A stretch of 64,000 nucleotides of DNA, from positions 1 to 64,000 of the forward strand of contig CALUPL010000057.1 of NCBI GenBank assembly GCA_944322635.1. The letters run 5' to 3'. This DNA comes from an uncultured Mailhella sp. GTDB taxonomy: Bacteria > Desulfobacterota > Desulfovibrionia > Desulfovibrionales > Desulfovibrionaceae. A model generated the notes under the pieces. The model had not been told where the DNA came from, ran no database searches, and worked only from the letters and a program-made list of their open reading frames with translations. The translations under genes were made by a program, and so were the position numbers. Positions 1-64,000 of this stretch are shown piece by piece; positions within the stretch are counted from its first letter, which is position 1; each line of letters opens with the position of its first letter.

Positions 1-66
1 AAAAACACCTTTTCAATGTGGACGAGAGCCTGAACAACTCCGTCTTATCGAAAAGGTGTTTTTTTA
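1..66 (+). terminator. Long-stem terminator-like hairpin at the window edge
   Basis: Bases 1-14 and 50-63 are perfectly complementary (14 bp). The 35-nt loop may contain a short inner GACG/CGTC stem. The right arm runs into a T tract ending at 66, which fits rho-independent termination of a plus-strand gene lying left of the window. The left arm may begin before base 1. Confidence 0.6.
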
Positions 67-85
67 GGTATAACCGTTTTGTGTT

Positions 86-108
86 CCACCCGCTTAGCGG
101 GTGGTTTT
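86..108 (+). terminator. Second hairpin, 8-bp perfect stem, T tail
   Basis: Bases 86-93 pair perfectly with 97-104 around the loop TTA, followed by TTTT. It lies just after the first hairpin and may be a backup terminator for the same plus-strand transcript. Confidence 0.5.
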
Positions 109-153
109 CTGTTTCGGTCGCTTCCGCCCCCTCAACTGCCTAAAGGCCTTAAC

Positions 154-178
154 AAAAAAGGCCTGCTGTATGCAGGCC
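154..178 (-). terminator. Terminator of tRNA-Asn
   Basis: GGCCTGC at 160-166 pairs with GCAGGCC at 172-178. On the minus strand the hairpin is followed by six T (bases 159-154). It starts about 10 nt past the tRNA CCA end, so it very likely ends the tRNA transcript. Confidence 0.8.
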
Positions 179-187
179 CTTGAAATT

Positions 188-263
188 TGGCTCCCCGAGA
201 CGGACTTGAACCGCCAACCTAGTGATTAACAGTCACCCGCTCTGCCTATTGAGCTATCGGGGA
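188..263 (-). tRNA. tRNA-Asn (anticodon GTT)
   Basis: On the minus strand the 76-nt sequence starts TCCCCGA and ends TCGGGGA-G-CCA, giving a perfect 7-bp acceptor stem with CCA encoded in the gene. The anticodon loop reads CTGTTAA, so the anticodon is GTT (Asn). The T-arm contains GGTTCAAGTCC. The gene is a stand-alone unit with its own promoter (291-319) and terminator (154-178). Confidence 0.97.
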
Positions 264-290
264 ACGAAGCAACTCGCTGTTGCAGGTGTG

Positions 291-319
291 TTCTTAGATG
301 TTTTCGGTTCAACCGTCAA
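291..319 (-). promoter_or_regulatory. Promoter of tRNA-Asn
   Basis: On the minus strand TTGACG (319-314) is followed by exactly 17 bp and TAAGAA (296-291). That places the start of transcription about 20 nt upstream of the mature tRNA 5' end. The -35 box is good and the -10 box is weak. Confidence 0.65.
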
Positions 320-564
320 GCGTTTTTTTTCGTTTTTTCATTTTTTCCTCAAAATTCGGGGGACTGCCTACGAAAAAGCCTCCCGAGAATACCCCAGGGG
401 GAAACGCAGAAACTTCAACCGTTACTTGAGACATGACGCCTTTCGGGAAAAGAGACGAAAGAATATCCCGCACGGAACAGAACCGATTCCGGAAATTCCC
501 CCTTTTCGGCGCACAGAAACGAGCTTTTCTCTCTGCCCCGCTCAGAAAAGCCCGATACCCGCAT

Positions 565-885
565 CAGGGCCTTCCACCCGTGGGGTATTTCTACGGGTCA
601 TGCCGGCGTTTGTCTGGATCAAACGTCTTCCCCCACCCGTGCGGGACCGGACAGGGGCTGTGAAGCCGCAGCAATATTCAAATTCCCGCGCACGCAGGAG
701 CCTTTCCATCCAACGAGCCCCCCCCGGCCCGTCCGTCGGAGATTTCCCGCGCACGGAGAGAAGCTCCATCTGCACTTGTCCGGGGCGCGGCGTTCACCTC
801 CTCCCCGCTCACGCGGGAGCAGAATTTCGGCCCGTCGGAACGCCGATGGCCGCATTTTTTCCACACACGCCTCTCCCCGCGCGGG
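565..885 (+). CRISPR. Relic of a type I-E-like CRISPR array (degenerate)
   Basis: This stretch lies in the 640-bp gap 264-905, which holds no gene. It carries six imperfect short palindromic units resembling the repeat of the array at 5062-6119. Their TTCCC-type cores sit at about 572, 628, 683, 744, 801 and 859, giving steps of 56, 55, 61, 57 and 58 against 61 in the intact array. The first unit keeps the 3' part of the repeat (CGTGGGG then TATTTCT). Later ones keep the CCCGCGCACG-type core. No promoter like that of the other two arrays is visible upstream. The last unit almost touches the stop codon of the methyltransferase at 906. The spacing and shared core make descent from a CRISPR array likely, but the repeats are too diverged to be functional. 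Confidence 0.55.
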
Positions 886-905
886 ACTGCTTGAAAGTCT
901 TCCCC

Positions 906-1646
906 TCAGCCCTGCTTTTGCGCCGATACCATGAAGTTTTTAATGATGGACACGGCCTTTCCGCTCTCATCCGTAAAATTCTTTCTCTCCACTTCGGCCG
1001 CCACGTTGCACGTGTCCAGAGCAAGCAGCGTTTCCATGTCCCACTGCGGGCGATCCACTCTGCTCAAGGGCAGATTCGCGGCAATGGCGTTGATGGGCGC
1101 AGGATCCACGCCGAGCATGAAGTCGGGGTTGTGACCGTCCGTATAGTCGGGCTGCTTTCTCTCCTCTTCATAGACGGCGCTGTAAAGATAGCGGTAATGA
1201 TTGCCGTCGAAATTGACGAGACGCCCCCCGGGACGAAGAACGCGCAGCCACTCGGCATAGGCCTTTTCCGGATGCTCCAGATTCCACGTGAGGTTTCGGG
1301 AAACTATGAGATCAAAGGAAGCATCCGGAAAGGGAAGATTCTGCGCGTCCCCCTGCCGCAGCGTAAGGGAAACGCCCGCTTCTTCGGCGTTTCGGGAAGC
1401 CTGCTCCAGCATTCCTTCCGTGTAGTCGAAGGCCACCACCGCATGACCCTGCCGGGCAAGAAGAAGGGAAAAAAATCCCGGCCCGCAGCCTATGTCCAGA
1501 ATGTCCAGCCTGCCGGATTCCGGAAGAAAAGGACGCAGCCGCTCCAGCCAGATGTTTTCCGCGTGCTGCATGTCGTACGCAGTTTTCAGGGAATAGCCTT
1601 CCGCCCGCGTGTTCCAATAACGTCGTATCGCTTCAAGTTCCGTCAT
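906..1646 (-). CDS. Class I SAM-dependent methyltransferase, last gene of an ABC importer operon
   Basis: This 246-residue protein has the class I Rossmann methyltransferase signature. Motif I is DIGCGPG at residues 51-57, the acidic motif II region is AFDYTEGM at about 72-79, and a motif IV region NLPFPDASFDLIV follows at about 103-115. The family transfers methyl groups from S-adenosylmethionine; the substrate cannot be read here. It is the fourth gene after a binding protein, permease and ATPase on the same strand, about 100 bp after the ATPase. It may therefore modify the imported ligand or a metallophore, but that is inference. The start has only a weak purine-rich ribosome site (AGAGAAAAG). 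Confidence 0.8.
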   Translation of the reverse strand: MTELEAIRRYWNTRAEGYSLKTAYDMQHAENIWLERLRPFLPESGRLDILDIGCGPGFFSLLLARQGHAVVAFDYTEGMLEQASRNAEEAGVSLTLRQGDAQNLPFPDASFDLIVSRNLTWNLEHPEKAYAEWLRVLRPGGRLVNFDGNHYRYLYSAVYEEERKQPDYTDGHNPDFMLGVDPAPINAIAANLPLSRVDRPQWDMETLLALDTCNVAAEVERKNFTDESGKAVSIIKNFMVSAQKQG

Positions 1647-1748
1647 GTTCTTTTCTCTGTTTCACACCTGTTCCGCAAGAGGCAAGACAAATGGCGCCTC
1701 CAGACAGCGGAAAAGGTGCTTTTTGCCTGCCGGAAGTCCGATTTTCCA

Positions 1749-2504
1749 TTACAGGGGCCGTACGGGAATGACGTTCAGAAATCCGGGAGGCGTTCTCTCC
1801 ACGCAGGCTTCCACATCATAAACGTCGCCGAGCAGGTACGGAAGCAGCACGCGTTCCGCCGTGTCGAAGGCCTTGATCCGTCCTTCATGCAGCATGAGCA
1901 GCCGACTGCCGTACCGCGAGGCCAGCATGAGGTCATGAACGACAAAAAGCGTAATGGCTCCATTTTCCTGCGTGTATTTCCGGGCCAGATCCATGACCAC
2001 GAGCTGATGACGCAGATCGAGCGCGCTTGTAGGCTCATCGAGCAGCAGCACCCTGGGGCGCGACACGAACGCCTGCGCCATGAACACCAGCTGCTTCTGG
2101 CCGCCGCTCAGGCTGCATACCGGTTTCAGGGCAAGGCCGTCGAGGCCGAGTTCCATCAGCGTATCGGTCACTCGTTCAAGCTGTTCGTCGGTCACCTTCC
2201 AGCGAAGATCCTTGACCAGACCGAGGAGCACCATTTCAAACACCGTCAGACGGCTGGTGACGGATTCAAGCTGAGGAACGTAGGCGATATCCCTGTCGGA
2301 AAAAACATGGTCGTCGTCGCGCAGCGTCACCTCGCCCGAGCGTCTGACGAGGCGCGCCACGGCCTTGATCAGGGTTGTCTTGCCCGCGCCGTTGCGGCCT
2401 ATCACCGCCACCATTTCTCCGCCGTGCAGCGTTGCGGACACGTTGCGGACCACATGGTTTCCCGACATCTGCACGGACAGGTTGCGAATGGAAAGTGTAA
2501 GCAT
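1749..2504 (-). CDS. ABC transporter ATPase, FecE/BtuD class
   Basis: This is the 251-residue ATP-binding subunit of an iron-complex/cobalamin-type importer. It has Walker A GRNGAGKT (36-43), signature LSGGQ (132-136), Walker B VLLLDEP (152-158) followed by the D-loop, and an H-loop histidine in VVHDLML. Its length is normal for the FecE/FhuC/BtuD family. It starts one base after the permease stop codon, with AGGAAG as ribosome site, so the two are translationally coupled. It would sit on the cytoplasmic face and drive import by the FecCD-type permease next to it. Confidence 0.92.
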   Translation of the reverse strand: MLTLSIRNLSVQMSGNHVVRNVSATLHGGEMVAVIGRNGAGKTTLIKAVARLVRRSGEVTLRDDDHVFSDRDIAYVPQLESVTSRLTVFEMVLLGLVKDLRWKVTDEQLERVTDTLMELGLDGLALKPVCSLSGGQKQLVFMAQAFVSRPRVLLLDEPTSALDLRHQLVVMDLARKYTQENGAITLFVVHDLMLASRYGSRLLMLHEGRIKAFDTAERVLLPYLLGDVYDVEACVERTPPGFLNVIPVRPL

Positions 2505-2505
2505 G

Positions 2506-3537
2506 TCATCTTCCTTTTTTCATGAGCAGCACGAACAGGAACGGAACGCCCACAATGGACGTGATGATGCCGACAGGCAGCATGGAGCCTCCCGACAGCA
2601 TTTTGGAAGCAATGGAGGAGGCAAGCAGCAGCAGAGCTCCGAGAATGGTTGCGCAGGGCAGCAGATACCGCTGATCCTCCCCCAGCATGAGCTTGGCGCA
2701 ATGCGGCGCGACCAGCCCCACGAAGGCCACGGTACCTATGAAGCCGACGGCTCCCGCAATGAGAAACGAGCATATCAGAAAGACGTGCAGACGCAGCCTT
2801 TCCACGGGAATGCCCAGACTTCGGGCCCGTTCCTCACCCGTGGTGAGCACGGTGAGACGCCACGACCAGCCGGACAGCAGCGCGGCTCCCGCCGCAAGCA
2901 GGCCGCCGCTCACGGCAACGCTCACCCACGACGAACGCTGCAGATTTCCGAAGGTCCATCCGGAAATGACCTGCGCAATTTCCGGGGAGGCGCGGTATTG
3001 CAGATACTGCTGAAGCGCCTGAAAGAAGAAGTTCATGATGATTCCCGAAAGAATCAGCGTGTTCGGAGTCATGCCCTTCATGCGGCCCAGATGAAAAATG
3101 AGAAGAGAAACGGCAAGGGCGAACAAAAGGGCAAACAGCGCGGTTCCCACCCAGAGATGCCCCGCCACGGACAGGCCGAGCGTAATGGAAACGGCCGCGC
3201 CGAAACTGGCGCCCGCCGTAATGCCGAGCGTGTAGGGACTGGCCAGGGCGTTGTTGGTGATGGTTTGAATCTGCAGGCCGGCAAGACTGAGCGAACCGCC
3301 CACGAACACGCAGGTAAGCGTCATGGGCAGACGGATGAACCATAATATGGCGGTATGCGGCGTTCTGCCCTCCGGCCCTGCCATGAGCGCGGCCAGCACG
3401 TCGCCGAAGCCCATGCCGGAAGAGCCCATGCCCAAATCGACGACCATGAGCGCCAGCATGAGCGCGAACAGCACGGTTCCCGTGAGCAGGCGTCTTCCGT
3501 TCAGCTGCCTGTACAGGTTTCTATTGCCGGAAGGCAT
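2506..3537 (-). CDS. FecCD-family ABC permease
   Basis: This 343-residue, very hydrophobic inner-membrane protein has the length and segment pattern of the FecCD/BtuC family (about ten membrane helices). It carries family features such as IRLPMTLTCVFVGGSLSLAG near residue 70, the central YTLGITAGASFGAA, and a GTVAFVGLVAPH stretch towards the C-terminus that contacts the ATPase. A good AAGGGGG ribosome site precedes the ATG. It lies 15 bp after the binding-protein gene and directly before the ATPase gene. Substrates of this family are ferric siderophores, haem, cobalamin or other metal complexes; the sequence does not tell which. Confidence 0.93.
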   Translation of the reverse strand: MPSGNRNLYRQLNGRRLLTGTVLFALMLALMVVDLGMGSSGMGFGDVLAALMAGPEGRTPHTAILWFIRLPMTLTCVFVGGSLSLAGLQIQTITNNALASPYTLGITAGASFGAAVSITLGLSVAGHLWVGTALFALLFALAVSLLIFHLGRMKGMTPNTLILSGIIMNFFFQALQQYLQYRASPEIAQVISGWTFGNLQRSSWVSVAVSGGLLAAGAALLSGWSWRLTVLTTGEERARSLGIPVERLRLHVFLICSFLIAGAVGFIGTVAFVGLVAPHCAKLMLGEDQRYLLPCATILGALLLLASSIASKMLSGGSMLPVGIITSIVGVPFLFVLLMKKGR

Positions 3538-3552
3538 GATTCCCCCTTCGCA

Positions 3553-4704
3553 CTACCGGGCAAGCCTGATCATGAACGTGCCGTCGAACCTGAGCTCCGG
3601 CAGATACTTCGCATAGAACGCGCGCATGGTTGCCATGGGATCCAGCTCCCGGAACGTTTCGGGATACAGGATTTTGGCGAGATAGAGGGTCAGCGTGTAG
3701 TCGATCATGTTCCGAAGACTGCCGTGATCCACGGCGTAAATTTCGCCGTTTTTCACGGCGGAGAGATTCTTCCACTCCGGGCGCTCGGCAAAGCCCTTCA
3801 AGCGGGCCTGCGCGGAGTCCTCGCCTATGGTCAGTCCCATGCTCATCTGATCGCCTTCGGCATGGTTGCGCCAGATGCCGCCGCCGATAATGATGATGTC
3901 GGGATCGGAGGCAAGCACGAATTCCGTATCCAGCGGCGCATAGGGCTGAGGAGAATTTTCCGCCAGATTGTCGGCTCCCAGGTTTTTCAGCACGGCTCCC
4001 CAGAGCACGTCCCTGTTGTAGCTGTTGCCGTACTCGCCAACGCCCTTGTTTCCCAGTTCCATGTACACTTTTTTGTGCCTCGCGGAATCGGGAAGGGCCG
4101 CAATCTTGGCATACACATGTTCAAGCGCGGAAGCGTAGGCTTCGCACTGTTCTCTCGCCACATCCTCCCTTCCGAGGAGCTGCCCCAGAATCATGGTGCT
4201 TTTCGTGTGGTTTTCCACCTTCATGGCGTGGTAGTCGAGCACGACTACCCTGATGCCCGCCTTTTCAAACACTTCGATTTTCTGATTGTTGTCGGCAAAC
4301 TGGGAACGGCCCACCAGCAGCACGTCCGGATGAAGGGACAGAATCTTTTCGGAATCCAGCACGTCGTCGTGGTAACCGCCGATGCTCGGAATCGTTTTCA
4401 AACGGGGAAACGTTTCCGTATAAACGACATACTCCCCGTACCGGGTATCCGCCCAGCCGTCGAAGGTCATGCCTGCAACCTTGTCCAGACTGTCGGCCCC
4501 GCCAACCATCAGGAAATTCGCAATGTAGTTGGCCACGACAAAGGTTTTCGGCAGGCTGTCCAGCTCCACCTTTCGTCCGGCAATGTCGGTAAAGGAAATT
4601 GCCGGAGCGGCGGCGGCCGTTGCTGCCGGAAGGCATGCAAGAACGAACGCAAGGGCGCAGCCTGCCGCCGTGCGGAACAATTTTCTAAAAGAATTCATGG
4701 GCAT
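3553..4704 (-). CDS. Periplasmic binding protein of the FecCD-type importer
   Basis: This is a class III (BtuF/FecB/CeuE-like) binding protein of about 383 residues. The N-terminus is a signal peptide: basic residues, a hydrophobic core, then ATAAAAPAISF. The mature part has the helical-backbone fold pattern, with ITDIAGRKVEL-like opening and SLHPDVLLVG at the domain boundary. Of three possible starts (4716, 4704, 4698), 4704 is preferred: GAGGAG lies four bases upstream of it and ten upstream of 4698, and 4716 lies beyond the ribosome site. It is the first gene of the operon. The inverted repeat at 4726-4752 sits immediately upstream and may be its operator. Confidence 0.88.
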   Translation of the reverse strand: MPMNSFRKLFRTAAGCALAFVLACLPAATAAAAPAISFTDIAGRKVELDSLPKTFVVANYIANFLMVGGADSLDKVAGMTFDGWADTRYGEYVVYTETFPRLKTIPSIGGYHDDVLDSEKILSLHPDVLLVGRSQFADNNQKIEVFEKAGIRVVVLDYHAMKVENHTKSTMILGQLLGREDVAREQCEAYASALEHVYAKIAALPDSARHKKVYMELGNKGVGEYGNSYNRDVLWGAVLKNLGADNLAENSPQPYAPLDTEFVLASDPDIIIIGGGIWRNHAEGDQMSMGLTIGEDSAQARLKGFAERPEWKNLSAVKNGEIYAVDHGSLRNMIDYTLTLYLAKILYPETFRELDPMATMRAFYAKYLPELRFDGTFMIRLAR

Positions 4705-4725
4705 TCTTCTCCTCACTTACGTAGA

Positions 4726-4752
4726 GTAACACCTATTTTAAAAAGGTGCTAC
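4726..4752 (-). promoter_or_regulatory. Inverted repeat upstream of the metal-complex importer operon
   Basis: GTAACACCT (4726-4734) and AGGTGCTAC (4744-4752) form a 9-bp inverted repeat with one mismatch and a 9-bp AT-only centre. It lies about 20-50 bp upstream of the first codon, where an operator for a metal-responsive repressor would be expected. It does not match the Fur consensus. The cognate regulator is unknown. Confidence 0.4.
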
Positions 4753-5026
4753 CTGTCAAGACGAAAGCAATTATTTCTCAACATACTTATTTTATTGTTT
4801 TATTACTCATTTGCGCTTCAAACTTCCGCCTGTGTCCAGGGGTCGAATTTCACGCTGCGGGATGCTGTGCTACCGGAGAGATGCCGTAAAAAAGCTTGTG
4901 TCGGCCCGTTTTTTCTCTGTCGGCAACGCGATGCAGGGGTGCATGAGGCAATGCCTTTGCCGGGAATCGGGCAAAAAATTCAAGCAGAACTTGAAAAACG
5001 TCCTTTTGCCGAAACGGAATCACGGT

Positions 5027-5055
5027 TTGACCCGTCCCGAAAACTTCAATAATAT
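5027..5055 (+). promoter_or_regulatory. CRISPR leader promoter
   Basis: TTGACC (5027-5032), a 17-bp spacer and TAATAT (5050-5055) form a sigma70-type promoter that would start transcription at about the first base of repeat 1 (5062). It is the repeat-proximal end of a gene-free stretch (4705-5061), AT-rich at 4760-4820, that serves as leader. Almost the same arrangement precedes the degenerate array at 33784. Its direction agrees with the trailer-end repeat decay at 6099. Confidence 0.6.
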
Positions 5056-5061
5056 GTCAGG

Positions 5062-6119
5062 GTCTTCCCCACACGCGTGGGGGTGTTTCTATTTGCCCTA
5101 CTCAATCCGTCGCACAAGAATTGTCTTCCCCACACGCGTGGGGGTGTTTCTATGCCTATATAACGGGAGCTTGCAAGTTAGGAGTCTTCCCCACACGCGT
5201 GGGGGTGTTTCCGCAGTTCTTGAACTCCCTCAATTCATTGCCAGGTCTTCCCCACACGCGTGGGGGTGTTTCTTACGGATGATTGTTTACTGATGATTTC
5301 AAAAAGTCTTCCCCACACGCGTGGGGGTGTTTCTCAGGATTTCTGGACGCTTGCACGTATCTTCGCGTCTTCCCCACACGCGTGGGGGTGTTTCTTTCTC
5401 CACCACACTACACGCGGTGAAGTATGAGTCTTCCCCACACGCGTGGGGGTGTTTCTTTCGTGAGGGTCAAACCGTGCGCCGGTGATGTGTCTTCCCCACA
5501 CGCGTGGGGGTGTTTCTGACGGCAGGTATGTCGTCAAGTTCAAGGACGTGTCTTCCCCACACGCGTGGGGGTGTTTCTTCATAAAGATTCTTGATTATAT
5601 AATTGAGGAAGTCTTCCCCACACGCGTGGGGGTGTTTCTAGCTGTTTATGTCGCTTCCGTAGAAATGAAGGGTCTTCCCCACACGCGTGGGGGTGTTTCT
5701 TGTCCATGGATGCCTCCCTTACTGCACCGCGGGTCTTCCCCACACGCGTGGGGGTGTTTCTATCCGTGTCAGCTACTAGGAGGCGACATGCTGGTCTTCC
5801 CCACACGCGTGGGGGTGTTTCTGTTTTTTTGCATAAAACCCATTGACGTTTTCAGTCTTCCCCACACGCGTGGGGGTGTTTCCTGGCCTGAAATCAGGCT
5901 TCAAAGGTTTAAAAGGTCTTCCCCACACGCGTGGGGGTGTTTCTGATGTTTTCCAGACCGTCATTCTGCACGGCGAGTCTTCCCCACACGCGTGGGGGTG
6001 TTTCTTTTTTCTAGCATTGCTTTTTCATTCCCCTTTGGTCTTCCCCACACGCGTGGGGGTGTTTCTAAGTGGTACAGACGACCGGCCGCATATCACCGGT
6101 CTTCCCCACACGCGTGGGG
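5062..6119 (+). CRISPR. Intact type I-E-like CRISPR array, 18 repeats and 17 spacers, no cas genes
   Basis: The repeats are 29 bp, starting GTCTTCCCCACACGCG and ending GGGGGTGTTTC plus T or C. They start at 5062 and recur every 61 bp without exception to 6099, so every spacer is 32 nt. The palindromic core CCCCACGCGTGGGG-like and the length match type I-E repeats. By comparison with known I-E arrays the crRNA strand is the plus strand. The last repeat (6099) breaks after 21 bases and a further decayed unit follows at about 6154, marking the trailer end. The leader promoter is at 5027-5055. No cas gene occurs anywhere in the window, so processing and interference would need Cas proteins encoded elsewhere. 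All 17 spacers look different from each other; I could not match them to targets. Confidence 0.98.
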
Positions 6120-6278
6120 TCTTCCCCGGTTGTGTTTTCCGTGCATGGACTGCGTTTTTCCCGCGTATGCGGACTTTTTCAGCCTCCGCCCGCCCCCGGA
6201 ACGAAAAATGCGCCTTGCCCCCGACCCCATTTCCCGTTTTTTCCGAGGCGAAAAACACGGTGAATGCGTGACGAAAAA

Positions 6279-6322
6279 GGGGAAACAGGCCCCGACAGTG
6301 AAGTCGGAAACACTGTTTCCCC
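6279..6322 (-). terminator. Terminator of the ferredoxin-type gene
   Basis: GGGGAAACAG (6279-6288) pairs perfectly with CTGTTTCCCC (6313-6322), with a small inner stem in the loop. On the minus strand it is followed by TTTTT. It begins 23 bp after the stop codon at 6345. Confidence 0.8.
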
Positions 6323-6344
6323 ATAAAAAACGCTCTGTTGAGCC

Positions 6345-7034
6345 TTACATCAGCGGACGCAGCATCGGTCCGGCGGCAGCCGCGGGAGCTTCGGCCAGAA
6401 TTTCGCCGTTTCTGCCTATGGTCACCACGTCGCAGGGCACGTTGCGGCCCGAGCGGACCACGGCTTCACGCACGGCGTGTTCCATGCCGCCGCAGCAGGG
6501 CACGTCCATGCGCACCACGGTCACGCTGCGCACGGCGTTGCCGCGCAGAATTTCACCGAGCTTTTCGGCATAGTTCACGGCGTCGAGCTTGGGGCAGCCT
6601 ATGAGCGTCACCCTGCCGCGCATGAAGCGGCGGTGGAATCCGGCAAAGGCGTAGGCCGTGCAGTCGGCGGCAATGAGCAGATCGGCATTCTGAAAATACG
6701 GCGCGTTCACGGGCGCAAGCTTTATCTGCACCGGCCAGAAACGAAGCTCGCTCTTCTCGTCCCCGGCACCTCCGGCGGCGGGAAGCGTGCGGCCCGACTT
6801 TTCCAGATGCGCCTTCACGGCCTCTTCGTCGTAGGCGGCGGCTTCGCGGAAGTCAAAGGAAATGGCTCCGGCCGGGCAGGCGGGAAGGCAGTCGCCCAGC
6901 CCGTCGCAGTAGTCGTCGCGCACGAGACGGGCCTTGCCGTCCTGCATGACTATGGCCCCTTCGTGGCAGGCCCCGGCGCACAGGCCGCAGCCGGTGCACT
7001 TGTCCTCATCGATGTGAATGATTCGTCTGAGCAT
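6345..7034 (-). CDS. Ferredoxin-type [4Fe-4S] protein with a C-terminal Cys-rich domain
   Basis: In this 229-residue protein the N-terminus holds a classic cluster motif, C13-x2-C16-x2-C19-x3-C23. A second, divergent one follows, C43-x5-C49-x3-C53-P, which lacks one canonical spacing. Both suggest [4Fe-4S] binding and electron transfer. The remaining ~150 residues include ADCTAYAFAGFHRRF and a CCGGM motif near residue 180 that may bind another cofactor. AGGAG precedes the ATG at normal distance. It is a single-gene unit with its own terminator. Proteins of this architecture occur widely in anaerobes but lack an assigned partner; the precise role is unknown. Confidence 0.8.
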   Translation of the reverse strand: MLRRIIHIDEDKCTGCGLCAGACHEGAIVMQDGKARLVRDDYCDGLGDCLPACPAGAISFDFREAAAYDEEAVKAHLEKSGRTLPAAGGAGDEKSELRFWPVQIKLAPVNAPYFQNADLLIAADCTAYAFAGFHRRFMRGRVTLIGCPKLDAVNYAEKLGEILRGNAVRSVTVVRMDVPCCGGMEHAVREAVVRSGRNVPCDVVTIGRNGEILAEAPAAAAGPMLRPLM

Positions 7035-7559
7035 GTGTTTTCTCCTGATGCGGCGCTTCGGCCCGCAACATCAATAACGTTGAGCGGCGGCAGACGCTCC
7101 CTCTTCCGGCACAGCCCCCGGCGTCGAAGCTCTGCCGGACGCGTTTTTCTCTTCACCGCCGACAGTCGGCCCCTGCGGCTCACCGCTCTCCGGATCCGGC
7201 CGTCCGGCGCAAGTCGTCAGCCTGCGCGCCTTTCGGCCCGCGTGCAGAAGATAAGCCCTAACCTGCCATGCGCAAGGCTGATTTTCCGTGATTTCGGTCA
7301 TTGACGAACGCAGGGTACGGTCGTACACGAAAGCTCATGCAAAAGCGGCCCCGCATAAACAATGCCGGCCCCTTCGAGACCTCCGCCGCCGGAATCGGAA
7401 AACACGTCCCGCGCCGACCACGGAAACGCGCGACATCGTCCGCTTCTTCCGTCCCCGACGTTTCTGCCGCCCTGCCCACGACAGACGCCCCGCCCGAGGC
7501 CGGGCCGCTCCGCATCCCGCCGAAACGGGACTCCCCTTGTCAAACGCAGGAGAAACGTC
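7035..7559. other. Gene-free divergent intergenic region
   Basis: This 525-bp GC-rich gap lies between the divergent ferredoxin-type and HD-domain genes. Apart from the two ribosome sites I see no conserved element, repeat module, convincing promoter or RNA. Open frames crossing it lack ribosome sites and family features. Confidence 0.6.
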
Positions 7560-8057
7560 ATGGACATCACGGATCGCCTTTTTCTCGCCACGGTCGAATT
7601 CTTTGCCGGCGACGCCCGGCGCATTCAGCATTTCACCAAGGTGCACGCCTTTGCCCGCCTTCTCGGTCACGAGGAAGGTCTCGACGAGCGCACGCAGTTC
7701 ATTCTGGAGTGTGCGGCCATCGTGCACGACACGGGCATACGTCCGGCCGAAGCCAAATACGGCAAAAACAACGGCGCGCTTCAGGAACAGGAAGGCCCGG
7801 CCTGTGCCCGCAGACTGCTCGAACCTCTCGTCGTCGAACCCGACATCGTGGAACGCGTCTGCTACCTCGTGGGGCATCATCATACCTACGCGAACATGGA
7901 CGGCGCGGACTATCAGATTCTTGTGGAAGCGGATTTTCTGGTGAACCTCCACGAAGATCACGAAAGCGAAAAGGCCGTGCGGGCCGCCCTCGACCGCATT
8001 TTCCGCACGAAAAGCGGCCGCAATCTGTGCCGCACCATGTTCGGCCTGCGCGACTGA
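7560..8057 (+). CDS. HD-domain phosphohydrolase family protein
   Basis: This 165-residue protein is made of a single HD domain. The metal ligands are recognisable in order: an early histidine in IQHFTKVHAFA, the paired HD in IVHDTG, histidines in VGHHHTYA, and a later aspartate in VEADFLVN. The family hydrolyses phosphate esters of nucleotides or signalling molecules; the substrate is not predictable. The chosen start has AGGAG six bases upstream. A longer open frame beginning at 7362 has no ribosome site and its extra residues are low-complexity Pro/Arg, so it is rejected. Confidence 0.85.
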   Translation: MDITDRLFLATVEFFAGDARRIQHFTKVHAFARLLGHEEGLDERTQFILECAAIVHDTGIRPAEAKYGKNNGALQEQEGPACARRLLEPLVVEPDIVERVCYLVGHHHTYANMDGADYQILVEADFLVNLHEDHESEKAVRAALDRIFRTKSGRNLCRTMFGLRD

Positions 8058-8591
8058 TGCTGAAAGGCCCGCGCTTTTCGCCCGCCCTTGCCCGCGGACG
8101 GAAAAAGCCGAAGCCGTGTCCGCGGCAGGCAGACGCCGTCTGTGCTCCCTGCCTGCGGAGCCGGACACGCCGCCCGGAACCTTTCCGCGCGCCTTTTCCC
8201 GCTCCGCCGTTGCTGCGGTTGAAAAACGGCCGCAACGCGGTGTCCGCGGCGGTCCGCACGCACGTCCGCTCCGAAAAAGCTCAGGCTTTCGGCCGCCGCC
8301 CCGAAAACAGCCGTCCCGGAACTGCACCCGCCGCTGCGGACGCACCGGGGAAAACGCCGCCGCTCCATCTTATGCCAAAATTGTTCATGCTTTCCCGATT
8401 TCTCGGCGGGAATTGTGGAAATTTTTGAATATTTTTAAAAAATGCTTTTATTTTCAAGTAGTTGTATTTTGTACCGTTATTGACAAAATCATGCATACGG
8501 CATAAGTTGCACACAGCCGACTTTCCGTTGCGCCACAACAAGAGGAAAGTATTCCCACTCACCCCAGCGCAAGTTTCAGAGGTGCACTCCG
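8058..8591. other. Intergenic region upstream of the TRAP operon
   Basis: The first ~370 bp are GC-rich and featureless. From about 8400 the composition switches to AT-rich, forming the promoter region of dctP (see 8480-8508). No gene or structured RNA is recognised. Confidence 0.6.
8480..8508 (+). promoter_or_regulatory. Probable promoter of the dctPQM operon
   Basis: A consensus TTGACA (8480-8485) is followed by 17 bp and TAAGTT (8503-8508). The -10 box is weak but shares TAAG with the tRNA promoter in this window. The leader would be about 75 nt. Confidence 0.5.
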
Positions 8592-9680
8592 TTGAAAAAA
8601 TCTCTTGCCGTACTCATGTCTCTGGCCATGCTTCTCACCGGCGCCGCTGCCGCCGAAGCCAAAATCACCCTCAAGGTGGCCAACTCCGGTCCCGACACCC
8701 CGGAAAACCGCACCGTGTGCGCGGCCGACGTTTATACCGACATGGTACGCAAGGCCACGAACGGCGAAGTTGAACTCGTGTTCTATCATGCCAGCAAGCT
8801 CGGCGGCGAAGCCGAAGCCCTGGAAGGCATTCAGATGGGCACCATCGACATGGGCACGCTCACGAGCGGTCCTGCCGCAAACTTCGTGCCTCAGACCATG
8901 GCCTTCGACATTCCCTATCTCGTTCAGAGCAGCCCCGCGGGCTGGGAATTTCTGAAGTCCGACTTCGTGAAGAAGCTCTCCGACGAATTTCTCAAGAAAA
9001 CCGGCGTGCGCATTCTCGCCGTGGCCGAACACGGCTTCCGTCACTTTATGGCCAAGGGCGTGGAACTTAAAAGCCCTGCCGACATGAAGGGCCTCAAGAT
9101 CCGCGTGATGGAAAACCCGGCCCACATGGCCATGACCCGCGGTCTCGGCGCATCTCCCACGCCCATTTCCTACAGCGAACTGTACATGGCCCTGCAGCAG
9201 GGCGTGGTGGACGGCATGGAATGCCCCATCGCCAACATTTACGATTCCAAGTTCTATGAAGTGCAGGACAGCCTCGTGCTCGACGGCCATCTGTACGGTC
9301 CTCTGCTCATCTTCATCAACGAAGACAAGTTCCAGAGCCTGACCCCCGCCCAGCAGGAAGCCCTGTACAAGGGCGCGGAAGCCTTCTGCATCGTGCACGC
9401 GGGCATTACCGCCGCCAGCGACGCCGCCGCCCTCAAGGACATGGCCGACAAGGGCATGAAGATTCATCAGCCCACGCCCGAAGAACAGAAGATGTTCCGC
9501 GACGCCGCCCAGCCCGCCGCCCTCAAGATCATTGCCGACCGCATAGGCCAGCAGTGGGTGGACGAAGCCGTGAAGGCCGCCGGCGACGCCGAAGCCAAGG
9601 TTGCCGGCAACGAAAAGCAGCTCATGGACGAATGCATCCGTGAAGCGCAGGAAATGGTGAAGATAGCCCGCGGCAAGTAA
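8592..9680 (+). CDS. dctP: TRAP transporter substrate-binding protein DctP
   Basis: This 362-residue periplasmic solute-binding subunit carries a signal peptide (basic start, hydrophobic stretch, cleavage near AAAAEAK). It shows the DctP pattern: an IRVMENPAHM stretch with the ligand-binding arginine around residue 165, then ALQQGVVDGMECP. The family binds small carboxylates or sulfonates and delivers them to the DctQ/DctM membrane complex using an ion gradient. The start codon is TTG at 8592, seven bases after AGAGGTG; no ATG or GTG fits. It is followed by a strong hairpin (9706-9743) before dctQ, a usual way to express more binding protein than membrane subunits. Confidence 0.93.
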   Translation: MKKSLAVLMSLAMLLTGAAAAEAKITLKVANSGPDTPENRTVCAADVYTDMVRKATNGEVELVFYHASKLGGEAEALEGIQMGTIDMGTLTSGPAANFVPQTMAFDIPYLVQSSPAGWEFLKSDFVKKLSDEFLKKTGVRILAVAEHGFRHFMAKGVELKSPADMKGLKIRVMENPAHMAMTRGLGASPTPISYSELYMALQQGVVDGMECPIANIYDSKFYEVQDSLVLDGHLYGPLLIFINEDKFQSLTPAQQEALYKGAEAFCIVHAGITAASDAAALKDMADKGMKIHQPTPEEQKMFRDAAQPAALKIIADRIGQQWVDEAVKAAGDAEAKVAGNEKQLMDECIREAQEMVKIARGK

Positions 9681-9705
9681 GACGGCCCACGGTTTTCATG
9701 TGTTC

Positions 9706-9750
9706 CCGGGAAAGGCTTTTTCTGCGGAATGAGCCTTTCCCGGTTGTTTT
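9706..9750 (+). terminator. Intra-operon hairpin between dctP and dctQ
   Basis: Bases 9706-9717 and 9732-9743 form a perfect 12-bp stem, followed by TTGTTTT. It sits 25 bp after the dctP stop. Because dctQ and dctM follow in the same direction without an evident new promoter, it probably acts as a partial terminator or mRNA-stabilising structure. Confidence 0.7.
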
Positions 9751-9864
9751 GTCCCGTAACATCCGCACGGTCTTTTGACGGTGGCATCGTCCCCGACTTT
9801 TTCCTGTGCGGGCCTTAGCAGAAGCGCAGAGTACGCGCTTTCTTTCCATTTGAGGTTTACCCTA

Positions 9865-10491
9865 ATGAAAAATGTCATGACGTTGATTTCCCTTCAGGTC
9901 AACAGGCTGACGAACGTTCTCATGAAAGTCAGCCTGTGGCTGGGCATCGCCCTCTGCATTGTCATGGTCGTGGCCACGCTGGGGCAGGTTTTCTGCCGCT
10001 TCACCCATCTGTTCACCTTTGAAACCAGCGAAGAGATCGCACGCTTCAGCATGTGCTGGATGGCCATGCTCGGCAGCGCCGCCGCGCTCCGACAGGGCCG
10101 GCATCTCGGCGTGCGCATTCTGGTGGAGCACCTGCCCTCCGGCGTGTACGACAGGTATCTCGCCCCGATCATCCAGCTCGTCATGCTGGCCTTCTTCCTG
10201 CTCGTCACGGTCAAGGGCTGGGCTTTCGCCATGCGCGGCGCCATGCAGGTTTCCCCCGCGCTCCAGCTTCCCATGATCTATCCCTATCTGTGTCTGCCCG
10301 TGGGCGGCGCCCTCATGGCTCTTTCCATGATCGCCGACATGCTTCAGGACCGCTTCCCCACCGAAGCCGGTTCCAACGCCAGCATTGCCAGCACCGTCAT
10401 GGAAGACATTTCCGAAGTGGCCGCCACCTGCGAAAATTCACAGGAAGTTCCGGTCTTCGACCCCCTCAATCAGAACCGCGACAGCAAGTAG
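9865..10491 (+). CDS. dctQ: TRAP transporter small membrane subunit DctQ
   Basis: This 208-residue protein has four hydrophobic segments, as expected for DctQ. The family motif region FETSEEIARFSMCWMAMLG lies around residues 51-69, followed by a loop with LRQGRHLGVRIL. The last ~45 residues form a polar tail longer than usual. GAGG upstream of the ATG at 9865 decides the start; the reading frame open from 9775 has no ribosome site. It lies between dctP and dctM, 10 bp before the latter, and pairs with DctM in the inner membrane. Confidence 0.9.
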   Translation: MKNVMTLISLQVNRLTNVLMKVSLWLGIALCIVMVVATLGQVFCRFTHLFTFETSEEIARFSMCWMAMLGSAAALRQGRHLGVRILVEHLPSGVYDRYLAPIIQLVMLAFFLLVTVKGWAFAMRGAMQVSPALQLPMIYPYLCLPVGGALMALSMIADMLQDRFPTEAGSNASIASTVMEDISEVAATCENSQEVPVFDPLNQNRDSK

Positions 10492-10501
10492 GGATCACGT
10501 C

Positions 10502-11779
10502 ATGCTCATGCTCATTTTTCTCGTCTTTCTGGTATCGCTGTTTCTCGGCGTGCCGGTGGCCCTGTGCCTCGCCTTCACCACGGTGGCCGGCCTCATGCTG
10601 CACGACACCTCCCTGCTCGTGGTGGTGCAGCGCATGTTCCAGGGCTTCAACTCCTTCTCCCTGCTTGCCGTGCCCTTCTTCGTGCTTGCAGGCGACCTCA
10701 TGAACAAGTGCGGCATCACCCAGCGCCTCATCGACTTTTCCTACATGCTGGTCGGCCGCATTCCCGGCGGTCTCGCCCACTCCAACATTGCGGCCTCCAT
10801 GTTCCTCGGCGGCATCAGCGGTTCCGCCGTGGCCGACGCCGCGGCCATCGGCTCCATCATGGTGCCCGGCATGATAAAGAACGGCTACAATCCCGGCTTC
10901 AGCGCGGCCGTCACCGCCGCAGCCTCCACCATGGGTCCCATCATTCCGCCCTCCATTCTCATGGTCATCATGGGCGTCACCACCGGCATGAGCATAGGCG
11001 GCCTGTTCATGGCGGGCATAGTGCCCGGCCTCATGCTGGGCATAGGCATGATGGCCTACAGCTACTTCGTGGCCATACGCGAAAACTACCCCCGCGACCC
11101 CAACCCCCTCACCATAAAGCGCTTCTGCCGCGAATTCTGGAAGGCTCTGCCCGCGCTCATGGCCCCCACCATCATCATGGGCGGCATCATGTTCGGCATC
11201 TTCACCTCCACCGAAGCCGCGGCCGTGGCCGTGCTCTACGCCCTGCTGCTCGGCATATGCCACCGTACCCTGCGCCTCAAGGATCTCATCGAGGTGCTCG
11301 GCTCAAGCGTGCTCACCACCGCCGTGCTTCTGCTCATCATAGGCACCGCCAACGCCTTCGCCTGGCTGCTCGCCGCCGAACAGATTCCCAATCAGCTCGC
11401 CGCCCTCATCCAGTCCGTCTCCAGCAACAAGCTCGTCATTCTGCTGCTGCTCAACGTGCTGCTGCTCTTCGTGGGCATGTTCATGGAAGGCGGCGCGGCC
11501 ATCATCATTCTCGCCCCCACGCTGCTCAACGTGGCCACACAGGTGGGCATAGAACCCCTGCACTTCGGCATGATCATGGTGCTCAACATGGCCGTGGGAC
11601 TGCTCACTCCCCCGCTCGGCGTGTGTCTGTTCGTCATATGCGGCGTCACAAAGCTCGATCTGTCGTACGTCATACGCTCGGTTCTGCCCTTCATCGCCGT
11701 GGAACTCGCCGTGCTGATGCTCGTCACCTACGTGCCCGCCTTCTGCCTCACCATTCCCAGAATGCTCGGCTATCTGTAA
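10502..11779 (+). CDS. dctM: TRAP transporter large membrane subunit DctM
   Basis: This 425-residue polytopic protein is of standard DctM length. It shows family hallmarks: FVLAGDLMNKCGIT near residue 60, GGISGSAVADAAAIG near 102-116, GPIIPPSILM near 143, and TPPLGVCLFV near 366. It forms the ion-coupled permease of the TRAP complex together with DctQ. Its ATG follows the dctQ stop by 10 bp. Starting at the upstream frame boundary (10385) would overlap dctQ by over 100 bp and is rejected. Confidence 0.95.
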   Translation: MLMLIFLVFLVSLFLGVPVALCLAFTTVAGLMLHDTSLLVVVQRMFQGFNSFSLLAVPFFVLAGDLMNKCGITQRLIDFSYMLVGRIPGGLAHSNIAASMFLGGISGSAVADAAAIGSIMVPGMIKNGYNPGFSAAVTAAASTMGPIIPPSILMVIMGVTTGMSIGGLFMAGIVPGLMLGIGMMAYSYFVAIRENYPRDPNPLTIKRFCREFWKALPALMAPTIIMGGIMFGIFTSTEAAAVAVLYALLLGICHRTLRLKDLIEVLGSSVLTTAVLLLIIGTANAFAWLLAAEQIPNQLAALIQSVSSNKLVILLLLNVLLLFVGMFMEGGAAIIILAPTLLNVATQVGIEPLHFGMIMVLNMAVGLLTPPLGVCLFVICGVTKLDLSYVIRSVLPFIAVELAVLMLVTYVPAFCLTIPRMLGYL

Positions 11780-11959
11780 AAACGTTCGAAAACGCCGTGG
11801 CAAGGGGACCGGGCTCACTCCGTCCGGCCCTCCGCCTTCGGCGCATCGTTCCGGTTCCGCCGCTCTGCGCACCGGCCCTTCTTTCTCCACGCGCCGCCCG
11901 CCCACGGAAAAGCCCGTTCTTTCCCGTGCGCGGGCGCAGGCGTTCCCAACCTCAGCCGG

Positions 11960-11975
11960 ACGGCCGCAAGGCCGT
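11960..11975 (+). other. GNRA-type hairpin in the dctM-aminotransferase gap
   Basis: ACGGCC (11960-11965) and GGCCGT (11970-11975) close a GCAA tetraloop, followed by TTCCCC. It lies 25 bp before the aminotransferase ATG, where no normal ribosome site is seen. It could be a weak terminator of the TRAP operon or a translation-affecting structure. Confidence 0.35.
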
Positions 11976-11999
11976 TTCCCCTGAAAAACGGTATCCGTC

Positions 12000-13163
12000 A
12001 TGAATACGAAACTCAGTTCCCACGTCACCCCGCTGCGCTTCAGCGTCATACGCAGCATGCTCGAAAGGGCTTCGGCCTATGAGAACGTCATTTCCCTCAG
12101 CATAGGCGAACCCGACTTCGACACCCCCTCCTTCGTGTGCGAGGCCGCCATGAAGGACGCCATGAAGGGCTTCACCCACTACGCCGCCTCCTGGGGCGAC
12201 CCCGACCTGCGCGCCGCCCTGCTCGAGGCCGAACGCGCCAAGTCCGGACTGCCCTGGCAGGGCGAAAATCTGCTCATCACCTCCGGCGCCATGCACGGCC
12301 TTCTTGCCGTCATGCGCACCATCCTCGACGAAGGGGACGAAGTCATTTCTCCCGCGCCCTGCTTTTCCGACTATCTCGGCCACTGCGTTCTTGCCGGCGG
12401 CAGGCTCGTGCAGGTTCCCACCAGCTTCGACAACGGCTTTCTGCCCACCCTCGAAGCCATGGAAAAGGCCGTCACGCCCCACACCCGCGCCCTGCTCATC
12501 AACTCGCCCTGCAATCCTTCCGGCATAGTGCTCGATGCCCCCACTCTGGACATGCTGGCCGAATTCGCCGTGCGTCACGACCTCATCGTGATTTCCGACG
12601 AGGTGTACGACAGCATAACCTTCCGCGGAAAGGCGGAAAGCATAGCCACGCGTCCCGGCATGTTCGAGCGCACGGTGGTGCTCAATTCCTTCTCCAAGGC
12701 CTTTGCCATGACCGGCTGGCGCGTGGGCTACGCCCTCGGTCCCTCCTGGCTCATGAAGGAAATGGTCAAGGTGCTGAGCTATTCCGTGGCCAGCACCGGC
12801 ACGCCCAATCAGCGCGCCGCCCTCGCCGCGCTCACCGGCCCGAAGGAAGAATTTGAAGCCTTCCGCGAAGCCTACCGCCGCCGCACGCACCTTGCCGCCG
12901 CAAGGCTCAACGCCATGCCCGGCGTGCGCTGCCTGGAACCTGCGGGAACCTTTTATCTCTTCCCGCACATCGAGGCCGCCAAGGGCGATTCCCTTGCCTT
13001 CGCCCTCGACCTGCTGGACAAGAAACAGGTCATCGTGGTGCCCGGCTTCCCCTTCGGCCCGGAAGAAACCGTGGACGGCTGCGTGCGCATAGCCTGCACC
13101 GTGGATGAGGAAAAACTCGCCGAAGCCATGGACCGCATCGAAGACTATCTCAAAAACAGATAG
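12000..13163 (+). CDS. PLP-dependent aminotransferase, class I/II
   Basis: This 387-residue protein has the fold type I aminotransferase pattern. It shows SIGEPDFDTP near 34-43, the pocket Asn in NSPCNPSG (N172), the cofactor-binding Asp and Tyr in DEVYD (D200, Y203), the Schiff-base lysine K233 in SFSKAFAMTGWRVGY, and a C-terminal arginine in GCVRIAC for the substrate carboxylate. It resembles the aspartate/aromatic aminotransferase group. Its position between a TRAP importer and a GlcD/GlcF oxidase suggests it handles the 2-oxo acid made there, but this is inference. No clear Shine-Dalgarno sequence precedes the ATG. Confidence 0.9.
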   Translation: MNTKLSSHVTPLRFSVIRSMLERASAYENVISLSIGEPDFDTPSFVCEAAMKDAMKGFTHYAASWGDPDLRAALLEAERAKSGLPWQGENLLITSGAMHGLLAVMRTILDEGDEVISPAPCFSDYLGHCVLAGGRLVQVPTSFDNGFLPTLEAMEKAVTPHTRALLINSPCNPSGIVLDAPTLDMLAEFAVRHDLIVISDEVYDSITFRGKAESIATRPGMFERTVVLNSFSKAFAMTGWRVGYALGPSWLMKEMVKVLSYSVASTGTPNQRAALAALTGPKEEFEAFREAYRRRTHLAAARLNAMPGVRCLEPAGTFYLFPHIEAAKGDSLAFALDLLDKKQVIVVPGFPFGPEETVDGCVRIACTVDEEKLAEAMDRIEDYLKNR

Positions 13164-13446
13164 CGGCAAAAGGCGGACGGAAAAGCCGACCGGCTTTTGC
13201 CCCGGGGTTCCGCCTCCGGAATGCTCCGCCCGGCCCGCCGTCCGGATGCTCGAAGGCGCAGGGAAAGCGGAAAAACCTTCCCTGCTCCCTTGCGGCGGGT
13301 ACGACCGCACGCCTGCCTTCCCTTCTTCCCGTGTCCCGCCCCGCGCCCTTCACATTCACGGCGCATGGGGATAAAAAAACGCCGTCATTCACGGCGGACG
13401 AACGAAGCTCCGTCCGCCTTCCCTAAAGATTTCAAGGAGACGTTCC

Positions 13447-14823
13447 ATGAGCCTGCCTTCCGGCATTGCCGACGAGCTGAAAAAGATTCTCGGACCCGAG
13501 GGCTTTCTTGAAAGCGAGGAAGATCTGCGCTCCTTCGCGTACGACCTTTTTGCCAGTCACAAGCCCGATGCCGTGGCCCTGCCCGCCACGGTGGAGGAAG
13601 TTTCGGCCGTCATGCGGCTGTGCAATCAGCATCACGTTCCGGTGTACCCGCGCGGCTCCGGCACCAGCCTTGCCGGTTCTCCGGTGCCGGTTCTGGGCGG
13701 ACTCGTGCTGTGCAGTTCGCGCATGAACAAAATACTGGAAGTTTCCGTCACCGACCGTCTGGCCCGCGTGCAGGCCGGATGCGTGACCGGCAACCTTCAG
13801 AAGGCCGCGGCGGAAAAGGGACTCATGTATCCGCCGAACCCCACCTCCTGCCTGTATTCCACCATAGGCGGCAACGTTTCCACCAATGCGGGCGGCGCAA
13901 GCGGCGCCAAGTACGGCGTAACGCGCGACTATCTGCTCGGGCTCACCGTGGTGCTGCCCGGCGGCGAAATCGTACGCATGGGCAACCGTTGCCAGAAGGA
14001 CGTGACCGGCTTCGATCTGCCGCGTCTTCTGTGCGGTTCCGAGGGACTTCTCGGCTTCATTGCGGAAGTGACGGTCAAGCTCGTTCCCCTGCCCGAAAGC
14101 ATCCGCACGGCTCTCGCCTACTTCAAGGACGCCGCCGAAGCCGGTTCCGTGGTCACGGACATCGTAAGTCACCGCATTCTGCCCTGCACCCTGGAACTCA
14201 TGGACGGCGTGTTTCTGAAAACCGTGGCCGAAGTGTACGGCGTGCCCTGTCCCGAAGGCGCGGGCGCGGCACTGCTCATTGAAGTGGACGGCCCGGACAT
14301 GGTGCTTGAAGGCCAGATGAAGACCATTGAGGAAATATGCAACGCGCATCACGCCGTGGGCATGGAATTCGCCCACAGCGAAGAGGAACGCGACATACTG
14401 TGGAAGGCCCGCCGCGGCGGCACGGCGGCTCTGGTGCGCCAGGCCGACAGGCTGGTCACGCTGGATTACGCGGTACCCATTTCGCTGCTGCCCCGCGCGC
14501 TGAAAATCATGGACAAGCTTGCCGCAGAAACGCACTGCAACGTGGTCACCATTGCCCACGCGGCCGACGGCAACCTGCACCCCATGGTGCTCTACAGCCC
14601 GAGCAAGCCCGATGAAGCCGCCGCCTACGACGCCTTCTGCGACGCCTCCACCCGCGCCATTCTGGAACTCGGCGGCACCATCAGCGGCGAACACGGCATC
14701 GGCCTCGAAAAGAAGGCCTACATGCCCATGCAGCTCGGCGACGAGCAAATGCGCATCATGCGCGGCATCTGCCGCCTGTTCGATCCCTACGGCATCATGA
14801 ATCCCGGAAAGCTGGAGAGATAG
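13447..14823 (+). CDS. FAD-linked 2-hydroxyacid oxidase, GlcD-like subunit
   Basis: This 458-residue protein is of the FAD-binding PCMH/VAO family. The N-terminal FAD domain contains PRGSGTSLAG (68-77) and NPTSCLYSTIGGNVSTNAGG around 132-151. The C-terminal FAD oxidase domain ends with GGTISGEHGIG near 416. Relatives oxidise glycolate or D-lactate to the 2-oxo acid and pass electrons to an iron-sulfur partner and the quinone pool. AGGAG lies upstream of the ATG. The gene is followed after two bases by the iron-sulfur subunit, so the two form a coupled pair. A hairpin (13393-13418) precedes the ribosome site. Confidence 0.93.
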   Translation: MSLPSGIADELKKILGPEGFLESEEDLRSFAYDLFASHKPDAVALPATVEEVSAVMRLCNQHHVPVYPRGSGTSLAGSPVPVLGGLVLCSSRMNKILEVSVTDRLARVQAGCVTGNLQKAAAEKGLMYPPNPTSCLYSTIGGNVSTNAGGASGAKYGVTRDYLLGLTVVLPGGEIVRMGNRCQKDVTGFDLPRLLCGSEGLLGFIAEVTVKLVPLPESIRTALAYFKDAAEAGSVVTDIVSHRILPCTLELMDGVFLKTVAEVYGVPCPEGAGAALLIEVDGPDMVLEGQMKTIEEICNAHHAVGMEFAHSEEERDILWKARRGGTAALVRQADRLVTLDYAVPISLLPRALKIMDKLAAETHCNVVTIAHAADGNLHPMVLYSPSKPDEAAAYDAFCDASTRAILELGGTISGEHGIGLEKKAYMPMQLGDEQMRIMRGICRLFDPYGIMNPGKLER

Positions 14824-14825
14824 TC

Positions 14826-16097
14826 ATGAACGGTCCCACCTGCGAATACTGCGGCCGCTGCCTCAGCGTGTGCCCCAGTTACCGGCATCATCTGGTGGAA
14901 ACCTTCGGCCCGCGCGCCAGAATCGATCTGGCCCGCGCCGTGGCTTCCGGGGAACTCGTTCCGGGCGAACGCTACCACGAAGCCATAAAAAGCTGCATGC
15001 AGTGCCTTGCCTGCACGGAAATATGCGGCAAGGGCGTGGACGGCGCACAGATCATTCTCGACGCGCGCCTTGCCGAAGGCGACGGCAGGCTCACCATGAA
15101 GCGCCGCCTCGAAAAGCTCGTCACCTGCGCCCTTCTGCCCCGACGCGAACTCACGCGCAAAGTCATACGCGCCTGTTCCTTGTTCCAGTGGATTTTCCCG
15201 CTGGATCGGCGCGGCAGCATACGGCATCTGCCCGACGCCCTGTGCGGCGCGGCCGGCAAGCGCAGCATGCCCGCTCTGGCGAAAAAATCCCTGTTCGACA
15301 TTCTGCCCGAACGCATCATGCCGCCGGACAACGTCACGCAGATTGGAGAAGTGGCGCTCTTTACGGGCTGCTTCGGCGGTCTCGTGAACGTGGAAGCCTC
15401 GCTTCGGCTCGTGAACGCCCTCACCGCGCGCGGCTATACCGTGTTTCTGCCCCGCGCCCAGTCCTGCTGCGGCGCGCCCGCCCAGCTCAGCGGCTTCGGC
15501 GACGCCTTTGAAAAGGCGCAGGCCCACAACGCCGAAGTGTTCGCCGCCTGCCCCGACATGCCCGTGCTCACCCTGTGCGCCACCTGTCACCGCACGCTCT
15601 CGCGGGAATATACCCTGGCGGGCAAGGAACTTGCCGGACGCATCGTGGACGCAGCCGTGTTCCTGCGCCGCCACGACGCCCGCTTCGGCTTCGATTCCCC
15701 CCTGCCGCCCCTGCCCGCAGCCGCCCTGCTGCGCCAGCAGGAACGCCCCATAAGCGCAACAGACCCGCTTGTCGTCGCCGTGCACGATCCGTGCCACTTC
15801 CGCCTCGACAACCAGGTCAAACACGCCATACGTGAGGAACTCGCCTCAAAACCATGGATAAAACTCGTGGAACTGCCCGACCCCGGCGCCTGCTGCGGCG
15901 GCGGAGGCATTTCCAGCCTTAAAAACCCCGACATAGCCGATGAACTCGGCGAGGCCAGAGCCCGCGCCGTCATAGAAAGCAGAGCCGACATCGTCACCGC
16001 CCAGTGCCCCGGCTGCGTGCTCCAGCTCAACAACCACCTGAAACGCCTCAAGGCAACCGCCAGAGCCTGCCATACCCTCGAACTCATTGGAAAGTAG
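14826..16097 (+). CDS. Iron-sulfur subunit with two CCG domains, GlcF-like
   Basis: This 423-residue partner of the upstream FAD oxidase has two [4Fe-4S] ferredoxin motifs: C6-x2-C9-x2-C12-x3-C16 and C57-x2-C60-x2-C63-x3-C67. Two cysteine-rich CCG domains follow, marked by SCCGAP in the middle and ACCGGGG near residue 350, typical of GlcF/HdrD-type proteins that relay electrons to quinone or other acceptors. It starts two bases after the glcD-like stop. The 3' end runs into repeat module C of the block at 16098-17207. Confidence 0.93.
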   Translation: MNGPTCEYCGRCLSVCPSYRHHLVETFGPRARIDLARAVASGELVPGERYHEAIKSCMQCLACTEICGKGVDGAQIILDARLAEGDGRLTMKRRLEKLVTCALLPRRELTRKVIRACSLFQWIFPLDRRGSIRHLPDALCGAAGKRSMPALAKKSLFDILPERIMPPDNVTQIGEVALFTGCFGGLVNVEASLRLVNALTARGYTVFLPRAQSCCGAPAQLSGFGDAFEKAQAHNAEVFAACPDMPVLTLCATCHRTLSREYTLAGKELAGRIVDAAVFLRRHDARFGFDSPLPPLPAAALLRQQERPISATDPLVVAVHDPCHFRLDNQVKHAIREELASKPWIKLVELPDPGACCGGGGISSLKNPDIADELGEARARAVIESRADIVTAQCPGCVLQLNNHLKRLKATARACHTLELIGK

Positions 16098-17207
16098 TGG
16101 AAGAGGACAGGCAGGAGCCACGGGGCTCCGCCCCGGATTGATTGGAAGGGAGACAGACCGGAGATGCGGGGCTCCGCCCCGTACCCCGCCGGGGGAAATA
16201 ATTCCCCCCGGGCCCCCCTGGTTCCGCCTTCGGCGGGTCGATTGGCTGGCCGGGCGCGGTTTCGGCTGCCATCTCAGTGCGGACGTGCGCTGTCGCGCCC
16301 GCCCGCCGTGCCGACGGTTGACCGGCTCCCGCCGCTCAACCGTAAAAAATAAAGAGCTTCACGACGGCGGCGACGTTTAACGCCGGAAGTGAATTCCGTC
16401 TACGCGCCTTCCGTCGGCCGGGCTCCTGATGTCGCCCGGGGCCCCAGAGCGTTGAAAGGCAGCCTCGCGGTACCCGCCGCTCAACCGTAAAAAAACAAGG
16501 AGTCGGGATATTCTCCCGGCTCCTTTGTGGTTTAAATTTCCTTTCTAAAAAACGTCCCGTAACTCTGGACTCCTCGGATATTCTGAGCGGAAATCGCCCC
16601 CACTCCATCCGTCCTGTCCCCAACCATCTGGAAATCCCATCCTTTGACACGACTGTCCGGCGCAGGCCGGACAGGAGTTGGCCACAGCAGGTGGGTCCGT
16701 GAGGACACACCTGCACTGAGACCGCAGACAAAACAGAGACGGCCAAGCACTCCCAAACCTTGCAGCCTGCCCCTGCCAGACGTCGCTTCGGCAACTCTCC
16801 CTGCCTTCCCGTCAACGCCTGCCGACCCGGCGAATCCGGGAGGCAGAATCAGGGGGGCGCGGGGGGAATTATTTCTGACCTTGCAGGAATCTGGAGCAGC
16901 TCAACGGCACATCTGCTCCAGATACGCTGTACTGACACAGGGCTTGCACGACGCCCGCCGCGCTTACGGCGGAAGTGAATTCCGCCTGCTTGCGGTCGTC
17001 GGCCGGGCTCCTGACGTCGCCCGGGGCCCCGGAGCGTTGAGAATCGGCCTTCCGGCCTCACATTCCCCCTTCGCCCATAGCTTCGGACATAATCTTCCCG
17101 TTCACCCTGTCCTGCCGGGCGGCGCAGCCGCACGGCAGAATCAGGGGGGCGCGGGGGGAATTATTTCCCCCGCATGCCTTTTCTGCCTTTCCTGCCTTTT
17201 CTCTCTT
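16098..17207. repeat. Intergenic repeat mosaic 1 (modules C, B, B, C)
   Basis: No gene is seen in these 1.1 kb between the convergent GlcF-like and branching-enzyme genes. Four modules shared with other gaps are recognisable. Module C in plus orientation (about 16160-16230), with the hairpin GGGGGAAATAATTCCCCC, follows the plus-strand stop. Module B occurs at 16357-16454 and 16916-17040, with the palindrome GGCGGAAGTGAATTCCGCC or a variant. Module C in minus orientation is partial at 16838-16872 and full at 17120-17205, the latter touching the stop codon of the minus-strand gene. The pieces are collapsed or partial compared with the blocks at 19.5, 31 and 63 kb. A transcription terminator lies at 16497-16525. 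Confidence 0.8.
16497..16525 (-). terminator. Strong hairpin terminator
   Basis: Bases 16497-16508 pair with 16514-16525 (12 bp with one G-U). On the minus strand a run of T (plus-strand A at 16488-16495) follows. It could end read-through from the branching-enzyme gene; on the plus strand it is followed by a weaker T-rich stretch. Confidence 0.65.
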
Positions 17208-19211
17208 CTAGCGTCTTTCGAGGACGAGCATGGTCAGCGGCGGCAGGTAAAGGGTGATATCCTGCATATCGATTCCGGTGGAGGCGTCGCTGAAGTGTTC
17301 GGTGGGAGGGGTATGGGGGACGAGGTTGCCGCAGCCGCCGAAGCGCGGCTCATCGGAGGAGAGGATTTCCACGTATTTCCCCGGCTCCACGCGGAAGCGG
17401 AATTCGGGTTCCGGGCGGGTTTCGTGGAAGTTGAAGGCGAAGAGGAGTCTGCCGCGGGAGAAGGCAAGCAGTCTCTTGTCTTCATGGATGAAGCGGAATT
17501 CCGGGTTCCGGGCGAAGTCGCGGCGGTGTTTATCCACAATTTCCTTCATCTGTGCCTTATCCCAGCGGGCAAGGGCGGCGTAGAAGGAAAGCTGGTCTTC
17601 GGCAAGCTGCCACTGCCGGTGGGCGTGTTCCTGGTCGTCGAGCCATTCGGGGTGACCGAATTCCGCGCCCATGAAGTTGAGGTAGCCTGCGTCGGCGGAC
17701 ATGAGGGTAATGCCGCGCATGAGCCGGTAGAGGGCCACGCCGCGGGTTTCGTTCCAGGTGGCGTTGAAGGGGCTCATGCGGGTGTACATGGCGTCGCCCA
17801 CGAGTCGCCAGATCATGGCATCGTCGCCGTTGATGCACTGATCGTGGCATTCCACGTAACTTATGGTACGGTCGTAGGGGCGATGATTGGTCATTTCGTA
17901 CCAGAGGCGTCCCATGGCGGACGGCGTTTTCACGTACTTGCCCCAGAAATCGGGCAGGCCCATGGCAAAGCGGTAATCAAAGCCGAGTCCGCCCTGTTCC
18001 GGGCGGCAGGTCAGGCCGGGCATGCCGCTGAATTCCTCGGCAATGGTCACGGCCGAAGGATTCAATTCATGGACAAGCTCGTTGGCCAGGCAGAGATAAA
18101 GCTCCCCGGCGGCGTTGGTACGACGGCTGCCGTCGGGCGCGTAGAAGCAGCGGCCCACGTGCTCGAAGCTGTCGCCTATGCCGTGATCGGTGTAGAGCAT
18201 GTTGCCCACGGCGTCGAAACGGAAGCCGTCCACATGAAACTCTTCCATCCAGTAACGGCAGTTGGAAAGCAGGAAACGGCGGGTCATGTCCCTGCCGAAA
18301 TCGAAGGACGGCGTACCCCACTGATTGGAGCGCTCATCGAAGAAATAGGAACTCGTATCGTAGCGCGCCAGTCCCTGCTCGGTATTGGCGCAGGCATGGG
18401 CGTGCGTAATGTCGAGAATGACGGAAAGGCCCAGACGATGCGCCTCATCCACCAGGCGACAGAATCCGTCCGGCTTGCCGTAGCGCGAGGAAGGCGCAAA
18501 ATAGCTGCTCACCTGATAGCCGAAGGACTTATAAAGCGGATGCTCCGGCACGCCCATGAGCTGCACGGCGGTGTATCCGCAGGATTTTATACGCGGCAGC
18601 ATGTCGCGGATGAAATCGTCGTAACTGCCTATGGAGCCGGGCGTGTGATTGCGGGCGTCCTGCGACATGCCAATGTGCGCCTCGTAAATGCGCGGGAACT
18701 TCGGCCGGACGGGACGGGGATGCCGGAACTCATAAGGCTTTTCTGGATTCCACACGCGGGCGCACCACATATCGGGATTGTCTTTGTTCTGCTCCACCCA
18801 GCGGGCGAAGGCTGGCACGCGGCGCACGATGCCCGGCTCTCCCGCTCCTTCCAGATGCAGCTCGTAGTAATCGCCGTGGGCAAGGGCATCCTTCGGCAGA
18901 TAGATGCGCCACAGTCCGCCGCCCGCGTTCACCATCTCCCATTCCGGACGGCGTTCGAAATTCGTGCGGTTTGAAACCAGCCACACGCGCGCAGCCTGCG
19001 GCATCCATTCCGCCATGAGCCAGGAGTCGCGCCCCTCAGGATCGGGAACCTGATGCAGCCCCAGCCTTTCATGCAGATCGGCATAATGCACAAGCGAGCC
19101 GTAGCCCCGGCGCAGACGCGCCGTTTCATCCTGAAAACGCTGCGTTCTCTCACGCAGAAAGGAGCGATAATCGGAAAGCTCATTGTCGGTCAACGGATTC
19201 AGAAGCGCCAT
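17208..19211 (-). CDS. 1,4-alpha-glucan branching enzyme, eukaryote-like type
   Basis: This is a 667-residue GH13 enzyme of the glycogen-branching type: it cleaves an alpha-1,4 chain and re-attaches it by an alpha-1,6 bond. It has an N-terminal CBM48-like region (about 70-150), then the (beta/alpha)8 barrel with the nucleophile Asp in GFRFDAVGNM (D333), the acid Glu in TIAEEFSGM (about 392-393) and the transition-state His-Asp in ECHDQ (456-457). A small all-beta C-terminal domain follows. The layout and length are those of the eukaryote-like (GH13_8) subgroup rather than E. coli GlgB. The start at 19211 is decided by AAGGAG six bases upstream; the track frame opens 19 codons earlier without a ribosome site. 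No other glycogen gene is near. Confidence 0.9.
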   Translation of the reverse strand: MALLNPLTDNELSDYRSFLRERTQRFQDETARLRRGYGSLVHYADLHERLGLHQVPDPEGRDSWLMAEWMPQAARVWLVSNRTNFERRPEWEMVNAGGGLWRIYLPKDALAHGDYYELHLEGAGEPGIVRRVPAFARWVEQNKDNPDMWCARVWNPEKPYEFRHPRPVRPKFPRIYEAHIGMSQDARNHTPGSIGSYDDFIRDMLPRIKSCGYTAVQLMGVPEHPLYKSFGYQVSSYFAPSSRYGKPDGFCRLVDEAHRLGLSVILDITHAHACANTEQGLARYDTSSYFFDERSNQWGTPSFDFGRDMTRRFLLSNCRYWMEEFHVDGFRFDAVGNMLYTDHGIGDSFEHVGRCFYAPDGSRRTNAAGELYLCLANELVHELNPSAVTIAEEFSGMPGLTCRPEQGGLGFDYRFAMGLPDFWGKYVKTPSAMGRLWYEMTNHRPYDRTISYVECHDQCINGDDAMIWRLVGDAMYTRMSPFNATWNETRGVALYRLMRGITLMSADAGYLNFMGAEFGHPEWLDDQEHAHRQWQLAEDQLSFYAALARWDKAQMKEIVDKHRRDFARNPEFRFIHEDKRLLAFSRGRLLFAFNFHETRPEPEFRFRVEPGKYVEILSSDEPRFGGCGNLVPHTPPTEHFSDASTGIDMQDITLYLPPLTMLVLERR

Positions 19212-20143
19212 GCCAAACTCCTTGCCAAGCCGTTCCATCATCAGTCCCGCTCCGCAGGACCTCTGCATCCCATTCCCTTCCGCAATCTGCCGCCGAAAGC
19301 GGCGCGCGGCTCTTTCCCTGAAGCATAACGGATATGAAGCCGGGGAGCAATCAATACGACAAAGACCTGTTTATTTCCGACGCGGACTTTCCCGACGGGG
19401 CTGAAAGACTGGCTGCCCCTCGCCGACAGACCTTTCCCGGAGGGCAAACACACGCCCTCCCTGAAAATCCATCTGGGAAATCCTTCCAAGCTCACCGATG
19501 TTGACGCAACGCGGAAACATCGGTCGGCAACCGCAGGCGGGCGCAGACCTTTTCCTACGCCGGAGTACCTCAGCCGCCCGTTTGCTCCAGACACGCTGTA
19601 CTGGCTGCAAAACTTGCACGACGCCCGCTGCGCTTTCGGCGGAAGTGAATTCCGCCTGCTTGCGGCCGTCGGCCGGGCTCCTGACGTCGTCCGGGGCCCC
19701 AGAGCGTTGAGAAATGGTTGAAGGGAAACACCCGGAGCGTTGAGACTGCGGAAAGAAAAAAACTCACGCTTTTTTGAACGTTGAGAAGCGGCCGTTCCGT
19801 GCAGCCGCTTTCTCCCGGAACGTTGAAACGACCGGCCTTTGCCTACGAAAGGTTCCCAGAGCATCAGTCAAACGCTCTGCCGTAAACATCTGGGAAATCC
19901 TTCCAGGCTCACCGATGTTGACGCAACGCGGAAACATCGGTCGGCAACCGCAGGCGGGCGCAGCCGCGCACGCCTGCCGAGCCTTCCGGCTCCGGCGTTA
20001 CCCCCTCTGCCCTCCCGCCTTTTTCGAAGACCGACTCCGGGCATCCGCACGACGCCCGCCGCTGCGGCGAAGCCGCAAGGCGAAACAGGGGGGCGCGGGG
20101 GGAATTATTTCCCCCGCACTGCCTTTCCTGCCTTTCCTGCCTT
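19212..20143. repeat. Intergenic repeat mosaic 2 (A-E-B then A-D-C)
   Basis: No gene is seen here. The first ~250 bp are unique sequence. Then two composites follow. A-E-B has A at 19471-19546, E at 19547-19588 and B at 19589-19711. A-D-C has A at 19821-19963, D at about 19985-20045 and C at 20060-20143. Module A contains CCGATGTT ... AACATCGG, an 8-bp stem with an inner CCGC/GCGG. Module C ends exactly at the stop codon of the minus-strand gene 20144. The A-D-C composite is nearly the same as those at 31139-31504 and 62892-63212. Confidence 0.85.
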
Positions 20144-22963
20144 TTACTTTTCGGCGTCGGCGCGGGCGGCTGCGGCCTCTTCGGTGAGGTACTGCACGGC
20201 GAGTCTTGCGGAAAGGGCGAGCTGGTCTTCGCGGGACATGGATTCGTCGTCCATTTTAGCGGTAAGCACTTCGTTCAGGATACGGCCTATCATGGGGCCG
20301 GGCTGGACGCCGAGGCGTTTCAGGTCGTCGCCGTTCACGTCGGGTTTCATCTGTCGGCCCATGTAGATGTAGCGCGTCAGTTTTTCATGCTGTTCGGGGT
20401 TGTCTTCCTGGGCCAGCAGGTAGAGCAGCGTTTCGAGGGGGGCGCGGCCGAGCATGCGGTGCAGGTCGCTGAGCGAGCCTTTTTTCTTTTCCCACTGGGT
20501 CATGCCGGAACGCGCGGCCATGATGGAGGCGCGTACCTGCATGGTCTCACGCTTGCGCTTGTCGGAAAACTGGAGTCTGTCGAGCAGGGATTCCACTTCC
20601 GGGGCGGGAGCGCGCCGGCACAGGGCAATGAGCATGAGCATGAGCAGATCCGGCTCTTCGGGCAGGTACATTCTCATGTACCATTCAAGCACGCGGCGCA
20701 CTCTGTCGGCCATGTCGCGCTTTTCGTCGTTCATGGCGAGAAGCGGATGCACTTCGGCAAGCAGGCCGAGTTCATCCATGCGGCGGAAGCCGAGATAGGG
20801 GTTGCGTTCCTCCATCATGAGTTCAAGCTCGTGGCAGATGCGCGAACCGGACAGGTGATGAATGAGGTGCAGATCGTCTATGGCATTGCGCATGAAGCGT
20901 TCGCACTGCACGCCCATGCGGAATCCGTAACGCTGCTCGAAGCGCACGGCACGGAACATTCGCGTAGGGTCTTCCACAAAGCTCAGAGCGTGCAGGGTAC
21001 GTATGCGCTTGTTGCGAATGTCCTCCTGCCCGTCGAAGAAGTCCACGAGCTGGCCGAACACCTGCGGATTGAGGCGTACGGCCATGGCATTGATGGAAAA
21101 ATCGCGGCGGTAGAGATCCATTTTGATGGAACCGCGCTCCACCTGCGGAAGCGCGCCGGGTTCGGAATAGAATTCCAGACGCGCAGTGGCTATGTCCACC
21201 TTGATTTCCGTGGTGTCGGCAAGATGCGTGCGGCGATGCTTTTCCACGTCGGCGCACAGGCTTTCGGCCGGAAACACCAGCATGGCGGTCATGAATTCCC
21301 GGTGTTCGCGCACGCGGCCCTTGAGACGTATGGCCAGATTGTGGGCAAAGGCCATGGCGTCGCCCTCAATGACGAGGTCTATGTCGATGTCCGGCCACTT
21401 GAGGCCCTTGCCGTCCATGACGAGATCCCGCACGAAACCGCCCACCACATAGACGGATGCGTTTATCTCCTGCCCTATTTCACCTGCCATGCGCAGAAAA
21501 TCGAGGCACGGCGCGGAAAGCCGCTTGCGCATGACGGAGGTAAGATTTCTTTCCTTGCGGGCCTTGCGGCTCACCGGCGGAATGTGCGCGCCGTTTTCGC
21601 CCATGAACAGACGTATGATGTCGGTGCGCGTGACCACGCCCACCACGGAACGGGTCATGAGCTCGGCCTCGCGGGCCTCCTCATCCGCTGCTTCCACGTC
21701 GCCGCCGCCCACCACGGGAATGAGCCTCTGCTGACAGCCCACCATGATATCGACAAGTTCCTGAATGCCCGCGCTTTCGGGCACCACGCTGAAGCTGCGC
21801 TGCATGTACATGCTCACCTTGATGTGCGCCAGCCCGTGACTCGACGCCTTGGCCGCGGTTTCCTGCGAAAGAATACCTATGCAGCGCTGCGTACCGTCAG
21901 CAAAAATGGGCACGGCCTTGAGTCCGTAGCGTATCATGAGCGCCTGCGCCTCACCTATGGTCAGCCGCTCCGAAGCCCCGAGTGCGGGACTCGTCATGAG
22001 CTTGCCCGCGTTTTCGTCGGCGTTCACGATGAGCGAAGCCTGCATTTTGAGAAAGTCGCGCACCTGGGGCAGCGTCATGTCCTTCACCGAGGCAGAGGCC
22101 GCGTAATAGTGCCCTCCGCCGCCGAGCCTGCGGCATATTTCGCCCACATCCACCAGAGGCGTGCGGCTGCGGCCCACCACCTGCACCTTGTCTTCCATGG
22201 AAGCCACGGCAAAAATCACGGAACAGTCCTCTATTTCCATGATGCGCGGGGCAAGCGTGGCAAAGTCTTCAAGAAACGTCTCGCTCTGCATGGACGATAT
22301 GGCCATGACCACCCCGCCGCCTATGTCGCGCGCCTGCGTGTTCTCCAGCATGGCGGAAAGAGCCTTGAGCTGTTCGCGCCCCATGACGCGGGTGATGAGA
22401 CGACTCACCACGGCAAGATCGGCCCCGCGGGAAAGCAGCCATGACGCAGCGTCGAAATCGCGCGGCGTGGTGGAACTGTACACGAACGAACCCGTATCGC
22501 CGTAAATGCCCCCGGCAAGAGACGTGGCAATTTCGCACGTCACCTCAAGGTTTCGACGGCGTATCTCCTCCACCAGAAACGTGCTCACCGCCCCCACTCT
22601 GTCATCCATCATGAGCGTGGCGGCAAGGCGGTCGTCGCCCTCGTCGTCGCTCAGCGGGTGATGATCCCATACGTGAATGTCGAGATCTCCGCGCTCCAGC
22701 AGCTTCTTCACCTGCGGCAGACGGCTTGCCAGATGCGTGTCCACCACCACGAGACGCCGCACCTGCGAAATGTCGAGCTCCCGCTGACTGACGCAGGGAT
22801 ACAGAGGCTCCACCACCTCGTCGTAGAACTCCTGCACCTGCCGCTCCTGACTGCCGGGAAAAAGCAGCACGGCGTCGGGATACAGCACGAGCGCGCCCAC
22901 CAGAGCGGCAAGGGCGTCGTTGTCGGCATTGGCATGACAGGTGATGACGGTTTCTGCAATCAT
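20144..22963 (-). CDS. tRNA nucleotidyltransferase/poly(A) polymerase with DHH and CBS domains
   Basis: This is a 939-residue multidomain protein. The N-terminal ~310 residues are a DHH-type phosphoesterase: CHANADNDALAA near residue 9, DHHPLSDDEGD near 100. Two CBS domains follow (about 320-450). Then comes the class II nucleotidyltransferase head with VYVVGGFVRDL and the catalytic carboxylates in WPDIDIDLVI (about 535), RRDFSINAMA near 640, and the RNA-binding C-terminal part. This long architecture is known from A-adding enzymes of deep-branching bacteria and deltaproteobacteria, where CC- and A-addition are split. That assignment here is by architecture only. The ATG at 22963 has AGGA upstream; a TTG at 22972 would sit directly on it. 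Confidence 0.88.
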   Translation of the reverse strand: MIAETVITCHANADNDALAALVGALVLYPDAVLLFPGSQERQVQEFYDEVVEPLYPCVSQRELDISQVRRLVVVDTHLASRLPQVKKLLERGDLDIHVWDHHPLSDDEGDDRLAATLMMDDRVGAVSTFLVEEIRRRNLEVTCEIATSLAGGIYGDTGSFVYSSTTPRDFDAASWLLSRGADLAVVSRLITRVMGREQLKALSAMLENTQARDIGGGVVMAISSMQSETFLEDFATLAPRIMEIEDCSVIFAVASMEDKVQVVGRSRTPLVDVGEICRRLGGGGHYYAASASVKDMTLPQVRDFLKMQASLIVNADENAGKLMTSPALGASERLTIGEAQALMIRYGLKAVPIFADGTQRCIGILSQETAAKASSHGLAHIKVSMYMQRSFSVVPESAGIQELVDIMVGCQQRLIPVVGGGDVEAADEEAREAELMTRSVVGVVTRTDIIRLFMGENGAHIPPVSRKARKERNLTSVMRKRLSAPCLDFLRMAGEIGQEINASVYVVGGFVRDLVMDGKGLKWPDIDIDLVIEGDAMAFAHNLAIRLKGRVREHREFMTAMLVFPAESLCADVEKHRRTHLADTTEIKVDIATARLEFYSEPGALPQVERGSIKMDLYRRDFSINAMAVRLNPQVFGQLVDFFDGQEDIRNKRIRTLHALSFVEDPTRMFRAVRFEQRYGFRMGVQCERFMRNAIDDLHLIHHLSGSRICHELELMMEERNPYLGFRRMDELGLLAEVHPLLAMNDEKRDMADRVRRVLEWYMRMYLPEEPDLLMLMLIALCRRAPAPEVESLLDRLQFSDKRKRETMQVRASIMAARSGMTQWEKKKGSLSDLHRMLGRAPLETLLYLLAQEDNPEQHEKLTRYIYMGRQMKPDVNGDDLKRLGVQPGPMIGRILNEVLTAKMDDESMSREDQLALSARLAVQYLTEEAAAARADAEK

Positions 22964-23049
22964 GAGGGTCAATCCTTTATGTTTTCCCCTCCCCGTAAGG
23001 AAGGCGTATTTTCAGACGGAACGCTTTTCGGCCGCACGCCGCAGTATCT

Positions 23050-24315
23050 TCACCCCGCGGACGAAGCCCGGACGTCCCCGCCCGTACCGTTTTCGTCTGC
23101 GTTTTCCGCGCCTGCCGTTCTCTCCTGCCCGGCAGAAACACGGTCTTCCTCCCCTTCCCCGGCAACGGCGGCTCCGCCCGATGCCGGGTGAAACAGATTG
23201 CGCGGATGGCAGCGACGGTACACGTCTTCCAGAAGGTCGGAACGCACATGGGTGTACAGCTCCGTGGCCGCAAGGTCACTATGACCGAGCAGCATCTGCA
23301 CGGTGCGCAGATCCGCCCCCCCTTCCAGAAGATGCGTGGCAAAGGTGTGCCGCATGGTGTGCGGAGAAATGTCGCGTCCTATGCGGGCTTCCAGCGCATA
23401 GCGGCGAATGAGCTTCCACACCGCCTGCCGGGTCAGCCCCCGGCCGGAACGGTTCAGAAAAATACGGCTGTCCTGCGGCATGAAATCCGGACGCACGTTG
23501 TTCAGATAGTCCTCCATGACCGCCACGGCACGCGCGTGCATGGGCACGATGCGCTCCTTGCGTCCCTTGCCGAACACGCGCACGACCCCGCTCTGAAGGT
23601 CAATGTCGAGCGGGCGCAGATTGACGAGTTCGGAAACGCGCAGACCGGAAGCATACATGAGTTCCAGCATGGCGCGGTCACGCCGACCGAGACGGCTGTG
23701 CCTGTCCGGCGCATCCAAAAGACGCATGACCTCCTCGCGGGAAAGCACGTTGGGCAGCACGCGGGGCAGCTTGGGACCGTCCAGAAGCTCGGCCGGATTG
23801 CCGCTCATGAGGCCCTGATCCACGCACCAGCCGAGAAAGCCCCGCAGACAGGAAAGCCGCCGCGCAAGCGTGCGCTTGCCGTCGCCGCGCCGCCTGAGCC
23901 ACACCACGAAAAGCAGCAGCTGCTCGTCGTCCAGCGAGGAAAGCGCCTGCCTCGCCGTGAGCTTCTCCGCTCCGCTCTCCTCAAGAAACGTCGCAAGCGA
24001 GGCTATGTCCTGCCGGTAGGAATCCACGGTCATGGGCGAAAGGCCGCGCACGGCAAAAAGCTCGTCGAGCCAGCGTTCCCCGAGGGCCCGCAGACTGTCG
24101 GAAGGCGCACTCTTCGCCGCAGAAAACGCCGTGGGCTTTTCCTTTTTTTCCCCCTCCTGCGGGGAAGAAGGCGCGTCTATGACGGCCTGCGCCTCCAGAA
24201 CGGCCGATTGTTCCGGCTCCGGAGTCCGCGTCTTGCGGGGGCGTCCGCGCCCGCGCTTCACGGGCGCAGTCCACGGCTCCAAGCCGGGAACGGCCCCCTC
24301 CTTTTCTGCCGCCAT
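23050..24315 (-). CDS. Tyrosine recombinase XerC/XerD type with extended ends
   Basis: This 421-residue protein has a ~300-residue core that is a standard Xer recombinase: SAM-like N-terminal domain, then catalytic Arg in ASGLRVSEL, Lys in GKGRKERIV, His-x-x-Arg in HTMRHTFATHLL, His in LGHSDLAATELYTHV and its nucleophile Tyr. Such enzymes resolve chromosome dimers at dif. Unusual are a ~75-residue N-terminal extension containing the AT-hook-like KRGRGRPRKTR and an acidic Gly/Glu-rich tail of ~40 residues. The start at 24315 has a perfect AAGGAGG six bases upstream. No phage or integrative element is visible around it, which favours a housekeeping role. Confidence 0.88.
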   Translation of the reverse strand: MAAEKEGAVPGLEPWTAPVKRGRGRPRKTRTPEPEQSAVLEAQAVIDAPSSPQEGEKKEKPTAFSAAKSAPSDSLRALGERWLDELFAVRGLSPMTVDSYRQDIASLATFLEESGAEKLTARQALSSLDDEQLLLFVVWLRRRGDGKRTLARRLSCLRGFLGWCVDQGLMSGNPAELLDGPKLPRVLPNVLSREEVMRLLDAPDRHSRLGRRDRAMLELMYASGLRVSELVNLRPLDIDLQSGVVRVFGKGRKERIVPMHARAVAVMEDYLNNVRPDFMPQDSRIFLNRSGRGLTRQAVWKLIRRYALEARIGRDISPHTMRHTFATHLLEGGADLRTVQMLLGHSDLAATELYTHVRSDLLEDVYRRCHPRNLFHPASGGAAVAGEGEEDRVSAGQERTAGAENADENGTGGDVRASSAG

Positions 24316-24987
24316 GCCGAACCTCCTTTTCCGGGGCAATGCCCCGCGCATGAACGTGCCGGAGTTTCGTCCGGTCGTTTCCTTAAATTAACGGCGTCGG
24401 ACAAGAGCGTCAACGTTCCGCACGGAAGGAAAACGCAAAACCGGACCTCTCCGACATGGCGCCGTCAACCCGGCCTCAACGACGTCCCAGCCCCGACAAA
24501 AACAGAACTGCCCCTCCTTCGAACATCCGGCCCCTTTCCGCAGAACTTCGTCCTTAACGCCCGACCTGCAAACGACAGCCCGTCTGCCAAACGGGAAGTC
24601 CGGCCCAAAAGCGCATTCGCCGCCTGCACGACAACGCGCCGTTTTTGCGAAAAACGTTCCGGCAGGCGGATCCCTCCTCTTTCCCGCGCGCGTTTTTTTC
24701 GTATCAAGCCTTTCCGCCCAGAACAGGAAGAACACGCGCCGGTGCGGCACGTCGTTAGGACAATCTTCGGAAGCAAAAAAGAAAAGAAATTAAAATTATC
24801 AGTGATTTCGCGCCCCGATTCACGGCGCTTCGAACCTTTTTCCTTGTGAGAAGCATGCCTTTGCTTGAGATTTGTCTCTCTCCTCCCCTTGCCATCGACC
24901 GTCCATGACGGTATTGTGATGGCGCTAAAAATGTTCTTCCGCCGTATGGCATGACTCTGTATCTTCCGGGTGTGTGATTTGCCGACG
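24316..24987. other. Gene-free divergent intergenic region
   Basis: About 670 bp separate the divergent recombinase and membrane-protein genes. The region is GC-rich to about 24750, then AT-rich (24760-24830), where promoters are likely. I see no repeat module, RNA motif or convincing promoter pair. Confidence 0.55.
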
Positions 24988-25968
24988 ATGAAAAAATATC
25001 TGCCGATTCTGGGAAAGCTTCTCGTTCTTTTCATCTGTGCGCTGGCCTGCTGGCTTCTCTACGACAAGCTCAAGCGTTACAGTATGGAAGAAATCATCGA
25101 CAGCATACTTCACATACGGCACAGGCAGCTTGTTCTTGCCGTGGTTCTCGTCGTCATCAACTACGCCATTCTCGTGGGCTACGACTGGCTGGCCGTCAAG
25201 GCCATACATCGCCGTCTGCCCTTCCCCAGAGTCTGCCTCGTCTCCTTTGCCGGTTCGGCGGTAAGCTACAATCTCGGCGCGCTGCTCGGCGGCACCACCG
25301 TGCGTTACCGCCTCTACAGCGCCTGGGGCTTCCATCCCATAGACATCGTACGGCTCGTGCTCATGCTGGCCGTCACGTTCTGGATAGGCGCGCTCGGCCT
25401 CGCCGGAGGCGTGCTGCTCTTTGCCAACGTGCACATTCCGCCGGAACTCGGTATAGAACCCGGCCATATCCGCCCGCTCGGCGCCGCGCTGCTCGGACTG
25501 TGCATAATCTATCTTCTTGTGTGCTGGTGGGCCAGAGGCCGCGCCGTGCACATTTTCAAAAAGGAATTCGCCCTTCCCACTCTGCCCATCGCCCTCGCTC
25601 AGACCGCCGTGGCCTGCGCCGACCTGCTCGTGGCCGCCGCCTGCCTCTATGTGCTTCTGCCCGAACGCAGCACCATAACCTTCGCCGACTTTCTGCCCAA
25701 CTATCTGCTTGCCCAGGTGGCCGTGGTGCTCACCCACGTTCCCGGCGGCGTGGGCGTGCTCGAACTTATTCTCATGCACATCATTCACGGCGTGAACCCC
25801 AAGCGTCTCTTCGGCGCCATTCTCGTGTTCCGCGTGCTCTACTATCTCGTGCCCCTGCTCATTTCCCTGATCATGCTCTTCGCCTACGAATTCCGCCTGC
25901 GTCGCCGCACGCCGGAAGAAATAGCCCGGGAAGAAAAGGAAACCGAAGAGCTGCCCGAACATCGATAG
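24988..25968 (+). CDS. Inner-membrane protein of the lysylphosphatidylglycerol-synthase TM (UPF0104) family
   Basis: This ~326-residue protein has about eight hydrophobic segments. It carries features of the LPG synthetase TM-region family: SYNLGALLGGTTVRYRLY around residue 90-107 and HVPGGVGVLELILM near 252. The C-terminus is charged (RRRTPEEIAREEKETEE). Members lacking the synthase domain are membrane proteins of unknown transport or lipid role. Start choice is uncertain: ATG at 24988 (MKKYLP) is preferred over GTG at 24970 because it begins at the natural basic N-terminus, yet neither has a clear ribosome site. A terminator follows at 26190. Confidence 0.8.
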   Translation: MKKYLPILGKLLVLFICALACWLLYDKLKRYSMEEIIDSILHIRHRQLVLAVVLVVINYAILVGYDWLAVKAIHRRLPFPRVCLVSFAGSAVSYNLGALLGGTTVRYRLYSAWGFHPIDIVRLVLMLAVTFWIGALGLAGGVLLFANVHIPPELGIEPGHIRPLGAALLGLCIIYLLVCWWARGRAVHIFKKEFALPTLPIALAQTAVACADLLVAAACLYVLLPERSTITFADFLPNYLLAQVAVVLTHVPGGVGVLELILMHIIHGVNPKRLFGAILVFRVLYYLVPLLISLIMLFAYEFRLRRRTPEEIAREEKETEELPEHR

Positions 25969-26189
25969 CTTTTCCTCCGTGCACGGCGCTACGCCTCTTC
26001 CTCCGGCGGCCCGTTCTCCCCGCGGAAAGGAATTCCCTTCAAGCCCCCTGCGCTTCCTCCGGCTTCCCCCTCGTGCGCCTCTGCGGCACGACGTGCGCAA
26101 CGATGCGCATGACGCATCGACAACTCCCCGCAACGCATTCTCCTCTCCCACACGACGGAAACAGCCTTCTTCCGCTCCCCCGTCTTTCA

Positions 26190-26219
26190 GGCCGCGTTCC
26201 TTTCGAGCGCGGCCTTTTT
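26190..26219 (+). terminator. Terminator downstream of the UPF0104 gene
   Basis: GGCCGCG (26190-26196) pairs with CGCGGCC (26208-26214) and is followed by TTTTT. It separates the membrane-protein gene from the outer-membrane protein gene. The rest of the gap 25969-26458 holds only the regulatory site listed next. Confidence 0.8.
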
Positions 26220-26233
26220 CCGTTGTTACGGCG

Positions 26234-26272
26234 CATGATAATCATGGCGCGACTTTTCACCGGAGCTATAAC
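26234..26272 (+). promoter_or_regulatory. Palindrome plus -10 box upstream of the outer-membrane protein gene
   Basis: CATGATAATCATG (26234-26246) is a 6-1-6 palindrome. Its core TGATAATCAT equals the centre of the Fur consensus. A good TATAAC box follows at 26267-26272 with no -35 hexamer at the right distance, the palindrome occupying that place. This suggests a regulated promoter with a ~180-nt leader for the gene at 26459. Fur binding is a guess from the core match. Confidence 0.4.
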
Positions 26273-26458
26273 TTGTGCATGACCCGCAATGCCGGACCAA
26301 TGTGCCGGGGCCAGTGAAAGCCTCAACTCCAAAGCCCCCCCCTTGCGCCGCGCTTGCCGAACGGCCGCGTTCTCCGCTCTTTTCTCCGCGGTACGTCTCC
26401 GCCCGAAACATTCCGGAAAACGCGCTCCTTTCTCTACACCTTCAACAGGAGAAACGAC

Positions 26459-27151
26459 ATGTTCAAGAAACTCGGAATGATGCTCATGGCCGCCTGCCTG
26501 CTGCTGCCCGTGCAGGCCAAGGCCGCGGACCTCATGGGCGTGTACGTCGCGCCCAAATTCGTGCTCAACATCCAGCACTTCAAGGGTATCGGTTCAGACT
26601 TCGAAGGCGACAGACTGCCCGGCTCCGGCTCCAAAGACGCCGCCCGTGCCGGCGGCGCGCTTGCCGTGGGCTACGACTTCAATCCCATGTTCAGCGTGCC
26701 CGTGCGCGCCGAACTCGAATACGCCGCCTACGGCAACTCCTCGCGTCATCTCGGCTTCATCGATCAGATCGCGGGCGACGCCCTGTCCGCCAAGCATACC
26801 GTCCGGTTCCAGACCCTTCTGGCCAACGTGTACTGGGACATCACCGACTTCTACGGCTTTACGCCCTATGTCGGCGGCGGCATCGGCATGGCCTTCGTGA
26901 AGAGCAAGGTCAACTACAACTACGACGGCGTCGGCGAACATGAGAACAGCTCCTTCTCCGATACCGACACCGTGTTCGCCGGACAGGTGGGCCTCGGCTG
27001 CTCCTACGCCTTCACGGAAAACATTGCCGCCGACTTCGGCTACCGCTTCCTCATGATGGGCGACGCCAAGGCCAGCAATCCCGGCATGTCCATGAAGAGC
27101 AAAGACATGTATGCCCATCAGCTCATGCTCGGCCTGCGCGTGACATTTTAA
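26459..27151 (+). CDS. Outer-membrane beta-barrel protein (OmpW/OmpA-barrel-like)
   Basis: This 230-residue protein has a clear signal peptide (MFKKLGMMLMAACLLLP, cleavage near AKAAD). The mature part alternates polar and hydrophobic residues with many Gly, Tyr and Phe, as in an eight-stranded barrel: GFTPYVGGGIGMAFV near 132, NIAADFGYRFLMMGD near 182, and a C-terminal strand ending in LMLGLRVTF with terminal Phe, the usual outer-membrane insertion signal. AGGAG lies seven bases before the ATG. It probably forms a small barrel or surface protein; the specific role is unknown. Confidence 0.85.
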   Translation: MFKKLGMMLMAACLLLPVQAKAADLMGVYVAPKFVLNIQHFKGIGSDFEGDRLPGSGSKDAARAGGALAVGYDFNPMFSVPVRAELEYAAYGNSSRHLGFIDQIAGDALSAKHTVRFQTLLANVYWDITDFYGFTPYVGGGIGMAFVKSKVNYNYDGVGEHENSSFSDTDTVFAGQVGLGCSYAFTENIAADFGYRFLMMGDAKASNPGMSMKSKDMYAHQLMLGLRVTF

Positions 27152-27862
27152 GGGGAGAGTATTGGCGCAAAGGCCCGTTGCTGACGGACACGCTTTACTT
27201 AGGCATGGCTTGCACGACGGGGCGGCGCTGAACGCCGGAAGTGAATTCCGCCTGCTTCGCCCCGTCGGCCGGGCCGCTCGAAAGCGGCCCGGGGCCCCAG
27301 AGCGCTGATAACCGGCCCTGCCGATTGCCACGGCATAAAGGCCCGTTTCAGACGGACACGCTTTACTTACGCAGGGCTTGCACGACGGGGCGGCGTTTAA
27401 CGCCGGAAATGAATTCCGCCTGCTTCGCCCCGTCGGCCGAAAGCGTTAACAGACGCAACGGCAAAACTCGCTTCCCGAAGCACCGGGAAAAACAAAATCG
27501 TTCTTCGGGGAGCGTTGAAAGGGGATAAGCTCTCCGCACAACGCTCCCCGGCTCTTTTAATTCTTCCTTCAACACCGCTGCTTCCGCAAAGCGGAACAGC
27601 GGTCGGCCACCGCAGGCGGGTGCGGCAGCACACGCCTGCACTGACGTTGCAGCCCGTAACGCGCCCGTCTGACACTCCGGCCTTCCTTCCCCCTGCCCTT
27701 TCACCATTTCCAGACACGCCCCCGAACGGTACCGCCGCGCGGCAAAGCCGCAAGGCGAACCATGGGGGTCCGGGGGAGATTATCTCCCCCGGCGGGGCCG
27801 GGGGCAGAGCCCCCGCTCTGCCTTTCCTGCCTTTCCTGCCTTTCTGCCTTTTCCTCCTGAGC
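27152..27862. repeat. Intergenic repeat mosaic 3 (variant B, B, partial A, C)
   Basis: No gene is present. Two shortened B modules (27186-27308 and 27353-27447) with altered ends are followed by unique sequence, a partial A (about 27590-27660) and a C module (27741-27855) with its GGGGGAGATTATCTCCCCC-type hairpin and AAAGGCAGG repeats. Unlike other C modules it does not face a gene: right of it come only a hairpin and a plus-strand transporter. The element may mark a lost minus-strand gene. Confidence 0.75.
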
Positions 27863-27907
27863 GGCCTGCCGGGAACGCCGTCAAACAGCGTTCCGGCGGG
27901 CCTTTTT
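27863..27907 (+). terminator. Long perfect-type hairpin with T tail
   Basis: Bases 27863-27878 pair with 27888-27902 with one bulge, followed by TTTTT on the plus strand. No gene ends just before it on either strand. Its place next to module C matches the hairpins found between module C and the genes at 46622 and 63558. Confidence 0.65.
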
Positions 27908-28046
27908 CGTTCGAAGCAGAGGCTGGTCAAGCGACACAAAAAGGGATTGCCGCATCCGTATGCACGTCGTTTGGTCTGTTGTTTGTGACAAAAAGGATTT
28001 TTATGCGGCATGGACAGACGGAGCATTGCGGCCTAGAATCCCGGCC

Positions 28047-28796
28047 ATGCGCGTGTTCAAGTCCCTTTTTGTACCTCTTCTCATTCTGTTTCTCTGGCAG
28101 ATCGTTTCCGGCATGGTATCGCCGTATCTTCTGCCCGGTCCTGCGCGCGTTCTGGAAACGGGGCTTCTCATGGCAAGAAGCGGCATTCTTCTGAATCACG
28201 TTCTGGCGTCGTTTTACCGCATTGCGGCGGGTTTTTCCCTGAGCGTGGTACTGGCGTTCGTCACGGCCGCCGCGCTGTACCGCTGGAAGGCTCTGGACGA
28301 ACTTTTTCAGGGCACGCTTTCCTTTCTGCGCATGACGCCGCCCCTTGCGCTCACGCCTCTGCTCATTCTGTGGCTCGGCATAGGCGACGCCACACAGATA
28401 GCCGTCATTGTTCTGGCCTCGTTCTTTCCCATCTATCTCAACACGCGCGACGGGCTTTCCCGACTTGACGCCCCCTTCCGTGAGCTTGCCGCCAGTCTTC
28501 ATCTTTCCCGCCTGCGCACCGTTCTGTTCTTTCTTCTGCCCGCGGCCACGCCGTCCATCATCATCGGTCTGCGCCTGAGCTTCGGCTACAGCTGGCGCGC
28601 GCTCATTGCGGCGGAACTCATTGCGGCCAGCAGCGGACTCGGCTACATGATCATGGACGCCGAGCAGATGCAGCGGGCCGACGAGGTCATAGTGGGCATA
28701 CTGGTCATTGGCTTTCTCGGCTGGGCGCTCGACGCCGCCTTTACCAATCTTTCCTCCGCGCTGCTCAGGCGGCGCTTTCCCGAGCTTGCCGCATGA
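28047..28796 (+). CDS. ABC transporter permease, SsuC/TauC/nitrate type
   Basis: This 249-residue inner-membrane protein has about six helices. It shows the binding-protein-dependent permease pattern: the EAA-type loop at LAASLHLSRLRTVLFFLLPAA around 155-175, and GLRLSFGYSWRALIAAELIA near 180-199, characteristic of the sulfonate/nitrate/thiamine-precursor family. It overlaps the ATPase gene by the four bases ATGA. The start at 28047 gives normal family length; the ribosome site is weak. It forms a three-gene importer with the next two genes. Confidence 0.9.
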   Translation: MRVFKSLFVPLLILFLWQIVSGMVSPYLLPGPARVLETGLLMARSGILLNHVLASFYRIAAGFSLSVVLAFVTAAALYRWKALDELFQGTLSFLRMTPPLALTPLLILWLGIGDATQIAVIVLASFFPIYLNTRDGLSRLDAPFRELAASLHLSRLRTVLFFLLPAATPSIIIGLRLSFGYSWRALIAAELIAASSGLGYMIMDAEQMQRADEVIVGILVIGFLGWALDAAFTNLSSALLRRRFPELAA

Positions 28797-29503
28797 ACGC
28801 GTCGGAAACAGCCGCCACATTCGCCCTTCTGCAGAACGTGCATAAATCGTTCGGCCCCCGCGAGGTGCTGCGGGGAACCGACATTCATCTGGCCCGAAAC
28901 GGCATCACCTGCCTGCTCGGCGCGTCGGGCTGCGGCAAATCCACGCTTCTGCGCATTGCCGCCGGGCTGGAAACGCCCGATTCCGGCCGCGTGCTGGTGC
29001 ATCCCGAAGAATGTGCCGTGGTATTTCAGGATCCGCGCCTCCTGCCGTGGCTCACGGCGGGAGAAAATCTGCGCCTTGCCCTGCCCTCATCCTGTCCGAA
29101 CGCCGCCGACCGCATGATTCAGGCACTCGCCATGGTGGAACTGCCGCCGGACACCCTTTCCGCCATGCCCCGCGAACTCTCCGGCGGCATGGCTCAGCGC
29201 GTGGGCGTGGCGCGCGCCCTTCTGCGTTCGCCGCGCATACTGCTCATGGATGAACCCTTTGCCTCACTCGACGCCATCACGCGGGAAAAACTTCAGCTCA
29301 TGCTGAAAAAACTCATGACCCGCTCCCTGTGCCTGCTCGTCACCCACGACATGGAGGAAGCTCTTCGCGTGGGCAGCCGCCTCTGCGTCATGGAACACGG
29401 CGTCATTTCCGAAAACTTCGACATTTCCGAAAACACAGGCCCCGAACGACGGAATTCCATCCGTCGCGACATTCTTAAGCATCTGAATACTAAGGAGTTG
29501 TAA
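28793..29503 (+). CDS. ABC transporter ATPase, SsuB/TauB/NrtD type
   Basis: This 236-residue ATP-binding subunit has Walker A GASGCGKST (about 43-51), Q-loop in VVFQDPRLLPW (about 76-86), signature LSGGM (about 127-131), Walker B ILLMDEPFASLD (about 147-158) and H-loop THDMEEAL. The RLLPW and DEPFASLD wording is typical of the nitrate/sulfonate/taurine family. Translation is coupled to the permease through an ATGA overlap, and the binding-protein gene follows after five bases. Confidence 0.93.
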   Translation: MNASETAATFALLQNVHKSFGPREVLRGTDIHLARNGITCLLGASGCGKSTLLRIAAGLETPDSGRVLVHPEECAVVFQDPRLLPWLTAGENLRLALPSSCPNAADRMIQALAMVELPPDTLSAMPRELSGGMAQRVGVARALLRSPRILLMDEPFASLDAITREKLQLMLKKLMTRSLCLLVTHDMEEALRVGSRLCVMEHGVISENFDISENTGPERRNSIRRDILKHLNTKEL

Positions 29504-29508
29504 TTATT

Positions 29509-30450
29509 ATGAAGATGCCTGGATTCACCGCCCTTGCCCTGGCTTTTTCCCTGTTCGCCGCACCCGCTTTTGCGGAAGAAGGCACACTCAACATCAGCTA
29601 TGTGAAGTCGCCCTTCAACCTTCAGATGATAGTCATGAAGGAACACAAACTGCTGGAAAAAAAGCTCGAACCCAAGGGCATTACGGTCAAATGGCATGAA
29701 ATAGATTCCGGCGCACAGCAGGCCACGGCCATGGCCTCCGGCGCTCTGGACGTGGGCGGAGTGCTCAATACCACCTCGGTGCAAATGGCCAACGCCGAAG
29801 GCAATCCGGTCATCATCATTGCCGGAGCCGCGCGCCCCACCGACGTGTTCGCCCTCGTGGGTCAGGAAAACGGCGCCAAAACCTTTGCCGACCTGCGCGG
29901 CAAAACCATTGCCGGTCCCAAGGGAACCGTGCTGCATCAGCTGCTCGTTGCCGGACTCGCCAAAGAAGGCCTCTCCATAAACGACGTGAAATTCGTGCAG
30001 ATGGGCATTCCTCAGAGCTTCTCCGCCCTCATGTCCGGCAAGGTCGATGCCGCCCTCATCGCCGCAGGCGCACTGGTCAAGGCCAAACAGGCGGGCAAAC
30101 CCGTCATAGCCACCGCAACCGGCCTCGTTACCCCCATACTCGCCATGTGCGCCAGCAAGAAATTCATTGAGGAACACCCCGACCTCGTCAAGGATGTCGT
30201 GGCCGTGCAGGATGAAGCCTACGACTGGGTCATGGCCAACCATAAGGAAGCCATTGCCCTCGGCGCCAAAGAACAGAACATTTCCGAAGCCGACGCCGAA
30301 CAGCTCTACGCCTGGTCCCACTACATGAAACGCCTCAATGAAAACGACGTCAAAAGCATCAACAACGATATGACCTTCCTTATCGAAAACGACATGGCCC
30401 GCCAAAAAGTCGATGCCCGTACCTTCATCCTCGATTCCGCCATGGAGTAA
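29509..30450 (+). CDS. Periplasmic binding protein of the sulfonate/nitrate-type importer
   Basis: This 313-residue protein has a signal peptide ending AAPAFAEE. The fold pattern is SsuA/NMT1/ThiY-like: LNISYVKSPFNLQMIVMKEH at the start, then SGALDVGGVLNTT near 78-90, DLRGKTIAGPKGT near 130, and the second-domain MSGKVDAALIAAGA. These proteins bind aliphatic sulfonates, nitrate or pyrimidines; the ligand is not deducible. AAGGAG stands 11 bases before the ATG. Placing the binding protein last in the operon is less common than first. A terminator follows at 30665. Confidence 0.9.
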   Translation: MKMPGFTALALAFSLFAAPAFAEEGTLNISYVKSPFNLQMIVMKEHKLLEKKLEPKGITVKWHEIDSGAQQATAMASGALDVGGVLNTTSVQMANAEGNPVIIIAGAARPTDVFALVGQENGAKTFADLRGKTIAGPKGTVLHQLLVAGLAKEGLSINDVKFVQMGIPQSFSALMSGKVDAALIAAGALVKAKQAGKPVIATATGLVTPILAMCASKKFIEEHPDLVKDVVAVQDEAYDWVMANHKEAIALGAKEQNISEADAEQLYAWSHYMKRLNENDVKSINNDMTFLIENDMARQKVDARTFILDSAME

Positions 30451-30664
30451 GAAAGAAGGGGGGAGATTTGCGGGGGAAGGGGAAAACCCTTTTGAAAAAG
30501 AGCTTTTCCCCTTCCCCCGCACCCCCATCCCCTTTCCTAAAACTTTTATTTTCCCGGGACGAAATATTCCCAGTTTTTCCCAAAGCCGTGCAGAATGCCG
30601 GGAACATCACCGCATACCGCCAAACTCTCCCACATTCCTCAGCACCACAGGCTTCAGAAACACA

Positions 30665-30700
30665 AAAGCCGCCGCCCGAATTCGGACGACGGCTTTTTGC
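30665..30700 (+). terminator. Terminator of the sulfonate/nitrate-type ABC operon
   Basis: A long hairpin pairs AAAGCCGCCG-like left bases with CGACGGCTTT on the right, around the inner palindrome CCGAATTCGG. One mismatch is present and TTTTT follows. It starts about 215 bp after the stop codon; the stretch between contains nothing recognisable. Confidence 0.75.
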
Positions 30701-30720
30701 ATGATGCACTTTTTTAATTT

Positions 30721-31505
30721 GGAAAAATCTCTTCCATCCACGCCTTTCTGAACGTTGAAACGACCGGCCTTTGCCGACGAAAGGTTCCCAGAGCATCAGT
30801 CAAACGCTCTGCCTTAAAAATCTGGGAAATCCTTCCAAGCTCACCGATGTTGCCGCAACGCGGAAACATCGGTCGGCAACCGCAGGCGGGCGCAGACCTT
30901 TTTTTGACTCCCGAGTACCGCAACAGCCCGTTTGCGCAAGACACGCTGTACTGACTGCAACACTTGCACGACGTCCGCCGCGCTTACGGCGGAAGTGAAT
31001 TCCGCCTGCTTGCGGCCGTCGGCCGGGCTCCTGATGTCGCCCGGGGCCCCAGAGCGTTGAGAGTGGGTGGGAAGAAGCCCCCACGCTTTTTTACGCGTTG
31101 CAAAACGGCCGCGTTCTGCAACCCGGCTTTTCCTGGAGCGTTGAAACGACCGGCCTTTGCCGACGAAAGGTTCCCAGAGCATCAGTCAAACGCTCTGCGG
31201 TAAACATCTTGGAAATCCTTCCAGGCTCACCGATGTTGACGCAACGCGGAAACATCGGTCGGCAACCGCAGGCGGGCGCAGGGCGCACGCCTGCACTGAC
31301 TGCGCAGCCCGAAAAGAGCCTGCCGAGACTTCCGGCTCCGGCGTCATTCCCTCTGCCCTTCCCGCCTTTTTCGAAGACCGACTCCAGCTTTCCGTACGAC
31401 GCCCGCCGAGCGGCGAAGCCGCAAGGCGAAACAGGGGGGCGCGGGGGGAATTATTTCCCCCGCATGCCTTTTCTGCCTTTCCTGCCTTTACTCCCGCGCT
31501 GCCTT
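30721..31505. repeat. Intergenic repeat mosaic 4 (A-E-B then A-D-C)
   Basis: No gene is present. A-E-B has A at 30753-30895, E at 30896-30939 and B at 30940-31060. A-D-C has A at 31139-31280, D at about 31338-31390 and C at 31405-31504. The same order occurs at 19471-20143, with the same linker between B and the second A (an AGAGCGTTGA end, a short unique stretch, then GGAGCGTTGAAACGACC). Module C abuts the hslU stop codon. Open frames running through it (for example a plus frame of over 700 codons across hslU) are artefacts. Confidence 0.88.
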
Positions 31506-32822
31506 TTACAGAATGAACTGCTGGAGGTCCACGTCGTTTTTGACGTCGGCGAGGTGCTCGGTCACGTAGGCCTTATCTATGACGATGTGTTCACCGGCGT
31601 GTTCCGGGGCTTCGAAGGAGATATCGGCAAGGATTTTTTCGAGTATGGTATAGAGTCTGCGGGCGCCTATGTTTTCGGTTCTGGCGTTGGTTTCTTCGGC
31701 GAAGGAAGCGATTTCGCGCAGGCCCTCTTCCGAGAAGTGCAGGGTGACGTTTTCTGTGGAAAGCAGGGCATTGTACTGTTTCTGCAGGGAGTTATGCGGC
31801 TCGGTAAGGATGCGGAAGAATTCCTCGCTGCCGAGGGCCTGGAGTTCCACGCGCAGGGGGAAGCGGCCCTGGAGTTCGGGAATGAGATCCGAGGGCTTGC
31901 TGAAGTGGAACGCGCCTGCGGCAATGAAGAGGATGTGATCGGTATGGATCATGCCGTACTTGGTATTGACCACGCAGCCTTCCACCACGGGCAGGAGGTC
32001 GCGCTGCACGCCTTCGCGGGAAATGTCGGAAGAGCGCTGCTGTGCGGCGGAGCTGGCAATCTTGTCTATTTCATCAATAAACACTATGCCGCTCTGTTCC
32101 ACTCTTTCGCGGGCTATTTCCACAATGCGTTCTTCGTCGAGCATGGAGTCGCGTGCCTGCTGCACGAGAATGTTGTAGGCCGCGCGGGTTTTCATGCGCT
32201 TTTTCTTGGTTTTGGGCGGCATGAAGCGATTCATCATGTTCTTCATCTGGCTGCCGAAGGAGTTATCCATGCCGGGCATGGCGAACATATCCATCTGCGG
32301 GGTCTGTTCGGTGACTTCCACTTCCACCTCATGTTCATCGAGGTGGCCGAGCTTCCAGAGATTGCGGAGCTTTTCGCGCGTGGCCTCGCGGCCGGAGTCC
32401 ATGGAGCTGCCGGGCAGAAGCAGGTCGAGCAGGCGATCTTCGGCCTGAGCCTCGGCTTTGGCGGAAACCCGCTGTCCCTCCTCGTCGCGCACGAGCTTGA
32501 TGCCGATTTCCATGAGATCGCGGATCATGGATTCCACGTCGCGGCCCACATAGCCCACTTCCGTGTACTTGGTGGCCTCCACCTTGATGAACGGCGCGCC
32601 GGTGAGCTTGGCCAGTCTGCGGGCTATTTCCGTTTTGCCCACGCCGGTAGGCCCCATGAGTATGATGTTCTTGGGGGCTATTTCGTCACGCAGCGCGGGA
32701 TCGAGCTGCTGACGACGCCAGCGGTTGCGCACCGCCACGGCCACCATGCGCTTGGCCTGTTCCTGTCCTATGATATATTTGTCGAGCTCGGCAACGATCT
32801 GCCGGGGGGTCAGCGTATTCAT
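31506..32822 (-). CDS. hslU: ATP-dependent protease ATPase subunit HslU
   Basis: This 438-residue AAA+ unfoldase partners HslV. Walker A is GPTGVGKT (57-64). [20 protein letters not shown], the GYVG pore-loop region, lies at about 84-103. Walker B is in [11 protein letters not shown] near 250. The C-terminus ends in DLQQFIL, the tail that docks into HslV. The intermediate I-domain is present (about 110-230). AAGGAG stands eight bases before the ATG. hslV is not adjacent on either side. The 3' end touches repeat module C. Confidence 0.97.
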
Positions 32823-32959
32823 GCGGGAAACTCCTTTTTTTCAGAAAATAGGCCCGATTCTGAAAAAGGGAAGAGCCGCATGAGCACCTGCTCCCGGAAA
32901 AATGTTCTTTTTGAGAAAATTTTCCCGGCAATGCCGCATCAGCAGCCTTTTTTTGACGA

Positions 32960-32997
32960 AAAAACACCCGCCGGGCCGAAAAGGCGCACGACGGGTG
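32960..32997 (-). terminator. Terminator of the FeoB-associated peptide gene
   Basis: On the minus strand CACCCGTCG pairs with CGGCGGGTG across a short loop (one mismatch), and TTTTTT follows. It lies about 120 bp after the stop at 33120 and would isolate this gene from hslU. Confidence 0.7.
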
Positions 32998-33119
32998 CGG
33001 CAAAGACTGTCGGAAGAAGGCGGAGCGAAGGCCGTTTTCCTTCGGCAATGGGCGGAAGCCTGCGGCGCCAAAAGAGACGTGACGCCTCTGCTCCGCGAAA
33101 AAAAACGCTCTGCTCCGCG

Positions 33120-33311
33120 TCAGTTTCGTTTTTCGACGCCGTTTTCCGGAGCGTGGAAAGGTTCAAGAGCAACGGTACGGGAAGCGCAGCTCCCCTTCGA
33201 ACAGGAAGAGCAGCCGCAACCGCAGCCTCCGCCGGACAGGGAACGACGAAACCTTCTGAACAGATAGACGCACGCGAGTGCGAGCAGGACAATGACTATG
33301 GCCGTCTGCAT
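33120..33311 (-). CDS. FeoB-associated Cys-rich small membrane protein
   Basis: This 63-residue peptide has one N-terminal membrane helix (MQTAIVIVLLALACVYLF) followed by arginines and a cysteine cluster GGGCGCGCSSCSKG. This layout is that of the small proteins usually encoded next to ferrous-iron transporter FeoB. feoA and feoB are not in the window, so it stands alone. The start at 33311 has GAGGAG close upstream; the longer frame from 33443 begins in non-coding sequence. A Fur-box-like palindrome lies about 140 bp upstream, consistent with iron regulation. Confidence 0.8.
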   Translation of the reverse strand: MQTAIVIVLLALACVYLFRRFRRSLSGGGCGCGCSSCSKGSCASRTVALEPFHAPENGVEKRN

Positions 33312-33446
33312 GACGTTTCTCCTCAAACGGAATGCGCTTCCGTATATGCTTCCGGGCAACGGCCCGTTTTCTTTTACAAAGGCCTTTTTCGGCATCTGAT
33401 GCCTTCCCCCGCAGGGAGGAAGACTTCGAAGAAACACTATCAAAAA

Positions 33447-33461
33447 TGAAAATCATTTTCA
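33447..33461 (-). promoter_or_regulatory. Fur-box-like 7-1-7 palindrome
   Basis: TGAAAATCATTTTCA is a perfect 7-1-7 palindrome matching the Fur pattern. On the minus strand it overlaps a TTGAAA -35 box with TAGTGT 17 bp further on, directed to the Cys-rich peptide gene. Repression by Fur with iron is the natural reading. Confidence 0.6.
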
Positions 33462-33744
33462 AGCATTTCTTTTCCCTTTCAGCCTTTTTCCTTTTAACTT
33501 TAAGACAGGGATGTTCTTTCGTTCGAAGGAAGGAAACGACGGGGGGACGAGGCGTTTCCGGAAATTCCGGCGTTCCGCAAAAGACAGCCCGGAAAGCCTT
33601 CTGCGCGGCGGCGTTTGCGTTGGTCTTCGCCCAGGCGAATGCCGGAACGGCTGCGCGGGCACTTCGTGGGGGGGATTCGAGCGTCGCCCCTGCGAGTGCC
33701 GGAACGACGCCTTTCCGCCTTGGCCGAAGACAGGGCGTCTGTGT

Positions 33745-33773
33745 TTGACGTCCCGCCAAAAGTTCAATACTAT
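33745..33773 (+). promoter_or_regulatory. Leader promoter of the degenerate CRISPR array
   Basis: TTGACG (33745-33750), 17 bp and TACTAT (33768-33773) end 10 bp before the first repeat. The whole stretch is similar to the leader of the intact array. Both share GTTTGAC, TCCCG, AAAA and TTCAATA in the same order, and in both the -10 box lies 6-10 bp from repeat 1. Confidence 0.6.
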
Positions 33774-33783
33774 TTCACTCAGC

Positions 33784-34110
33784 GTGTTCCCCGCGCACGC
33801 GGGAGGACCCCATGGCCGTGCCGTTTATGATGGCGCCCTGCAGCGTGTTCCCCGCGCACGCGGGAGGACCTGCAACAGCAACGCGCAAGGTCATCAGCCG
33901 TCTTCCCCGCGTACGAGGAAGGTTTTCCGGTACGACTCGCGGACAGCCGACAGGAAAGATTTTCCCCATGCATGTGGGGGTGTTTCCTGGCTGTTGAGCA
34001 CCACTCTTGCCGGATCAGGTTTTCCCGCTCTCGCGGGGATGTTGTCGTCGGGAGGTTCCGAACCTGGCACCCTTCCGCCTTTTCCCCGCATGCGGAGCCC
34101 GGCTGCTCCG
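33784..34110 (+). CRISPR. Degenerate second CRISPR array with a conserved leader
   Basis: Six repeat-like units start near 33784, 33845, 33900, 33959, 34019 and 34079 (steps 61, 55, 59, 60, 60). The first two share GTGTTCCCCGCGCACGCGGG and the following GAGGACC, so they are good repeats. The next four diverge progressively: GTCTTCCCCGCGTACG, TTTTCCCCATGCATGTGGGG, TTTTCCCGCTCTCGCGGGG, TTTTCCCCGCATGCGG. Decay therefore grows away from the leader promoter at 33745-33773, as expected when new units are added leader-side. The fourth unit is closest to the repeat of the intact array. No cas gene is nearby. The rest of the gap 33312-34412 holds only the Fur site and the AsmA promoter. Confidence 0.75.
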
Positions 34111-34353
34111 GTCTGCCGGGTCGTGCGCCCCCGCGCCACGCCTTCCCCCGCGCCGCAGAAACACGTCATGCGCGCCGCCTCGCTGCCCTTCCGCAGAGAA
34201 AAACGGCGGGACTCATGAAGAACGCACAGTTCCCCCCGCAGTCCCCTTCCGGGCGCGCCCTTTCGTCAGCATCCATTCCCGTTCCCCGGCCTGAGCCTCC
34301 CTCTCCCCGCCCCTCTTTTTTCCTCTCCTCCCCCGCCTGCCCGGAGAAGGGAC

Positions 34354-34380
34354 TTGCCCCGCCTGCCGATTCTGTATAGT
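34354..34380 (+). promoter_or_regulatory. Promoter of the AsmA-family gene
   Basis: A near-consensus TATAGT (34375-34380) lies about 32 bp before the ATG. TTGCCC at 34354-34359 gives a short 15-bp spacer, so the -35 assignment is tentative. Confidence 0.45.
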
Positions 34381-34412
34381 GTAGGCCAATAAACCGTTCG
34401 CCGGATAATCAG

Positions 34413-36338
34413 ATGCTGCGAAAAATACTGCTTATTCTCGTTCTTCTCGTGCTTGTGGCCGGTGGCGGCCTTTTCGCGCTGGTGGCCACAAACAGCGACA
34501 TCATCATCGACAAGTTCAACGCCTACGTGGAAAACAGCACCGGCGCGCCCCTCGTCACGGAAAAGGCTCCGGAACTCACGCTGTTTCCCAACCGGGGACT
34601 GGAACTGTCCGCCAGCTCGTGGAAAAGCCCCGACGGCACGCTGGAGTTCAGCTTCAGCCGCGCCTCGGTGATGATTTCCTCCCACGCCCTCTTCACGGGC
34701 AAGTTCAGCATCAAGAACTTTTCCGTTGACGACCTCAATCTGACCATGCGGCTCAAAAAGCCCGTGGCGGAATATCTCGACGGCATTCCCGCCAGCGTGG
34801 AACACCGGCGCGACTTCGACGACCTCATTCAAACCATTCTCCACGCGCTGCGCATCGCGCCGGACAACATCAGCATCGCCCGCGGACGGGTATGCCTCGT
34901 TCAGCCCGACGGTTCCACCGTCGTCTTCTCTCCGGTCACGCTGAGCGCAACCAACGTGCATCCCGGCACGGCCACCAAGTTCAATCTTCAGACGGACATC
35001 GAAGGCTCCTCCCCCTATTTCCACGCGGGCGTGGAGCTCAACTGCTCCGCCCTGCTCGACAAGAAAAAAGCCTCCTTCGCCATAGAAAAGGCCATGCTCA
35101 CCCCGGGCAACGGCGTGGCGTTCCGCGAATATCTCAATCTTTCCGGGGAGCTGGAGTACGATTTCGACAGCGATGCGCTCACGCTTTCGCAGCTGCACTT
35201 CAAAGGCCCGGATCTTTCGGCCACGGCCTCGGGCAGCGTGGACTCCCTCGCGCGCATGTACAGCGATCCCGTGCGCGGCGACGCCTCGCTCAAGGTGGAA
35301 ATAGAAGGCGATCCGCAGCGCATCAGCTCCATCATTCATCATCCCCTGCCCTTTGCCGATCACAACATCTTCAGCGACTGCGCCTTCAGCGCACAGATGC
35401 GCTGGTCCGGCGGAAAAATGACCATGACCGGCATACAGGGCAAGGCCGACGAACTCACCTTCAGCGGCAATCTCGCCGTTTCGCCCAATCCCTTTGTGAT
35501 CACCGGCGACCTCAAGCTCGGCGACCTCAACCTCGACGACTACAAAAGCAGCGAAACCGCCACGCCCAGGAATCTGGAAAGCCGCGACTTCACCCGCTGG
35601 CCCCGCGTCAATCTTCAGCTTTCCGCCGAACACGTCCGCTGGAACCGCGTGCATCTGGAAAGCGTGAACACGCGCCTTGCCGGTCAGAACGGCACCTATG
35701 AATTCAATCCGCTTTCGGGCATTCTGGCCGGAAGCCCGGTTACCGCAGCCATGAAAACCGTCATGCTGCCCACCACGCCGCTTTCCTCGCGTCTGTCCGC
35801 CAACTTCAGCGTGCCGCAGGCCAATCTGGACGAACTTTCCCGCGCCGTTGCCGACCGGCCTCTGCTCACGGGCAGCGGCTCCATCAACGCCTCGCTCTCG
35901 TTCACCACGTCGCGGGGCCTGCCCTCGCTGAGCGGCAAGGGCAGTCTCACCTCCTCGCAGGTGGAAACGGCGTTCAGCATTCTGCCCTCCAGCATTCCGC
36001 TTGCCGGCAACCTGCTTTCCACCAACCGTTTCGACAGACTGTTCCTTTCCTTCACCGCCAAGAGCGGACAGGTTGCGGTGGACAGGCTCGAACTCGAAGC
36101 GCCCAGACTCTCGCTTTCCGGCTCGGGAAACGTGGATCTCGTCAACAAAACCCTCGATGCCTCCGGCTCCGTGCAGATGCCCGGCAGCGCATCCCTGCCC
36201 GTGCGCCTCGAAGGCGATCTGAACGCGCCGCGCTACTCCCTCGCCGGAGAAGAGGCAAAACGCACGCTCTCTTCCAAAGCCATAGATCTGGACCTCAACC
36301 TGCCCCGCCAGCTGCGCGACATTCTGGGCGGCCACTGA
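34413..36338 (+). CDS. AsmA-family envelope protein
   Basis: This 641-residue protein has one N-terminal membrane anchor (LRKILLILVLLVLVAGGG) followed by a large beta-rich periplasmic part. Features match AsmA: GAPLVTEKAPELTLFPNRGL near 44-63, FSVDDLNLTMRLKK near 103-116, and the C-terminal repeated segments with GSGNVDLVNKTLDASGSV near 575-592. AsmA-like proteins act at the inner-membrane/periplasm interface and are linked to phospholipid transport and outer-membrane integrity. It starts a cluster of three plus-strand genes, with 14 bp to the next. Confidence 0.85.
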   Translation: MLRKILLILVLLVLVAGGGLFALVATNSDIIIDKFNAYVENSTGAPLVTEKAPELTLFPNRGLELSASSWKSPDGTLEFSFSRASVMISSHALFTGKFSIKNFSVDDLNLTMRLKKPVAEYLDGIPASVEHRRDFDDLIQTILHALRIAPDNISIARGRVCLVQPDGSTVVFSPVTLSATNVHPGTATKFNLQTDIEGSSPYFHAGVELNCSALLDKKKASFAIEKAMLTPGNGVAFREYLNLSGELEYDFDSDALTLSQLHFKGPDLSATASGSVDSLARMYSDPVRGDASLKVEIEGDPQRISSIIHHPLPFADHNIFSDCAFSAQMRWSGGKMTMTGIQGKADELTFSGNLAVSPNPFVITGDLKLGDLNLDDYKSSETATPRNLESRDFTRWPRVNLQLSAEHVRWNRVHLESVNTRLAGQNGTYEFNPLSGILAGSPVTAAMKTVMLPTTPLSSRLSANFSVPQANLDELSRAVADRPLLTGSGSINASLSFTTSRGLPSLSGKGSLTSSQVETAFSILPSSIPLAGNLLSTNRFDRLFLSFTAKSGQVAVDRLELEAPRLSLSGSGNVDLVNKTLDASGSVQMPGSASLPVRLEGDLNAPRYSLAGEEAKRTLSSKAIDLDLNLPRQLRDILGGH

Positions 36339-36352
36339 TATCGGGAGACCCC

Positions 36353-36790
36353 ATGGCAAACATCACCGGAAAAGGCGCAGGAAAACGCGCCGCCGAACTT
36401 TTTACGGCCGCGGGCGGCAAAGACGGAACGCCTCCCGTGCGTTCCAACCTCATCAAGCGGCTCATGCACGGCGGCTTTTCGCTCACGATCACGTTCTGGA
36501 TATTCTTCGTGTCCGTTCCCCTTGCGGCGCATCTCGTGTTCAGCCGCGGACTCTATCCCGTGCTCGATCCGCACACCTGGTACGGTTCCACGGCGTTTCT
36601 GGCCTGGCCGCTCCTCGCGCTGCTCTACGGCGGCGTGACCTGTCTCGGCCTCTGGCGCAGCCGCGCGGGCTTTCGGGGCAATCCGCTGTGGAGCAGTCTT
36701 GCGGGCCTCGCCGCGCTTGTCGGCGCCCTGGGATTCGCGGCCTACGCCTTCATGATGGCCGCCTCATGGTTCATGATCATTTCCGCGTGA
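36353..36790 (+). CDS. Small inner-membrane protein of unknown function
   Basis: I do not recognise this 145-residue protein. The first ~35 residues are polar and basic. Three hydrophobic segments follow (about 43-66, 78-97 and 112-140), giving a three-helix membrane protein. GGGAG stands upstream of the ATG. It follows the AsmA-family gene by 14 bp and its stop overlaps the ribosome site of the YbaK-family gene, so the three are probably one transcript. Confidence 0.7.
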   Translation: MANITGKGAGKRAAELFTAAGGKDGTPPVRSNLIKRLMHGGFSLTITFWIFFVSVPLAAHLVFSRGLYPVLDPHTWYGSTAFLAWPLLALLYGGVTCLGLWRSRAGFRGNPLWSSLAGLAALVGALGFAAYAFMMAASWFMIISA

Positions 36791-36798
36791 GGTGCGCC

Positions 36799-37272
36799 GT
36801 GTCTCTTGAAAAAGCCAAAGCGCATCTTCGCCGCTGGAGCAGGGACGCCGACGTGCAGGAACACGAACACTCCAGCGCCACCGTGGAACTCGCCGCAGAA
36901 GCCCTCGGCACCGATCCCGGCCGCATAGCCAAAACCCTTTCCTTCTTGAACGGCGAAAGAACCATACTCCTGCTGGCCGCGGGCGACGCGCGCGTGGACA
37001 GCTCCCGCTTCAAGAAGACCTTCGGCGTGAAAAAAGTGAAAATGGTGCCCGCCGAAGAGGTGGAGGAACGCACGGGACACGCCGTGGGCGGCGTGTGTCC
37101 CTTCGGCGTGCCGGAAAGCGCGGACGTCTATCTGGACACCTCGCTGCGCCGCTTCGAAACCGTGTTTCCCGCCTGCGGCAGCGCCAACAGCAGCATAGAA
37201 CTCACCCTGCCGGAACTGGAGGAATATTCCGGCGCAAAGGGATGGGTGGACGTGTGCCGCAACTGGAACTAA
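36799..37272 (+). CDS. YbaK/EbsC-family aminoacyl-tRNA deacylase-like protein
   Basis: This 157-residue protein has the YbaK/ProX fold pattern: SSATVELAAEALGTDPGRIAKTL near 30-50 with a lysine in the conserved place, HAVGGVCPFGVP near 97-108, and a C-terminal GSANSSIELTLPEL. Family members hydrolyse mischarged Cys- or Ala-tRNA(Pro); the exact substrate cannot be told. The start is GTG at 36799 after GAGG. The open frame extends 37 codons upstream, but that part overlaps the membrane-protein gene and has no ribosome site. Confidence 0.85.
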   Translation: MSLEKAKAHLRRWSRDADVQEHEHSSATVELAAEALGTDPGRIAKTLSFLNGERTILLLAAGDARVDSSRFKKTFGVKKVKMVPAEEVEERTGHAVGGVCPFGVPESADVYLDTSLRRFETVFPACGSANSSIELTLPELEEYSGAKGWVDVCRNWN

Positions 37273-37297
37273 TTTCCCCTTTTGCCTTTCGGAACCC

Positions 37298-37325
37298 TTG
37301 ACAAAGCAACGGAAGAAGTCATAGT
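37298..37325 (+). promoter_or_regulatory. Promoter of the small secreted-protein gene
   Basis: A perfect TTGACA (37298-37303) is followed by 16 bp and CATAGT (37320-37325). The -10 box overlaps a 5-3-5 palindrome ATAGTCAAACTAT that might be an operator. The ATG follows at 37351. Confidence 0.55.
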
Positions 37326-37350
37326 CAAACTATCGAAGAAAGGCTGAAAC

Positions 37351-37767
37351 ATGATGAAAGGCGCGACGAAAAGATTTTCTATCGGCATCAGGCTCATGCT
37401 CCTGATGATCTGTTGCGTCCTTTTAATGCCCGCAAGGGGACAGGCCGACGAGCACAAGGAGATGGACAGCTTCCGCATGTCCTCTCTTACTCTGGCCATC
37501 AGCGGCATCAGCAATCCCGTATCCCAGCTCAAGACCTTTGCCGATTCCGACGGAACGTCTCTGCGTTCTCCGGGCAAGCGGCAACAGAACGTCTCCTCCG
37601 GCACCGACGGCGGCGACTGCCCCGCGGCTCTGCCTTCCGTGCCTCCCCTGCCCGACTTTTTCCTCTGCTGCGCTCAGGAGCACTTCGAAGTGCGCGCCTG
37701 TCCGCCGGAAAGTCACGGACTCATCCACTGGTTCGCCCTCGCTCCTCCCTCCTCGCTGAACGTCTAG
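37351..37767 (+). CDS. Small secreted or periplasmic protein, unrecognised
   Basis: This is a 138-residue reading frame with a good signal peptide (basic start, then RLMLLMICCVLLMPARGQA). The mature part is unlike any family I know. It is rich in Ser and Pro and contains five cysteines, including a CC pair near residue 110. A strong promoter lies 25 bp upstream of the ATG and AAAGG precedes it, which supports a real gene. It is unrelated to its neighbours. Confidence 0.6.
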   Translation: MMKGATKRFSIGIRLMLLMICCVLLMPARGQADEHKEMDSFRMSSLTLAISGISNPVSQLKTFADSDGTSLRSPGKRQQNVSSGTDGGDCPAALPSVPPLPDFFLCCAQEHFEVRACPPESHGLIHWFALAPPSSLNV

Positions 37768-37969
37768 TCACGGCTCGTGTTTCTGTTCTGCCCGCGCGGC
37801 AATGAACAGACGTTTTGTCTGTACTTTACGTTTCGAGCGTTCCCTTCCGGTCTTTGCCACAAAGAGGCTTTCCGGCCGCCCTGCGCGTGCCCGAATCCCC
37901 TGCGGCATGGCGGCGTCGTGCGCGCCGCATGAATCCGACCCTTTTCGGAACGCTCTCCGAGGATTTTAC

Positions 37970-39616
37970 ATGCGTTCCCTGCGCTGGCGCTCATGCGTCA
38001 CGTTGCTGGCGGCCCTGGCGTGCGCCGCCTGCATATCCGTCAATTTTGTTGCTCCGCCGCGCTTTGCCGAAGCGTGGCTGCCCGACCCCATACGCCTCGG
38101 GCTCGACCTGCGCGGAGGCATAAACCTCACGCTCGGCGCCGACATCGATCAGGCCGTTTCCCAATCTTTGTCCCTTATGGGGCAGGATATCCGTTCCAGC
38201 GCCAACGATGCGGGAATAAGGACCCGCCTCCTCCGTCATGCCGACGGTCGAACGCTGGAATTCGTGCCGCTCAAACACGAGGGAATCGAACAACTCTCCA
38301 ACCTGCTGCGCGACCGATTCGGACAGATGGCAGTCGGTTCTGCCTTCTCGTCCGGATCCGGGGAAAAACTCCTCGTCTCCTTCCGCCCCGAATGGGAAAA
38401 ACAGCTCCGCGAACGCATCATGGAACAGACCATACGCACGCTTCGCGGCCGCATCGACGCCTTCGGCGTGGCGGAACCCGACATCCGCCGCCAGGGCGAC
38501 GATCAAATTCAAATCCAGCTGCCCGGCGTCACCGACACCGGACGTGCCCTTCAGCTCATAGGCCGCACGGCCCAGCTCACCTTCCACCGCGTGCGCCGCG
38601 ACGTTTCCGCTTCGGGAGGTCTTCTGCCTCCGGGCACGGCGTGGTATCCGCTGGTGGAGGGCACGCGCTCCTGGACAAGCGCAACCCGCACGGATCTTTC
38701 CGGCGGACTCGTGCTCGACAGGGAACCGCTCCTTTCCGGTCAGGACATCGCAGACGCGCGCCCCGCCTTCGATGAACGCAATCAGCCCTGCGTGGCCATA
38801 CAGTTCAGCGCACGCGGCGCGGATCAGTTCGAACGCGTCACGGAAGAGCTGCTGCATCAGCAGTTCGCCATAGTGCTCGACGGCGTGGTGCAGAGCGCAC
38901 CCGTCATTCAGCAGAAGATAAGCGGCGGCAAGGCGACCATTACAGGCTCATTCACCACGGAAGAAGCTCAGGATCTCGCCGTGGTGCTGCGTTCCGGTTC
39001 GCTGCCGGCCAAGGTTTCCGTGCAGGAAGAACGCACCGTGGGCCCCTCCCTCGGTGCGGATTCCATACGCGCGGGACTCGTGGCCGGAGCGGTGGGTTCC
39101 ATCGGCGTCATGGTCGTCATGCAGGTGTGCTACGGCATGGCCGGACTTCTCGCCAACACCATGCTGGTGTTCACCATAAGCCTGCTTTTTGCCGGTCTCG
39201 GTCTGTTCAGCGCCACGCTTACGCTGCCGGGCATTGCGGGCGTGGTGCTCACCATAGGCATGTCCGTGGATGCCAACGTGCTCATTTTCGAGCGCATACG
39301 CGAGGAAATAGGACGCGGTCTTTCCATGGCCCGTGCCGTGGCCGCAGGCTTCCGCGAGGCGCAAAGCTCCATTCTCGACTCCAATCTCACCACGCTGCTT
39401 ACGTCCGCCGTGCTCTATCAGTTCGGCACCGGCCCCATACGCGGTTTTGCCGTCACGCTTGCGCTCGGCATTCTGGCTTCCATGTTCACGGCCATTTTCG
39501 TGTCTCACCTTCTCTTCGATGTGTGGGTGAACAAAAACGGCGCCGTCAACTGCGGCCTCGCTCCCCATGTCTCCGGGACGGCACGCCGGCCCCGGCCCCC
39601 GCATTCCCACGGCTGA
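37970..39616 (+). CDS. secD: Protein-export membrane protein SecD
   Basis: This 548-residue protein has an N-terminal helix (CVTLLAALACAACISVNFV), then the SecD signature GLDLRGG at 44-50. The periplasmic P1 base and head domains follow (about 55-345). Five C-terminal RND-type helices contain VLTIGMSVDANVLIFERIRE near 420 and end near VSHLLFDVWV. SecD uses the proton gradient to pull secreted proteins out of SecYEG, normally with SecF. secF and yajC are absent here, and the tail of 25 polar residues after the last helix is unusual. GAGG before the ATG at 37970 sets the start; an upstream in-frame extension of 56 codons is rejected. Confidence 0.92.
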   Translation: MRSLRWRSCVTLLAALACAACISVNFVAPPRFAEAWLPDPIRLGLDLRGGINLTLGADIDQAVSQSLSLMGQDIRSSANDAGIRTRLLRHADGRTLEFVPLKHEGIEQLSNLLRDRFGQMAVGSAFSSGSGEKLLVSFRPEWEKQLRERIMEQTIRTLRGRIDAFGVAEPDIRRQGDDQIQIQLPGVTDTGRALQLIGRTAQLTFHRVRRDVSASGGLLPPGTAWYPLVEGTRSWTSATRTDLSGGLVLDREPLLSGQDIADARPAFDERNQPCVAIQFSARGADQFERVTEELLHQQFAIVLDGVVQSAPVIQQKISGGKATITGSFTTEEAQDLAVVLRSGSLPAKVSVQEERTVGPSLGADSIRAGLVAGAVGSIGVMVVMQVCYGMAGLLANTMLVFTISLLFAGLGLFSATLTLPGIAGVVLTIGMSVDANVLIFERIREEIGRGLSMARAVAAGFREAQSSILDSNLTTLLTSAVLYQFGTGPIRGFAVTLALGILASMFTAIFVSHLLFDVWVNKNGAVNCGLAPHVSGTARRPRPPHSHG

Positions 39617-39632
39617 GGAATGCGGTTCCTAC

Positions 39633-39665
39633 GGGCGATCCGGGATTCTCTCCACCGGATCGCCC
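39633..39665 (+). other. Perfect 11-bp stem-loop between secD and the MucR-type gene
   Basis: GGGCGATCCGG (39633-39643) pairs with CCGGATCGCCC (39655-39665) across an 11-nt loop. There is no T tail, so it is more likely an mRNA end-protecting structure or a regulatory hairpin than a classical terminator. Confidence 0.5.
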
Positions 39666-39734
39666 ACACGAAAAACAAAACGGAAAACATGACCGTCACC
39701 CCCGTTCATACGTCAAAAACTCTGGAGGAATACC

Positions 39735-40133
39735 ATGGATGATTATTTGAAACAGGCCATCGAACTCGTTAAGGCACAGTCTTCCGTACGCGTCATGCAG
39801 GAAGAGGAAATGGTGGCCATGATTCGCACCCTGGCCTCCAGCCTGAAAAATCTGGAATCCGGCATTCAGCCCGAGGAAGAAGACGACGCCCCCGTCACCT
39901 CTCCTTCCAAGTCCATCAGGGAAAAAAGCATCACCTGCCTTGAATGCGGCAAGTCCTTCAAGCTCATCACCCGAAAGCACCTTGCCAAGCACGGACTCGA
40001 CGCCGATGCCTACCGCAGAAAATGGGGACTCAAAAGCGACACCCCGCTGGTATGCAAAAGCATTCAGCGCGTGCGCCGCAAGAAAATGAAGGATATGCGC
40101 CTCTGGGAAAAACGCCACGCCGCCGAAAACTGA
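39735..40133 (+). CDS. MucR/Ros-family zinc-finger transcriptional regulator
   Basis: This 132-residue protein carries a single Ros-type zinc finger: C68-x2-C71, then H82 and H86 in GKSFKLITRKHLAKH, followed by the DAYRRKWGL stretch typical of MucR/Ros. The N-terminal 60 residues are helical and acidic. Such proteins bind AT-rich DNA and often repress surface or stress genes. GGAGG stands six bases before the ATG. A hairpin (40138-40158) without T tail lies right after the stop. Confidence 0.88.
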   Translation: MDDYLKQAIELVKAQSSVRVMQEEEMVAMIRTLASSLKNLESGIQPEEEDDAPVTSPSKSIREKSITCLECGKSFKLITRKHLAKHGLDADAYRRKWGLKSDTPLVCKSIQRVRRKKMKDMRLWEKRHAAEN

Positions 40134-40285
40134 TCGAGCGCGGAACGACCTTCCGCGCCCTGCTGCCGCCGCGCTGCGGCATCCGCTTTTCCCCTGCCGG
40201 GTTCCTGCCGACGAACGCCGCTCCGGCAAAAGACCGCTCCTGCGCCTCTGCTGATGCCCGGCAAAAGGCACGGCCCGACATGGAT

Positions 40286-40493
40286 GCTGCGGGCACGGCC
40301 TGCCGGGGAAGCGTCCGGCATTGCGGTTTCCAACGCCCCTTTTTTCGGCCCTTCCGGCAACGCTCCGCTCCGCCTTTGCGGCCTTCCTGCCGACGAACGC
40401 CGAAACGCCTCCGCCCGCGCGGCGCAGGCACGGCCCGCGCCTTCGGAAAGGAACTCTCCTGAAGTCCCCTCTCCTTTCCCGGCTCCGCCGAAC
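40286..40493 (+). repeat. Direct repeat, copy 1 (about 208 bp)
   Basis: It is nearly identical to 40646-40855 (offset 360 bp), differing by a few substitutions and single-base insertions. It lies in the 920-bp gene-free, GC-rich stretch 40134-41056. A short further piece (TTCCTGCCGACGAACGCC) recurs at about 40202. Long open frames through it on the minus strand lack ribosome sites and encode repeated low-complexity peptides, so I treat it as non-coding. Confidence 0.85.
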
Positions 40494-40645
40494 ATGCGCC
40501 GCAAAGGCCGGTCCCCCCGGTCCGCCCTTCCGCGAACCGGGCAAGGCTCACGCCGTCGGGCTTTTTCGCCCGGCGGCTTTTTCGCAAGCAGCGTTTTTTC
40601 GCAAGCGGCGGATTTTGCAACCGACTGATTTTCGCCCGGCGCAGG

Positions 40646-40855
40646 GCTGCGGGCACGGCCTGCCGGGGAAGCGTCCGGCATTGCGGTTTCCAACGCCCCT
40701 TTTTTTCGGCCCTCCCGGCAACGCGCCGCTCCGCCTTTGCGGCCTTCCTGCCGACTGAATGCCGAAACGCCTCCGCCCGCGCGGCGCAGGCACGGCCCGC
40801 GCCTTCGGAAAGGAACTCTCCTGAAGCCCCCTCTCCTTTCCCGGCTCCGCCGAAC
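40646..40855 (+). repeat. Direct repeat, copy 2 (about 210 bp)
   Basis: This is the second copy of the repeat at 40286. The unique sequence between the copies (40494-40645) is rich in runs such as TTTTTCGCAAGC that are themselves locally repeated. High similarity suggests recent duplication or gene conversion. Confidence 0.85.
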
Positions 40856-40943
40856 GCTGACCGGGAAAAAACTTTTTCCGGCCCCCTGTTTCTGCCGCGC
40901 CCTCCCCAATGCCCCCGACGCAACAAGACTCTCCGCAGAAAAA

Positions 40944-40971
40944 AAAGGCCGGGCACATCACCCGACCTTTT
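40944..40971 (-). terminator. Terminator of the small gene at 41057
   Basis: AAAGGCCGGG pairs with CCCGACCTTT (one mismatch) around CACATCA. On the minus strand eight T follow. It is 86 bp after the stop codon of the gene at 41057. Confidence 0.7.
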
Positions 40972-41056
40972 CCGCAAAAACATGTCGTCGCGCCCGGCAA
41001 AGGCACGGGAATTCAATCCGCCGCCACGCGCAAAATCCGCGCAAGGCGGCCTGCCA

Positions 41057-41365
41057 TCAGGCCTTCACCAGCATGACGTGAGGCGAAGCCTTGCTCCCTT
41101 CGGGCAAGGGAAAGCTCTCGTCGCCGCCGCTGCCGAACAGTTCGCTGGCCGGACGCGAAACCAGACGACGCTGCATTTCCATGAGCACGGCGAACTCATA
41201 GGTATGGGCGGTTCTCGCACTGCCGCCGTGCCCTTCAATGGCGGCCACGGCAAACTGCGTCTGTTCCCAGAGACTCATGAGTTCCTCATCGGGCAGAAGC
41301 TGAAGCTCGGCCAGCGCGGAAGTCTCCCCAAGTTCGGACGGGGTAACGGAAAGAACAGGAACCAT
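41057..41365 (-). CDS. Small conserved-looking hypothetical protein
   Basis: I do not recognise this 102-residue soluble protein. Codons are regular and AGAGGAG lies eight bases upstream of the ATG at 41365, so it is likely real. The middle is predicted helical (ELQLLPDEELMSLWEQTQFA, YEFAVLMEMQRRLV). The tail is Gly/Ser-rich. It has its own terminator. An upstream open extension to 41542 lies before the ribosome site and is rejected. Confidence 0.7.
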   Translation of the reverse strand: MVPVLSVTPSELGETSALAELQLLPDEELMSLWEQTQFAVAAIEGHGGSARTAHTYEFAVLMEMQRRLVSRPASELFGSGGDESFPLPEGSKASPHVMLVKA

Positions 41366-41572
41366 AACTAAAACTCCTCTGCGTCGCTGCATGAAGCCAC
41401 GCCGCATTATTTCATGATTCGCGCCACAAAGCGGCCTTTTCGGAATGCAAAAAACGTGAAACGCCCCCGAACCGGAACGCTCCGGCAGAACAGGCAGAAG
41501 GGGGAAGAAATCGAAAAATCCGGGAGTACCCGCCCGGCGCAAAAGGACATTGCGGACAACGCCGTCCGCGGC

Positions 41573-41800
41573 ATTTCAGATAAGGAAGAAGCCCGGCGCT
41601 AGCTTCCGGGCTTCTTTTAGAAGAGGCAGCTCAACTGCCCTTTATCTAAACTCCCCTTTTCAGGAGAGATTTCCCACACCGGGAATACTCTATGGAGACC
41701 TGCGCGGCCCGGCGGAACAGACGCCTTTCCCGGACGCCCTGCCGAAAGGCACACGTCGCGGACGGATACCCCGCACAATGTCAGAATTCTTTATCTGAAC
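41573..41800 (+). ncRNA. Candidate structured RNA or nested hairpins
   Basis: TTCAGATAAGG (41573-41584) can pair with CCTTTATCT at about 41640-41648, enclosing two good hairpins: 41588-41596 with 41606-41614 (9 bp, then TTTT), and GGCAG-CTCAA-CTGCC at about 41625-41640. This gives a three-way-junction shape. The motif CTTTATCTGAA recurs at about 41789-41799 and could pair with the same left arm. The region lies in the gene-free stretch 41366-42187. It could be an sRNA, or only two terminators; no expression evidence is available. Confidence 0.3.
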
Positions 41801-42187
41801 TGTCTTCATATCTTGTTTTTTTCCTCATGGCAAGGCATTTTTCCCATGCGTTGCCGACACGAAACGACTGCGGCGCAAAGCAGCTGAAAAAACGGCCTTC
41901 TGCCCCCCAAAAAAAGCAAATGCGGCCGCATCCGCAGACGTTGCCCCCGACGCATTCTGCCCCCTCCCCCCAAAAGCCCTCGGCCGAAAAGCGTCGAATG
42001 CCTTCGCACTTCAAACGGAACCCTCTTCGGACCGGGAAATCTTCCGACCCAAAAAGAACGCGCCGCTTTCGGCCGGTCCGCCGCACGACCGGCCGCCTTC
42101 TTCGTGCGGTTCCCGGCGGACGCCCGGCAGATTTCCCCCAAAAACGGCCGGAAAACGCCCGAAAAGCGGAAACATTCCCGCCCCCAC

Positions 42188-42215
42188 TTGACAGCAGACA
42201 CAGGGACATTAAAAC
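42188..42215 (+). promoter_or_regulatory. Promoter of the FMN-riboswitch/ribBA transcript
   Basis: A perfect TTGACA (42188-42193), 16 bp and TAAAAC (42210-42215) place the transcript start at about 42222, immediately before the riboswitch. Confidence 0.6.
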
Positions 42216-42224
42216 ATACAGGAA

Positions 42225-42360
42225 CTCTCAGGGCGGGGTGCAAGTCCCCACCGGCGGTGAACCTCCGAATGCGGAGGCAGCCCGCGGGCGCGTTTTCAAG
42301 GGAAAAGCGCAGATCCGGTGCAAGTCCGGGGCCGACGGTAACAGTCCGGAAGAAAGAGAA
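42225..42360 (+). promoter_or_regulatory. FMN riboswitch (RFN element)
   Basis: All conserved blocks of the RFN aptamer are present in order: GGGCGGGGTG-CAAGTCCCC, ACCGGCGGTGA, a variable hairpin, AGCCCGCGGGCGC, the long P4 arm, ATCCGGTGCAAGTCCGGGGCC, GACGGTAACAGTCCGGA and AGAAAGAGAAC. It precedes ribBA and would switch off riboflavin synthesis when FMN is high. The expression platform seems to be the hairpin at 42419-42440. Confidence 0.95.
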
Positions 42361-42418
42361 CGGATCCTTCGCCTCAGTCGTTCTGAAGCATTCTCCTCTC
42401 TCCTAGCGCCTTTTGCGG

Positions 42419-42442
42419 CCCTGATGTGGACATCTCAGGGAG
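42419..42442 (+). promoter_or_regulatory. Ribosome-site-sequestering hairpin of ribBA
   Basis: CCCTGATG (from 42419) pairs with CATC and AGGG (to 42440), which includes the Shine-Dalgarno bases GGGAG just before the ATG at 42449. No terminator with a T tail lies between aptamer and gene. Translational control is therefore the likely mode. Confidence 0.5.
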
Positions 42443-42448
42443 TGTGTC

Positions 42449-43699
42449 ATGCGTCAGCTATCTTCTCTTTGCACCATTGAACAGGCTGTCGAGGACATCC
42501 GCAACGGCCGGATGATCGTTGTTGTGGACGACGACGACCGCGAATGCAGCGGTCATCTTGTCATGGCCGCCGAAAAGGTGGATGCGGATGCCGTGAATTT
42601 CATGGCCCGTCACGCCTGCGGACTCGTGTGTCTGGCCCTTTCGCCGGACATGGCCGACAAGCTGCACCTTCCGCTCATGGCATCGAGCGGAACGGGGCGT
42701 GAACCGGCGTTCACCGTATCCATCGAGGCCCGCACGGGCGTAACCACCGGCATTTCCGCAGCGGACCGCGCCACCACCATACGCGCCGCCGTGGCCGAAA
42801 ACGCCGGCCCGGACGACATTGTCACGCCCGGTCACATTTTTCCGCTGCGCGCGAGAAAGGGCGGCGTGCTCACCCGCGTGGGCATAGCCGAAGCCGGTAC
42901 CGATCTGGCCGGATTCGCGGGGCTGCGTCCTGCGGCCGTGATCTGCGAAATTCTCAGGGAAGACGGCTCCGTGGCCCGCATGGACGATCTGGAAGCCTTT
43001 GCCGAAACCCACAATCTGCACATTGCGGCCATACGCGACATCATCCGCTATCACATCCGCTACGGCAAGCTGGCCGTGCGACGCGTGGCCGAAGCCAACA
43101 TGCCCACCAAGTACGGCACGTTCCGCATCATCGCCTACGAAAGCGACGCCTCCTCCGACACGCACATAGCTCTCGTGAAGGGCAACGTGGACGAACGCAC
43201 CGATCCCTCGCCGGTGCTGGTGCGCGTGCACAGCGAATGCCTTACCGGCGACGCCTTCGGTTCGCTGCGCTGCGACTGCGGCAATCAGCTTGCCGCCGCG
43301 CTCATGCAGATTGAAAAGGAAGGCCGCGGCGCGCTTTTGTACATGCGTCAGGAAGGCCGCGGCATAGGCCTTGCCAACAAAATCCGCGCCTACGCCCTGC
43401 AGGAGCAGGGGTACGACACGGTGGAAGCCAACATCAAGCTCGGCTTTGCCCCGGATCTGCGCGACTACGGCGCAGGCGCGCAGATTCTGCGCGATCTGGG
43501 CATCAGCCGCCTTCGCCTCATGACCAACAATCCCCGCAAGATCGTGGGTCTGGAAGGCTACGGCATAGAAATTACGGAGCGCGTGCCCCTGGAAATCGGC
43601 CTGTGCGCCATCAACGAACATTACATGCGCACCAAGCAGGAAAAAATGGGACACATTCTCCATTTCGGCAAGAAAAAGCAGGACCCGAACGAAAAATAA
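42449..43699 (+). CDS. ribBA: Bifunctional 3,4-dihydroxy-2-butanone-4-phosphate synthase/GTP cyclohydrolase II
   Basis: This 416-residue riboflavin enzyme has two parts. The N-terminal half (about 1-205) is DHBP synthase, with the acidic metal loop [10 protein letters not shown] near 25-34 and PGHIFPLRA near 126. The C-terminal half (about 207-405) is GTP cyclohydrolase II, with zinc cysteines in [17 protein letters not shown], the catalytic RQEGRGIGL and MTNNPRKI. It supplies both precursors of the riboflavin ring. It is controlled by the FMN riboswitch upstream. No other rib gene is adjacent. Start ATG follows GGGAG. Confidence 0.95.
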
Positions 43700-43882
43700 C
43701 GCGTTCGCGTCCCCGAACGTCCGTTCCGCGCCGCGCGGACGGACAGAAAAAACCTCTTTCTAGGGTTCCCGGCCGCTTCACGGCAAACACGCGCATGCAG
43801 AATTCTCCTGCGCGCCGTTGCCGCGTGCGTCTCATCGGCACGCCTGCGACCGGCACGGGCATCCTTAAAGGAGTCGCAGAGA

Positions 43883-44644
43883 ATGGACATCATCGCCCTG
43901 AACAACAAAAACTGGGAAGAAAAGGTCCGCCAGAAGAATCCGTGGACCGTTCCCGTGGATGACGAGGTCATTCACAACGCGCGCCTCGGCAACTGGTGCA
44001 TCGTGCTCACCGCGCAGAAGCCCGTTCCCGCCGCATGGTTTCCGCCCGTAAAGGGCAAACGCATTCTGTGCCTGGCTGCGGGCGGCGGTCAGCAGGGACC
44101 GGTTCTCGCGGCCGCAGGCGCCGACGTGACCGTGCTGGATCTTTCCGAAGCCCAGCTCGAACAGGACCGCACCGTGGCGCGACGCGAAAATCTGGACCTC
44201 AAAACCGTGCGTTCCAGCATGACCGATCTTTCCATGTTCGAAAACGAGAGTTTCGACATCATCGTGCATCCGGTGTCGAACGTGTTCATTCCGCACATTC
44301 AGCCGGTGTGGAACGAGGCGTTCCGCGTGCTGAAAAAGGGCGGCGTGCTCATGAGCGGCTTCATGAATCCGGTGTTCTATCTGTTCGACGAGAATCTGGA
44401 GGCCGAAGGCGTGCTTCAGGTGAAATACCCCCTGCCCTACTCCGACCTGGATCATCTCTCCAAGGAAGAACTGGAACGCAAGGGCGACGCCGTGGAATTC
44501 GGCCACTCCCTCACGGATCAGATTCAGGGCCAGATTGCGGCCGGATTCGTCATCACCGGCTTTTATGAGGACACTTTCGGCGGGGAACGCCTGCTCGACA
44601 GGTTCTGTCCCTCGTTTGCGGCCACAAGGGCCGTCAAGCCGTAA
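43883..44644 (+). CDS. Class I SAM-dependent methyltransferase
   Basis: This 253-residue protein has motif I LCLAAGGGQQG near 63-73, an unusual AAGGG form of the nucleotide-binding loop. Motif II is VTVLDLS with Asp, and a motif IV region is FDIIVHPVSN. The C-terminal half has a long YPLPYSDLDHL insertion as in small-molecule methyltransferases of the UbiE/YafS-like type. The substrate is unknown. AAAGGAG stands nine bases before the ATG. It is single-gene, followed by a terminator (44667-44703). Confidence 0.83.
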   Translation: MDIIALNNKNWEEKVRQKNPWTVPVDDEVIHNARLGNWCIVLTAQKPVPAAWFPPVKGKRILCLAAGGGQQGPVLAAAGADVTVLDLSEAQLEQDRTVARRENLDLKTVRSSMTDLSMFENESFDIIVHPVSNVFIPHIQPVWNEAFRVLKKGGVLMSGFMNPVFYLFDENLEAEGVLQVKYPLPYSDLDHLSKEELERKGDAVEFGHSLTDQIQGQIAAGFVITGFYEDTFGGERLLDRFCPSFAATRAVKP

Positions 44645-44666
44645 TCATTCCACGGCAAACCTGCGG

Positions 44667-44703
44667 GGCCGCTCTCCGCGCGCGTTCGGGGGGCGGCCTT
44701 TTT
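44667..44703 (+). terminator. Terminator of the methyltransferase gene
   Basis: GGCCGC (44667-44672) pairs with GCGGCC (44693-44698), then TTTTT. The rest of the convergent gap (44704-45008) is featureless GC-rich sequence. Confidence 0.65.
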
Positions 44704-45008
44704 CTGCACCTTCCGACAAAACCCGCAACACAAGCCAGAACTCTCCGGAAGCGCACAATGTTCCGTCGGATACGATGCCCTCTCGAAAGAGCCGGAACGG
44801 GAGCGGCCTCAACGGAACAAGCCGGGCCTGCCACAGTTCGGCGGACGACTCGAAAAAGGCCCGGCCGTGCGCCGCAGAACCTTTTTCCCGAACGCTTCAA
44901 CACGCCTTGCCGGGCGGCACGAAAAAACGCGCGACCGGCAAAAGGACGGCCCCGGCAAAACGCCGGGCAAGACAAGGAAAACGCAGGAAAAGGCTGTTCC
45001 CCGCCGCC

Positions 45009-45893
45009 CTATCTTCTTCCCATCTGAGAGAGGAAGAGACCCGCAAGGGTGAGAACGGTGCCGAGAGCGGAGAGCCATGTCAGAGGTTCGTTCAGAACCA
45101 CGACGGAAACGGCCACGGTGATGACGGGCACAAGATAGATGTAGAGGCTGGCGCGCACGGTGCCGAGAGCGCGCACGGCCATGTTCCAGGTGGTGAAGCA
45201 CAGGGCCGAGGCCACCAGACCGAGAAAGAGCATATTGACGAGATTCACGGGGCGCAGGAGCCTTGTCATGTCCCAGCTGAAGCCGAAAAAGGCCAGAAAG
45301 GGAAGCATGAACAGCAGCCCCCAGCCGAACGTGGCGCGGGTAATCTGAAGAGAGGAGACGCCCCACTTGCCCATGATGCTGGTGAGACAGGCGTAGAAGG
45401 CCCACACAAGCCCGGCCGTGACGGCCAGCAGATCGCCCACGGGATTCAACGAAAGACGCACGCCGTTGAAACTTATGAGGCAGATGCCGGTCATGGCGAC
45501 GACAAAGCCCAGATAAAAACTGGCCCCGAACTTTTCACCGCTGCGGAATACGAAGCGAGACACGAGGGCGGTGAAAAGCGGCGTAGCCGTAAGAATGACC
45601 GCCACGTTGGAAGCCATGGTATGGCCGAGCGCAATGTTTTCCAGAAGATAATACAGGCATATGCCGCAAAGCCCCGCGGAGGCCACAACAACGCGCCTGC
45701 GCGCCGTCATGCCGGGAAGTTTTCCGGGGGCGGCGAGATACAGGGCACAGAAGGCCATGGCAAAGCGCAGAAACAGAATTTCCACGGCCTGAAAGTCCCG
45801 AAGCAGAACCTTGGTGCACACGAAGGTGACACCCCAGACGATGATGGTGAAAAGCGCCACGGCATGGCCGACGGCAGAGGCGGAAAGATTCAT
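45009..45893 (-). CDS. EamA/DMT-family transporter
   Basis: This 294-residue protein has ten hydrophobic segments arranged as two EamA repeats (about 8-140 and 150-285), the drug/metabolite transporter layout. It shows WGVTFVCTKVLLRDFQAVEILFLRF-like N-terminal helices and LNEPLTWLSALGTVLTLAGL at the end of repeat two. Members export amino acids or other metabolites; the substrate is open. The start at 45893 (MNLSAS) gives the normal length. The ORF extends to 45965, but the extra residues break the topology. The ribosome site is weak. Confidence 0.85.
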   Translation of the reverse strand: MNLSASAVGHAVALFTIIVWGVTFVCTKVLLRDFQAVEILFLRFAMAFCALYLAAPGKLPGMTARRRVVVASAGLCGICLYYLLENIALGHTMASNVAVILTATPLFTALVSRFVFRSGEKFGASFYLGFVVAMTGICLISFNGVRLSLNPVGDLLAVTAGLVWAFYACLTSIMGKWGVSSLQITRATFGWGLLFMLPFLAFFGFSWDMTRLLRPVNLVNMLFLGLVASALCFTTWNMAVRALGTVRASLYIYLVPVITVAVSVVVLNEPLTWLSALGTVLTLAGLFLSQMGRR

Positions 45894-46569
45894 GAACAGG
45901 CTCACTGAAGGCAGACGAAAACATCCGAACCCGAAAAGCGGGCAACCTGCGACAAGGTAACACAACGGTTCGTTTGCGCAAGACAGCCCGTTCTGCCCGC
46001 CGTTCCCCCACTGCCCGCACTTCGAACGACGCCCGCGGAACGCAGCCGTCTCCCACTTTCCGCAGAGTCAACGCCTCACGCGGTCCCCCTCGTTCCCCGA
46101 CGCCCGAACATTCCGCGGAAACAGGCGACAGCGCACGCCCCCCCCCAAAAAAACGTCCCCCTCTCCGGCTCCTCTTCCGCCAACACGGAGGGCGTACTCC
46201 GACCGCCCCCTCCGGTTCTTCGTCTCTTCCGCCAACACCGCTGTTTTGCTTTGCAAAACAGCGGTCGGCCACGGCGGCCGGGTGCGACAGCACACGGCCG
46301 CACTGAGAAGGCAGAACAAAGGACGTCGGCCCATGGACGAATTCGAGGAAGGCTTCCGCCGTCAAGGACGCAATGACGCTCCTGCAGGAACGAATTCCGA
46401 CGAAAAGGAGTTCGAAGCTCCGCTGTCATGCCCGGAAGGCCTTTGCCCGCAGACGCAGACGAGGGGGTTCGGGGGGAATCATTCCCCCCGGCGGGGTTCA
46501 GGGGCAGCGCCCCTGTGCCTTTTCTGCCTTTCCTGCCTTTTCTGCCTTTTCCGGGGCGCAGACGACAAA
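45894..46569. repeat. Intergenic region with partial module A and a C module
   Basis: No gene is present. From about 46220 a partial A module (GCGGTCGGCCACGGCGGCCGGGTGCG-like, in variant form) is followed by unique sequence and a C module at about 46455-46556: a GGGGGGAATCATTCCCCC-type hairpin and AAAGGCAGG repeats on the minus strand. It faces the stop of the flavodoxin-family gene at 46622, with a hairpin between. The first 300 bp are unremarkable. Confidence 0.7.
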
Positions 46570-46603
46570 GGGCGGGGTCCTTTGCAGGACTCCGCCCTTT
46601 TTT
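46570..46603 (-). terminator. Strong bidirectional hairpin after the flavodoxin-family gene
   Basis: GGGCGGGGTCC (from 46570) pairs with GGACTCCGCCC (to 46597) around TTTGCA, with six T on the plus side. It is 18 bp from the stop at 46622 and belongs to the 3' arrangement gene-hairpin-module C also seen at 63558. Confidence 0.7.
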
Positions 46604-46621
46604 CCATCGGCCGCGGAAAGA

Positions 46622-47242
46622 TCAGCGGATGAAGTTGGTACGGATGGTGGGTTCCATTTCGGGGAGGGGCACGCCTGCGACGCGGCCGGCCTCGAAGCAG
46701 CGGAGCATCCAGGCCATATTGCGGGCGAGGTGGCGCATGGTCTGGAGGCCTTCGGCGTCCTGGCGGACTTCATCGGGGGTATTGCCGTGCACCTGGTTCC
46801 AGTAGGTGGAAGTGACCACGGGCATATTGTTCATGCCGAAGTACTTGTTGATCTGCTCGAAGGCTGCGGAAGCTCCGCCTCTGCGGCAGCTCACCACGGC
46901 GGCGCCGGGCTTGTTGGCGAAGAGTTTGGAGCCGCAGAAAAAGAGTCTGTCGAGGAAGCTTTCGAGCTGTCCGGAAGCGGAGGCGTAGTACACGGGGGAG
47001 CCGAACACGAACCCGTCGAATTCGGGCACGAGGGCCAGGGCTTCGTTCACCTTATCGTCGCGGAAGCAGCGGCCGGTCTTGCGGCAGGAGCCGCAGCCTA
47101 TGCAACCTGCAATGGGCTGAGTGCCCAGCTGAAAAATCTGCGTACCGATGCCCTGCTTTTCGAGTTCGGAGGCCACTTCGGAAAGGGCCGTCCAGGTGCA
47201 GCCCTTGGCGTGGGGGCTGCCGTTCACAAGAAGAACCTGCAT
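46622..47242 (-). CDS. Flavodoxin-family NADPH:FMN/iron-sulfur flavoprotein-like
   Basis: This 206-residue protein shows the flavodoxin-like FMN loop NGSPHAKGCTWTAL near 7-20, the cysteine group CIGCGSCRKTGRC near 47-59 (iron-sulfur flavoprotein pattern), and FGSPVYYASASGQL near 80-93. It would be an FMN-binding reductase of small quinone- or azo-type substrates or an electron carrier. CAGGAG precedes the ATG at six bases. Terminator and module C lie downstream. Confidence 0.88.
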   Translation of the reverse strand: MQVLLVNGSPHAKGCTWTALSEVASELEKQGIGTQIFQLGTQPIAGCIGCGSCRKTGRCFRDDKVNEALALVPEFDGFVFGSPVYYASASGQLESFLDRLFFCGSKLFANKPGAAVVSCRRGGASAAFEQINKYFGMNNMPVVTSTYWNQVHGNTPDEVRQDAEGLQTMRHLARNMAWMLRCFEAGRVAGVPLPEMEPTIRTNFIR

Positions 47243-47461
47243 AAATCACTCCTGTTTGACATTAACCATGTCTTCTACCGCACACGAGGCGGCGTTGTCC
47301 GTATCCGAAATCACGGAAGCGGCATTTTCGATGCGGGCAGCAAGGGACAACGTCCGTGTTCCGGCGCGTTGCCGGAAACAGAAAGCGCAGGCATTCCGGA
47401 TGCGCCTGCGGGGGCTCACGGCCCGTACTCTCCGTTCCGCCGCCGACGTGCGGATAAACGC

Positions 47462-47496
47462 AAAAACGGAGCCGCCCGAAGGCAGACTCCGTTTTC
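47462..47496 (-). terminator. Terminator of the purA-holB-grpE operon
   Basis: On the minus strand AAACGGAG pairs with CTCCGTTT across an inner GCC-TTCG-GGC stem. TTTTTG follows. It lies 25 bp after the grpE stop at 47520. Confidence 0.75.
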
Positions 47497-47519
47497 CGAC
47501 AAAGGATTGAAAAGGACGC

Positions 47520-48095
47520 CTACCGGGCGACGATGACGCGGGCGGGACGCAGCAGATGGTCGTTGAGTCTGTAGCCCTTCTGCATGACGCGGACGATGCA
47601 TCCGGCCTCGACGCCTTCGGCCTCTTCCTGTCCCACGGCCTCATGGTCGTTGGGATCGAAGACCTGTCCGGGTTCGCCCACGGGCACGAGACCGTGCTTC
47701 TTGAGCGCGTCGAGCAGCATGGTACGGGTCATTTCCACGCCGACCATCATGTTGCGGCTTTCTTCCGACTGTCCGCCGTACTGGAGGGCGAGGTCGAGAT
47801 TGTCCAGCGTGGGAAGAAGATCGGCGAGAACCTTTTCGGCGGCGTAGCGGGCCTGCTCTTCCTTTTCGCGCTGAACGCGCTTTTTGAAGTTGTCCATCTC
47901 GGCCAGCGCACGCAGCTTGACGGCATTGGCCTCGGCGGCCACGTTGCAGGCCGCGCAGAGTCTGGCGCGGCACTCCTCAAGCTGCTCTTCTTCCGTCTTT
48001 TCCTGAACGGGGGCCTGCTCTTCGGCGTTCTGTTCCGGCGCCTGGAGTTCCGGCTCTTCGTTCACGGCATCCTTATTTTCAAATTCCTGACTCAT
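47520..48095 (-). CDS. grpE: Nucleotide exchange factor GrpE
   Basis: This 191-residue co-chaperone releases ADP from DnaK. The N-terminal ~35 residues are acidic and disordered. A long helix follows (about 38-95) with RALAEMDNFKKRVQREKEEQ. The beta-domain at the end has FDPNDHEAVGQEE and VMQKGYRLNDHLLRPARV, the family signature. GGAGG seven bases before the ATG at 48095 decides the start. dnaK, dnaJ and hrcA are not adjacent. Instead the gene closes a purA-holB-grpE run. Confidence 0.95.
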   Translation of the reverse strand: MSQEFENKDAVNEEPELQAPEQNAEEQAPVQEKTEEEQLEECRARLCAACNVAAEANAVKLRALAEMDNFKKRVQREKEEQARYAAEKVLADLLPTLDNLDLALQYGGQSEESRNMMVGVEMTRTMLLDALKKHGLVPVGEPGQVFDPNDHEAVGQEEAEGVEAGCIVRVMQKGYRLNDHLLRPARVIVAR

Positions 48096-48147
48096 GAAAA
48101 GACCTCCAATAGTGGTACCCGAAAGGTAGGAACGAAGAGTCGTTCTG

Positions 48148-49107
48148 TCAAGGAGTTCCGAGGGTTTTGCCCCGTCGTCCCTCGCGAACCGCGCGATAGA
48201 GTCCGGTGGCCATGGCATCGAGGGCGAGAAGCGGATTCACCTGCGCCATGAGCGCGTCCTGACACTCCACGAACAGATCGGCAATTTCCAGCAGCACGGC
48301 CTCGGGCAGAGGTCGAAACACGGCGGCAAGCTCCCCCGAAGTGCGTCCGGCAAGGCAGTCGGCAAGGGCCTTCTGGCCCACGAGAACCACATTCTGCGCG
48401 GAGGCGGCATCGAGTCCGTTCCGAGCCTGCGACAGATCGAACCAGCCTCTGCCTTCGGAAGCGAAGCGCGCAAGCGCCGTTTCCCACGGGGCAAGTTCCG
48501 CAGGAAGCGCGCGGCCGGTTTCGGGCCAGGGAAGCGTGATCACCCATCCGCGGGAAACCAGTGTGGGCAGAAGCCTTTCGCGCTGGGGCGCGGTGAACAC
48601 GAAGCAGGTATCGGGCGAAGGGTCTTCGAGCACCTTGAGCAGGGAATTGGCCGCCTCAATGCCCAGAGACTGCGCTTCGGCCAGCACGATGACGCGGCGA
48701 CGGCCGAAATGCGGCTTTTCGCCCAGCAGCGGCCGCAGGGCGCGCACGTCGTCGATTTTGATGGAAGAGGCGCGGCCGTCGAGCAGAAAGAGGTCGGGGT
48801 GCATGTTCGCCCCGATTCTCAGGCAGGAATGACAGGCCAGACAAGGCTGGTCGCCTTCGCCTTCGCAGTTGAGCAGCGCGGCCCACCACAGGGCCATGGC
48901 CACGCGGGAAGAGACGTCTCCCCCCTCGAGGTGCAGAAGCTGCGGCGGCTCGGCGCGCATGGCACGCAGAAAAGCGCGCGGCCGTTCCAGATCCGGAGCG
49001 AGGGCGCACGAAAACGCGGCCCGCGCCTCATCCACGCCGGGGAGTCTGTCTCCGGGCGAGGATGCGCGCGCGGCCGCACTGCCGCCTTTCTTTCCGGCCG
49101 CAGCCAT
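48148..49107 (-). CDS. holB: DNA polymerase III subunit delta' (HolB-like)
   Basis: This 319-residue clamp-loader subunit has the expected layout. A degenerate nucleotide-binding region (no GKT loop) is followed by the zinc module C81, C89, C92, C95 in PCLACHSC, the helical IDDVRALRPLLGEKPHFGRRR, and EAANSLLKVLEDPSPDTCFVF (sensor region). It joins gamma and delta in loading the sliding clamp. The N-terminus lacks the usual IVGQ-type opening, so divergence is strong. The start is one base after the purA stop codon. Confidence 0.88.
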   Translation of the reverse strand: MAAAGKKGGSAAARASSPGDRLPGVDEARAAFSCALAPDLERPRAFLRAMRAEPPQLLHLEGGDVSSRVAMALWWAALLNCEGEGDQPCLACHSCLRIGANMHPDLFLLDGRASSIKIDDVRALRPLLGEKPHFGRRRVIVLAEAQSLGIEAANSLLKVLEDPSPDTCFVFTAPQRERLLPTLVSRGWVITLPWPETGRALPAELAPWETALARFASEGRGWFDLSQARNGLDAASAQNVVLVGQKALADCLAGRTSGELAAVFRPLPEAVLLEIADLFVECQDALMAQVNPLLALDAMATGLYRAVREGRRGKTLGTP

Positions 49108-49108
49108 G

Positions 49109-50830
<1,722 letters not shown>

Positions 50831-51736
50831 CTAACGGGGAGAGGGATCGGGGAAGCAGTCGGGAAACTCCGCCTTGTCGCGATCAAGTTCGTCCTGCATC
50901 CAGGCAAAGAATGCGCTCACGCGGGGAGAACGCGCGGCATCGGCAAGACAGGCGGCGGTATAGCGACGGCTCACGGCTATGGAGGGAGAACGCAACGAGG
51001 CCAGGCGTCCGGCACGCAGATCCTCCACCACGAGAAGAGAACTCGCCAGAGCCGCTCCCCTGCCCTCGGCCGCGGCGGCAAGGGCCATGTAGGTAAACTG
51101 ATAAATGGGACCGAAACGCAGCGCCGAACGTATTCCGGCGGCCTGAAACCAGGCCGTCCATGTTTCCCTGCGGCTTTGCGGAGAACGCAGAAGCCGGTCG
51201 TTCTGCCAGTTCGAGGCGTGTTCCCGGAGATAGTCGGGGCCGAACACGGGAAAAAGCCGTTCCTCGGGAAGCGGAAGCAGAAAAAGTCCGGGCGAGGGCT
51301 TCATGCCCCTGCGCACGATGATGTCCACGTCCGGCCCGAGCTCGGGAAAGTCGGGATGCGGGGCAATGCGGACATCCATGTCCGGAAAGCGTTCGCAGAA
51401 ACGGCTCACCCTGGGGGCGAGCCAGCGGTTGGCGAAACTGGCCTCCGCCACCACGGAAAGAGGCCCCACCCCGCGCCGAAGCCGCGCGGTTTCCCGACGC
51501 AGGGTTTCCAGCGCGCCGGAAACGGCAAGATAATAGCGTTCTCCGTCCGGCGTGAGACACACGCCCGGAGAACGCCGAATGAAAAGCGGCACGCCGAGAT
51601 AATCCTCAAGGTGCCGGATATGCTGACTTACGGCCGCCTGCGTGACGCACAGCTCCTCCCCTGCCCGGGTAAAGCTGCCGAGTCTCGCCGCCGCCTCAAA
51701 GGCCGCCAGCGCATTAAGCGGTGGATTTTCCGTCAT
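50831..51736 (-). CDS. LysR-family transcriptional regulator, GcvA-like
   Basis: This 301-residue protein has an N-terminal helix-turn-helix at about 5-64 (LNALAAFEAAARLGSFTRAG, CVTQAAVSQHIRHLEDYLG) with the GcvA-like opening PPLNAL. The C-terminal effector domain is a periplasmic-binding-like fold. It is divergent from the AEC carrier gene at 51893 with a 156-bp gap, the usual placing for a regulator of its neighbour. The inducer is unknown. Confidence 0.93.
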   Translation of the reverse strand: MTENPPLNALAAFEAAARLGSFTRAGEELCVTQAAVSQHIRHLEDYLGVPLFIRRSPGVCLTPDGERYYLAVSGALETLRRETARLRRGVGPLSVVAEASFANRWLAPRVSRFCERFPDMDVRIAPHPDFPELGPDVDIIVRRGMKPSPGLFLLPLPEERLFPVFGPDYLREHASNWQNDRLLRSPQSRRETWTAWFQAAGIRSALRFGPIYQFTYMALAAAAEGRGAALASSLLVVEDLRAGRLASLRSPSIAVSRRYTAACLADAARSPRVSAFFAWMQDELDRDKAEFPDCFPDPSPR

Positions 51737-51892
51737 AAGAAAAACTTATCCCGACCCACAGGAAATCTCGTTTGCAGGGAAATGCCGTTTGCTGCATTCT
51801 GCGAACTCACGCCTGCCCGGCCGGAAGGCGAAATACCGAAAAAAAGAATGCAACGGCGTTCGCGCAAGACGCGAAACGCCCGGAGACATACC

Positions 51893-52837
51893 ATGTGGGA
51901 TGTGTTTTTACTGCTGCTTCCCGTGTTCGTGCTGATATTTCTGGGGATGCTTGCCGAGCGGTTTCAGCTCGTGCCCCCCTTCGGCTCGACCACGCTCAAT
52001 CAGTTTCTCGTCAACCTGGGCCTGCCTGCCCTGATATTTCTTTCCATAGCGGAATGCAGGCCCGAAGATCTCGACCACGAAGCCTTTCTCGCCGGTTTTG
52101 CCGTGAGTCTGTTCGTCACGTTCGGGCTGCTCATTCCGACCTTTCATTGCCTGCGGCTCGAAACAGGCTACAAAGAGGAAGTCATGCTGTCAATGCTGGC
52201 CAGCTTTCCCAACGTGGTGCTGGTGGGCCTGCCCGTGCTCATGGCTCTCTACCCCGGCAGCCCGGTGGTGGTTCTGGCAAGCACGCTCACCAACATTCTC
52301 GAAATTCCCATGGTGCTCATCACGCTGTTCATTCTGGTGAACAGCGGCGCCAGGGGCCGGCATCCCATACGCACCATTGCGCTGGCGCTCATCACCAATC
52401 CGGTGGTGCTGGCCACGCTGGGCGGCTCCGCGTTCTACGCCACGGGCACGGCCGTGCCTTCGGTCATCGAATCGCCGTGCCGCGCGCTCGGCAACTCGGT
52501 CATGCCCTGCGCGCTGGTGTCTCTCGGCATAGTCATCAGCGCAAGGCTGCGCAACCATACCGGCAACTCCGCCTTCCATCCGCGCAGGCAGCTGGTCATT
52601 CTCGCGGCCAAGCAGTTCGTGCAGCCCGTCATAGCCTTCGCCGCGCTCACGGCCCTGCACACGGAACCCATGTGGCGTTCCATGGGAACGCTGCTGGCCG
52701 CCATGCCGGTGGGCACGCTGGCCTACGCCATGAGCGATTCCTACAAGGTGGCGGAAGACGACGCATCGGCCGCGGTCATCATAACCACGCTCATCTCGCT
52801 CGTCATCATTCCCATTCTGGCCATATTCCTCAAATAA
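51893..52837 (+). CDS. AEC-family (auxin efflux carrier-like) transporter
   Basis: This 314-residue protein has about ten membrane segments. AEC features are LNQFLVNLGLPALIFLSIA near 36-54, SFPNVVLVGLPVLMALYP near 101-118, and a C-terminal AMPVGTLAYAMSDSYKV near 270. Such carriers move small carboxylates (malate, malonate) or amino acids. The chosen ATG follows GGAG and gives family length; an open frame reaching far upstream is an artefact. Probably controlled by the divergent LysR gene. Confidence 0.88.
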   Translation: MWDVFLLLLPVFVLIFLGMLAERFQLVPPFGSTTLNQFLVNLGLPALIFLSIAECRPEDLDHEAFLAGFAVSLFVTFGLLIPTFHCLRLETGYKEEVMLSMLASFPNVVLVGLPVLMALYPGSPVVVLASTLTNILEIPMVLITLFILVNSGARGRHPIRTIALALITNPVVLATLGGSAFYATGTAVPSVIESPCRALGNSVMPCALVSLGIVISARLRNHTGNSAFHPRRQLVILAAKQFVQPVIAFAALTALHTEPMWRSMGTLLAAMPVGTLAYAMSDSYKVAEDDASAAVIITTLISLVIIPILAIFLK

Positions 52838-53378
52838 ACGTCCGGCCCTCCCCCGCTCCGCCTCCCTGCCTCCGGGGAAGAGCCGACAGAAAAACGTCAC
52901 GTGAAGTCCGCCGGGGACCGCACCCCGCAGCAGACGCCTCCCCCGGCACGAATCGCCGGGGATCACGAGAACAAGCCGCAGAATCTGCCGCCGCACCGCT
53001 GAACCGCACGGCGCCGGACGACCTTCCTGCGGCAGACCGGAACGCGGCCCTGTCGGTCAGACGGGGAATCTCCGACAGAGGCCGCGACCGGTGAACAAAT
53101 TTCCCCCGCCTCGCCCCGCGGAACAAAACCGACGCACGGCAAAAACGCCGCGTTCCGAAACCGGTTTTGTGCGCGAAGGCGTGCGGCGCAAAAAAGCCCG
53201 GACAGACCGGGCACAGAAAACAAGCGGCCGGACAGATCGAATCTGCCCGAAGCTGCATGACATACAGTCCTCCTCAAAACGCAAACGGAAGGCGGAGCGC
53301 ACATTCGAACCGCGTGCGCAGGAAGCTCAGGCAGCCTGAGCTTCCGCCGCCCCGCTGCGCGTTTCTCCAAACGAACCG
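52838..53378. other. Gene-free convergent region with a perfect hairpin
   Basis: This 540-bp gap lies between the convergent carrier and DNA methyltransferase genes. GGAAGCTCAGG (53321-53331) pairs perfectly with CCTGAGCTTCC (53335-53345) across CAG. It lacks a T tail but stands 34 bp after the methyltransferase stop and may end or protect its mRNA. Otherwise nothing is recognised. Confidence 0.55.
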
Positions 53379-54506
53379 CTACCCGGCAACGGATGCGGCA
53401 ATCTCTGTGCCGGAACGCTTCTTTTCCGCGCTCTTTTTTTCCGAACTCTTCTCCCCTCGTGCCGTCGCGCCCTTTTTTCCCGACCCCTTCGACACGCGTG
53501 CCGTCGCGCCCTTTTTTCCGGCCGGTCGGCCCGGTTTTCTTCCCGGCGCGGGCGCGTCCGGAACGCTCTTCGGTCCGGAAGGCTCGTCTTTCGCCTGCTG
53601 CGGGGCCGGTTCGCTGCGCTGTGCGGCGGAAGCCTCCTGAAGCGAACGCAGCGAAAGCGCGGCGCGGGCCGCCCCTCTGCGCCATTCCACGTCCATGCCC
53701 TCGAAGCGTTTCTTCATGACGTGCACGGCTTCCAGATTGCTGTCCACGAGCAGGGCGTTGCGGCCGAGTTCGAAGGCCGATTCGCCGAGGGTTCCGCTTC
53801 CGGCAAAAAAGTCGCACAGAATGTCGCCGGGGCGGGAATGCACCTTGACTATGCGGTCGATGATGGCGCGGGGCTTCTGCGTGGCGTAGCCGGTCTTTTC
53901 CCTGCCGTTGGGACTCACTATGGTGTGCCACCACACGTCGGTGGGCGTTTTGCCGAGCGCGGCCTTGCGCGGCCCCACAAGGCCCGGAGCCATGTAGGGA
54001 ATGCGGTCCATGGCGTCGAAATTGAACGTGAACGATTCCGGATTCTTGGCGTACCAGAGAATGTTGTCGTGCTTGGCGGGCCAGCGTTTTTTGGAACGCG
54101 CCCCGTAGTCGTAGGCCCAGATGATTTCGTTGATGAACGACGCGCGGCCGAAAATGCCGTCGAGCATGACCTTGCAGTAGTGTATTTCCCGGTAGTCGAG
54201 ATGAAAAAACAGCGAGCCGTCGGGAACAAGAATGCGGTACGCCTCTTCCATGCGCGGCTGGAGGAAGCCCAGAAAGTCGTCGAACCTGTCGTCGTAGCCG
54301 CTGGTTCTGCCGCGTATGGTGCGGTAAAGCTGCCCCTTGAACCCCACTCTGTCGCCGTTTTCGTCGCGCACCGTGGCAAGAGAGGTGCGCTTCTGCACGC
54401 GCCCCGTGTTGAAGGGAGGATCTATGTAAATGAGATCCACGCAGGCGTCCGGCAAGGCGCGCAGGACGGCAAGGTTGTCGGCATGAAAAACGGCGAGTCT
54501 GGGCAT
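53379..54506 (-). CDS. DNA methyltransferase (N4-cytosine/N6-adenine type), beta-class order, orphan
   Basis: This 375-residue protein has the catalytic motif DPPF at 29-32 near the N-terminus. A long target-recognition part (about 60-205), KTGYATQKP near 203-211, and the SAM-binding FAGSGT at 234-239 follow. The order catalytic-TRD-SAM is the beta class (as in CcrM-type enzymes). From about 285 a 90-residue basic tail rich in Lys, Ala, Gly and Pro contains the AT-hook-like KPGRPAGKK and a duplicated KKGATAR. The start at 54506 has AAGGA upstream. No restriction gene is adjacent, so this is an orphan enzyme; the recognition site is unknown. Confidence 0.88.
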   Translation of the reverse strand: MPRLAVFHADNLAVLRALPDACVDLIYIDPPFNTGRVQKRTSLATVRDENGDRVGFKGQLYRTIRGRTSGYDDRFDDFLGFLQPRMEEAYRILVPDGSLFFHLDYREIHYCKVMLDGIFGRASFINEIIWAYDYGARSKKRWPAKHDNILWYAKNPESFTFNFDAMDRIPYMAPGLVGPRKAALGKTPTDVWWHTIVSPNGREKTGYATQKPRAIIDRIVKVHSRPGDILCDFFAGSGTLGESAFELGRNALLVDSNLEAVHVMKKRFEGMDVEWRRGAARAALSLRSLQEASAAQRSEPAPQQAKDEPSGPKSVPDAPAPGRKPGRPAGKKGATARVSKGSGKKGATARGEKSSEKKSAEKKRSGTEIAASVAG

Positions 54507-54676
54507 GGATATCCTTCGTCCGCTCCGATGGCGGGACGGACGCACTTTAATCGTTTCACACGCTCATGGCAAGGCTGCGCGCATGAGAATAGCCGCGTTT
54601 GCATGAAGAAGGCAAATGCCCTACTCTGAACCGTGCCGGACAACGGCCCTTCCTCCACTTCAAGCCCTCTTCCGCC

Positions 54677-55588
54677 ATGAACGACCTCGACGTGAGCCTC
54701 ATACAGTACCTGCGCCCCTTCTGCTACGTGGCCGAAACGCTCAGCATACGCCGGGCGGCGGCCATACTGTGCCTTACCCCTTCGGCGGTGAGCCAGCAGA
54801 TACAGAAGCTCGAAGAGGAACTCGGCATGCCGCTGTTCGAACGACGTTCCGGACATCCGCTGAAACTGCTGCCTGCGGGCCAGTTTCTTTACTCGCGCAT
54901 TCCCGCGCTCGGCAACACGCTCTACAGCCTGCGCTGCGAACTGAAGAACTTTCAGCTGGAACAGCAGATTCTGCGCGTGGGCGTGCTGGCTCTGCTGCAA
55001 TCGCTCCTCATGCGGAGCATGGCCGCCCTGAGCGACGGCTTTCCCTCGCTCAACTTTTCGCTGCACGTGGCCGGAGGCTCCATGCTCTGCCACAACATTC
55101 TTTCCGGAGAACTCGACTGCGCGCTCGTGTTCCGTGAAAACCTGCTGCCCACCCTGGAGGAAATTCCGCTCTTCGACTCGCCCCTCATGCTCGTGGCGCA
55201 CCGCTCCCTCGTGGAACCGCTCGGCCCCTCCCCCTCTTTCGAACGCCTTTTTTCCCTGCCCATGGTCTATGTGGCGGGCGCAAGCCCCATTGCGGAACTC
55301 GACGCCTATGCGGGCATTCCCCTCACGGGCACGGTGCGGCTGCGCGTGGCCACGCCTCCCGCGGCTCTGGAAGCCGTGCGCCTGCGCATGGGAGCGGCCA
55401 TCATGTGCAGGCACGCCCTGCCCGACGACATGACGGATCTGCAAGCCTTCAGTCTCGACGAATTCACGCCGCGGCGTCACGTGGTTCTGGCCGTGTCGTC
55501 CCGGCATCCGCCCGAAGGCGAAAAGAAGCTCTTTCTGAACGCCCTCTGCTCCCGCTGGCGCACCATGAACGACGTGCCCGCACGCTGA
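54677..55588 (+). CDS. LysR-family transcriptional regulator
   Basis: This 303-residue protein has an N-terminal winged helix (LRPFCYVAETLSIRRAAAIL, LTPSAVSQQIQKLEEELG, LFERR at about 50-55) followed by the substrate-binding domain. The wording LFERRSGHPLKLLPAGQFLY is a CysB/CbbR-type subgroup. No target is evident: the next gene on the strand, a TRAP binding protein, starts 657 bp away. The ATG at 54677 lacks a clear ribosome site; the frame from 54599 lacks one as well. Confidence 0.85.
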   Translation: MNDLDVSLIQYLRPFCYVAETLSIRRAAAILCLTPSAVSQQIQKLEEELGMPLFERRSGHPLKLLPAGQFLYSRIPALGNTLYSLRCELKNFQLEQQILRVGVLALLQSLLMRSMAALSDGFPSLNFSLHVAGGSMLCHNILSGELDCALVFRENLLPTLEEIPLFDSPLMLVAHRSLVEPLGPSPSFERLFSLPMVYVAGASPIAELDAYAGIPLTGTVRLRVATPPAALEAVRLRMGAAIMCRHALPDDMTDLQAFSLDEFTPRRHVVLAVSSRHPPEGEKKLFLNALCSRWRTMNDVPAR

Positions 55589-56245
55589 GCGGCAACGCGC
55601 GCCCGAGCTCTGCGCCGAAAGCCGCGCAGAAACGCCGTCCGCGCCCTCTTCCGAATACGCCGCACGGCCGCTCCGCCCGCCGGCAGCGCGCCCCGACTGC
55701 CGCACGTTCCCTTTTCCGCAACGAAGCGCGCCTCTGCGGCACTCCGGCCCGATGCGCGAGAGAAAACGCGCAGCCGCCCGCCGCCCGCGCCTCAACGACC
55801 GCCGCCCCCGTACTCATCCTCCATTCCGCTCTTCTTTCCCGGCAATGCCGCTCCCCTTCCGCCCGCGGCAACGCCTCTCCGGCCCCGCGCAGACCATCCC
55901 CTTCCCCGGCAACGCCTCTCCGGCCCCGCGCAGACCGCGTTTCCCCCTTCATCCGCCCCTTTCCCCGCGGCCGTTCCGCCTTCCGGGTCACGGCTTCCTT
56001 CCCCGCCCCCGACCTTCTTCCGCCGCCGCTCCTTCACAAGCTCCGGCCTTTTCCGCCCATGCCCGGCCGACATTGCGCATGGTTCCCGATTTCCGCACTA
56101 GCCGCATTTTGCGGACTTTATCCCGAAGCGTTCAGCAGCGCTGAACACCTCCGCATTTTTTATTGATTGACGAACCGGACATAATCCCCTGTGATGACAT
56201 AAAGAAAAATCATCCGGGAACCGCTTCCCGCAACAAGGAGAAACC
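55589..56245. other. Gene-free region with a 29-bp direct repeat and a terminator
   Basis: This gap is C-rich. GGCAACGCCTCTCCGGCCCC plus nine more bases occurs at 55867-55895 and 55908-55936 (period 41). A composite hairpin at 56106-56161 (outer TGCGGA/TCCGCA, inner GTTCAGC/GCTGAAC, then TTTTTT) is a good terminator. After it, TTGACG (56167-56172), 17 bp and TGTGAT form a possible promoter of the following gene. Confidence 0.55.
56106..56161 (+). terminator. Two-step hairpin terminator before the TRAP binding protein
   Basis: The outer stem TGCGGA/TCCGCA encloses the perfect 7-3-7 hairpin GTTCAGC-AGC-GCTGAAC (56130-56146). Six T follow. It shields the gene at 56246 from upstream transcription. 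Confidence 0.6.
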
Positions 56246-57313
56246 ATGCGCAGACATCTGACACTGCTGGCCGCCGCCCTCGTGAGCGCCGCCATGGCCA
56301 TTGCTCCCACGGCCGATGCCAAAGGATTCCGGCACCTCTCCTTCAACGGCGGCTATGCCATGTCGCACCCCACCGTGGAACTTGTGTGGAAGCCCTTCAT
56401 GAAGGAGGCGGAAACCGCGTTTCCGGGCAAGAACGGCCTGAGCTTCGACTACTTCGCCACCAACGAACTCTTCCCCGAAGCCGAAAGTCTGGCCGCCGTT
56501 GCCGACGGCCGCGTGGACTTCGGCCGCATGCGTCCCTCCCTGTTCCCCGGAAAAATGAATCTGCTCTCCGTGGTGGACGTGCCCGGCCTGTTCTCCAACG
56601 CCGTCACCGGCAGCGTGGTCATGCAGGAACTCATCGAGGCCTTCCCCGAAGTGCGTCGCGAACTGCCGGAAAACTCCGTTCCCTACACCTCGTGGGTGTC
56701 GGCCACCTATCAGGTGCACACCATAAAGCCCGTGAAAAGCCTCGCCGAACTCAAGGGCCACAAGCTCGTGGTGTGGGACGCCGTGACCATTGAAATTGCC
56801 AAGGCTCTCGGCGCGAACCCCGTGCGCCTGCCCTCGCCGGACACCTATCTGGCTCTGTCCAAGGGCATGGCCGACGGCGTGCTCTGCCCCATGGCTCCGG
56901 TGCGCTCCTTCAAAATATCGGAAGCCACGAAGTATCATCTCATGCTGAACACCGGCGTGACGGGCTTCTCCATAAACGCGCACAAGCCACTGTGGGACGA
57001 CATGCCCGCCGACATGCAGAAATGGCTTTCGGAAAAGGGCGGCAAGGCCATGGCCCTCGCCATAGGCAAAAGCCTTGAAGCCGGCGCCAGGGAAGACGCC
57101 GAATGGATGAAGCGGCAGGGTCATGAATTCTACGAACTTTCCGAACAGGATCATGCCGCGCTCATGCAGGCCCTCGCCCCCTTCCTGGAACACTGGCAGA
57201 AGGAAACCTGCAAAAACGAATCTCCCGAACTCGTGCAAAAGGTGCTCAACTTCGTGAAGGAACGCAACGCCTGGCACATGGCTCAGATGGAATCGGGAGC
57301 CTACGACAAGTAA
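56246..57313 (+). CDS. TRAP-type substrate-binding protein, DctP family, without DctQ/DctM
   Basis: This 355-residue protein has a signal peptide (RRHLTLLAAALVSAAMAI, cleavage near ADAKG). The DctP pattern is present: VADGRVDFGRMRPSLFPGKM near 88-107, LKGHKLVVWDAVT near 168-180, and ALSKGMADGVLCPMAPVRSF near 207-226. AAGGAG precedes the ATG. No dctQ or dctM gene follows. The stop codon is directly joined in frame to a truncated TauE/SafE sequence. Whether the protein still serves a transporter encoded elsewhere is unknown. Confidence 0.88.
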   Translation: MRRHLTLLAAALVSAAMAIAPTADAKGFRHLSFNGGYAMSHPTVELVWKPFMKEAETAFPGKNGLSFDYFATNELFPEAESLAAVADGRVDFGRMRPSLFPGKMNLLSVVDVPGLFSNAVTGSVVMQELIEAFPEVRRELPENSVPYTSWVSATYQVHTIKPVKSLAELKGHKLVVWDAVTIEIAKALGANPVRLPSPDTYLALSKGMADGVLCPMAPVRSFKISEATKYHLMLNTGVTGFSINAHKPLWDDMPADMQKWLSEKGGKAMALAIGKSLEAGAREDAEWMKRQGHEFYELSEQDHAALMQALAPFLEHWQKETCKNESPELVQKVLNFVKERNAWHMAQMESGAYDK

Positions 57314-57883
57314 CGCCACGCTCTTTCCGCCATCTACCGCAAGTCCATTCTCTGGAAGGAAACCTTGTGGATGTCGGCGGGATGCCTTGTCGGCATACCT
57401 TCCGGAGTGGCCATGCTCACCAGACTTTCCGGCCCCATGCTTGTTTTTGCCATAGGCGTCATGCTTCTTTTCTTCGTGGCCTGGCAAACCCTTTCCCACC
57501 GCGTGCGCGCCACTTTGCCCTTTCATCCGGCAGCAGCCCTTCTCGCAGGCTTTCTCGGCGCCTTTCTCACGGCCAGCACCAGCCTCGGCGGCCCGGCCGC
57601 AGCCGTATATGCCTCCTTCCGCGGCTGGGAACAGAAACACGCCCTTGCCTCCACCAGCATGTACTTCAACTTCGTCAACGGCAGCGTGGTGCTCATGCAG
57701 TGGCACTCGGGCCTGTACGATGAGGGCGTGTTCGACGCCGTAAGCATTTCCCTCACCGCCGCCGTTCTGGGCGTGATCGCCAGCATTCCCGTGGTGCGCC
57801 GCATGCCGCAGGCCACCTTCCGCAAGCTGCTGCTCATGATCTTTTTCTCCGGCGTCACGCTTGTCGGCCGCGCCGTGCTCTAA
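57314..57883 (+). pseudogene. 5'-truncated TauE/SafE-family membrane protein
   Basis: The reading frame continues directly after the dctP-like stop codon, in the same frame, with AIYRKSILWKETLWMSAG. It proceeds to a good TauE/SafE C-terminal portion (ASTSLGGPAAAVYASFRG, STSMYFNFVNGSVVLMQW). The family normally has about 250 residues with eight helices; here about 190 codons remain. The first two helices (roughly 65 residues) and any normal start are missing. A TTG at 57365 after AAGGA could still begin translation of 172 residues. Family members export sulfite, sulfoacetate or similar anions. This copy probably arose by deletion joining the two genes. Confidence 0.7.
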
Positions 57884-58775
57884 AGCCGCACGGCAATGCG
57901 CCCGGGCCTTCCGCCCGGCTTTCCTTTCTCTCACGGCTTTCTCCCACGGGCGCGGGAAATACCGCTGCTGCAACGATTGCGGAGCCGCCTTCGACCGGTT
58001 CCTTTCCGCAGTTGCGGCAAATGCCGCCGCAAAGGCATGCCAGGCCGAACGTACGCATGGCTCACATACGCAGGCGTGAGAAATGCTCATGCCCCGGAAC
58101 GTGGAAAAAGCTTCCCCGCCTGCCAATGCATTTCCCCGGAACGTTGCCCCAAGGCCGACAGCTCACATTCCCCCGCTTCTCTCCGAACCTTCTCTTTCCG
58201 GGCCGCCCCATTCCCTGCACAGGCTCTTTTCCGCCCGTGCGGCGCGCCTATTCGCGCCTCTTTCCGCGCGCCCTTTCCATCCTTCCATAAAAAAAACGCC
58301 CCGTAACGGCCACCCGCCGCTCCCTTTCCGCCTGCCAAGCGTTTTCTCCCCTTTGCCCCCGCTCTCGAAAATTTCTCCCTTTGCCCCGCTCCTGATTCCG
58401 GACGACGCATTCTCTCCGTCCTTTTTCTTCTTTCCGGCTTTTCCGCATTCCGGCTGTTTTGTATCAACGTGAACTTTTTTCTTCTTTAAACACTCTTCAA
58501 AAGTTTTTGAGTAAACAAAATATTTCCGCAAATACCGCACCAGAAGCCGTTTTTCAGCTCAAAACACCTCTTATTTACGAAACATTTTCCCCTTGTGCAT
58601 CATTTTGAATCAACTGTTACACAATATGACAAAGACATGAACCTTCTTTTTCTTGCCCGAAATCATGAACTGCGATACAGTTCCCGCTCCCTGCCTTCCG
58701 TACCGTTGAAAAAAACGGGAACGCGTGTTCCCCGGAAAACGGAAGACGCCAATTCCAACCCCCTACGGCAACATC
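57884..58775. other. Gene-free region before the men genes
   Basis: About 580 bp of C-rich sequence without recognisable features is followed by an AT-rich stretch (58470-58640) where the promoter of the men segment is likely. No single promoter pair stands out. No repeat module or RNA motif is seen. Confidence 0.55.
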
Positions 58776-59085
58776 ATGCATGACAACCAGCACTCCGCAC
58801 AGGAAACAAAACGAAGACCGGTGCTGCTCCACGATCTTCTCGGCATGGAGTTTCTGCCTTCGGAACCGGGCAGAGTCAGAGCCCGCCTCAAAGTGGAAGA
58901 AAAAGTCTGTCAGATTTCCGGCTTCATGAGCGGCGGCGCCGCGCTGGCTCTGGCCGAAACGCTGGCGGGCTTCGGCTCCCTTGAGCTTTGCGGCAAAGTG
59001 GAACATCGACATTACCGACGAAAAAGGACGACTCGTCTCTTCCTGCCGCGTCACAAACTGCATCAAGCAAAGGAAAAGCCCATGA
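58776..59085 (+). pseudogene. Decayed hotdog-fold DHNA-CoA thioesterase-like gene (internal deletion and frameshift)
   Basis: From the ATG at 58776 the frame encodes the start of a PaaI/MenI-type thioesterase: [20 protein letters not shown], then [20 protein letters not shown], the active-site helix. Near 58996 the homology jumps. The next recognisable part, [20 protein letters not shown], is the family C-terminus and lies one frame over (from 58999). About 50 family residues between them are missing. That C-terminal frame ends in TGA at 59083-59085, overlapping the menB ATG as ATGA, which shows the original operon joint. The N-terminal frame instead reads on in frame into menB. Confidence 0.8.
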
Positions 59086-59903
59086 GCAACCGACAGTGGA
59101 CCCGCATTCGGGAATATGAAGACATTCTGTTCGACTTTTACAACGGCATTGCCAGAATCACCATCAACCGTCCGCACCGGCGCAACGCCTTCACGCCCGC
59201 CACGGTTTCCGAAATGAGCGATGCTCTGCGCCTGTGCCGCGAATCGGGCGACATACGCGTGGTGGCCCTGACCGGCGCAGGCGACAAGGCCTTCTGCAGC
59301 GGAGGCGACATGAACGTCAAGGGCCGGGGCGGCTACGTGGGGAAGGACGGCGTGCCGCGTCTCAACGTGCTCGACGTGCAAAAGCAGATACGTTCCCTGC
59401 CCAAGCCCGTCATTGCCATGGTCAACGGCTTTGCCATAGGCGGCGGCCACGTGCTGCACGTGGTGTGCGACCTCACCATAGCCTCGGAAAACGCCCGTTT
59501 CGGTCAGACCGGCCCCAGGGTGGGCAGCTTCGACGCGGGCTTCGGCGCCTCCTATCTGGCCCGCGTTGTGGGACAGAAGAAGGCCCGCGAAATATGGTTC
59601 CTCTGCCGCCAGTACGACGCCGAAGAAGCGCTTGCCATGGGACTCGTGAACAAGGTGGTGCCCCGGGAAAGGCTGGAAGATGAAATGGTGGAGTGGGCGG
59701 AAACCATGATGCGGCACAGTCCGCTTGCCCTGCGCATGATAAAGGCGGGACTCAATGCGGAACTGGACGGACAGGCCGGCATACAGGAGCTTGCCGGCGA
59801 CGCCACGCTTCTGTACTACCTCACCGACGAAGCGCAGGAAGGCGGCCGCGCCTTTCTGGAAAAGCGCCGTCCCGACTTTTCCCGGTCGCCGACCTTTCCG
59901 TAG
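59082..59903 (+). CDS. menB: 1,4-dihydroxy-2-naphthoyl-CoA synthase
   Basis: This 273-residue crotonase-fold enzyme closes the naphthalene ring in menaquinone synthesis. It shows [11 protein letters not shown] near 28-38, the oxyanion-hole [14 protein letters not shown] near 66-79, [23 protein letters not shown] near 110-132, [21 protein letters not shown] near 140-160, and a normal MenB C-terminus. AAAGGA lies 6-7 bases before ATG 59082. Because of the deletion upstream, the frame is open back to 58725, so a fusion with a ~100-residue thioesterase fragment is possible. The independent start is preferred. Confidence 0.93.
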
Positions 59904-59913
59904 GAGTCCGCCC

Positions 59914-60983
59914 ATGCATCACGACACGCTTTTTTTCGAAGGCCGCGCCTTCGGGCCGGACGACCTTCCCCTGCTGCGCTCGTCGCAACAACGCTTCGTT
60001 CGCGAAGAGCTGGCGGATTTTCTCGAAGAATGGCACGCAAACTCGCCCGCCGTCACCGTACAGAGTTCCGGTTCCACGGGAGCGCCGAAGCTCATGCTCG
60101 CGGAAAAGACCCGCATGAGGGCAAGCGCCCGCATGACCTGCTCGTTTCTCGGCCTCAAAGCCAAGGATTCCGCCCTTCTCTGCATGCCGCTTCGCTACAT
60201 AGGCGCAAAAATGGTGGTAGTGCGCGCACTCGAATGGGGGCTGAACCTCCACTGCGTGGAACCTTCCGGGCACCCATTGAAGGAACTCGGTTTGCGCCGG
60301 ACTTTCTGGCCATGACCCCGGCCCAGGTGTTCTCCTCGCTGGAAGACCCGCACGAAGCCGAAATTCTGCGCAGCACGCGGCATATCATCATAGGCGGCGG
60401 AGCCGTGAACGCGGATCTTGCCCATCGCCTCAAGGACTTTCCCCATGCCGTGTGGTCCACCTACGGCATGACGGAAACCCTTTCGCACATTGCCCTGCGG
60501 CGGCTGAACGGACCGGAGGCCTCGGACTGGTATTCCCCCTTCGAGGGCGTTTCCCTGCGCCTGAACGAAGATTCCTCTCTGGTCATATCGGCTCCCGCCG
60601 TATGCGAAAAGGAACTCGTCACCAACGACATTGCGGTGCTGGACAAGGCCGGACGCTTCCGCATCATCGGCCGCAAAGACAACGTGATCAACAGCGGCGG
60701 CGTGAAAATTCAAACAGAGGAACTGGAAGAAATGCTGCGGCCCGTCATGCCCTGTCCCTTCCAGATCACCGCCGTGCCCGATGACCGTCTGGGGGAGGCC
60801 GTCACCCTGCTGACGGAAGCTTTCCGCGAGGACTGGACTCCCTTTTTCACCCACGTGCCGCGCTACTTCCGCCCGAAATACGTATTCTGCGTTCCCCGTC
60901 TTCCGCGCACGGGCACGGACAAGCCCGACAGGGCCAATGCTCGAAGCCTTGCGCGCGCCATGAAGGAGAAGCTGCATGTCTGA
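59914..60983 (+). pseudogene. menE: o-succinylbenzoate-CoA ligase interrupted by a frameshift
   Basis: The ATG at 59914 (after GGAG) opens an acyl-adenylate-forming enzyme: QSSGSTGAPKLML (the nucleotide-binding P-loop), LLCMPLRYIGAKMVVVRALE, then HCVEPSGHPL. At about 60277-60279 the frame is lost. The remainder (FAPDFLAMTPAQVFSSL, VWSTYGMTETLSHIAL, GRKDNVINSGGVKIQTEELE, RTGTDKPDR) continues in the frame one base back to the stop at 60983. Restoring one base in CATTGAAGG gives a whole protein of about 356 residues, the short MenE type. The rest is well conserved, so this is a recent mutation or an assembly error. It starts 10 bp after menB. Confidence 0.8.
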
Positions 60984-61617
60984 CAGCTGTGTTTCCCGTC
61001 GTCCGCTGCCCCTGAGCGCCTATGCCGCGCTCATTGTGACCATTGTTTTCTTTTCCGGCGCGCTTGCCGGAGCTCCGGGCATCCTCGGTTCTCTGGACTT
61101 CACCACGGTGAGCGGATCGTTCGGAAAAATTGCCGGAGACTTCACCTTTCTCGGAAAAGGGGGCGGTGGGGCGCGCTACGGCTTTCTGTTTGCCCTTTCG
61201 CTTGTTCCGGGCATCATGCTGGCCCTCGGCGTGGTGGAAGTTGCGGAACGAATGCAGGCTCTGCACGCCGCTCAAAAGCTGCTCACCCCTCTCATGAAGC
61301 CTCTGCTCGGCCTGCCCGGATCGGCCGGTCTCGCCCTCATTTCCAGCCTTCAGAGCTCGGATGCGGGCGCGGCCATGACAAAAGACCTGCACGACAAGGG
61401 ACTTCTCTCGGAAAAGGAAAAAACCGTATTCGCGGCCTTTCAGTTTTCCTCGGCCTCGTCCGTAACCGTGTACCTCAGCATGGGCGTCGCCCTTTTCCCG
61501 TTCCTCTGCGTGCCGCATCTTCTGCCCCTCGGCGTGATTCTCTTCTACAAAATCGCAGGCACCAACCTCATGAGACTGTATCTGCACTTTGCAAAACGAA
61601 ACAGGGAGGCACTCTGA
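60976..61617 (+). CDS. Nucleoside-recognition (Gate) domain membrane protein, first of a pair
   Basis: This 213-residue polytopic protein has the Gate domain of YjiH/SpmA-like proteins: GGGARYGFLFALSLVPGIML, SSLQSSDAGAAMTKDL near 128-143, and ending in a hydrophobic domain. It overlaps the end of menE by eight bases. Such proteins come as pairs and are of uncertain role, possibly in transport. The neighbour at 61617 is the partner. Confidence 0.83.
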   Translation: MSDSCVSRRPLPLSAYAALIVTIVFFSGALAGAPGILGSLDFTTVSGSFGKIAGDFTFLGKGGGGARYGFLFALSLVPGIMLALGVVEVAERMQALHAAQKLLTPLMKPLLGLPGSAGLALISSLQSSDAGAAMTKDLHDKGLLSEKEKTVFAAFQFSSASSVTVYLSMGVALFPFLCVPHLLPLGVILFYKIAGTNLMRLYLHFAKRNREAL

Positions 61618-62066
61618 TGCCGGGCAATCTCTACTCCGCCTTCGTGGAAGGCACGGTCAAGGGCTGGAAGGTCGCCACGCAGAACATGCTGCCCAACGTG
61701 GTCATTGCCTTCGCGCTCATCACCATGCTTCAAACAAGCGGCCTGCTCGACGGACTCGGCAGAGTCTGCGCACCGGTCATGGCCGCCTTCGGTCTGCCCG
61801 GAGAAGCCGTTACCGTGCTCATATCCACATGGTTCTCGGCAGGCGGCGGCGTGGGCGCGGCGGCCGGACTCTACAGTCACGGCATTCTCAACTCGGCGCA
61901 CGTGAGCATTCTCATGCCCGCCATCTTCCTCATGGGCGCACAAATACAGTATGCAGGCCGCATTCTCGGCGTGGCGGGCATAAATCCCCGGCACTACCCC
62001 GTGCTCTACGGCATAGGCATTCTCAACGCCGCCCTTGCCATGCTCACCATGCGATTCTTCGTGTAG
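61617..62066 (+). CDS. Nucleoside-recognition (Gate) domain membrane protein, second of the pair (YjiG-like)
   Basis: This 149-residue membrane protein is of YjiG type: NMLPNVVIAFALITML, STWFSAGGGVGAAAGLYS near 80-97, and MPAIFLMGAQIQYAGRILG near 107-125. The ATG overlaps the preceding stop as TGATG, so they are translationally coupled. Its place at the end of the men segment suggests a shared transcript, not a shared function. Terminator follows. Confidence 0.85.
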   Translation: MPGNLYSAFVEGTVKGWKVATQNMLPNVVIAFALITMLQTSGLLDGLGRVCAPVMAAFGLPGEAVTVLISTWFSAGGGVGAAAGLYSHGILNSAHVSILMPAIFLMGAQIQYAGRILGVAGINPRHYPVLYGIGILNAALAMLTMRFFV

Positions 62067-62091
62067 CAGCCTCTCCCCTTCAACACCAAAA

Positions 62092-62127
62092 AAGGCCCGA
62101 CCGGAGAACTCTCTTCGGCCGGGCCTT
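62092..62127. terminator. Bidirectional terminator between convergent genes
   Basis: AAGGCCCGACCG-type left arm (62092-) pairs with CGGCCGGGCCTT (to 62127) with one mismatch. It is flanked by A runs on the left and serves the plus-strand men segment and the minus-strand gene at 62146, where six T follow on that strand. Confidence 0.75.
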
Positions 62128-62145
62128 CATCGTCTGAAAAAAGTC

Positions 62146-62517
62146 TCACTTCTTCCGCTCAAGAAGATCCTCGGGAGCTTCCTTTTCCAGCTCGGTAAGC
62201 GCTTCTTCCAGTTCATTGCTCAGCGTGTTGGCGCGACGCGGTTCCCAGTCGGCAAGGGCCGCGCGCATGGCGTTCAATTTCTCTTCCACCTTTTTCGCGC
62301 CGGGCATGAGAAGCTTTTTCGTTTCCTCGGGAATGTCGGCAAAGCGCAGGGAGTCGGGCAGGTATTCGGCCAGCTCCGTCACTCCGTGCTTCATGCCCTG
62401 CGGCCCCCAGCGGTCAAGCTCCGACCACACCAGCGCCGAAAGTCTGGGCCATGCTGCCGTCACTTCATCTTCGTTGTACGTCCATGCTCCCACGCGAATC
62501 TGCAATATCTTTCCCAT
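62146..62517 (-). CDS. Small soluble protein of unknown function
   Basis: I do not recognise this 123-residue protein. It starts MGKILQIRVGAWTYNEDEV and is largely helical and acidic at the C-terminus (LSNELEEALTELEKEAPEDL). AGGAAAG stands upstream of the ATG at 62517. The start is set by this and by the beginning of repeat-derived sequence further upstream. It is a single gene using the shared terminator. Confidence 0.72.
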   Translation of the reverse strand: MGKILQIRVGAWTYNEDEVTAAWPRLSALVWSELDRWGPQGMKHGVTELAEYLPDSLRFADIPEETKKLLMPGAKKVEEKLNAMRAALADWEPRRANTLSNELEEALTELEKEAPEDLLERKK

Positions 62518-63502
62518 GATGCTTTCCTTTTTCCGGCGCCGGAGTGACGCCATTTTCCATCTGCCCCGGACACACTGTACTGACTGCAAAACTTGCACGA
62601 CGCCCGCCGCGTTTAGCTCCGGAAGTAAATTCCGCCTGCTTGCGGTCACATTTTTCGACTCCCGAGTAACGCAGCCGCCCGTCTGCTCCAGACACACTGT
62701 ACAATCGCAGGGCTTGCACGGTGGTCATTTCATTTAACGCCGCGAGTGAATCGCGGCTATTCATGCCCACCGGCGCGGACTCCTGATGTCGCCCGCGTTC
62801 CCCAGAGCGTTGAAAGGCGGCAGAGGCAAGACTCCACGCTTTTTTGCGCGTTGAAAAACGGCCGTTTTCTGCAACCCGGCTTTTCCCGGAGCGTTGAAAC
62901 GACCGGCCTTTGTCGGCAAACGTTTCCCGGAGCGTTGAGCATACACTCTTTTAAACATCCAGAAAATCCCTTCCGATCTCACCGATGTTGCCGCAACGCG
63001 GAAACATCGGTCGGCAACCGCAGGCGGGCGCAGCCGCGCACGCCTGCACTGAGTTTGCAGCCCGAAACGCCCCTGCCGAGCCTTTCGGCTCCGGCGTCAC
63101 TCGCTCTGCCCTCCCCGCTTTTTTTGAAGACCGATTCCAGCTTTCCGCCCGACGCCCGCCGCTGCGGCGAAGCCGCGAGGCGGAACCAGGGGGGCGCGGG
63201 GGGAATTATGACATGTTCCGTCGCCCGAGTTTCGCCGTCTCCCGTTTGCGCAAGACACGCTGTACTGTCGCAGGGCTTGCACGGCGGTCATTTCGCTTAA
63301 CGGCGGAAGTGAATTCCGCCTGCTCATGACCACCGGCGCGGACTCCTGATGTCGTCCGCGTTTCCCAGAGCGTTGATAAGAAGCTGAAAGTACCAGGGGG
63401 CGCGGGGGGAATTATTTCCCCCGCCGGGGCACGGGGCGGAGCCCCGATCTGCCTTTCCTGCCTTTACCTTTCCTGCCTTTACCTTTCCTGCCTTTTTACA
63501 AA
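62518..63502. repeat. Intergenic repeat mosaic 5 (B, E-B, A-D-C, B, C)
   Basis: No gene is present. Modules in order: B partial (62568-62645), E (62651-62690), B (62691-62813), A (62892-63033), D (about 63078-63140), C (63160-63212), B (63254-63376), C (63393-63499). The final C carries three to four AAAGGCAGGAAAGGT-type units and faces the stop of the gene at 63558, with a hairpin between. This is the densest block of the window. Confidence 0.85.
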
Positions 63503-63536
63503 AACGCCGCCGAGGCAGCGGGGCATCGGCGGCGTT
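63503..63536 (-). terminator. Terminator of the biotin/lipoyl-like gene
   Basis: AACGCCGCCGA (63503-63513) pairs perfectly with TCGGCGGCGTT (63526-63536). On the minus strand TTTTTG follows. The gene's stop codon is 22 bp away. Confidence 0.8.
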
Positions 63537-63557
63537 CTTCATTGCGTCAACGGGGGG

Positions 63558-64000
63558 TTATTCGCCCTCGTTCCATTCGCTCTGGACGCGGGCGACCACG
63601 TCTTCCACGGCGGACTGCTGTTCCGGGGGGCAGACGACGATGAGGGGGCTTCCGGAATCGACGTTTTTCGTCTGATCGAAGTACACATCGTAAATGATGC
63701 CTGCGGGGCCGGAGTAGCACAGGGGCACTTCACGTTTCATGCGCGAGACTATAAACAGCTCCATGCCGTCGTGGATAGACACGGTACGGCATCCTAGAAT
63801 TTTAACCTTCTTGTCCACGTCGGGCACGAAGTAGTACTTGGCGCGTTCCGGGGCGCAGAAGGCGTAGAGGCTTTCCTTGAGAAGCTTGCTCACGACTTCC
63901 TGGCGGGTAAGGTAGTGGCGGATAACGCCGAGCGGGGTTCCGGCCTCAACAAAGGAGCCGTCGAGTTCGCGGTAGAGCTTCTGGAGCACGCCGCGTTCCG
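63558..64000 (-). CDS. Biotin/lipoyl attachment-like protein, partial
   Basis: The frame runs off the right edge of the window, so only about 147 C-terminal codons are seen. The last ~60 residues (MKREVPLCYSGPAG, IYDVYFDQTKNVDSGSPLIVV) have the beta pattern of a biotinyl/lipoyl domain: flattened hammerhead turns, but without an obvious MKM or DKA lysine motif. The part before it (EAGTPLGVIRHYLTRQEVVS) may be a second such domain. A GTG at 63989 is available but the frame remains open through the edge. Function is not determined. Confidence 0.65.
   Translation of the reverse strand, partial: ERGVLQKLYRELDGSFVEAGTPLGVIRHYLTRQEVVSKLLKESLYAFCAPERAKYYFVPDVDKKVKILGCRTVSIHDGMELFIVSRMKREVPLCYSGPAGIIYDVYFDQTKNVDSGSPLIVVCPPEQQSAVEDVVARVQSEWNEGE

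Follow-up and report, generated by a model that had tools for sequence, protein, structure and literature searches.

Dispersed repeats of bacteria are normally spread genome-wide. BOX of the pneumococcus, which is modular, and bcr1 of Bacillus cereus, which folds in an RNA-like way, are intergenic repeats of about 150–300 bp; integron attC and CRISPR arrays are directional and head-to-tail, with a fixed end where units join; and matS and KOPS act on both sides of dif. In the relevant parts of two accounts (PMC3733652, PMC2817692), REPs are described as sequences of 20–40 bp with a GTAG/CGTC tag, alternating in orientation within BIMEs, tied to RAYTs and usually found genome-wide, with GTAG-23 of T. 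roseum as the named exception to this spread, lying in blocks at few loci. A domain-restricted feature of roughly half a megabase, poor in repeats, is described for the terminus of Gemmatimonadota in part of a further account (PMC11237797).

The window, i.e., the whole stretch of DNA analysed here, comprises positions 1–64,000 of contig C57 of a draft Mailhella genome (G000; 2,588,160 bases, 112 contigs, 87.8% complete), and it was compared with four relatives of the same genus of gut bacteria (G018, G016, G008 and G010), of which G018 is assembled completely, its chromosome being a single contig of 3,168,613 bases. The first-pass annotation of the window had read a REP/BIME-like intergenic mosaic of at least five modules, with A-D-C at 19821–20143, 31139–31504 and 62892–63212, A-E-B at 19471–19711 and 30753–31060, and E-B at 62651–62813. 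A repeat search of the window finds repeats at all these places, the palindromes described for A, B and C can be read in the sequence, and the mosaic character is supported. The repeats are thus real, but E and B are not separate modules, forming one element of ~138 nt, nor are A and D, forming one element of two hairpins. The repeat unit of ~300 bp accordingly has three parts: E (formerly E-B), A (formerly A-D) and C, a terminator-like palindrome. Further copies lie elsewhere in the window (Table 1).

Table 1. Repeat arrays and other features of the window; small letters in an array name stand for elements on the opposite strand
Feature	Position	Strand	Composition	Surroundings and remarks
CRISPR array	5051–6129		61-bp spacing
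Array caEACEC	16190–17186	+	C ~16190–16234 (−), A 16273–16344 (−), partial E 16357–16457, A 16647–16720, internal C with broken right arm 16850–16875, E 16909–17042, terminal C 17142–17171	further copy; between convergent genes 14826–16097 (+) and 17208–19268 (−)
Array AEAC	19492–20128	+	A 19492–19546 (truncated in hairpin-2 loop), E 19577–19712, A 19909–19977, terminal C 20086–20116	stops 16 bp from the stop of a tRNA nucleotidyltransferase-like gene, 20144–22972 (−)
XerD gene	23050–24351	−	433 aa, N- and C-terminal extensions	XerD model 330.7 bits (cut-off 329.6)
Array EEAC	27174–27791	+	E 27174–27310, partial E 27341–27446, A 27572–27644, variant C up to 27791	further copy
Long near-perfect hairpin	30440–30546			just 3' of the stop of gene 29509–30450
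Array AEAC	30841–31476	+	truncated A 30841–30895, E 30926–31062, A 31227–31299, terminal C 31432–31462	stops 30 bp from the stop of an AAA ATPase gene, 31506–32822 (−)
Stray CRISPR-like repeat	33949–33989		single ATTTTCCCCATGCATGTGGGGGTGTTTC	28 kb from the CRISPR array, inside or beside a gene
Two long direct repeats	40286–40855		about 70 and 99 bp, 360 bp apart	gap after gene ending at 40133; unrelated to E-A-C
FMN riboswitch	42220–42365	+		95.4 bits
Solitary A	46235–46307	+	hairpin 1 divergent, perfectly paired	further copy
Array EEACEC	62557–63425	+	partial E 62557–62646, E 62677–62815, A 62979–63053, C with left arm cut in the loop at 63209, E 63240–63378, terminal C 63393–63424	further copy at 63240–63425

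The further genome-wide copies that the first-pass annotation had proposed to look for are likewise present: in the draft genome the A-E-B query has at least 59 matches (40 of 82 candidates scored) and the A-D-C query at least 65 (40 of 85 scored). The pattern of the A stem, with up to three mismatches, finds 19 forward and 10 reverse sites there, some counted on both strands as the stem is palindromic, and the reversed pattern used as a control finds none on either strand, which excludes a chance origin of the repeats. Several contig ends of the draft fall within repeats, so that the repeats are probably under-represented in it. Profile searches with nhmmer, run for three to four rounds over the first set of sampled stretches, returned 107 matches for E, 96 of them longer than 100 nt, and 75 for A.

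The E element carries three covarying stems. It opens with a conserved lead, GACACGCTGTAC...CTTGCACG, followed by stem 1, for which many copies have GACGGGCAT/ATGCCCGTC. Next come the inner stem, GGCGGGA-GTGAA-TCCCGCC, and stem 3, CCGGGC-TCCTGATGTC-GCCCGG, with CCCAGAGCGTTGA after it; of 142 copies, 103 have GTGAA as their inner loop, which is compatible with a GNRA-like fold. The A element, ~75 nt long, consists of two adjacent hairpins joined by a constant linker, GTCGGCCACC, the second hairpin being GCAGGTGGGTCC-GACA-GGACACACCTGC with CACTGAG after it, while C is the palindrome GGGGGGAATTATTTCCCCC, preceded by a small stem-loop of its own and CAGGGGGGCGC. Many array ends (20112–20147 and 31458–31504 in the window) have a short run of TGCCTTTCC-like units separating the terminal C from the stop codon; this run also has matches in other Mailhella genomes that include neither E nor A.

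Among 57 diverse copies of E, 24 pairs are paired in 95.1% of cases, and 13 of the 24 have changed on both sides. These changes amount to 152 cells as against 52.2 in shuffles, a control that keeps the columns and ignores relatedness, and none of 500 shuffles reaches 152; when the partners are slid by 1–3 columns, a control that keeps relatedness, at most 45% remain paired and nine such cells are left. Hairpin 2 of A (42 copies) is paired at 99.4%, with seven of its 11 pairs changed on both sides, in 58 cells as against 19.6 in shuffles. Thus, the covariance analysis that the first-pass annotation had proposed reveals compensatory changes in E and in hairpin 2 of A, rather than stems varying without compensation. 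Hairpin 1 is too variable in sequence from copy to copy for the aligner to register; folded singly, each of 56 distinct sequences gives one stem-loop, 51 of them with z < −2, in a set where five of 85 copies were unparsed and many copies from G000 had been shortened by the parser, with weaker energies as a result. The one copy of E that was folded whole does no better than its shuffles (z of −0.39 on the plus and −1.18 on the minus strand). Base pairing is conserved in both elements, although covariation alone does not separate RNA from hairpins of single-stranded DNA. Above threshold, Rfam recognizes just the FMN riboswitch and tRNA in the whole window and nothing in the arrays; at E ≤ 1, a search of 16090–31600 gives no match in the arrays either, the listed matches all falling on another hairpin at 30440–30581. 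This very long hairpin draws chance microRNA matches, and hairpins like it at other gene ends constitute a second type of gene-end repeat.

The elements are strung together by a strict directional grammar, which was counted over same-strand runs in G000, G016 and G018. Of the 121 runs free of contig edges, the last element is C in 112, E in five and A in four. The transitions are EC 76, AC 72, CE 58, EA 45, EE 15, AE 11, CC 3 and CA 0; that is, C is followed by E or C alone and never by A. A terminal C has an intact right arm, TTTCCCC, in 98 of 112 runs (the other 14 being unparsed), and an internal C before E reads TTTCTGACC in 40 of 58, with similar or other broken forms in nine, two unparsed and seven intact. 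The commonest C-to-E junction is AATTATTTC|TGACC, others being AATTAT|GACATG (at 63209 in the window) and GGGGG|ACAGGG (contig C66 of G000); all types sit in the loop or an arm of the C palindrome, and a new whole C comes after. The A element, too, is interrupted in a loop: where it precedes E-B in G000, the cut falls at profile position 55 of 75, within the loop of its second hairpin. Units may therefore join at hairpin loops, or composites once made in this way may have been copied by recombination. A local duplication of the C arm at each addition of a unit was considered as a general rule and rejected, because in G000 and G016 the C arms follow the type of unit (AC or EC) and not the array; G018 arrays are more homogeneous, and in the C66 array of G000 a long identical arm flanks E on both sides. 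The flanks of G000 and G018 are too diverged for an empty-site comparison to reveal target duplication, and global alignments of G016 and G018 arrays display gain or loss of units with blurred borders.

The arrays also have a preferred position beside genes, the context being that given by a home-made gene caller trained on Pfam-verified genes, on which all the following context numbers depend. The sampled DNA of four genomes has 134 arrays, 117 of them with a clear neighbor on both sides, and these lie in 45 convergent, 58 tandem and 14 divergent gaps, the background of gaps of at least 100 bp being 114, 325 and 121, respectively. The share of gaps with an array in the repeat-bearing part of G018 is 20 of 38 for convergent, 22 of 99 for tandem and six of 37 for divergent ones. 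The C end points at a stop codon in 85 of the 117, and lies within 60 bp of it in 54 of these 85.

It is on the scale of the whole chromosome, and there alone, that a further property becomes visible: the family is confined to one domain. All 67 matches of the E covariance model in G018 (150 of 2,495 first-look candidates scored) lie between 198,998 and 732,075, i.e., in 533 kb of 3.17 Mb or 16.8% of the chromosome, as do 50 of 50 sites of an exact E pattern; of 75 sites of a C pattern, the 45 listed are all within 199–713 kb. In 168 kb sampled outside the domain, with 80 intergenic stretches, no E, A or C was found, and a local repeat partner is present in two of these 80 stretches (a single pair) as against 62 of 216 inside or just left of the domain. 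The edges are softer for the other elements, since A (34 bits) and C (39–60 bits) occur at 780–785 kb and two weak C at 138.7 kb; arrays are densest at about 320–430 kb. The presence of dnaA inside had suggested an origin-proximal domain, an idea given up as the terminus lies near 21 kb (by the flip of the skew and a dif-like sequence) and the origin near 1.7–1.9 Mb by GC skew. The domain thus takes up part of a single replichore and begins at a distance of 178 kb from this dif-like sequence.

The same segment bears the repeats in the other species. In G000, whose contigs were sampled because they bear repeats (C102, with one C site, being left out), all 13 sampled contigs have protein matches at 208–718 kb of G018, C56 by three of its 17 genes alone. 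The repeat-bearing stretches of G016 map to this syntenic segment, and so do those of G008, where 43 E matches fall in C27:705–979 kb and C28:237–434 kb apart from one weak outlier outside the domain, at C27:94,811; past 434 kb, C28 (1.27 Mb) has no E. The repeat-bearing contigs of G010 number ten, of which nine map to the segment and the last lacks protein matches, and none of ten G010 contigs picked irrespective of repeats has an E in the stretch read, one of these (C35) mapping to the segment. Even the left edge is conserved: the two genes that flank the first array are the same at 199 kb of G018 and at C27:705 kb of G008, and contig C29 of G010, which carries E copies, spans the same edge. 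More broadly, the E model has at least one match in 15 of 19 Mailhella genomes (39–67 in five, 1–12 in ten, none in four), and a DNA query matched 13 of 41 genomes, all of them Mailhella, and none of 22 from 17 other genera. In the genome_contigs collection, matches to an exact E pattern are confined to contigs of the uncultured Mailhella sp. isolate BRZ_NM__bin46, and a pattern from A has no match.

Within the segment, single positions can be followed from species to species. Comparable gaps of G016 and G018 have 16 arrays in common, 11 empty in both and none differing; those of G000 and G018 have 12 in common, 12 differing (nine G018-only, three G000-only) and 66 empty in both; and those of G008 and G018 have two in common and seven differing (three G008-only, four G018-only). 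Orientation is equal in all 30 shared arrays, two of them from G008, whereas the order of elements differs in 26 of the 30. Outside its own array, an E copy has its most similar counterpart within its own genome in 39 of 42 cases for G000 and in 25 of 25 for G008; homogenization is weaker in the close pair, at 35 of 60 for G018 and five of 15 for G016. Units of G000 are less alike within one array (0.796) than between arrays (0.879), for which reason local duplication alone fails as an account. Array positions are thus old and sequences are homogenized within species; the conserved positions could also mean that the family hardly moves now.

Taken together, these observations may be seen as describing a new repeat family of the genus Mailhella, composite in build, non-coding and folding into hairpins, with the unit E-(A)-C, a recombination-amplified and domain-restricted mosaic working like BIME or BOX, a reading to which we give nearly even chances. 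For it speak the covariation, the grammar, the domain, the conserved positions and orientation, and the homogenization; to be set against it are the outlying E of G008, the reach of A and C past the E domain, the weaker homogenization in the close pair, the folding energy of the whole E copy, and the fact that no excision product, circle or dated new insertion of units was seen. On this reading, the C palindrome beside a stop codon would serve as the joining point for further E(-A)-C units, such that arrays end in an intact C. The units would have no transposase of their own, being non-autonomous, and arrays would gain, lose and exchange units via recombination between copies of C or by insertion into the loop of the C hairpin. 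Only sites close to each other in the folded chromosome would exchange and reseed units, which would keep the family in one domain, and pairing would be retained because the hairpins serve at gene ends as RNA or, while units are exchanged, as single-stranded DNA.

Several other explanations have to be weighed against this one. That these are REP/BIME elements mobilised by a RAYT, as the first-pass annotation had suggested, agrees with the gene-end position and the BIME-like mosaic build, as well as with a Y1_Tnp gene ~0.6 kb from a large EC array of G018 (322,118–322,465). Yet this gene, rejected as the driver, is a degenerate IS200 TnpA (109.5 bits) without a RAYT match, which by eye has lost the HUH histidine pair of its relatives. 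No RAYT was found: seven Y1 proteins from four genomes, with part of the Y1 matches of G008 among them, score 109–152 bits as IS200/IS605 TnpA (cut-off 55), and with the RAYT model six of the seven reach 30–36 bits (cut-off 80) and one has no match. The Y1_Tnp genes of G000 are on contigs without repeats and none is on a repeat contig, the units are far longer than REPs, and a GTAG/CGTC-tagged palindrome unit of 20–40 nt is absent from the element alignments, the CGTC in stem 1 of E being part of the 138-nt structure; this explanation is mostly refuted and highly improbable. The tyrosine recombinase of the window, in the densest part of the domain, is XerD, a housekeeping enzyme for which no link to the repeats was found. 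A low-GC island at 458–467 kb of G018 places Rep_1, ParB-like, ERF and DUF3150 proteins beside an E-E pair (459.8 kb) within the domain, and was rejected as a general driver because a search for Rep_1 homologs in all sampled DNA found that copy alone. The reverse transcriptase domain RVT_1, expected if the repeats were fragments of a retroelement such as a group II intron or retron, is absent from G000, G016 and G018, with one match of 39.3 bits in G008; plasmid and phage records do not match the repeats, nor do viral contigs match the exact pattern. It can also be imagined that the segment was acquired once, anciently, by a large transfer or fusion from a lineage with genome-wide repeats, and has since undergone decay and homogenization alone. 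The sharp left edge common to G018, G008 and C29 of G010 would follow from such an event, as would the positions largely kept between G016 and G018; but the segment carries ordinary core genes (dnaA, xerD, tRNA nucleotidyltransferase) at a GC content like that of the rest of the genome, and the species-specific arrays, which occur both ways in G000 and G008 against G018, all lie within it, so that we consider this quite improbable.

Two further explanations assign the repeats a function. They might act as RNA, either as structured elements of the 3'-UTR or as a non-coding RNA that is oriented and has C as its terminator, with a role in mRNA stability, termination or antisense control. The covarying stems of E and of hairpin 2 of A, the recurrent GTGAA loop, the C ends near stop codons and the depletion of divergent gaps, in the G018 domain as elsewhere, all point this way. 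The absence of the repeats from ordinary gene ends elsewhere in the genome is left unexplained by it, however, and the excess of G-U over A-C cells in E is small (about 48 to 35, counted by hand) and the arrays have no Rfam match above threshold; we hold this RNA reading to be unlikely. Alternatively, the arrays might be a polar chromosome-organizing or segregation element comparable to matS or KOPS, in which numerous oriented sites of a single domain would be recognized by a protein or by the machinery of replication or segregation. This draws on the confinement of E to one domain with 57 of 67 copies of G018 on the plus strand, on the orientation kept in all shared arrays, and on the 104 of 132 arrays (38 of 45 in convergent gaps) that run opposite to the leading strand, as judged from the GC skew of the stretch. 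The strand of the genes does not explain this bias, since 3' ends with a gap in the G018 domain are balanced between 89 plus and 86 minus genes, but the binomial p-values for orientation are too small, orthologous arrays having been counted in more than one species and not being independent. A domain on one replichore alone, 178 kb from the dif-like site, is moreover unlike matS and KOPS; the units are composite, ~300 bp long and tied to gene ends; and half of the comparable array-bearing gaps of G000 and G018 are not common to both. An organizing element is therefore rather improbable.

On the most far-reaching reading, the E-A-C arrays would mark a physical domain of 0.5 Mb on one replichore, within which exchange would have gone on since before the five species split, the rest of the chromosome staying free. 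Either the arrays would build this domain, as oriented anchors to which a protein or the replication fork responds, or the contact frequency of the domain would limit where the repeats recombine; we hold this conjecture tentatively, at somewhat less than even chances. In either version it would amount to a repeat family fenced in by chromosome architecture, and we know of no other such family in bacteria. One syntenic half-megabase with kept orientation and homogenized sequence in five species would then be a natural record of which sites exchange DNA, and in one organism it could be tested whether nucleoid domains restrict recombination or transposition in the course of evolution, and also whether structured gene-end repeats can themselves define a domain. 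There is a practical side as well, in that the arrays coincide with contig ends in short-read Mailhella assemblies and hence matter for genome reconstruction from gut metagenomes.

In the open-access literature searched, neither a family of this kind from Mailhella or Desulfovibrio nor similar domain-restricted repeats turned up. With REPs and BIMEs, as far as the cited parts of their accounts describe them, the E-A-C arrays share high-copy intergenic palindromes in mosaics, a position near 3' ends and mostly in convergent or unidirectional gaps, rarely in divergent ones, and compensatory changes in stems. They differ from these in their units of ~300 bp arranged head-to-tail, without tag or RAYT and in one domain rather than genome-wide, and because they fail in tag, size, RAYT and genome-wide spread, the family is not filed here as a REP. 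A parallel might also be struck with BOX and bcr1, which are similarly modular (BOX) or folded (bcr1), intergenic and of like size, though to our knowledge these have no sequence relation to E-A-C, no domain confinement and no directional grammar ending in C. The directional, head-to-tail order and the fixed joining end recall attC and CRISPR arrays; unlike them, the E-A-C arrays have no cassettes and no linked integrase or Cas gene, their units are not unique, and there are about 50 short arrays in place of one. Finally, restriction to a chromosomal domain of roughly 0.5 Mb, or an orientation tied to replication, is something that they share with matS and KOPS and with the terminus domain of Gemmatimonadota, yet they differ from all of these as long structured repeats that occupy a single replichore and are tied to the ends of genes.

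Follow-up and report, generated by a model that had tools for sequence, protein, structure and literature searches.

Type I-E CRISPR arrays in the genus of this Mailhella-like bacterium have the repeat GTCTTCCCCACxxxCGTGGGGGTGTTTC and a leader of the form TTTGAC...TTCAATAATAT. The array that we describe here resembles them in its leader, its spacing of near 61 bp, the position of the stem, and its orientation. It differs from them in that its repeats are drifted and unequal, its 3' handle is altered, it has few units, and its first spacer is self-derived. As for self-targeting spacers in general, a missing PAM and mutated repeats are among the reasons that they are deemed non-effective (review, PMC6990116). 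Our array has a perfect match to its own genome, as they do. Unlike self-targeting spacers with a PAM mutation, it has the PAM on the opposite side, which indicates a flipped insertion instead of a PAM mutation. Oppositely oriented spacers have been reported for type I-E adaptation in E. coli (Shmakov 2014, cited in PMC6896009), and 2.25% of the spacers in one primed-adaptation study were shifted or inserted in the opposite orientation (PMC6896009). As far as the citing article describes the E. coli spacers, they share with our locus a wrong-side PAM in an otherwise exact 33-nt unit, but they were acquired in the laboratory, whereas our locus is natural and the spacer lies in a drifted repeat.

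The ectopic-repeat guides of the CreTA and scaRNA kinds also have a sequence matching the cell's own chromosome flanked by degenerate repeats (PMC9458426, PMC8501985). In two-repeat creA genes, the repeats diverge from each other and a leader is lacking (PMC8501985), and CreA-type guides have partial complementarity to a promoter, with a PAM adjoining (PMC8501985, PMC9458426). Our locus has a leader, identical repeats around the matching sequence, a full-length match to a coding region, and no PAM for the guide. Because these CreA-type features are absent, we regard the locus as an I-E array in decay, its first spacer being self-derived and probably flipped. Its components are all of known kinds.

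The window (the whole stretch of 64,000 nucleotides that was analyzed) is contig C57 of a 2.59-Mb Mailhella-like MAG (112 contigs, 88% complete). The degenerate array sits in the gap between feo and asmA, with a gene for a small Cys-rich protein (minus strand) on one side and an AsmA-family gene at 34413 on the other. The Cys-rich protein gene has a Fur-box-like sequence, AAATGAAAATCATTTTC (as read from the sequence), and the downstream gene is common to uncultured Mailhella sp. and one Desulfovibrionaceae MAG (named relatives). Elsewhere in the window, there is an FMN riboswitch at 42220-42365 (RF00050, 95.4 bits).

Positions 33744-34106 of the window are a degenerate type I-E CRISPR array (Table 1). 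We scored the region with a position model of the I-E repeat, chaining units at steps of 53-64 bp, and used 300 dinucleotide shuffles as the control. Six chained units had a total score of 88.0, while the shuffles had a mean of 4.9 and a maximum of 14.6, which confirms the six-unit array proposed in the initial annotation. The units start at 33784, 33845, 33900, 33959, 34018, and 34079, with steps of 61, 55, 59, 59, and 61 bp. Even without units 1 and 2, units 3-6 score 58.9 (shuffle maximum, 16.4). The repeats are thus regular, at about 28 + 33 bp, with repeats 3-6 degenerate; a cognate leader lies directly upstream of repeat 1, and I-E cas genes are present in the genome. The coordinates, unit steps, and promoter given in the initial annotation were all correct. 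Two points are corrected. The match of spacer 1 (see below) fixes the frame of repeat 1 at 33782-33809, not from 33784. The decay of the units with distance from the leader is not monotonic, as unit 4 comes nearest to the intact repeat (25.9) and unit 6 is the weakest (2.9). Units 1-3 have a GCG-type stem in common, and unit 4 is nearer to the genus repeat.

Table 1. Features of the degenerate array and of the intact array in the same window.
Feature	Position	Strand	Remarks
CRISPR leader	33744..33779	+	promoter TTGACG-17-TACTAT; genus leader model score 36.9
Repeat 1	33782..33809	+	GCGTGTTCCCCGCGCACGCGGGAGGACC; drifted, 3' handle shortened; score 15.0 from 33784
Spacer 1, self-derived	33810..33842	+	reverse reading T followed by GCAGGGCGCCATCATAAACGGCACGGCCATGG
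Repeat 2	33843..33870	+	identical to repeat 1
Spacer 2	33871..33899	+	about 29 nt; its unit is 6 nt short
Degenerate repeat 3	33900..33928	+	score 17.2
Degenerate repeat 4	33959..33987	+	score 25.9, nearest to intact repeat; matches genus intact repeats
Degenerate repeat 5	34018..34046	+	score 12.9
Degenerate repeat 6	34079..34106	+	score 2.9, weakest
Intact array leader	5026..5061	+	genus leader model score 45.3
Intact I-E array	5062..6119	+	repeat GTCTTCCCCACACGCGTGGGGGTGTTTC + Y + 32 nt

That the degenerate array retains a leader homologous to the intact array's, as had been proposed from the promoter, is well supported by three sequence comparisons. First, we built a leader model from eight other leaders of the genus, leaving out the intact leader of the window. 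Across both strands of the whole window, the intact leader at 5026 ranks first (45.3) and the degenerate array's leader at 33744 ranks second (36.9); the next score is 12.2. Nine other genus leaders align without gaps over 36 nt, and the degenerate array's leader has 20-28 identities to them over these 36 positions. Second, the pattern TTTGACN{7,11}AAANNTCAATANNAT, which was worded to fit both window leaders, including the degenerate array's, has two matches in the window (0 expected) and six across 19 genomes of the genus; apart from the degenerate array's own leader, these are five leaders that belong to intact arrays. Third, the alignment of the two leader regions has a local score of 37, versus at most 26 in 2000 shuffles. 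In a promoter scan, TTGACG-17-TACTAT was the sole sigma-70-like match in 33500-34450 (0.1 expected). The degenerate array's leader is also nearer to the model than are the leaders of two further arrays of this genome on contig C66 (36.9 versus 16.4 and 9.6).

Contig C66 also carries the cas genes. It has model matches for cas3, a cse1-cse2 fusion, cas6e, cas7, cas1, and cas2, and an ORF after cas7 is cas5-like by appearance. The I-E cas locus is apparently complete and lies on a contig other than the window's. Cse1 and Cse2 form a single fused ORF of 671 amino acids (L009:10944-12959). The C66 arrays, which exist besides the intact I-E array in the window, lie before cas1 and after cas2 (L010:547-1370 and 2680-2830); the latter has three repeats and carries the variant GTCCTCCCC. 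Their leaders both score poorly against the model (16.4 and 9.6) and are without a TTTGAC box. In the window itself, the intact array likewise fades into repeat-like remnants at its distal end (6099-6170).

The most informative feature of the locus is its self-derived spacer, which lay beyond the view of the initial annotation. Spacer 1 (33810-33842) matches another contig of the same genome at 33 of 33 positions (C6:62613-62645, minus strand; E = 4.8e-10), a full-length match to its own chromosome outside of the array. The target is nucleotides 416-448 of the coding region of an intact autotransporter ORF of 1110 amino acids, which has a signal-like start and an autotransporter beta-domain, as well as a zincin-type motif (HEMGHALGI) that was read from the sequence. 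On the array strand, spacer 1 is antisense to the autotransporter mRNA. The target site is present with 1-3 mismatches in five relatives. The core of spacer 1 had no exact matches in the viral contigs searched. Spacer 1 is self-derived and is the newest-looking entry of the array.

The remaining spacers gave no comparable matches. Spacer 2 had no matches in its own genome, in genus genomes, or in viral contigs; for spacers 2-5 as a group, nothing convincing was found in its own or genus genomes or in phages (the best E value, 0.03, was judged to be chance); and the cores of spacers 2 and 4 had no exact matches in the viral contigs searched. No spacer of either intact array of this genome had a full-length match to the genome. 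One spacer of the window's intact array (5639-5671) has a partial match of 23 nt at 96% identity to C31:40724-40746.

The orientation of spacer 1 can be judged from the PAM. Position 29 of the units in genus arrays is T in 82 of 153 cases and C in 69 (Y in 151 of 153), and the last PAM base is carried in the array in the I-E system of this genus. We identified 14 distinct protospacers, presumed to be prophage sequence, in the genomes of relatives; some of these matches include as many as 6 mismatches. AAC or AAT is found at 11 of the 14, and AGT, CAC, and CGC are found once each. Judged from these protospacers, the PAM of this I-E system is 5'-AAY. (A search against named phages for this purpose gave no matches.) In the leader direction, the flank of the self-target reads ..atAGT/CCATGG, with the slash at the boundary of the match: AGT is followed by C, and AAY is absent. 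In the reverse reading, ..gcggAA/T/GCAGGG.., AAT lies exactly at the boundary of the 33-nt match and gives a 28 + 1 + 32 frame. AAY would be expected by chance at the reverse boundary in 1 of 32 cases, or in about 1 of 16 if both orientations are counted. For this one spacer, then, the system's PAM is at the far end of the protospacer, and from the AAT and the frame we infer that spacer 1 was probably inserted flipped. Against this, spacers are rarely inserted flipped, and the PAM argument is drawn from a single spacer. Also, the repeat frame assigns the final CA of the match to the spacer, yet this CA is within the 30-nt identity of repeats 1 and 2.

No flip would be needed if the array were on the minus strand, with the repeat GGTCCTCCCGCGTGCGCGGGGAACACGC: spacer 1 would then be normally oriented with an AAT PAM, and it would be harmless only because the array is leaderless on that side and silent. 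The unit does read as 28 + T + 32 with the AAT PAM on that strand, and an array in the same gap of a distant relative scores on both strands. But the leader and units 3-6 are all on the plus strand, and no minus-strand position in the window scores above 9.9 as a leader, the best being at another place. We consider this reading very improbable. Somewhat more room should be left for another account without a flip, in which the spacer was captured independently of a PAM or by another CRISPR system and units 1 and 2 would belong to a different repeat lineage behind the leader. The first 20 nt of repeat 1 are the same as the start of a genuine I-E repeat in a genome of the family (G122; GTGTTCCCCGCGCACGCGGGGATGAACCG), but the 3' end of repeat 1 is unlike that of this family repeat. 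Nor did we find a second locus of this type: there is no other copy of repeat 1 within 3 mismatches in its own genome, and its 20-nt core (at most 1 mismatch) is absent from the 15 genus relatives searched. This account would also leave the AAT at the reverse boundary to chance, with a probability of 1 in 32. We view this account as a minor possibility.

Besides its orientation, spacer 1 is flanked by unusual repeats. Repeats 1 and 2 are identical at 30 of 30 positions (33780-33809 versus 33841-33870). On the 3' side of the stem, the intact repeat reads GTGTTTC plus Y and repeat 1 reads AGGACC. The RNA of repeat 1 is still predicted to form a hairpin, with part of the 3' region paired into the stem. 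Since the change in the handle is present in both copies, it would have preceded the duplication. With the PAM on the wrong side and the handle altered, it is doubtful on two counts that spacer 1 functions as a guide, and any such guide should be harmless to the host.

Could the locus nevertheless be a domesticated guide, in which a leader-driven, crRNA-like RNA from repeat 1, spacer 1, and repeat 2 directs Cascade to repress the autotransporter, much as CreA and scaRNA repress their own targets? In its favor, the promoter, a pair of repeats that can still fold, and the perfect match to the own genome have all been kept while the rest decayed; the genome has a cas locus; and such guides typically have degenerate repeats (PMC9458426). 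However, the sequence next to the seed is AGT and then C instead of AAY, the match is full length and within the coding region (nt 416-448) instead of a promoter, the locus has a leader and identical repeats where divergent repeats without a leader would be expected, and the handle is altered. Overall, a regulatory, crRNA-like role for the spacer 1 unit is unlikely, and it seems to us very improbable that an I-E mini-array with a normal leader was domesticated to guide Cascade in tuning the host's autotransporter.

We favor the explanation, at a probability of roughly 70%, that this is a decaying I-E array that may still be writable, and that its last entry is a flipped, self-derived, and harmless spacer. 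The I-E cas genes of C66 would act on the array in trans. Because its leader has stayed close to the genus consensus, Cas1-Cas2 could still insert at the leader end despite the drifted repeat and the shortened 3' handle. A 33-bp fragment of the autotransporter gene would have been captured beside a proper AAT PAM and inserted in the opposite orientation. The leader-proximal repeat is the copy template at each acquisition. The insertion would have duplicated a repeat that had already drifted, which would be why repeats 1 and 2 are identical and units 3-6 are different. A flipped spacer provides a leader-driven guide with no AAY, and the handle is altered as well. For these two reasons, the guide would not direct Cascade-Cas3 to the chromosome, and the self spacer would be tolerated. 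Gene conversion could also make repeats 1 and 2 identical, and the source genome is an 88%-complete MAG. The locus looks like a natural case in which CRISPR writing outlived reading, as an array with a kept leader and drifted repeats still gained a spacer, a self fragment that its orientation would make harmless. If confirmed, it would allow a concrete test of the tolerance of Cas1-Cas2 for repeat divergence, and also of the idea that flipped insertion lets self spacers persist in cells whose system is apparently complete.

As to the history of the site, the initial annotation had suggested either a shared ancestor or a replacement of repeats within one leader-defined locus. Replacement is not established, as ordinary drift of the leader-proximal repeat would give the pattern of units 1-4 too. 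We compared the syntenic gap, which is complete in seven relatives (L015-L019, L021, and L022) and partial in L014. The nearest relatives have no array in the feo-asmA gap, and none of the relatives with this syntenic gap has an intact version of the degenerate array. The sole array among these gaps is that of a distant relative (L021, from genome G015), and it is different from the window's. Since the other relatives are without this array and G015's is different, a shared ancestor at this site is not established. The G015 gap array has the repeat GTTTTGTCCCCGTGCGCGAGGGGAATAC four times, the first copy being slightly different (L072:4785-5010, G015:C68). It scores on both strands, lacks the genus leader pattern, and has spacers with no self match. 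On the minus strand of L018, two weak units score 19.3 (shuffle maximum, 16.0).

Two further observations come from relatives' genomes. In G015, a leader and one repeat followed by cas7 was considered as a self-targeting guide and rejected. The frame continues into cas7, cas5, cas1, and cas2, so the junction (L071, G015:C133, at about 2870-2960) seems to be a deletion or misjoin that fused a leader and a repeat to a truncated cas operon. In G010, the last three repeats of a long array (L070:10031-10180, G010:C13) share an altered 3' end (GGGGGGGAGAC versus GGGGGTGTTTC), as though repeats with an altered handle had at one time been copied in that array as well.
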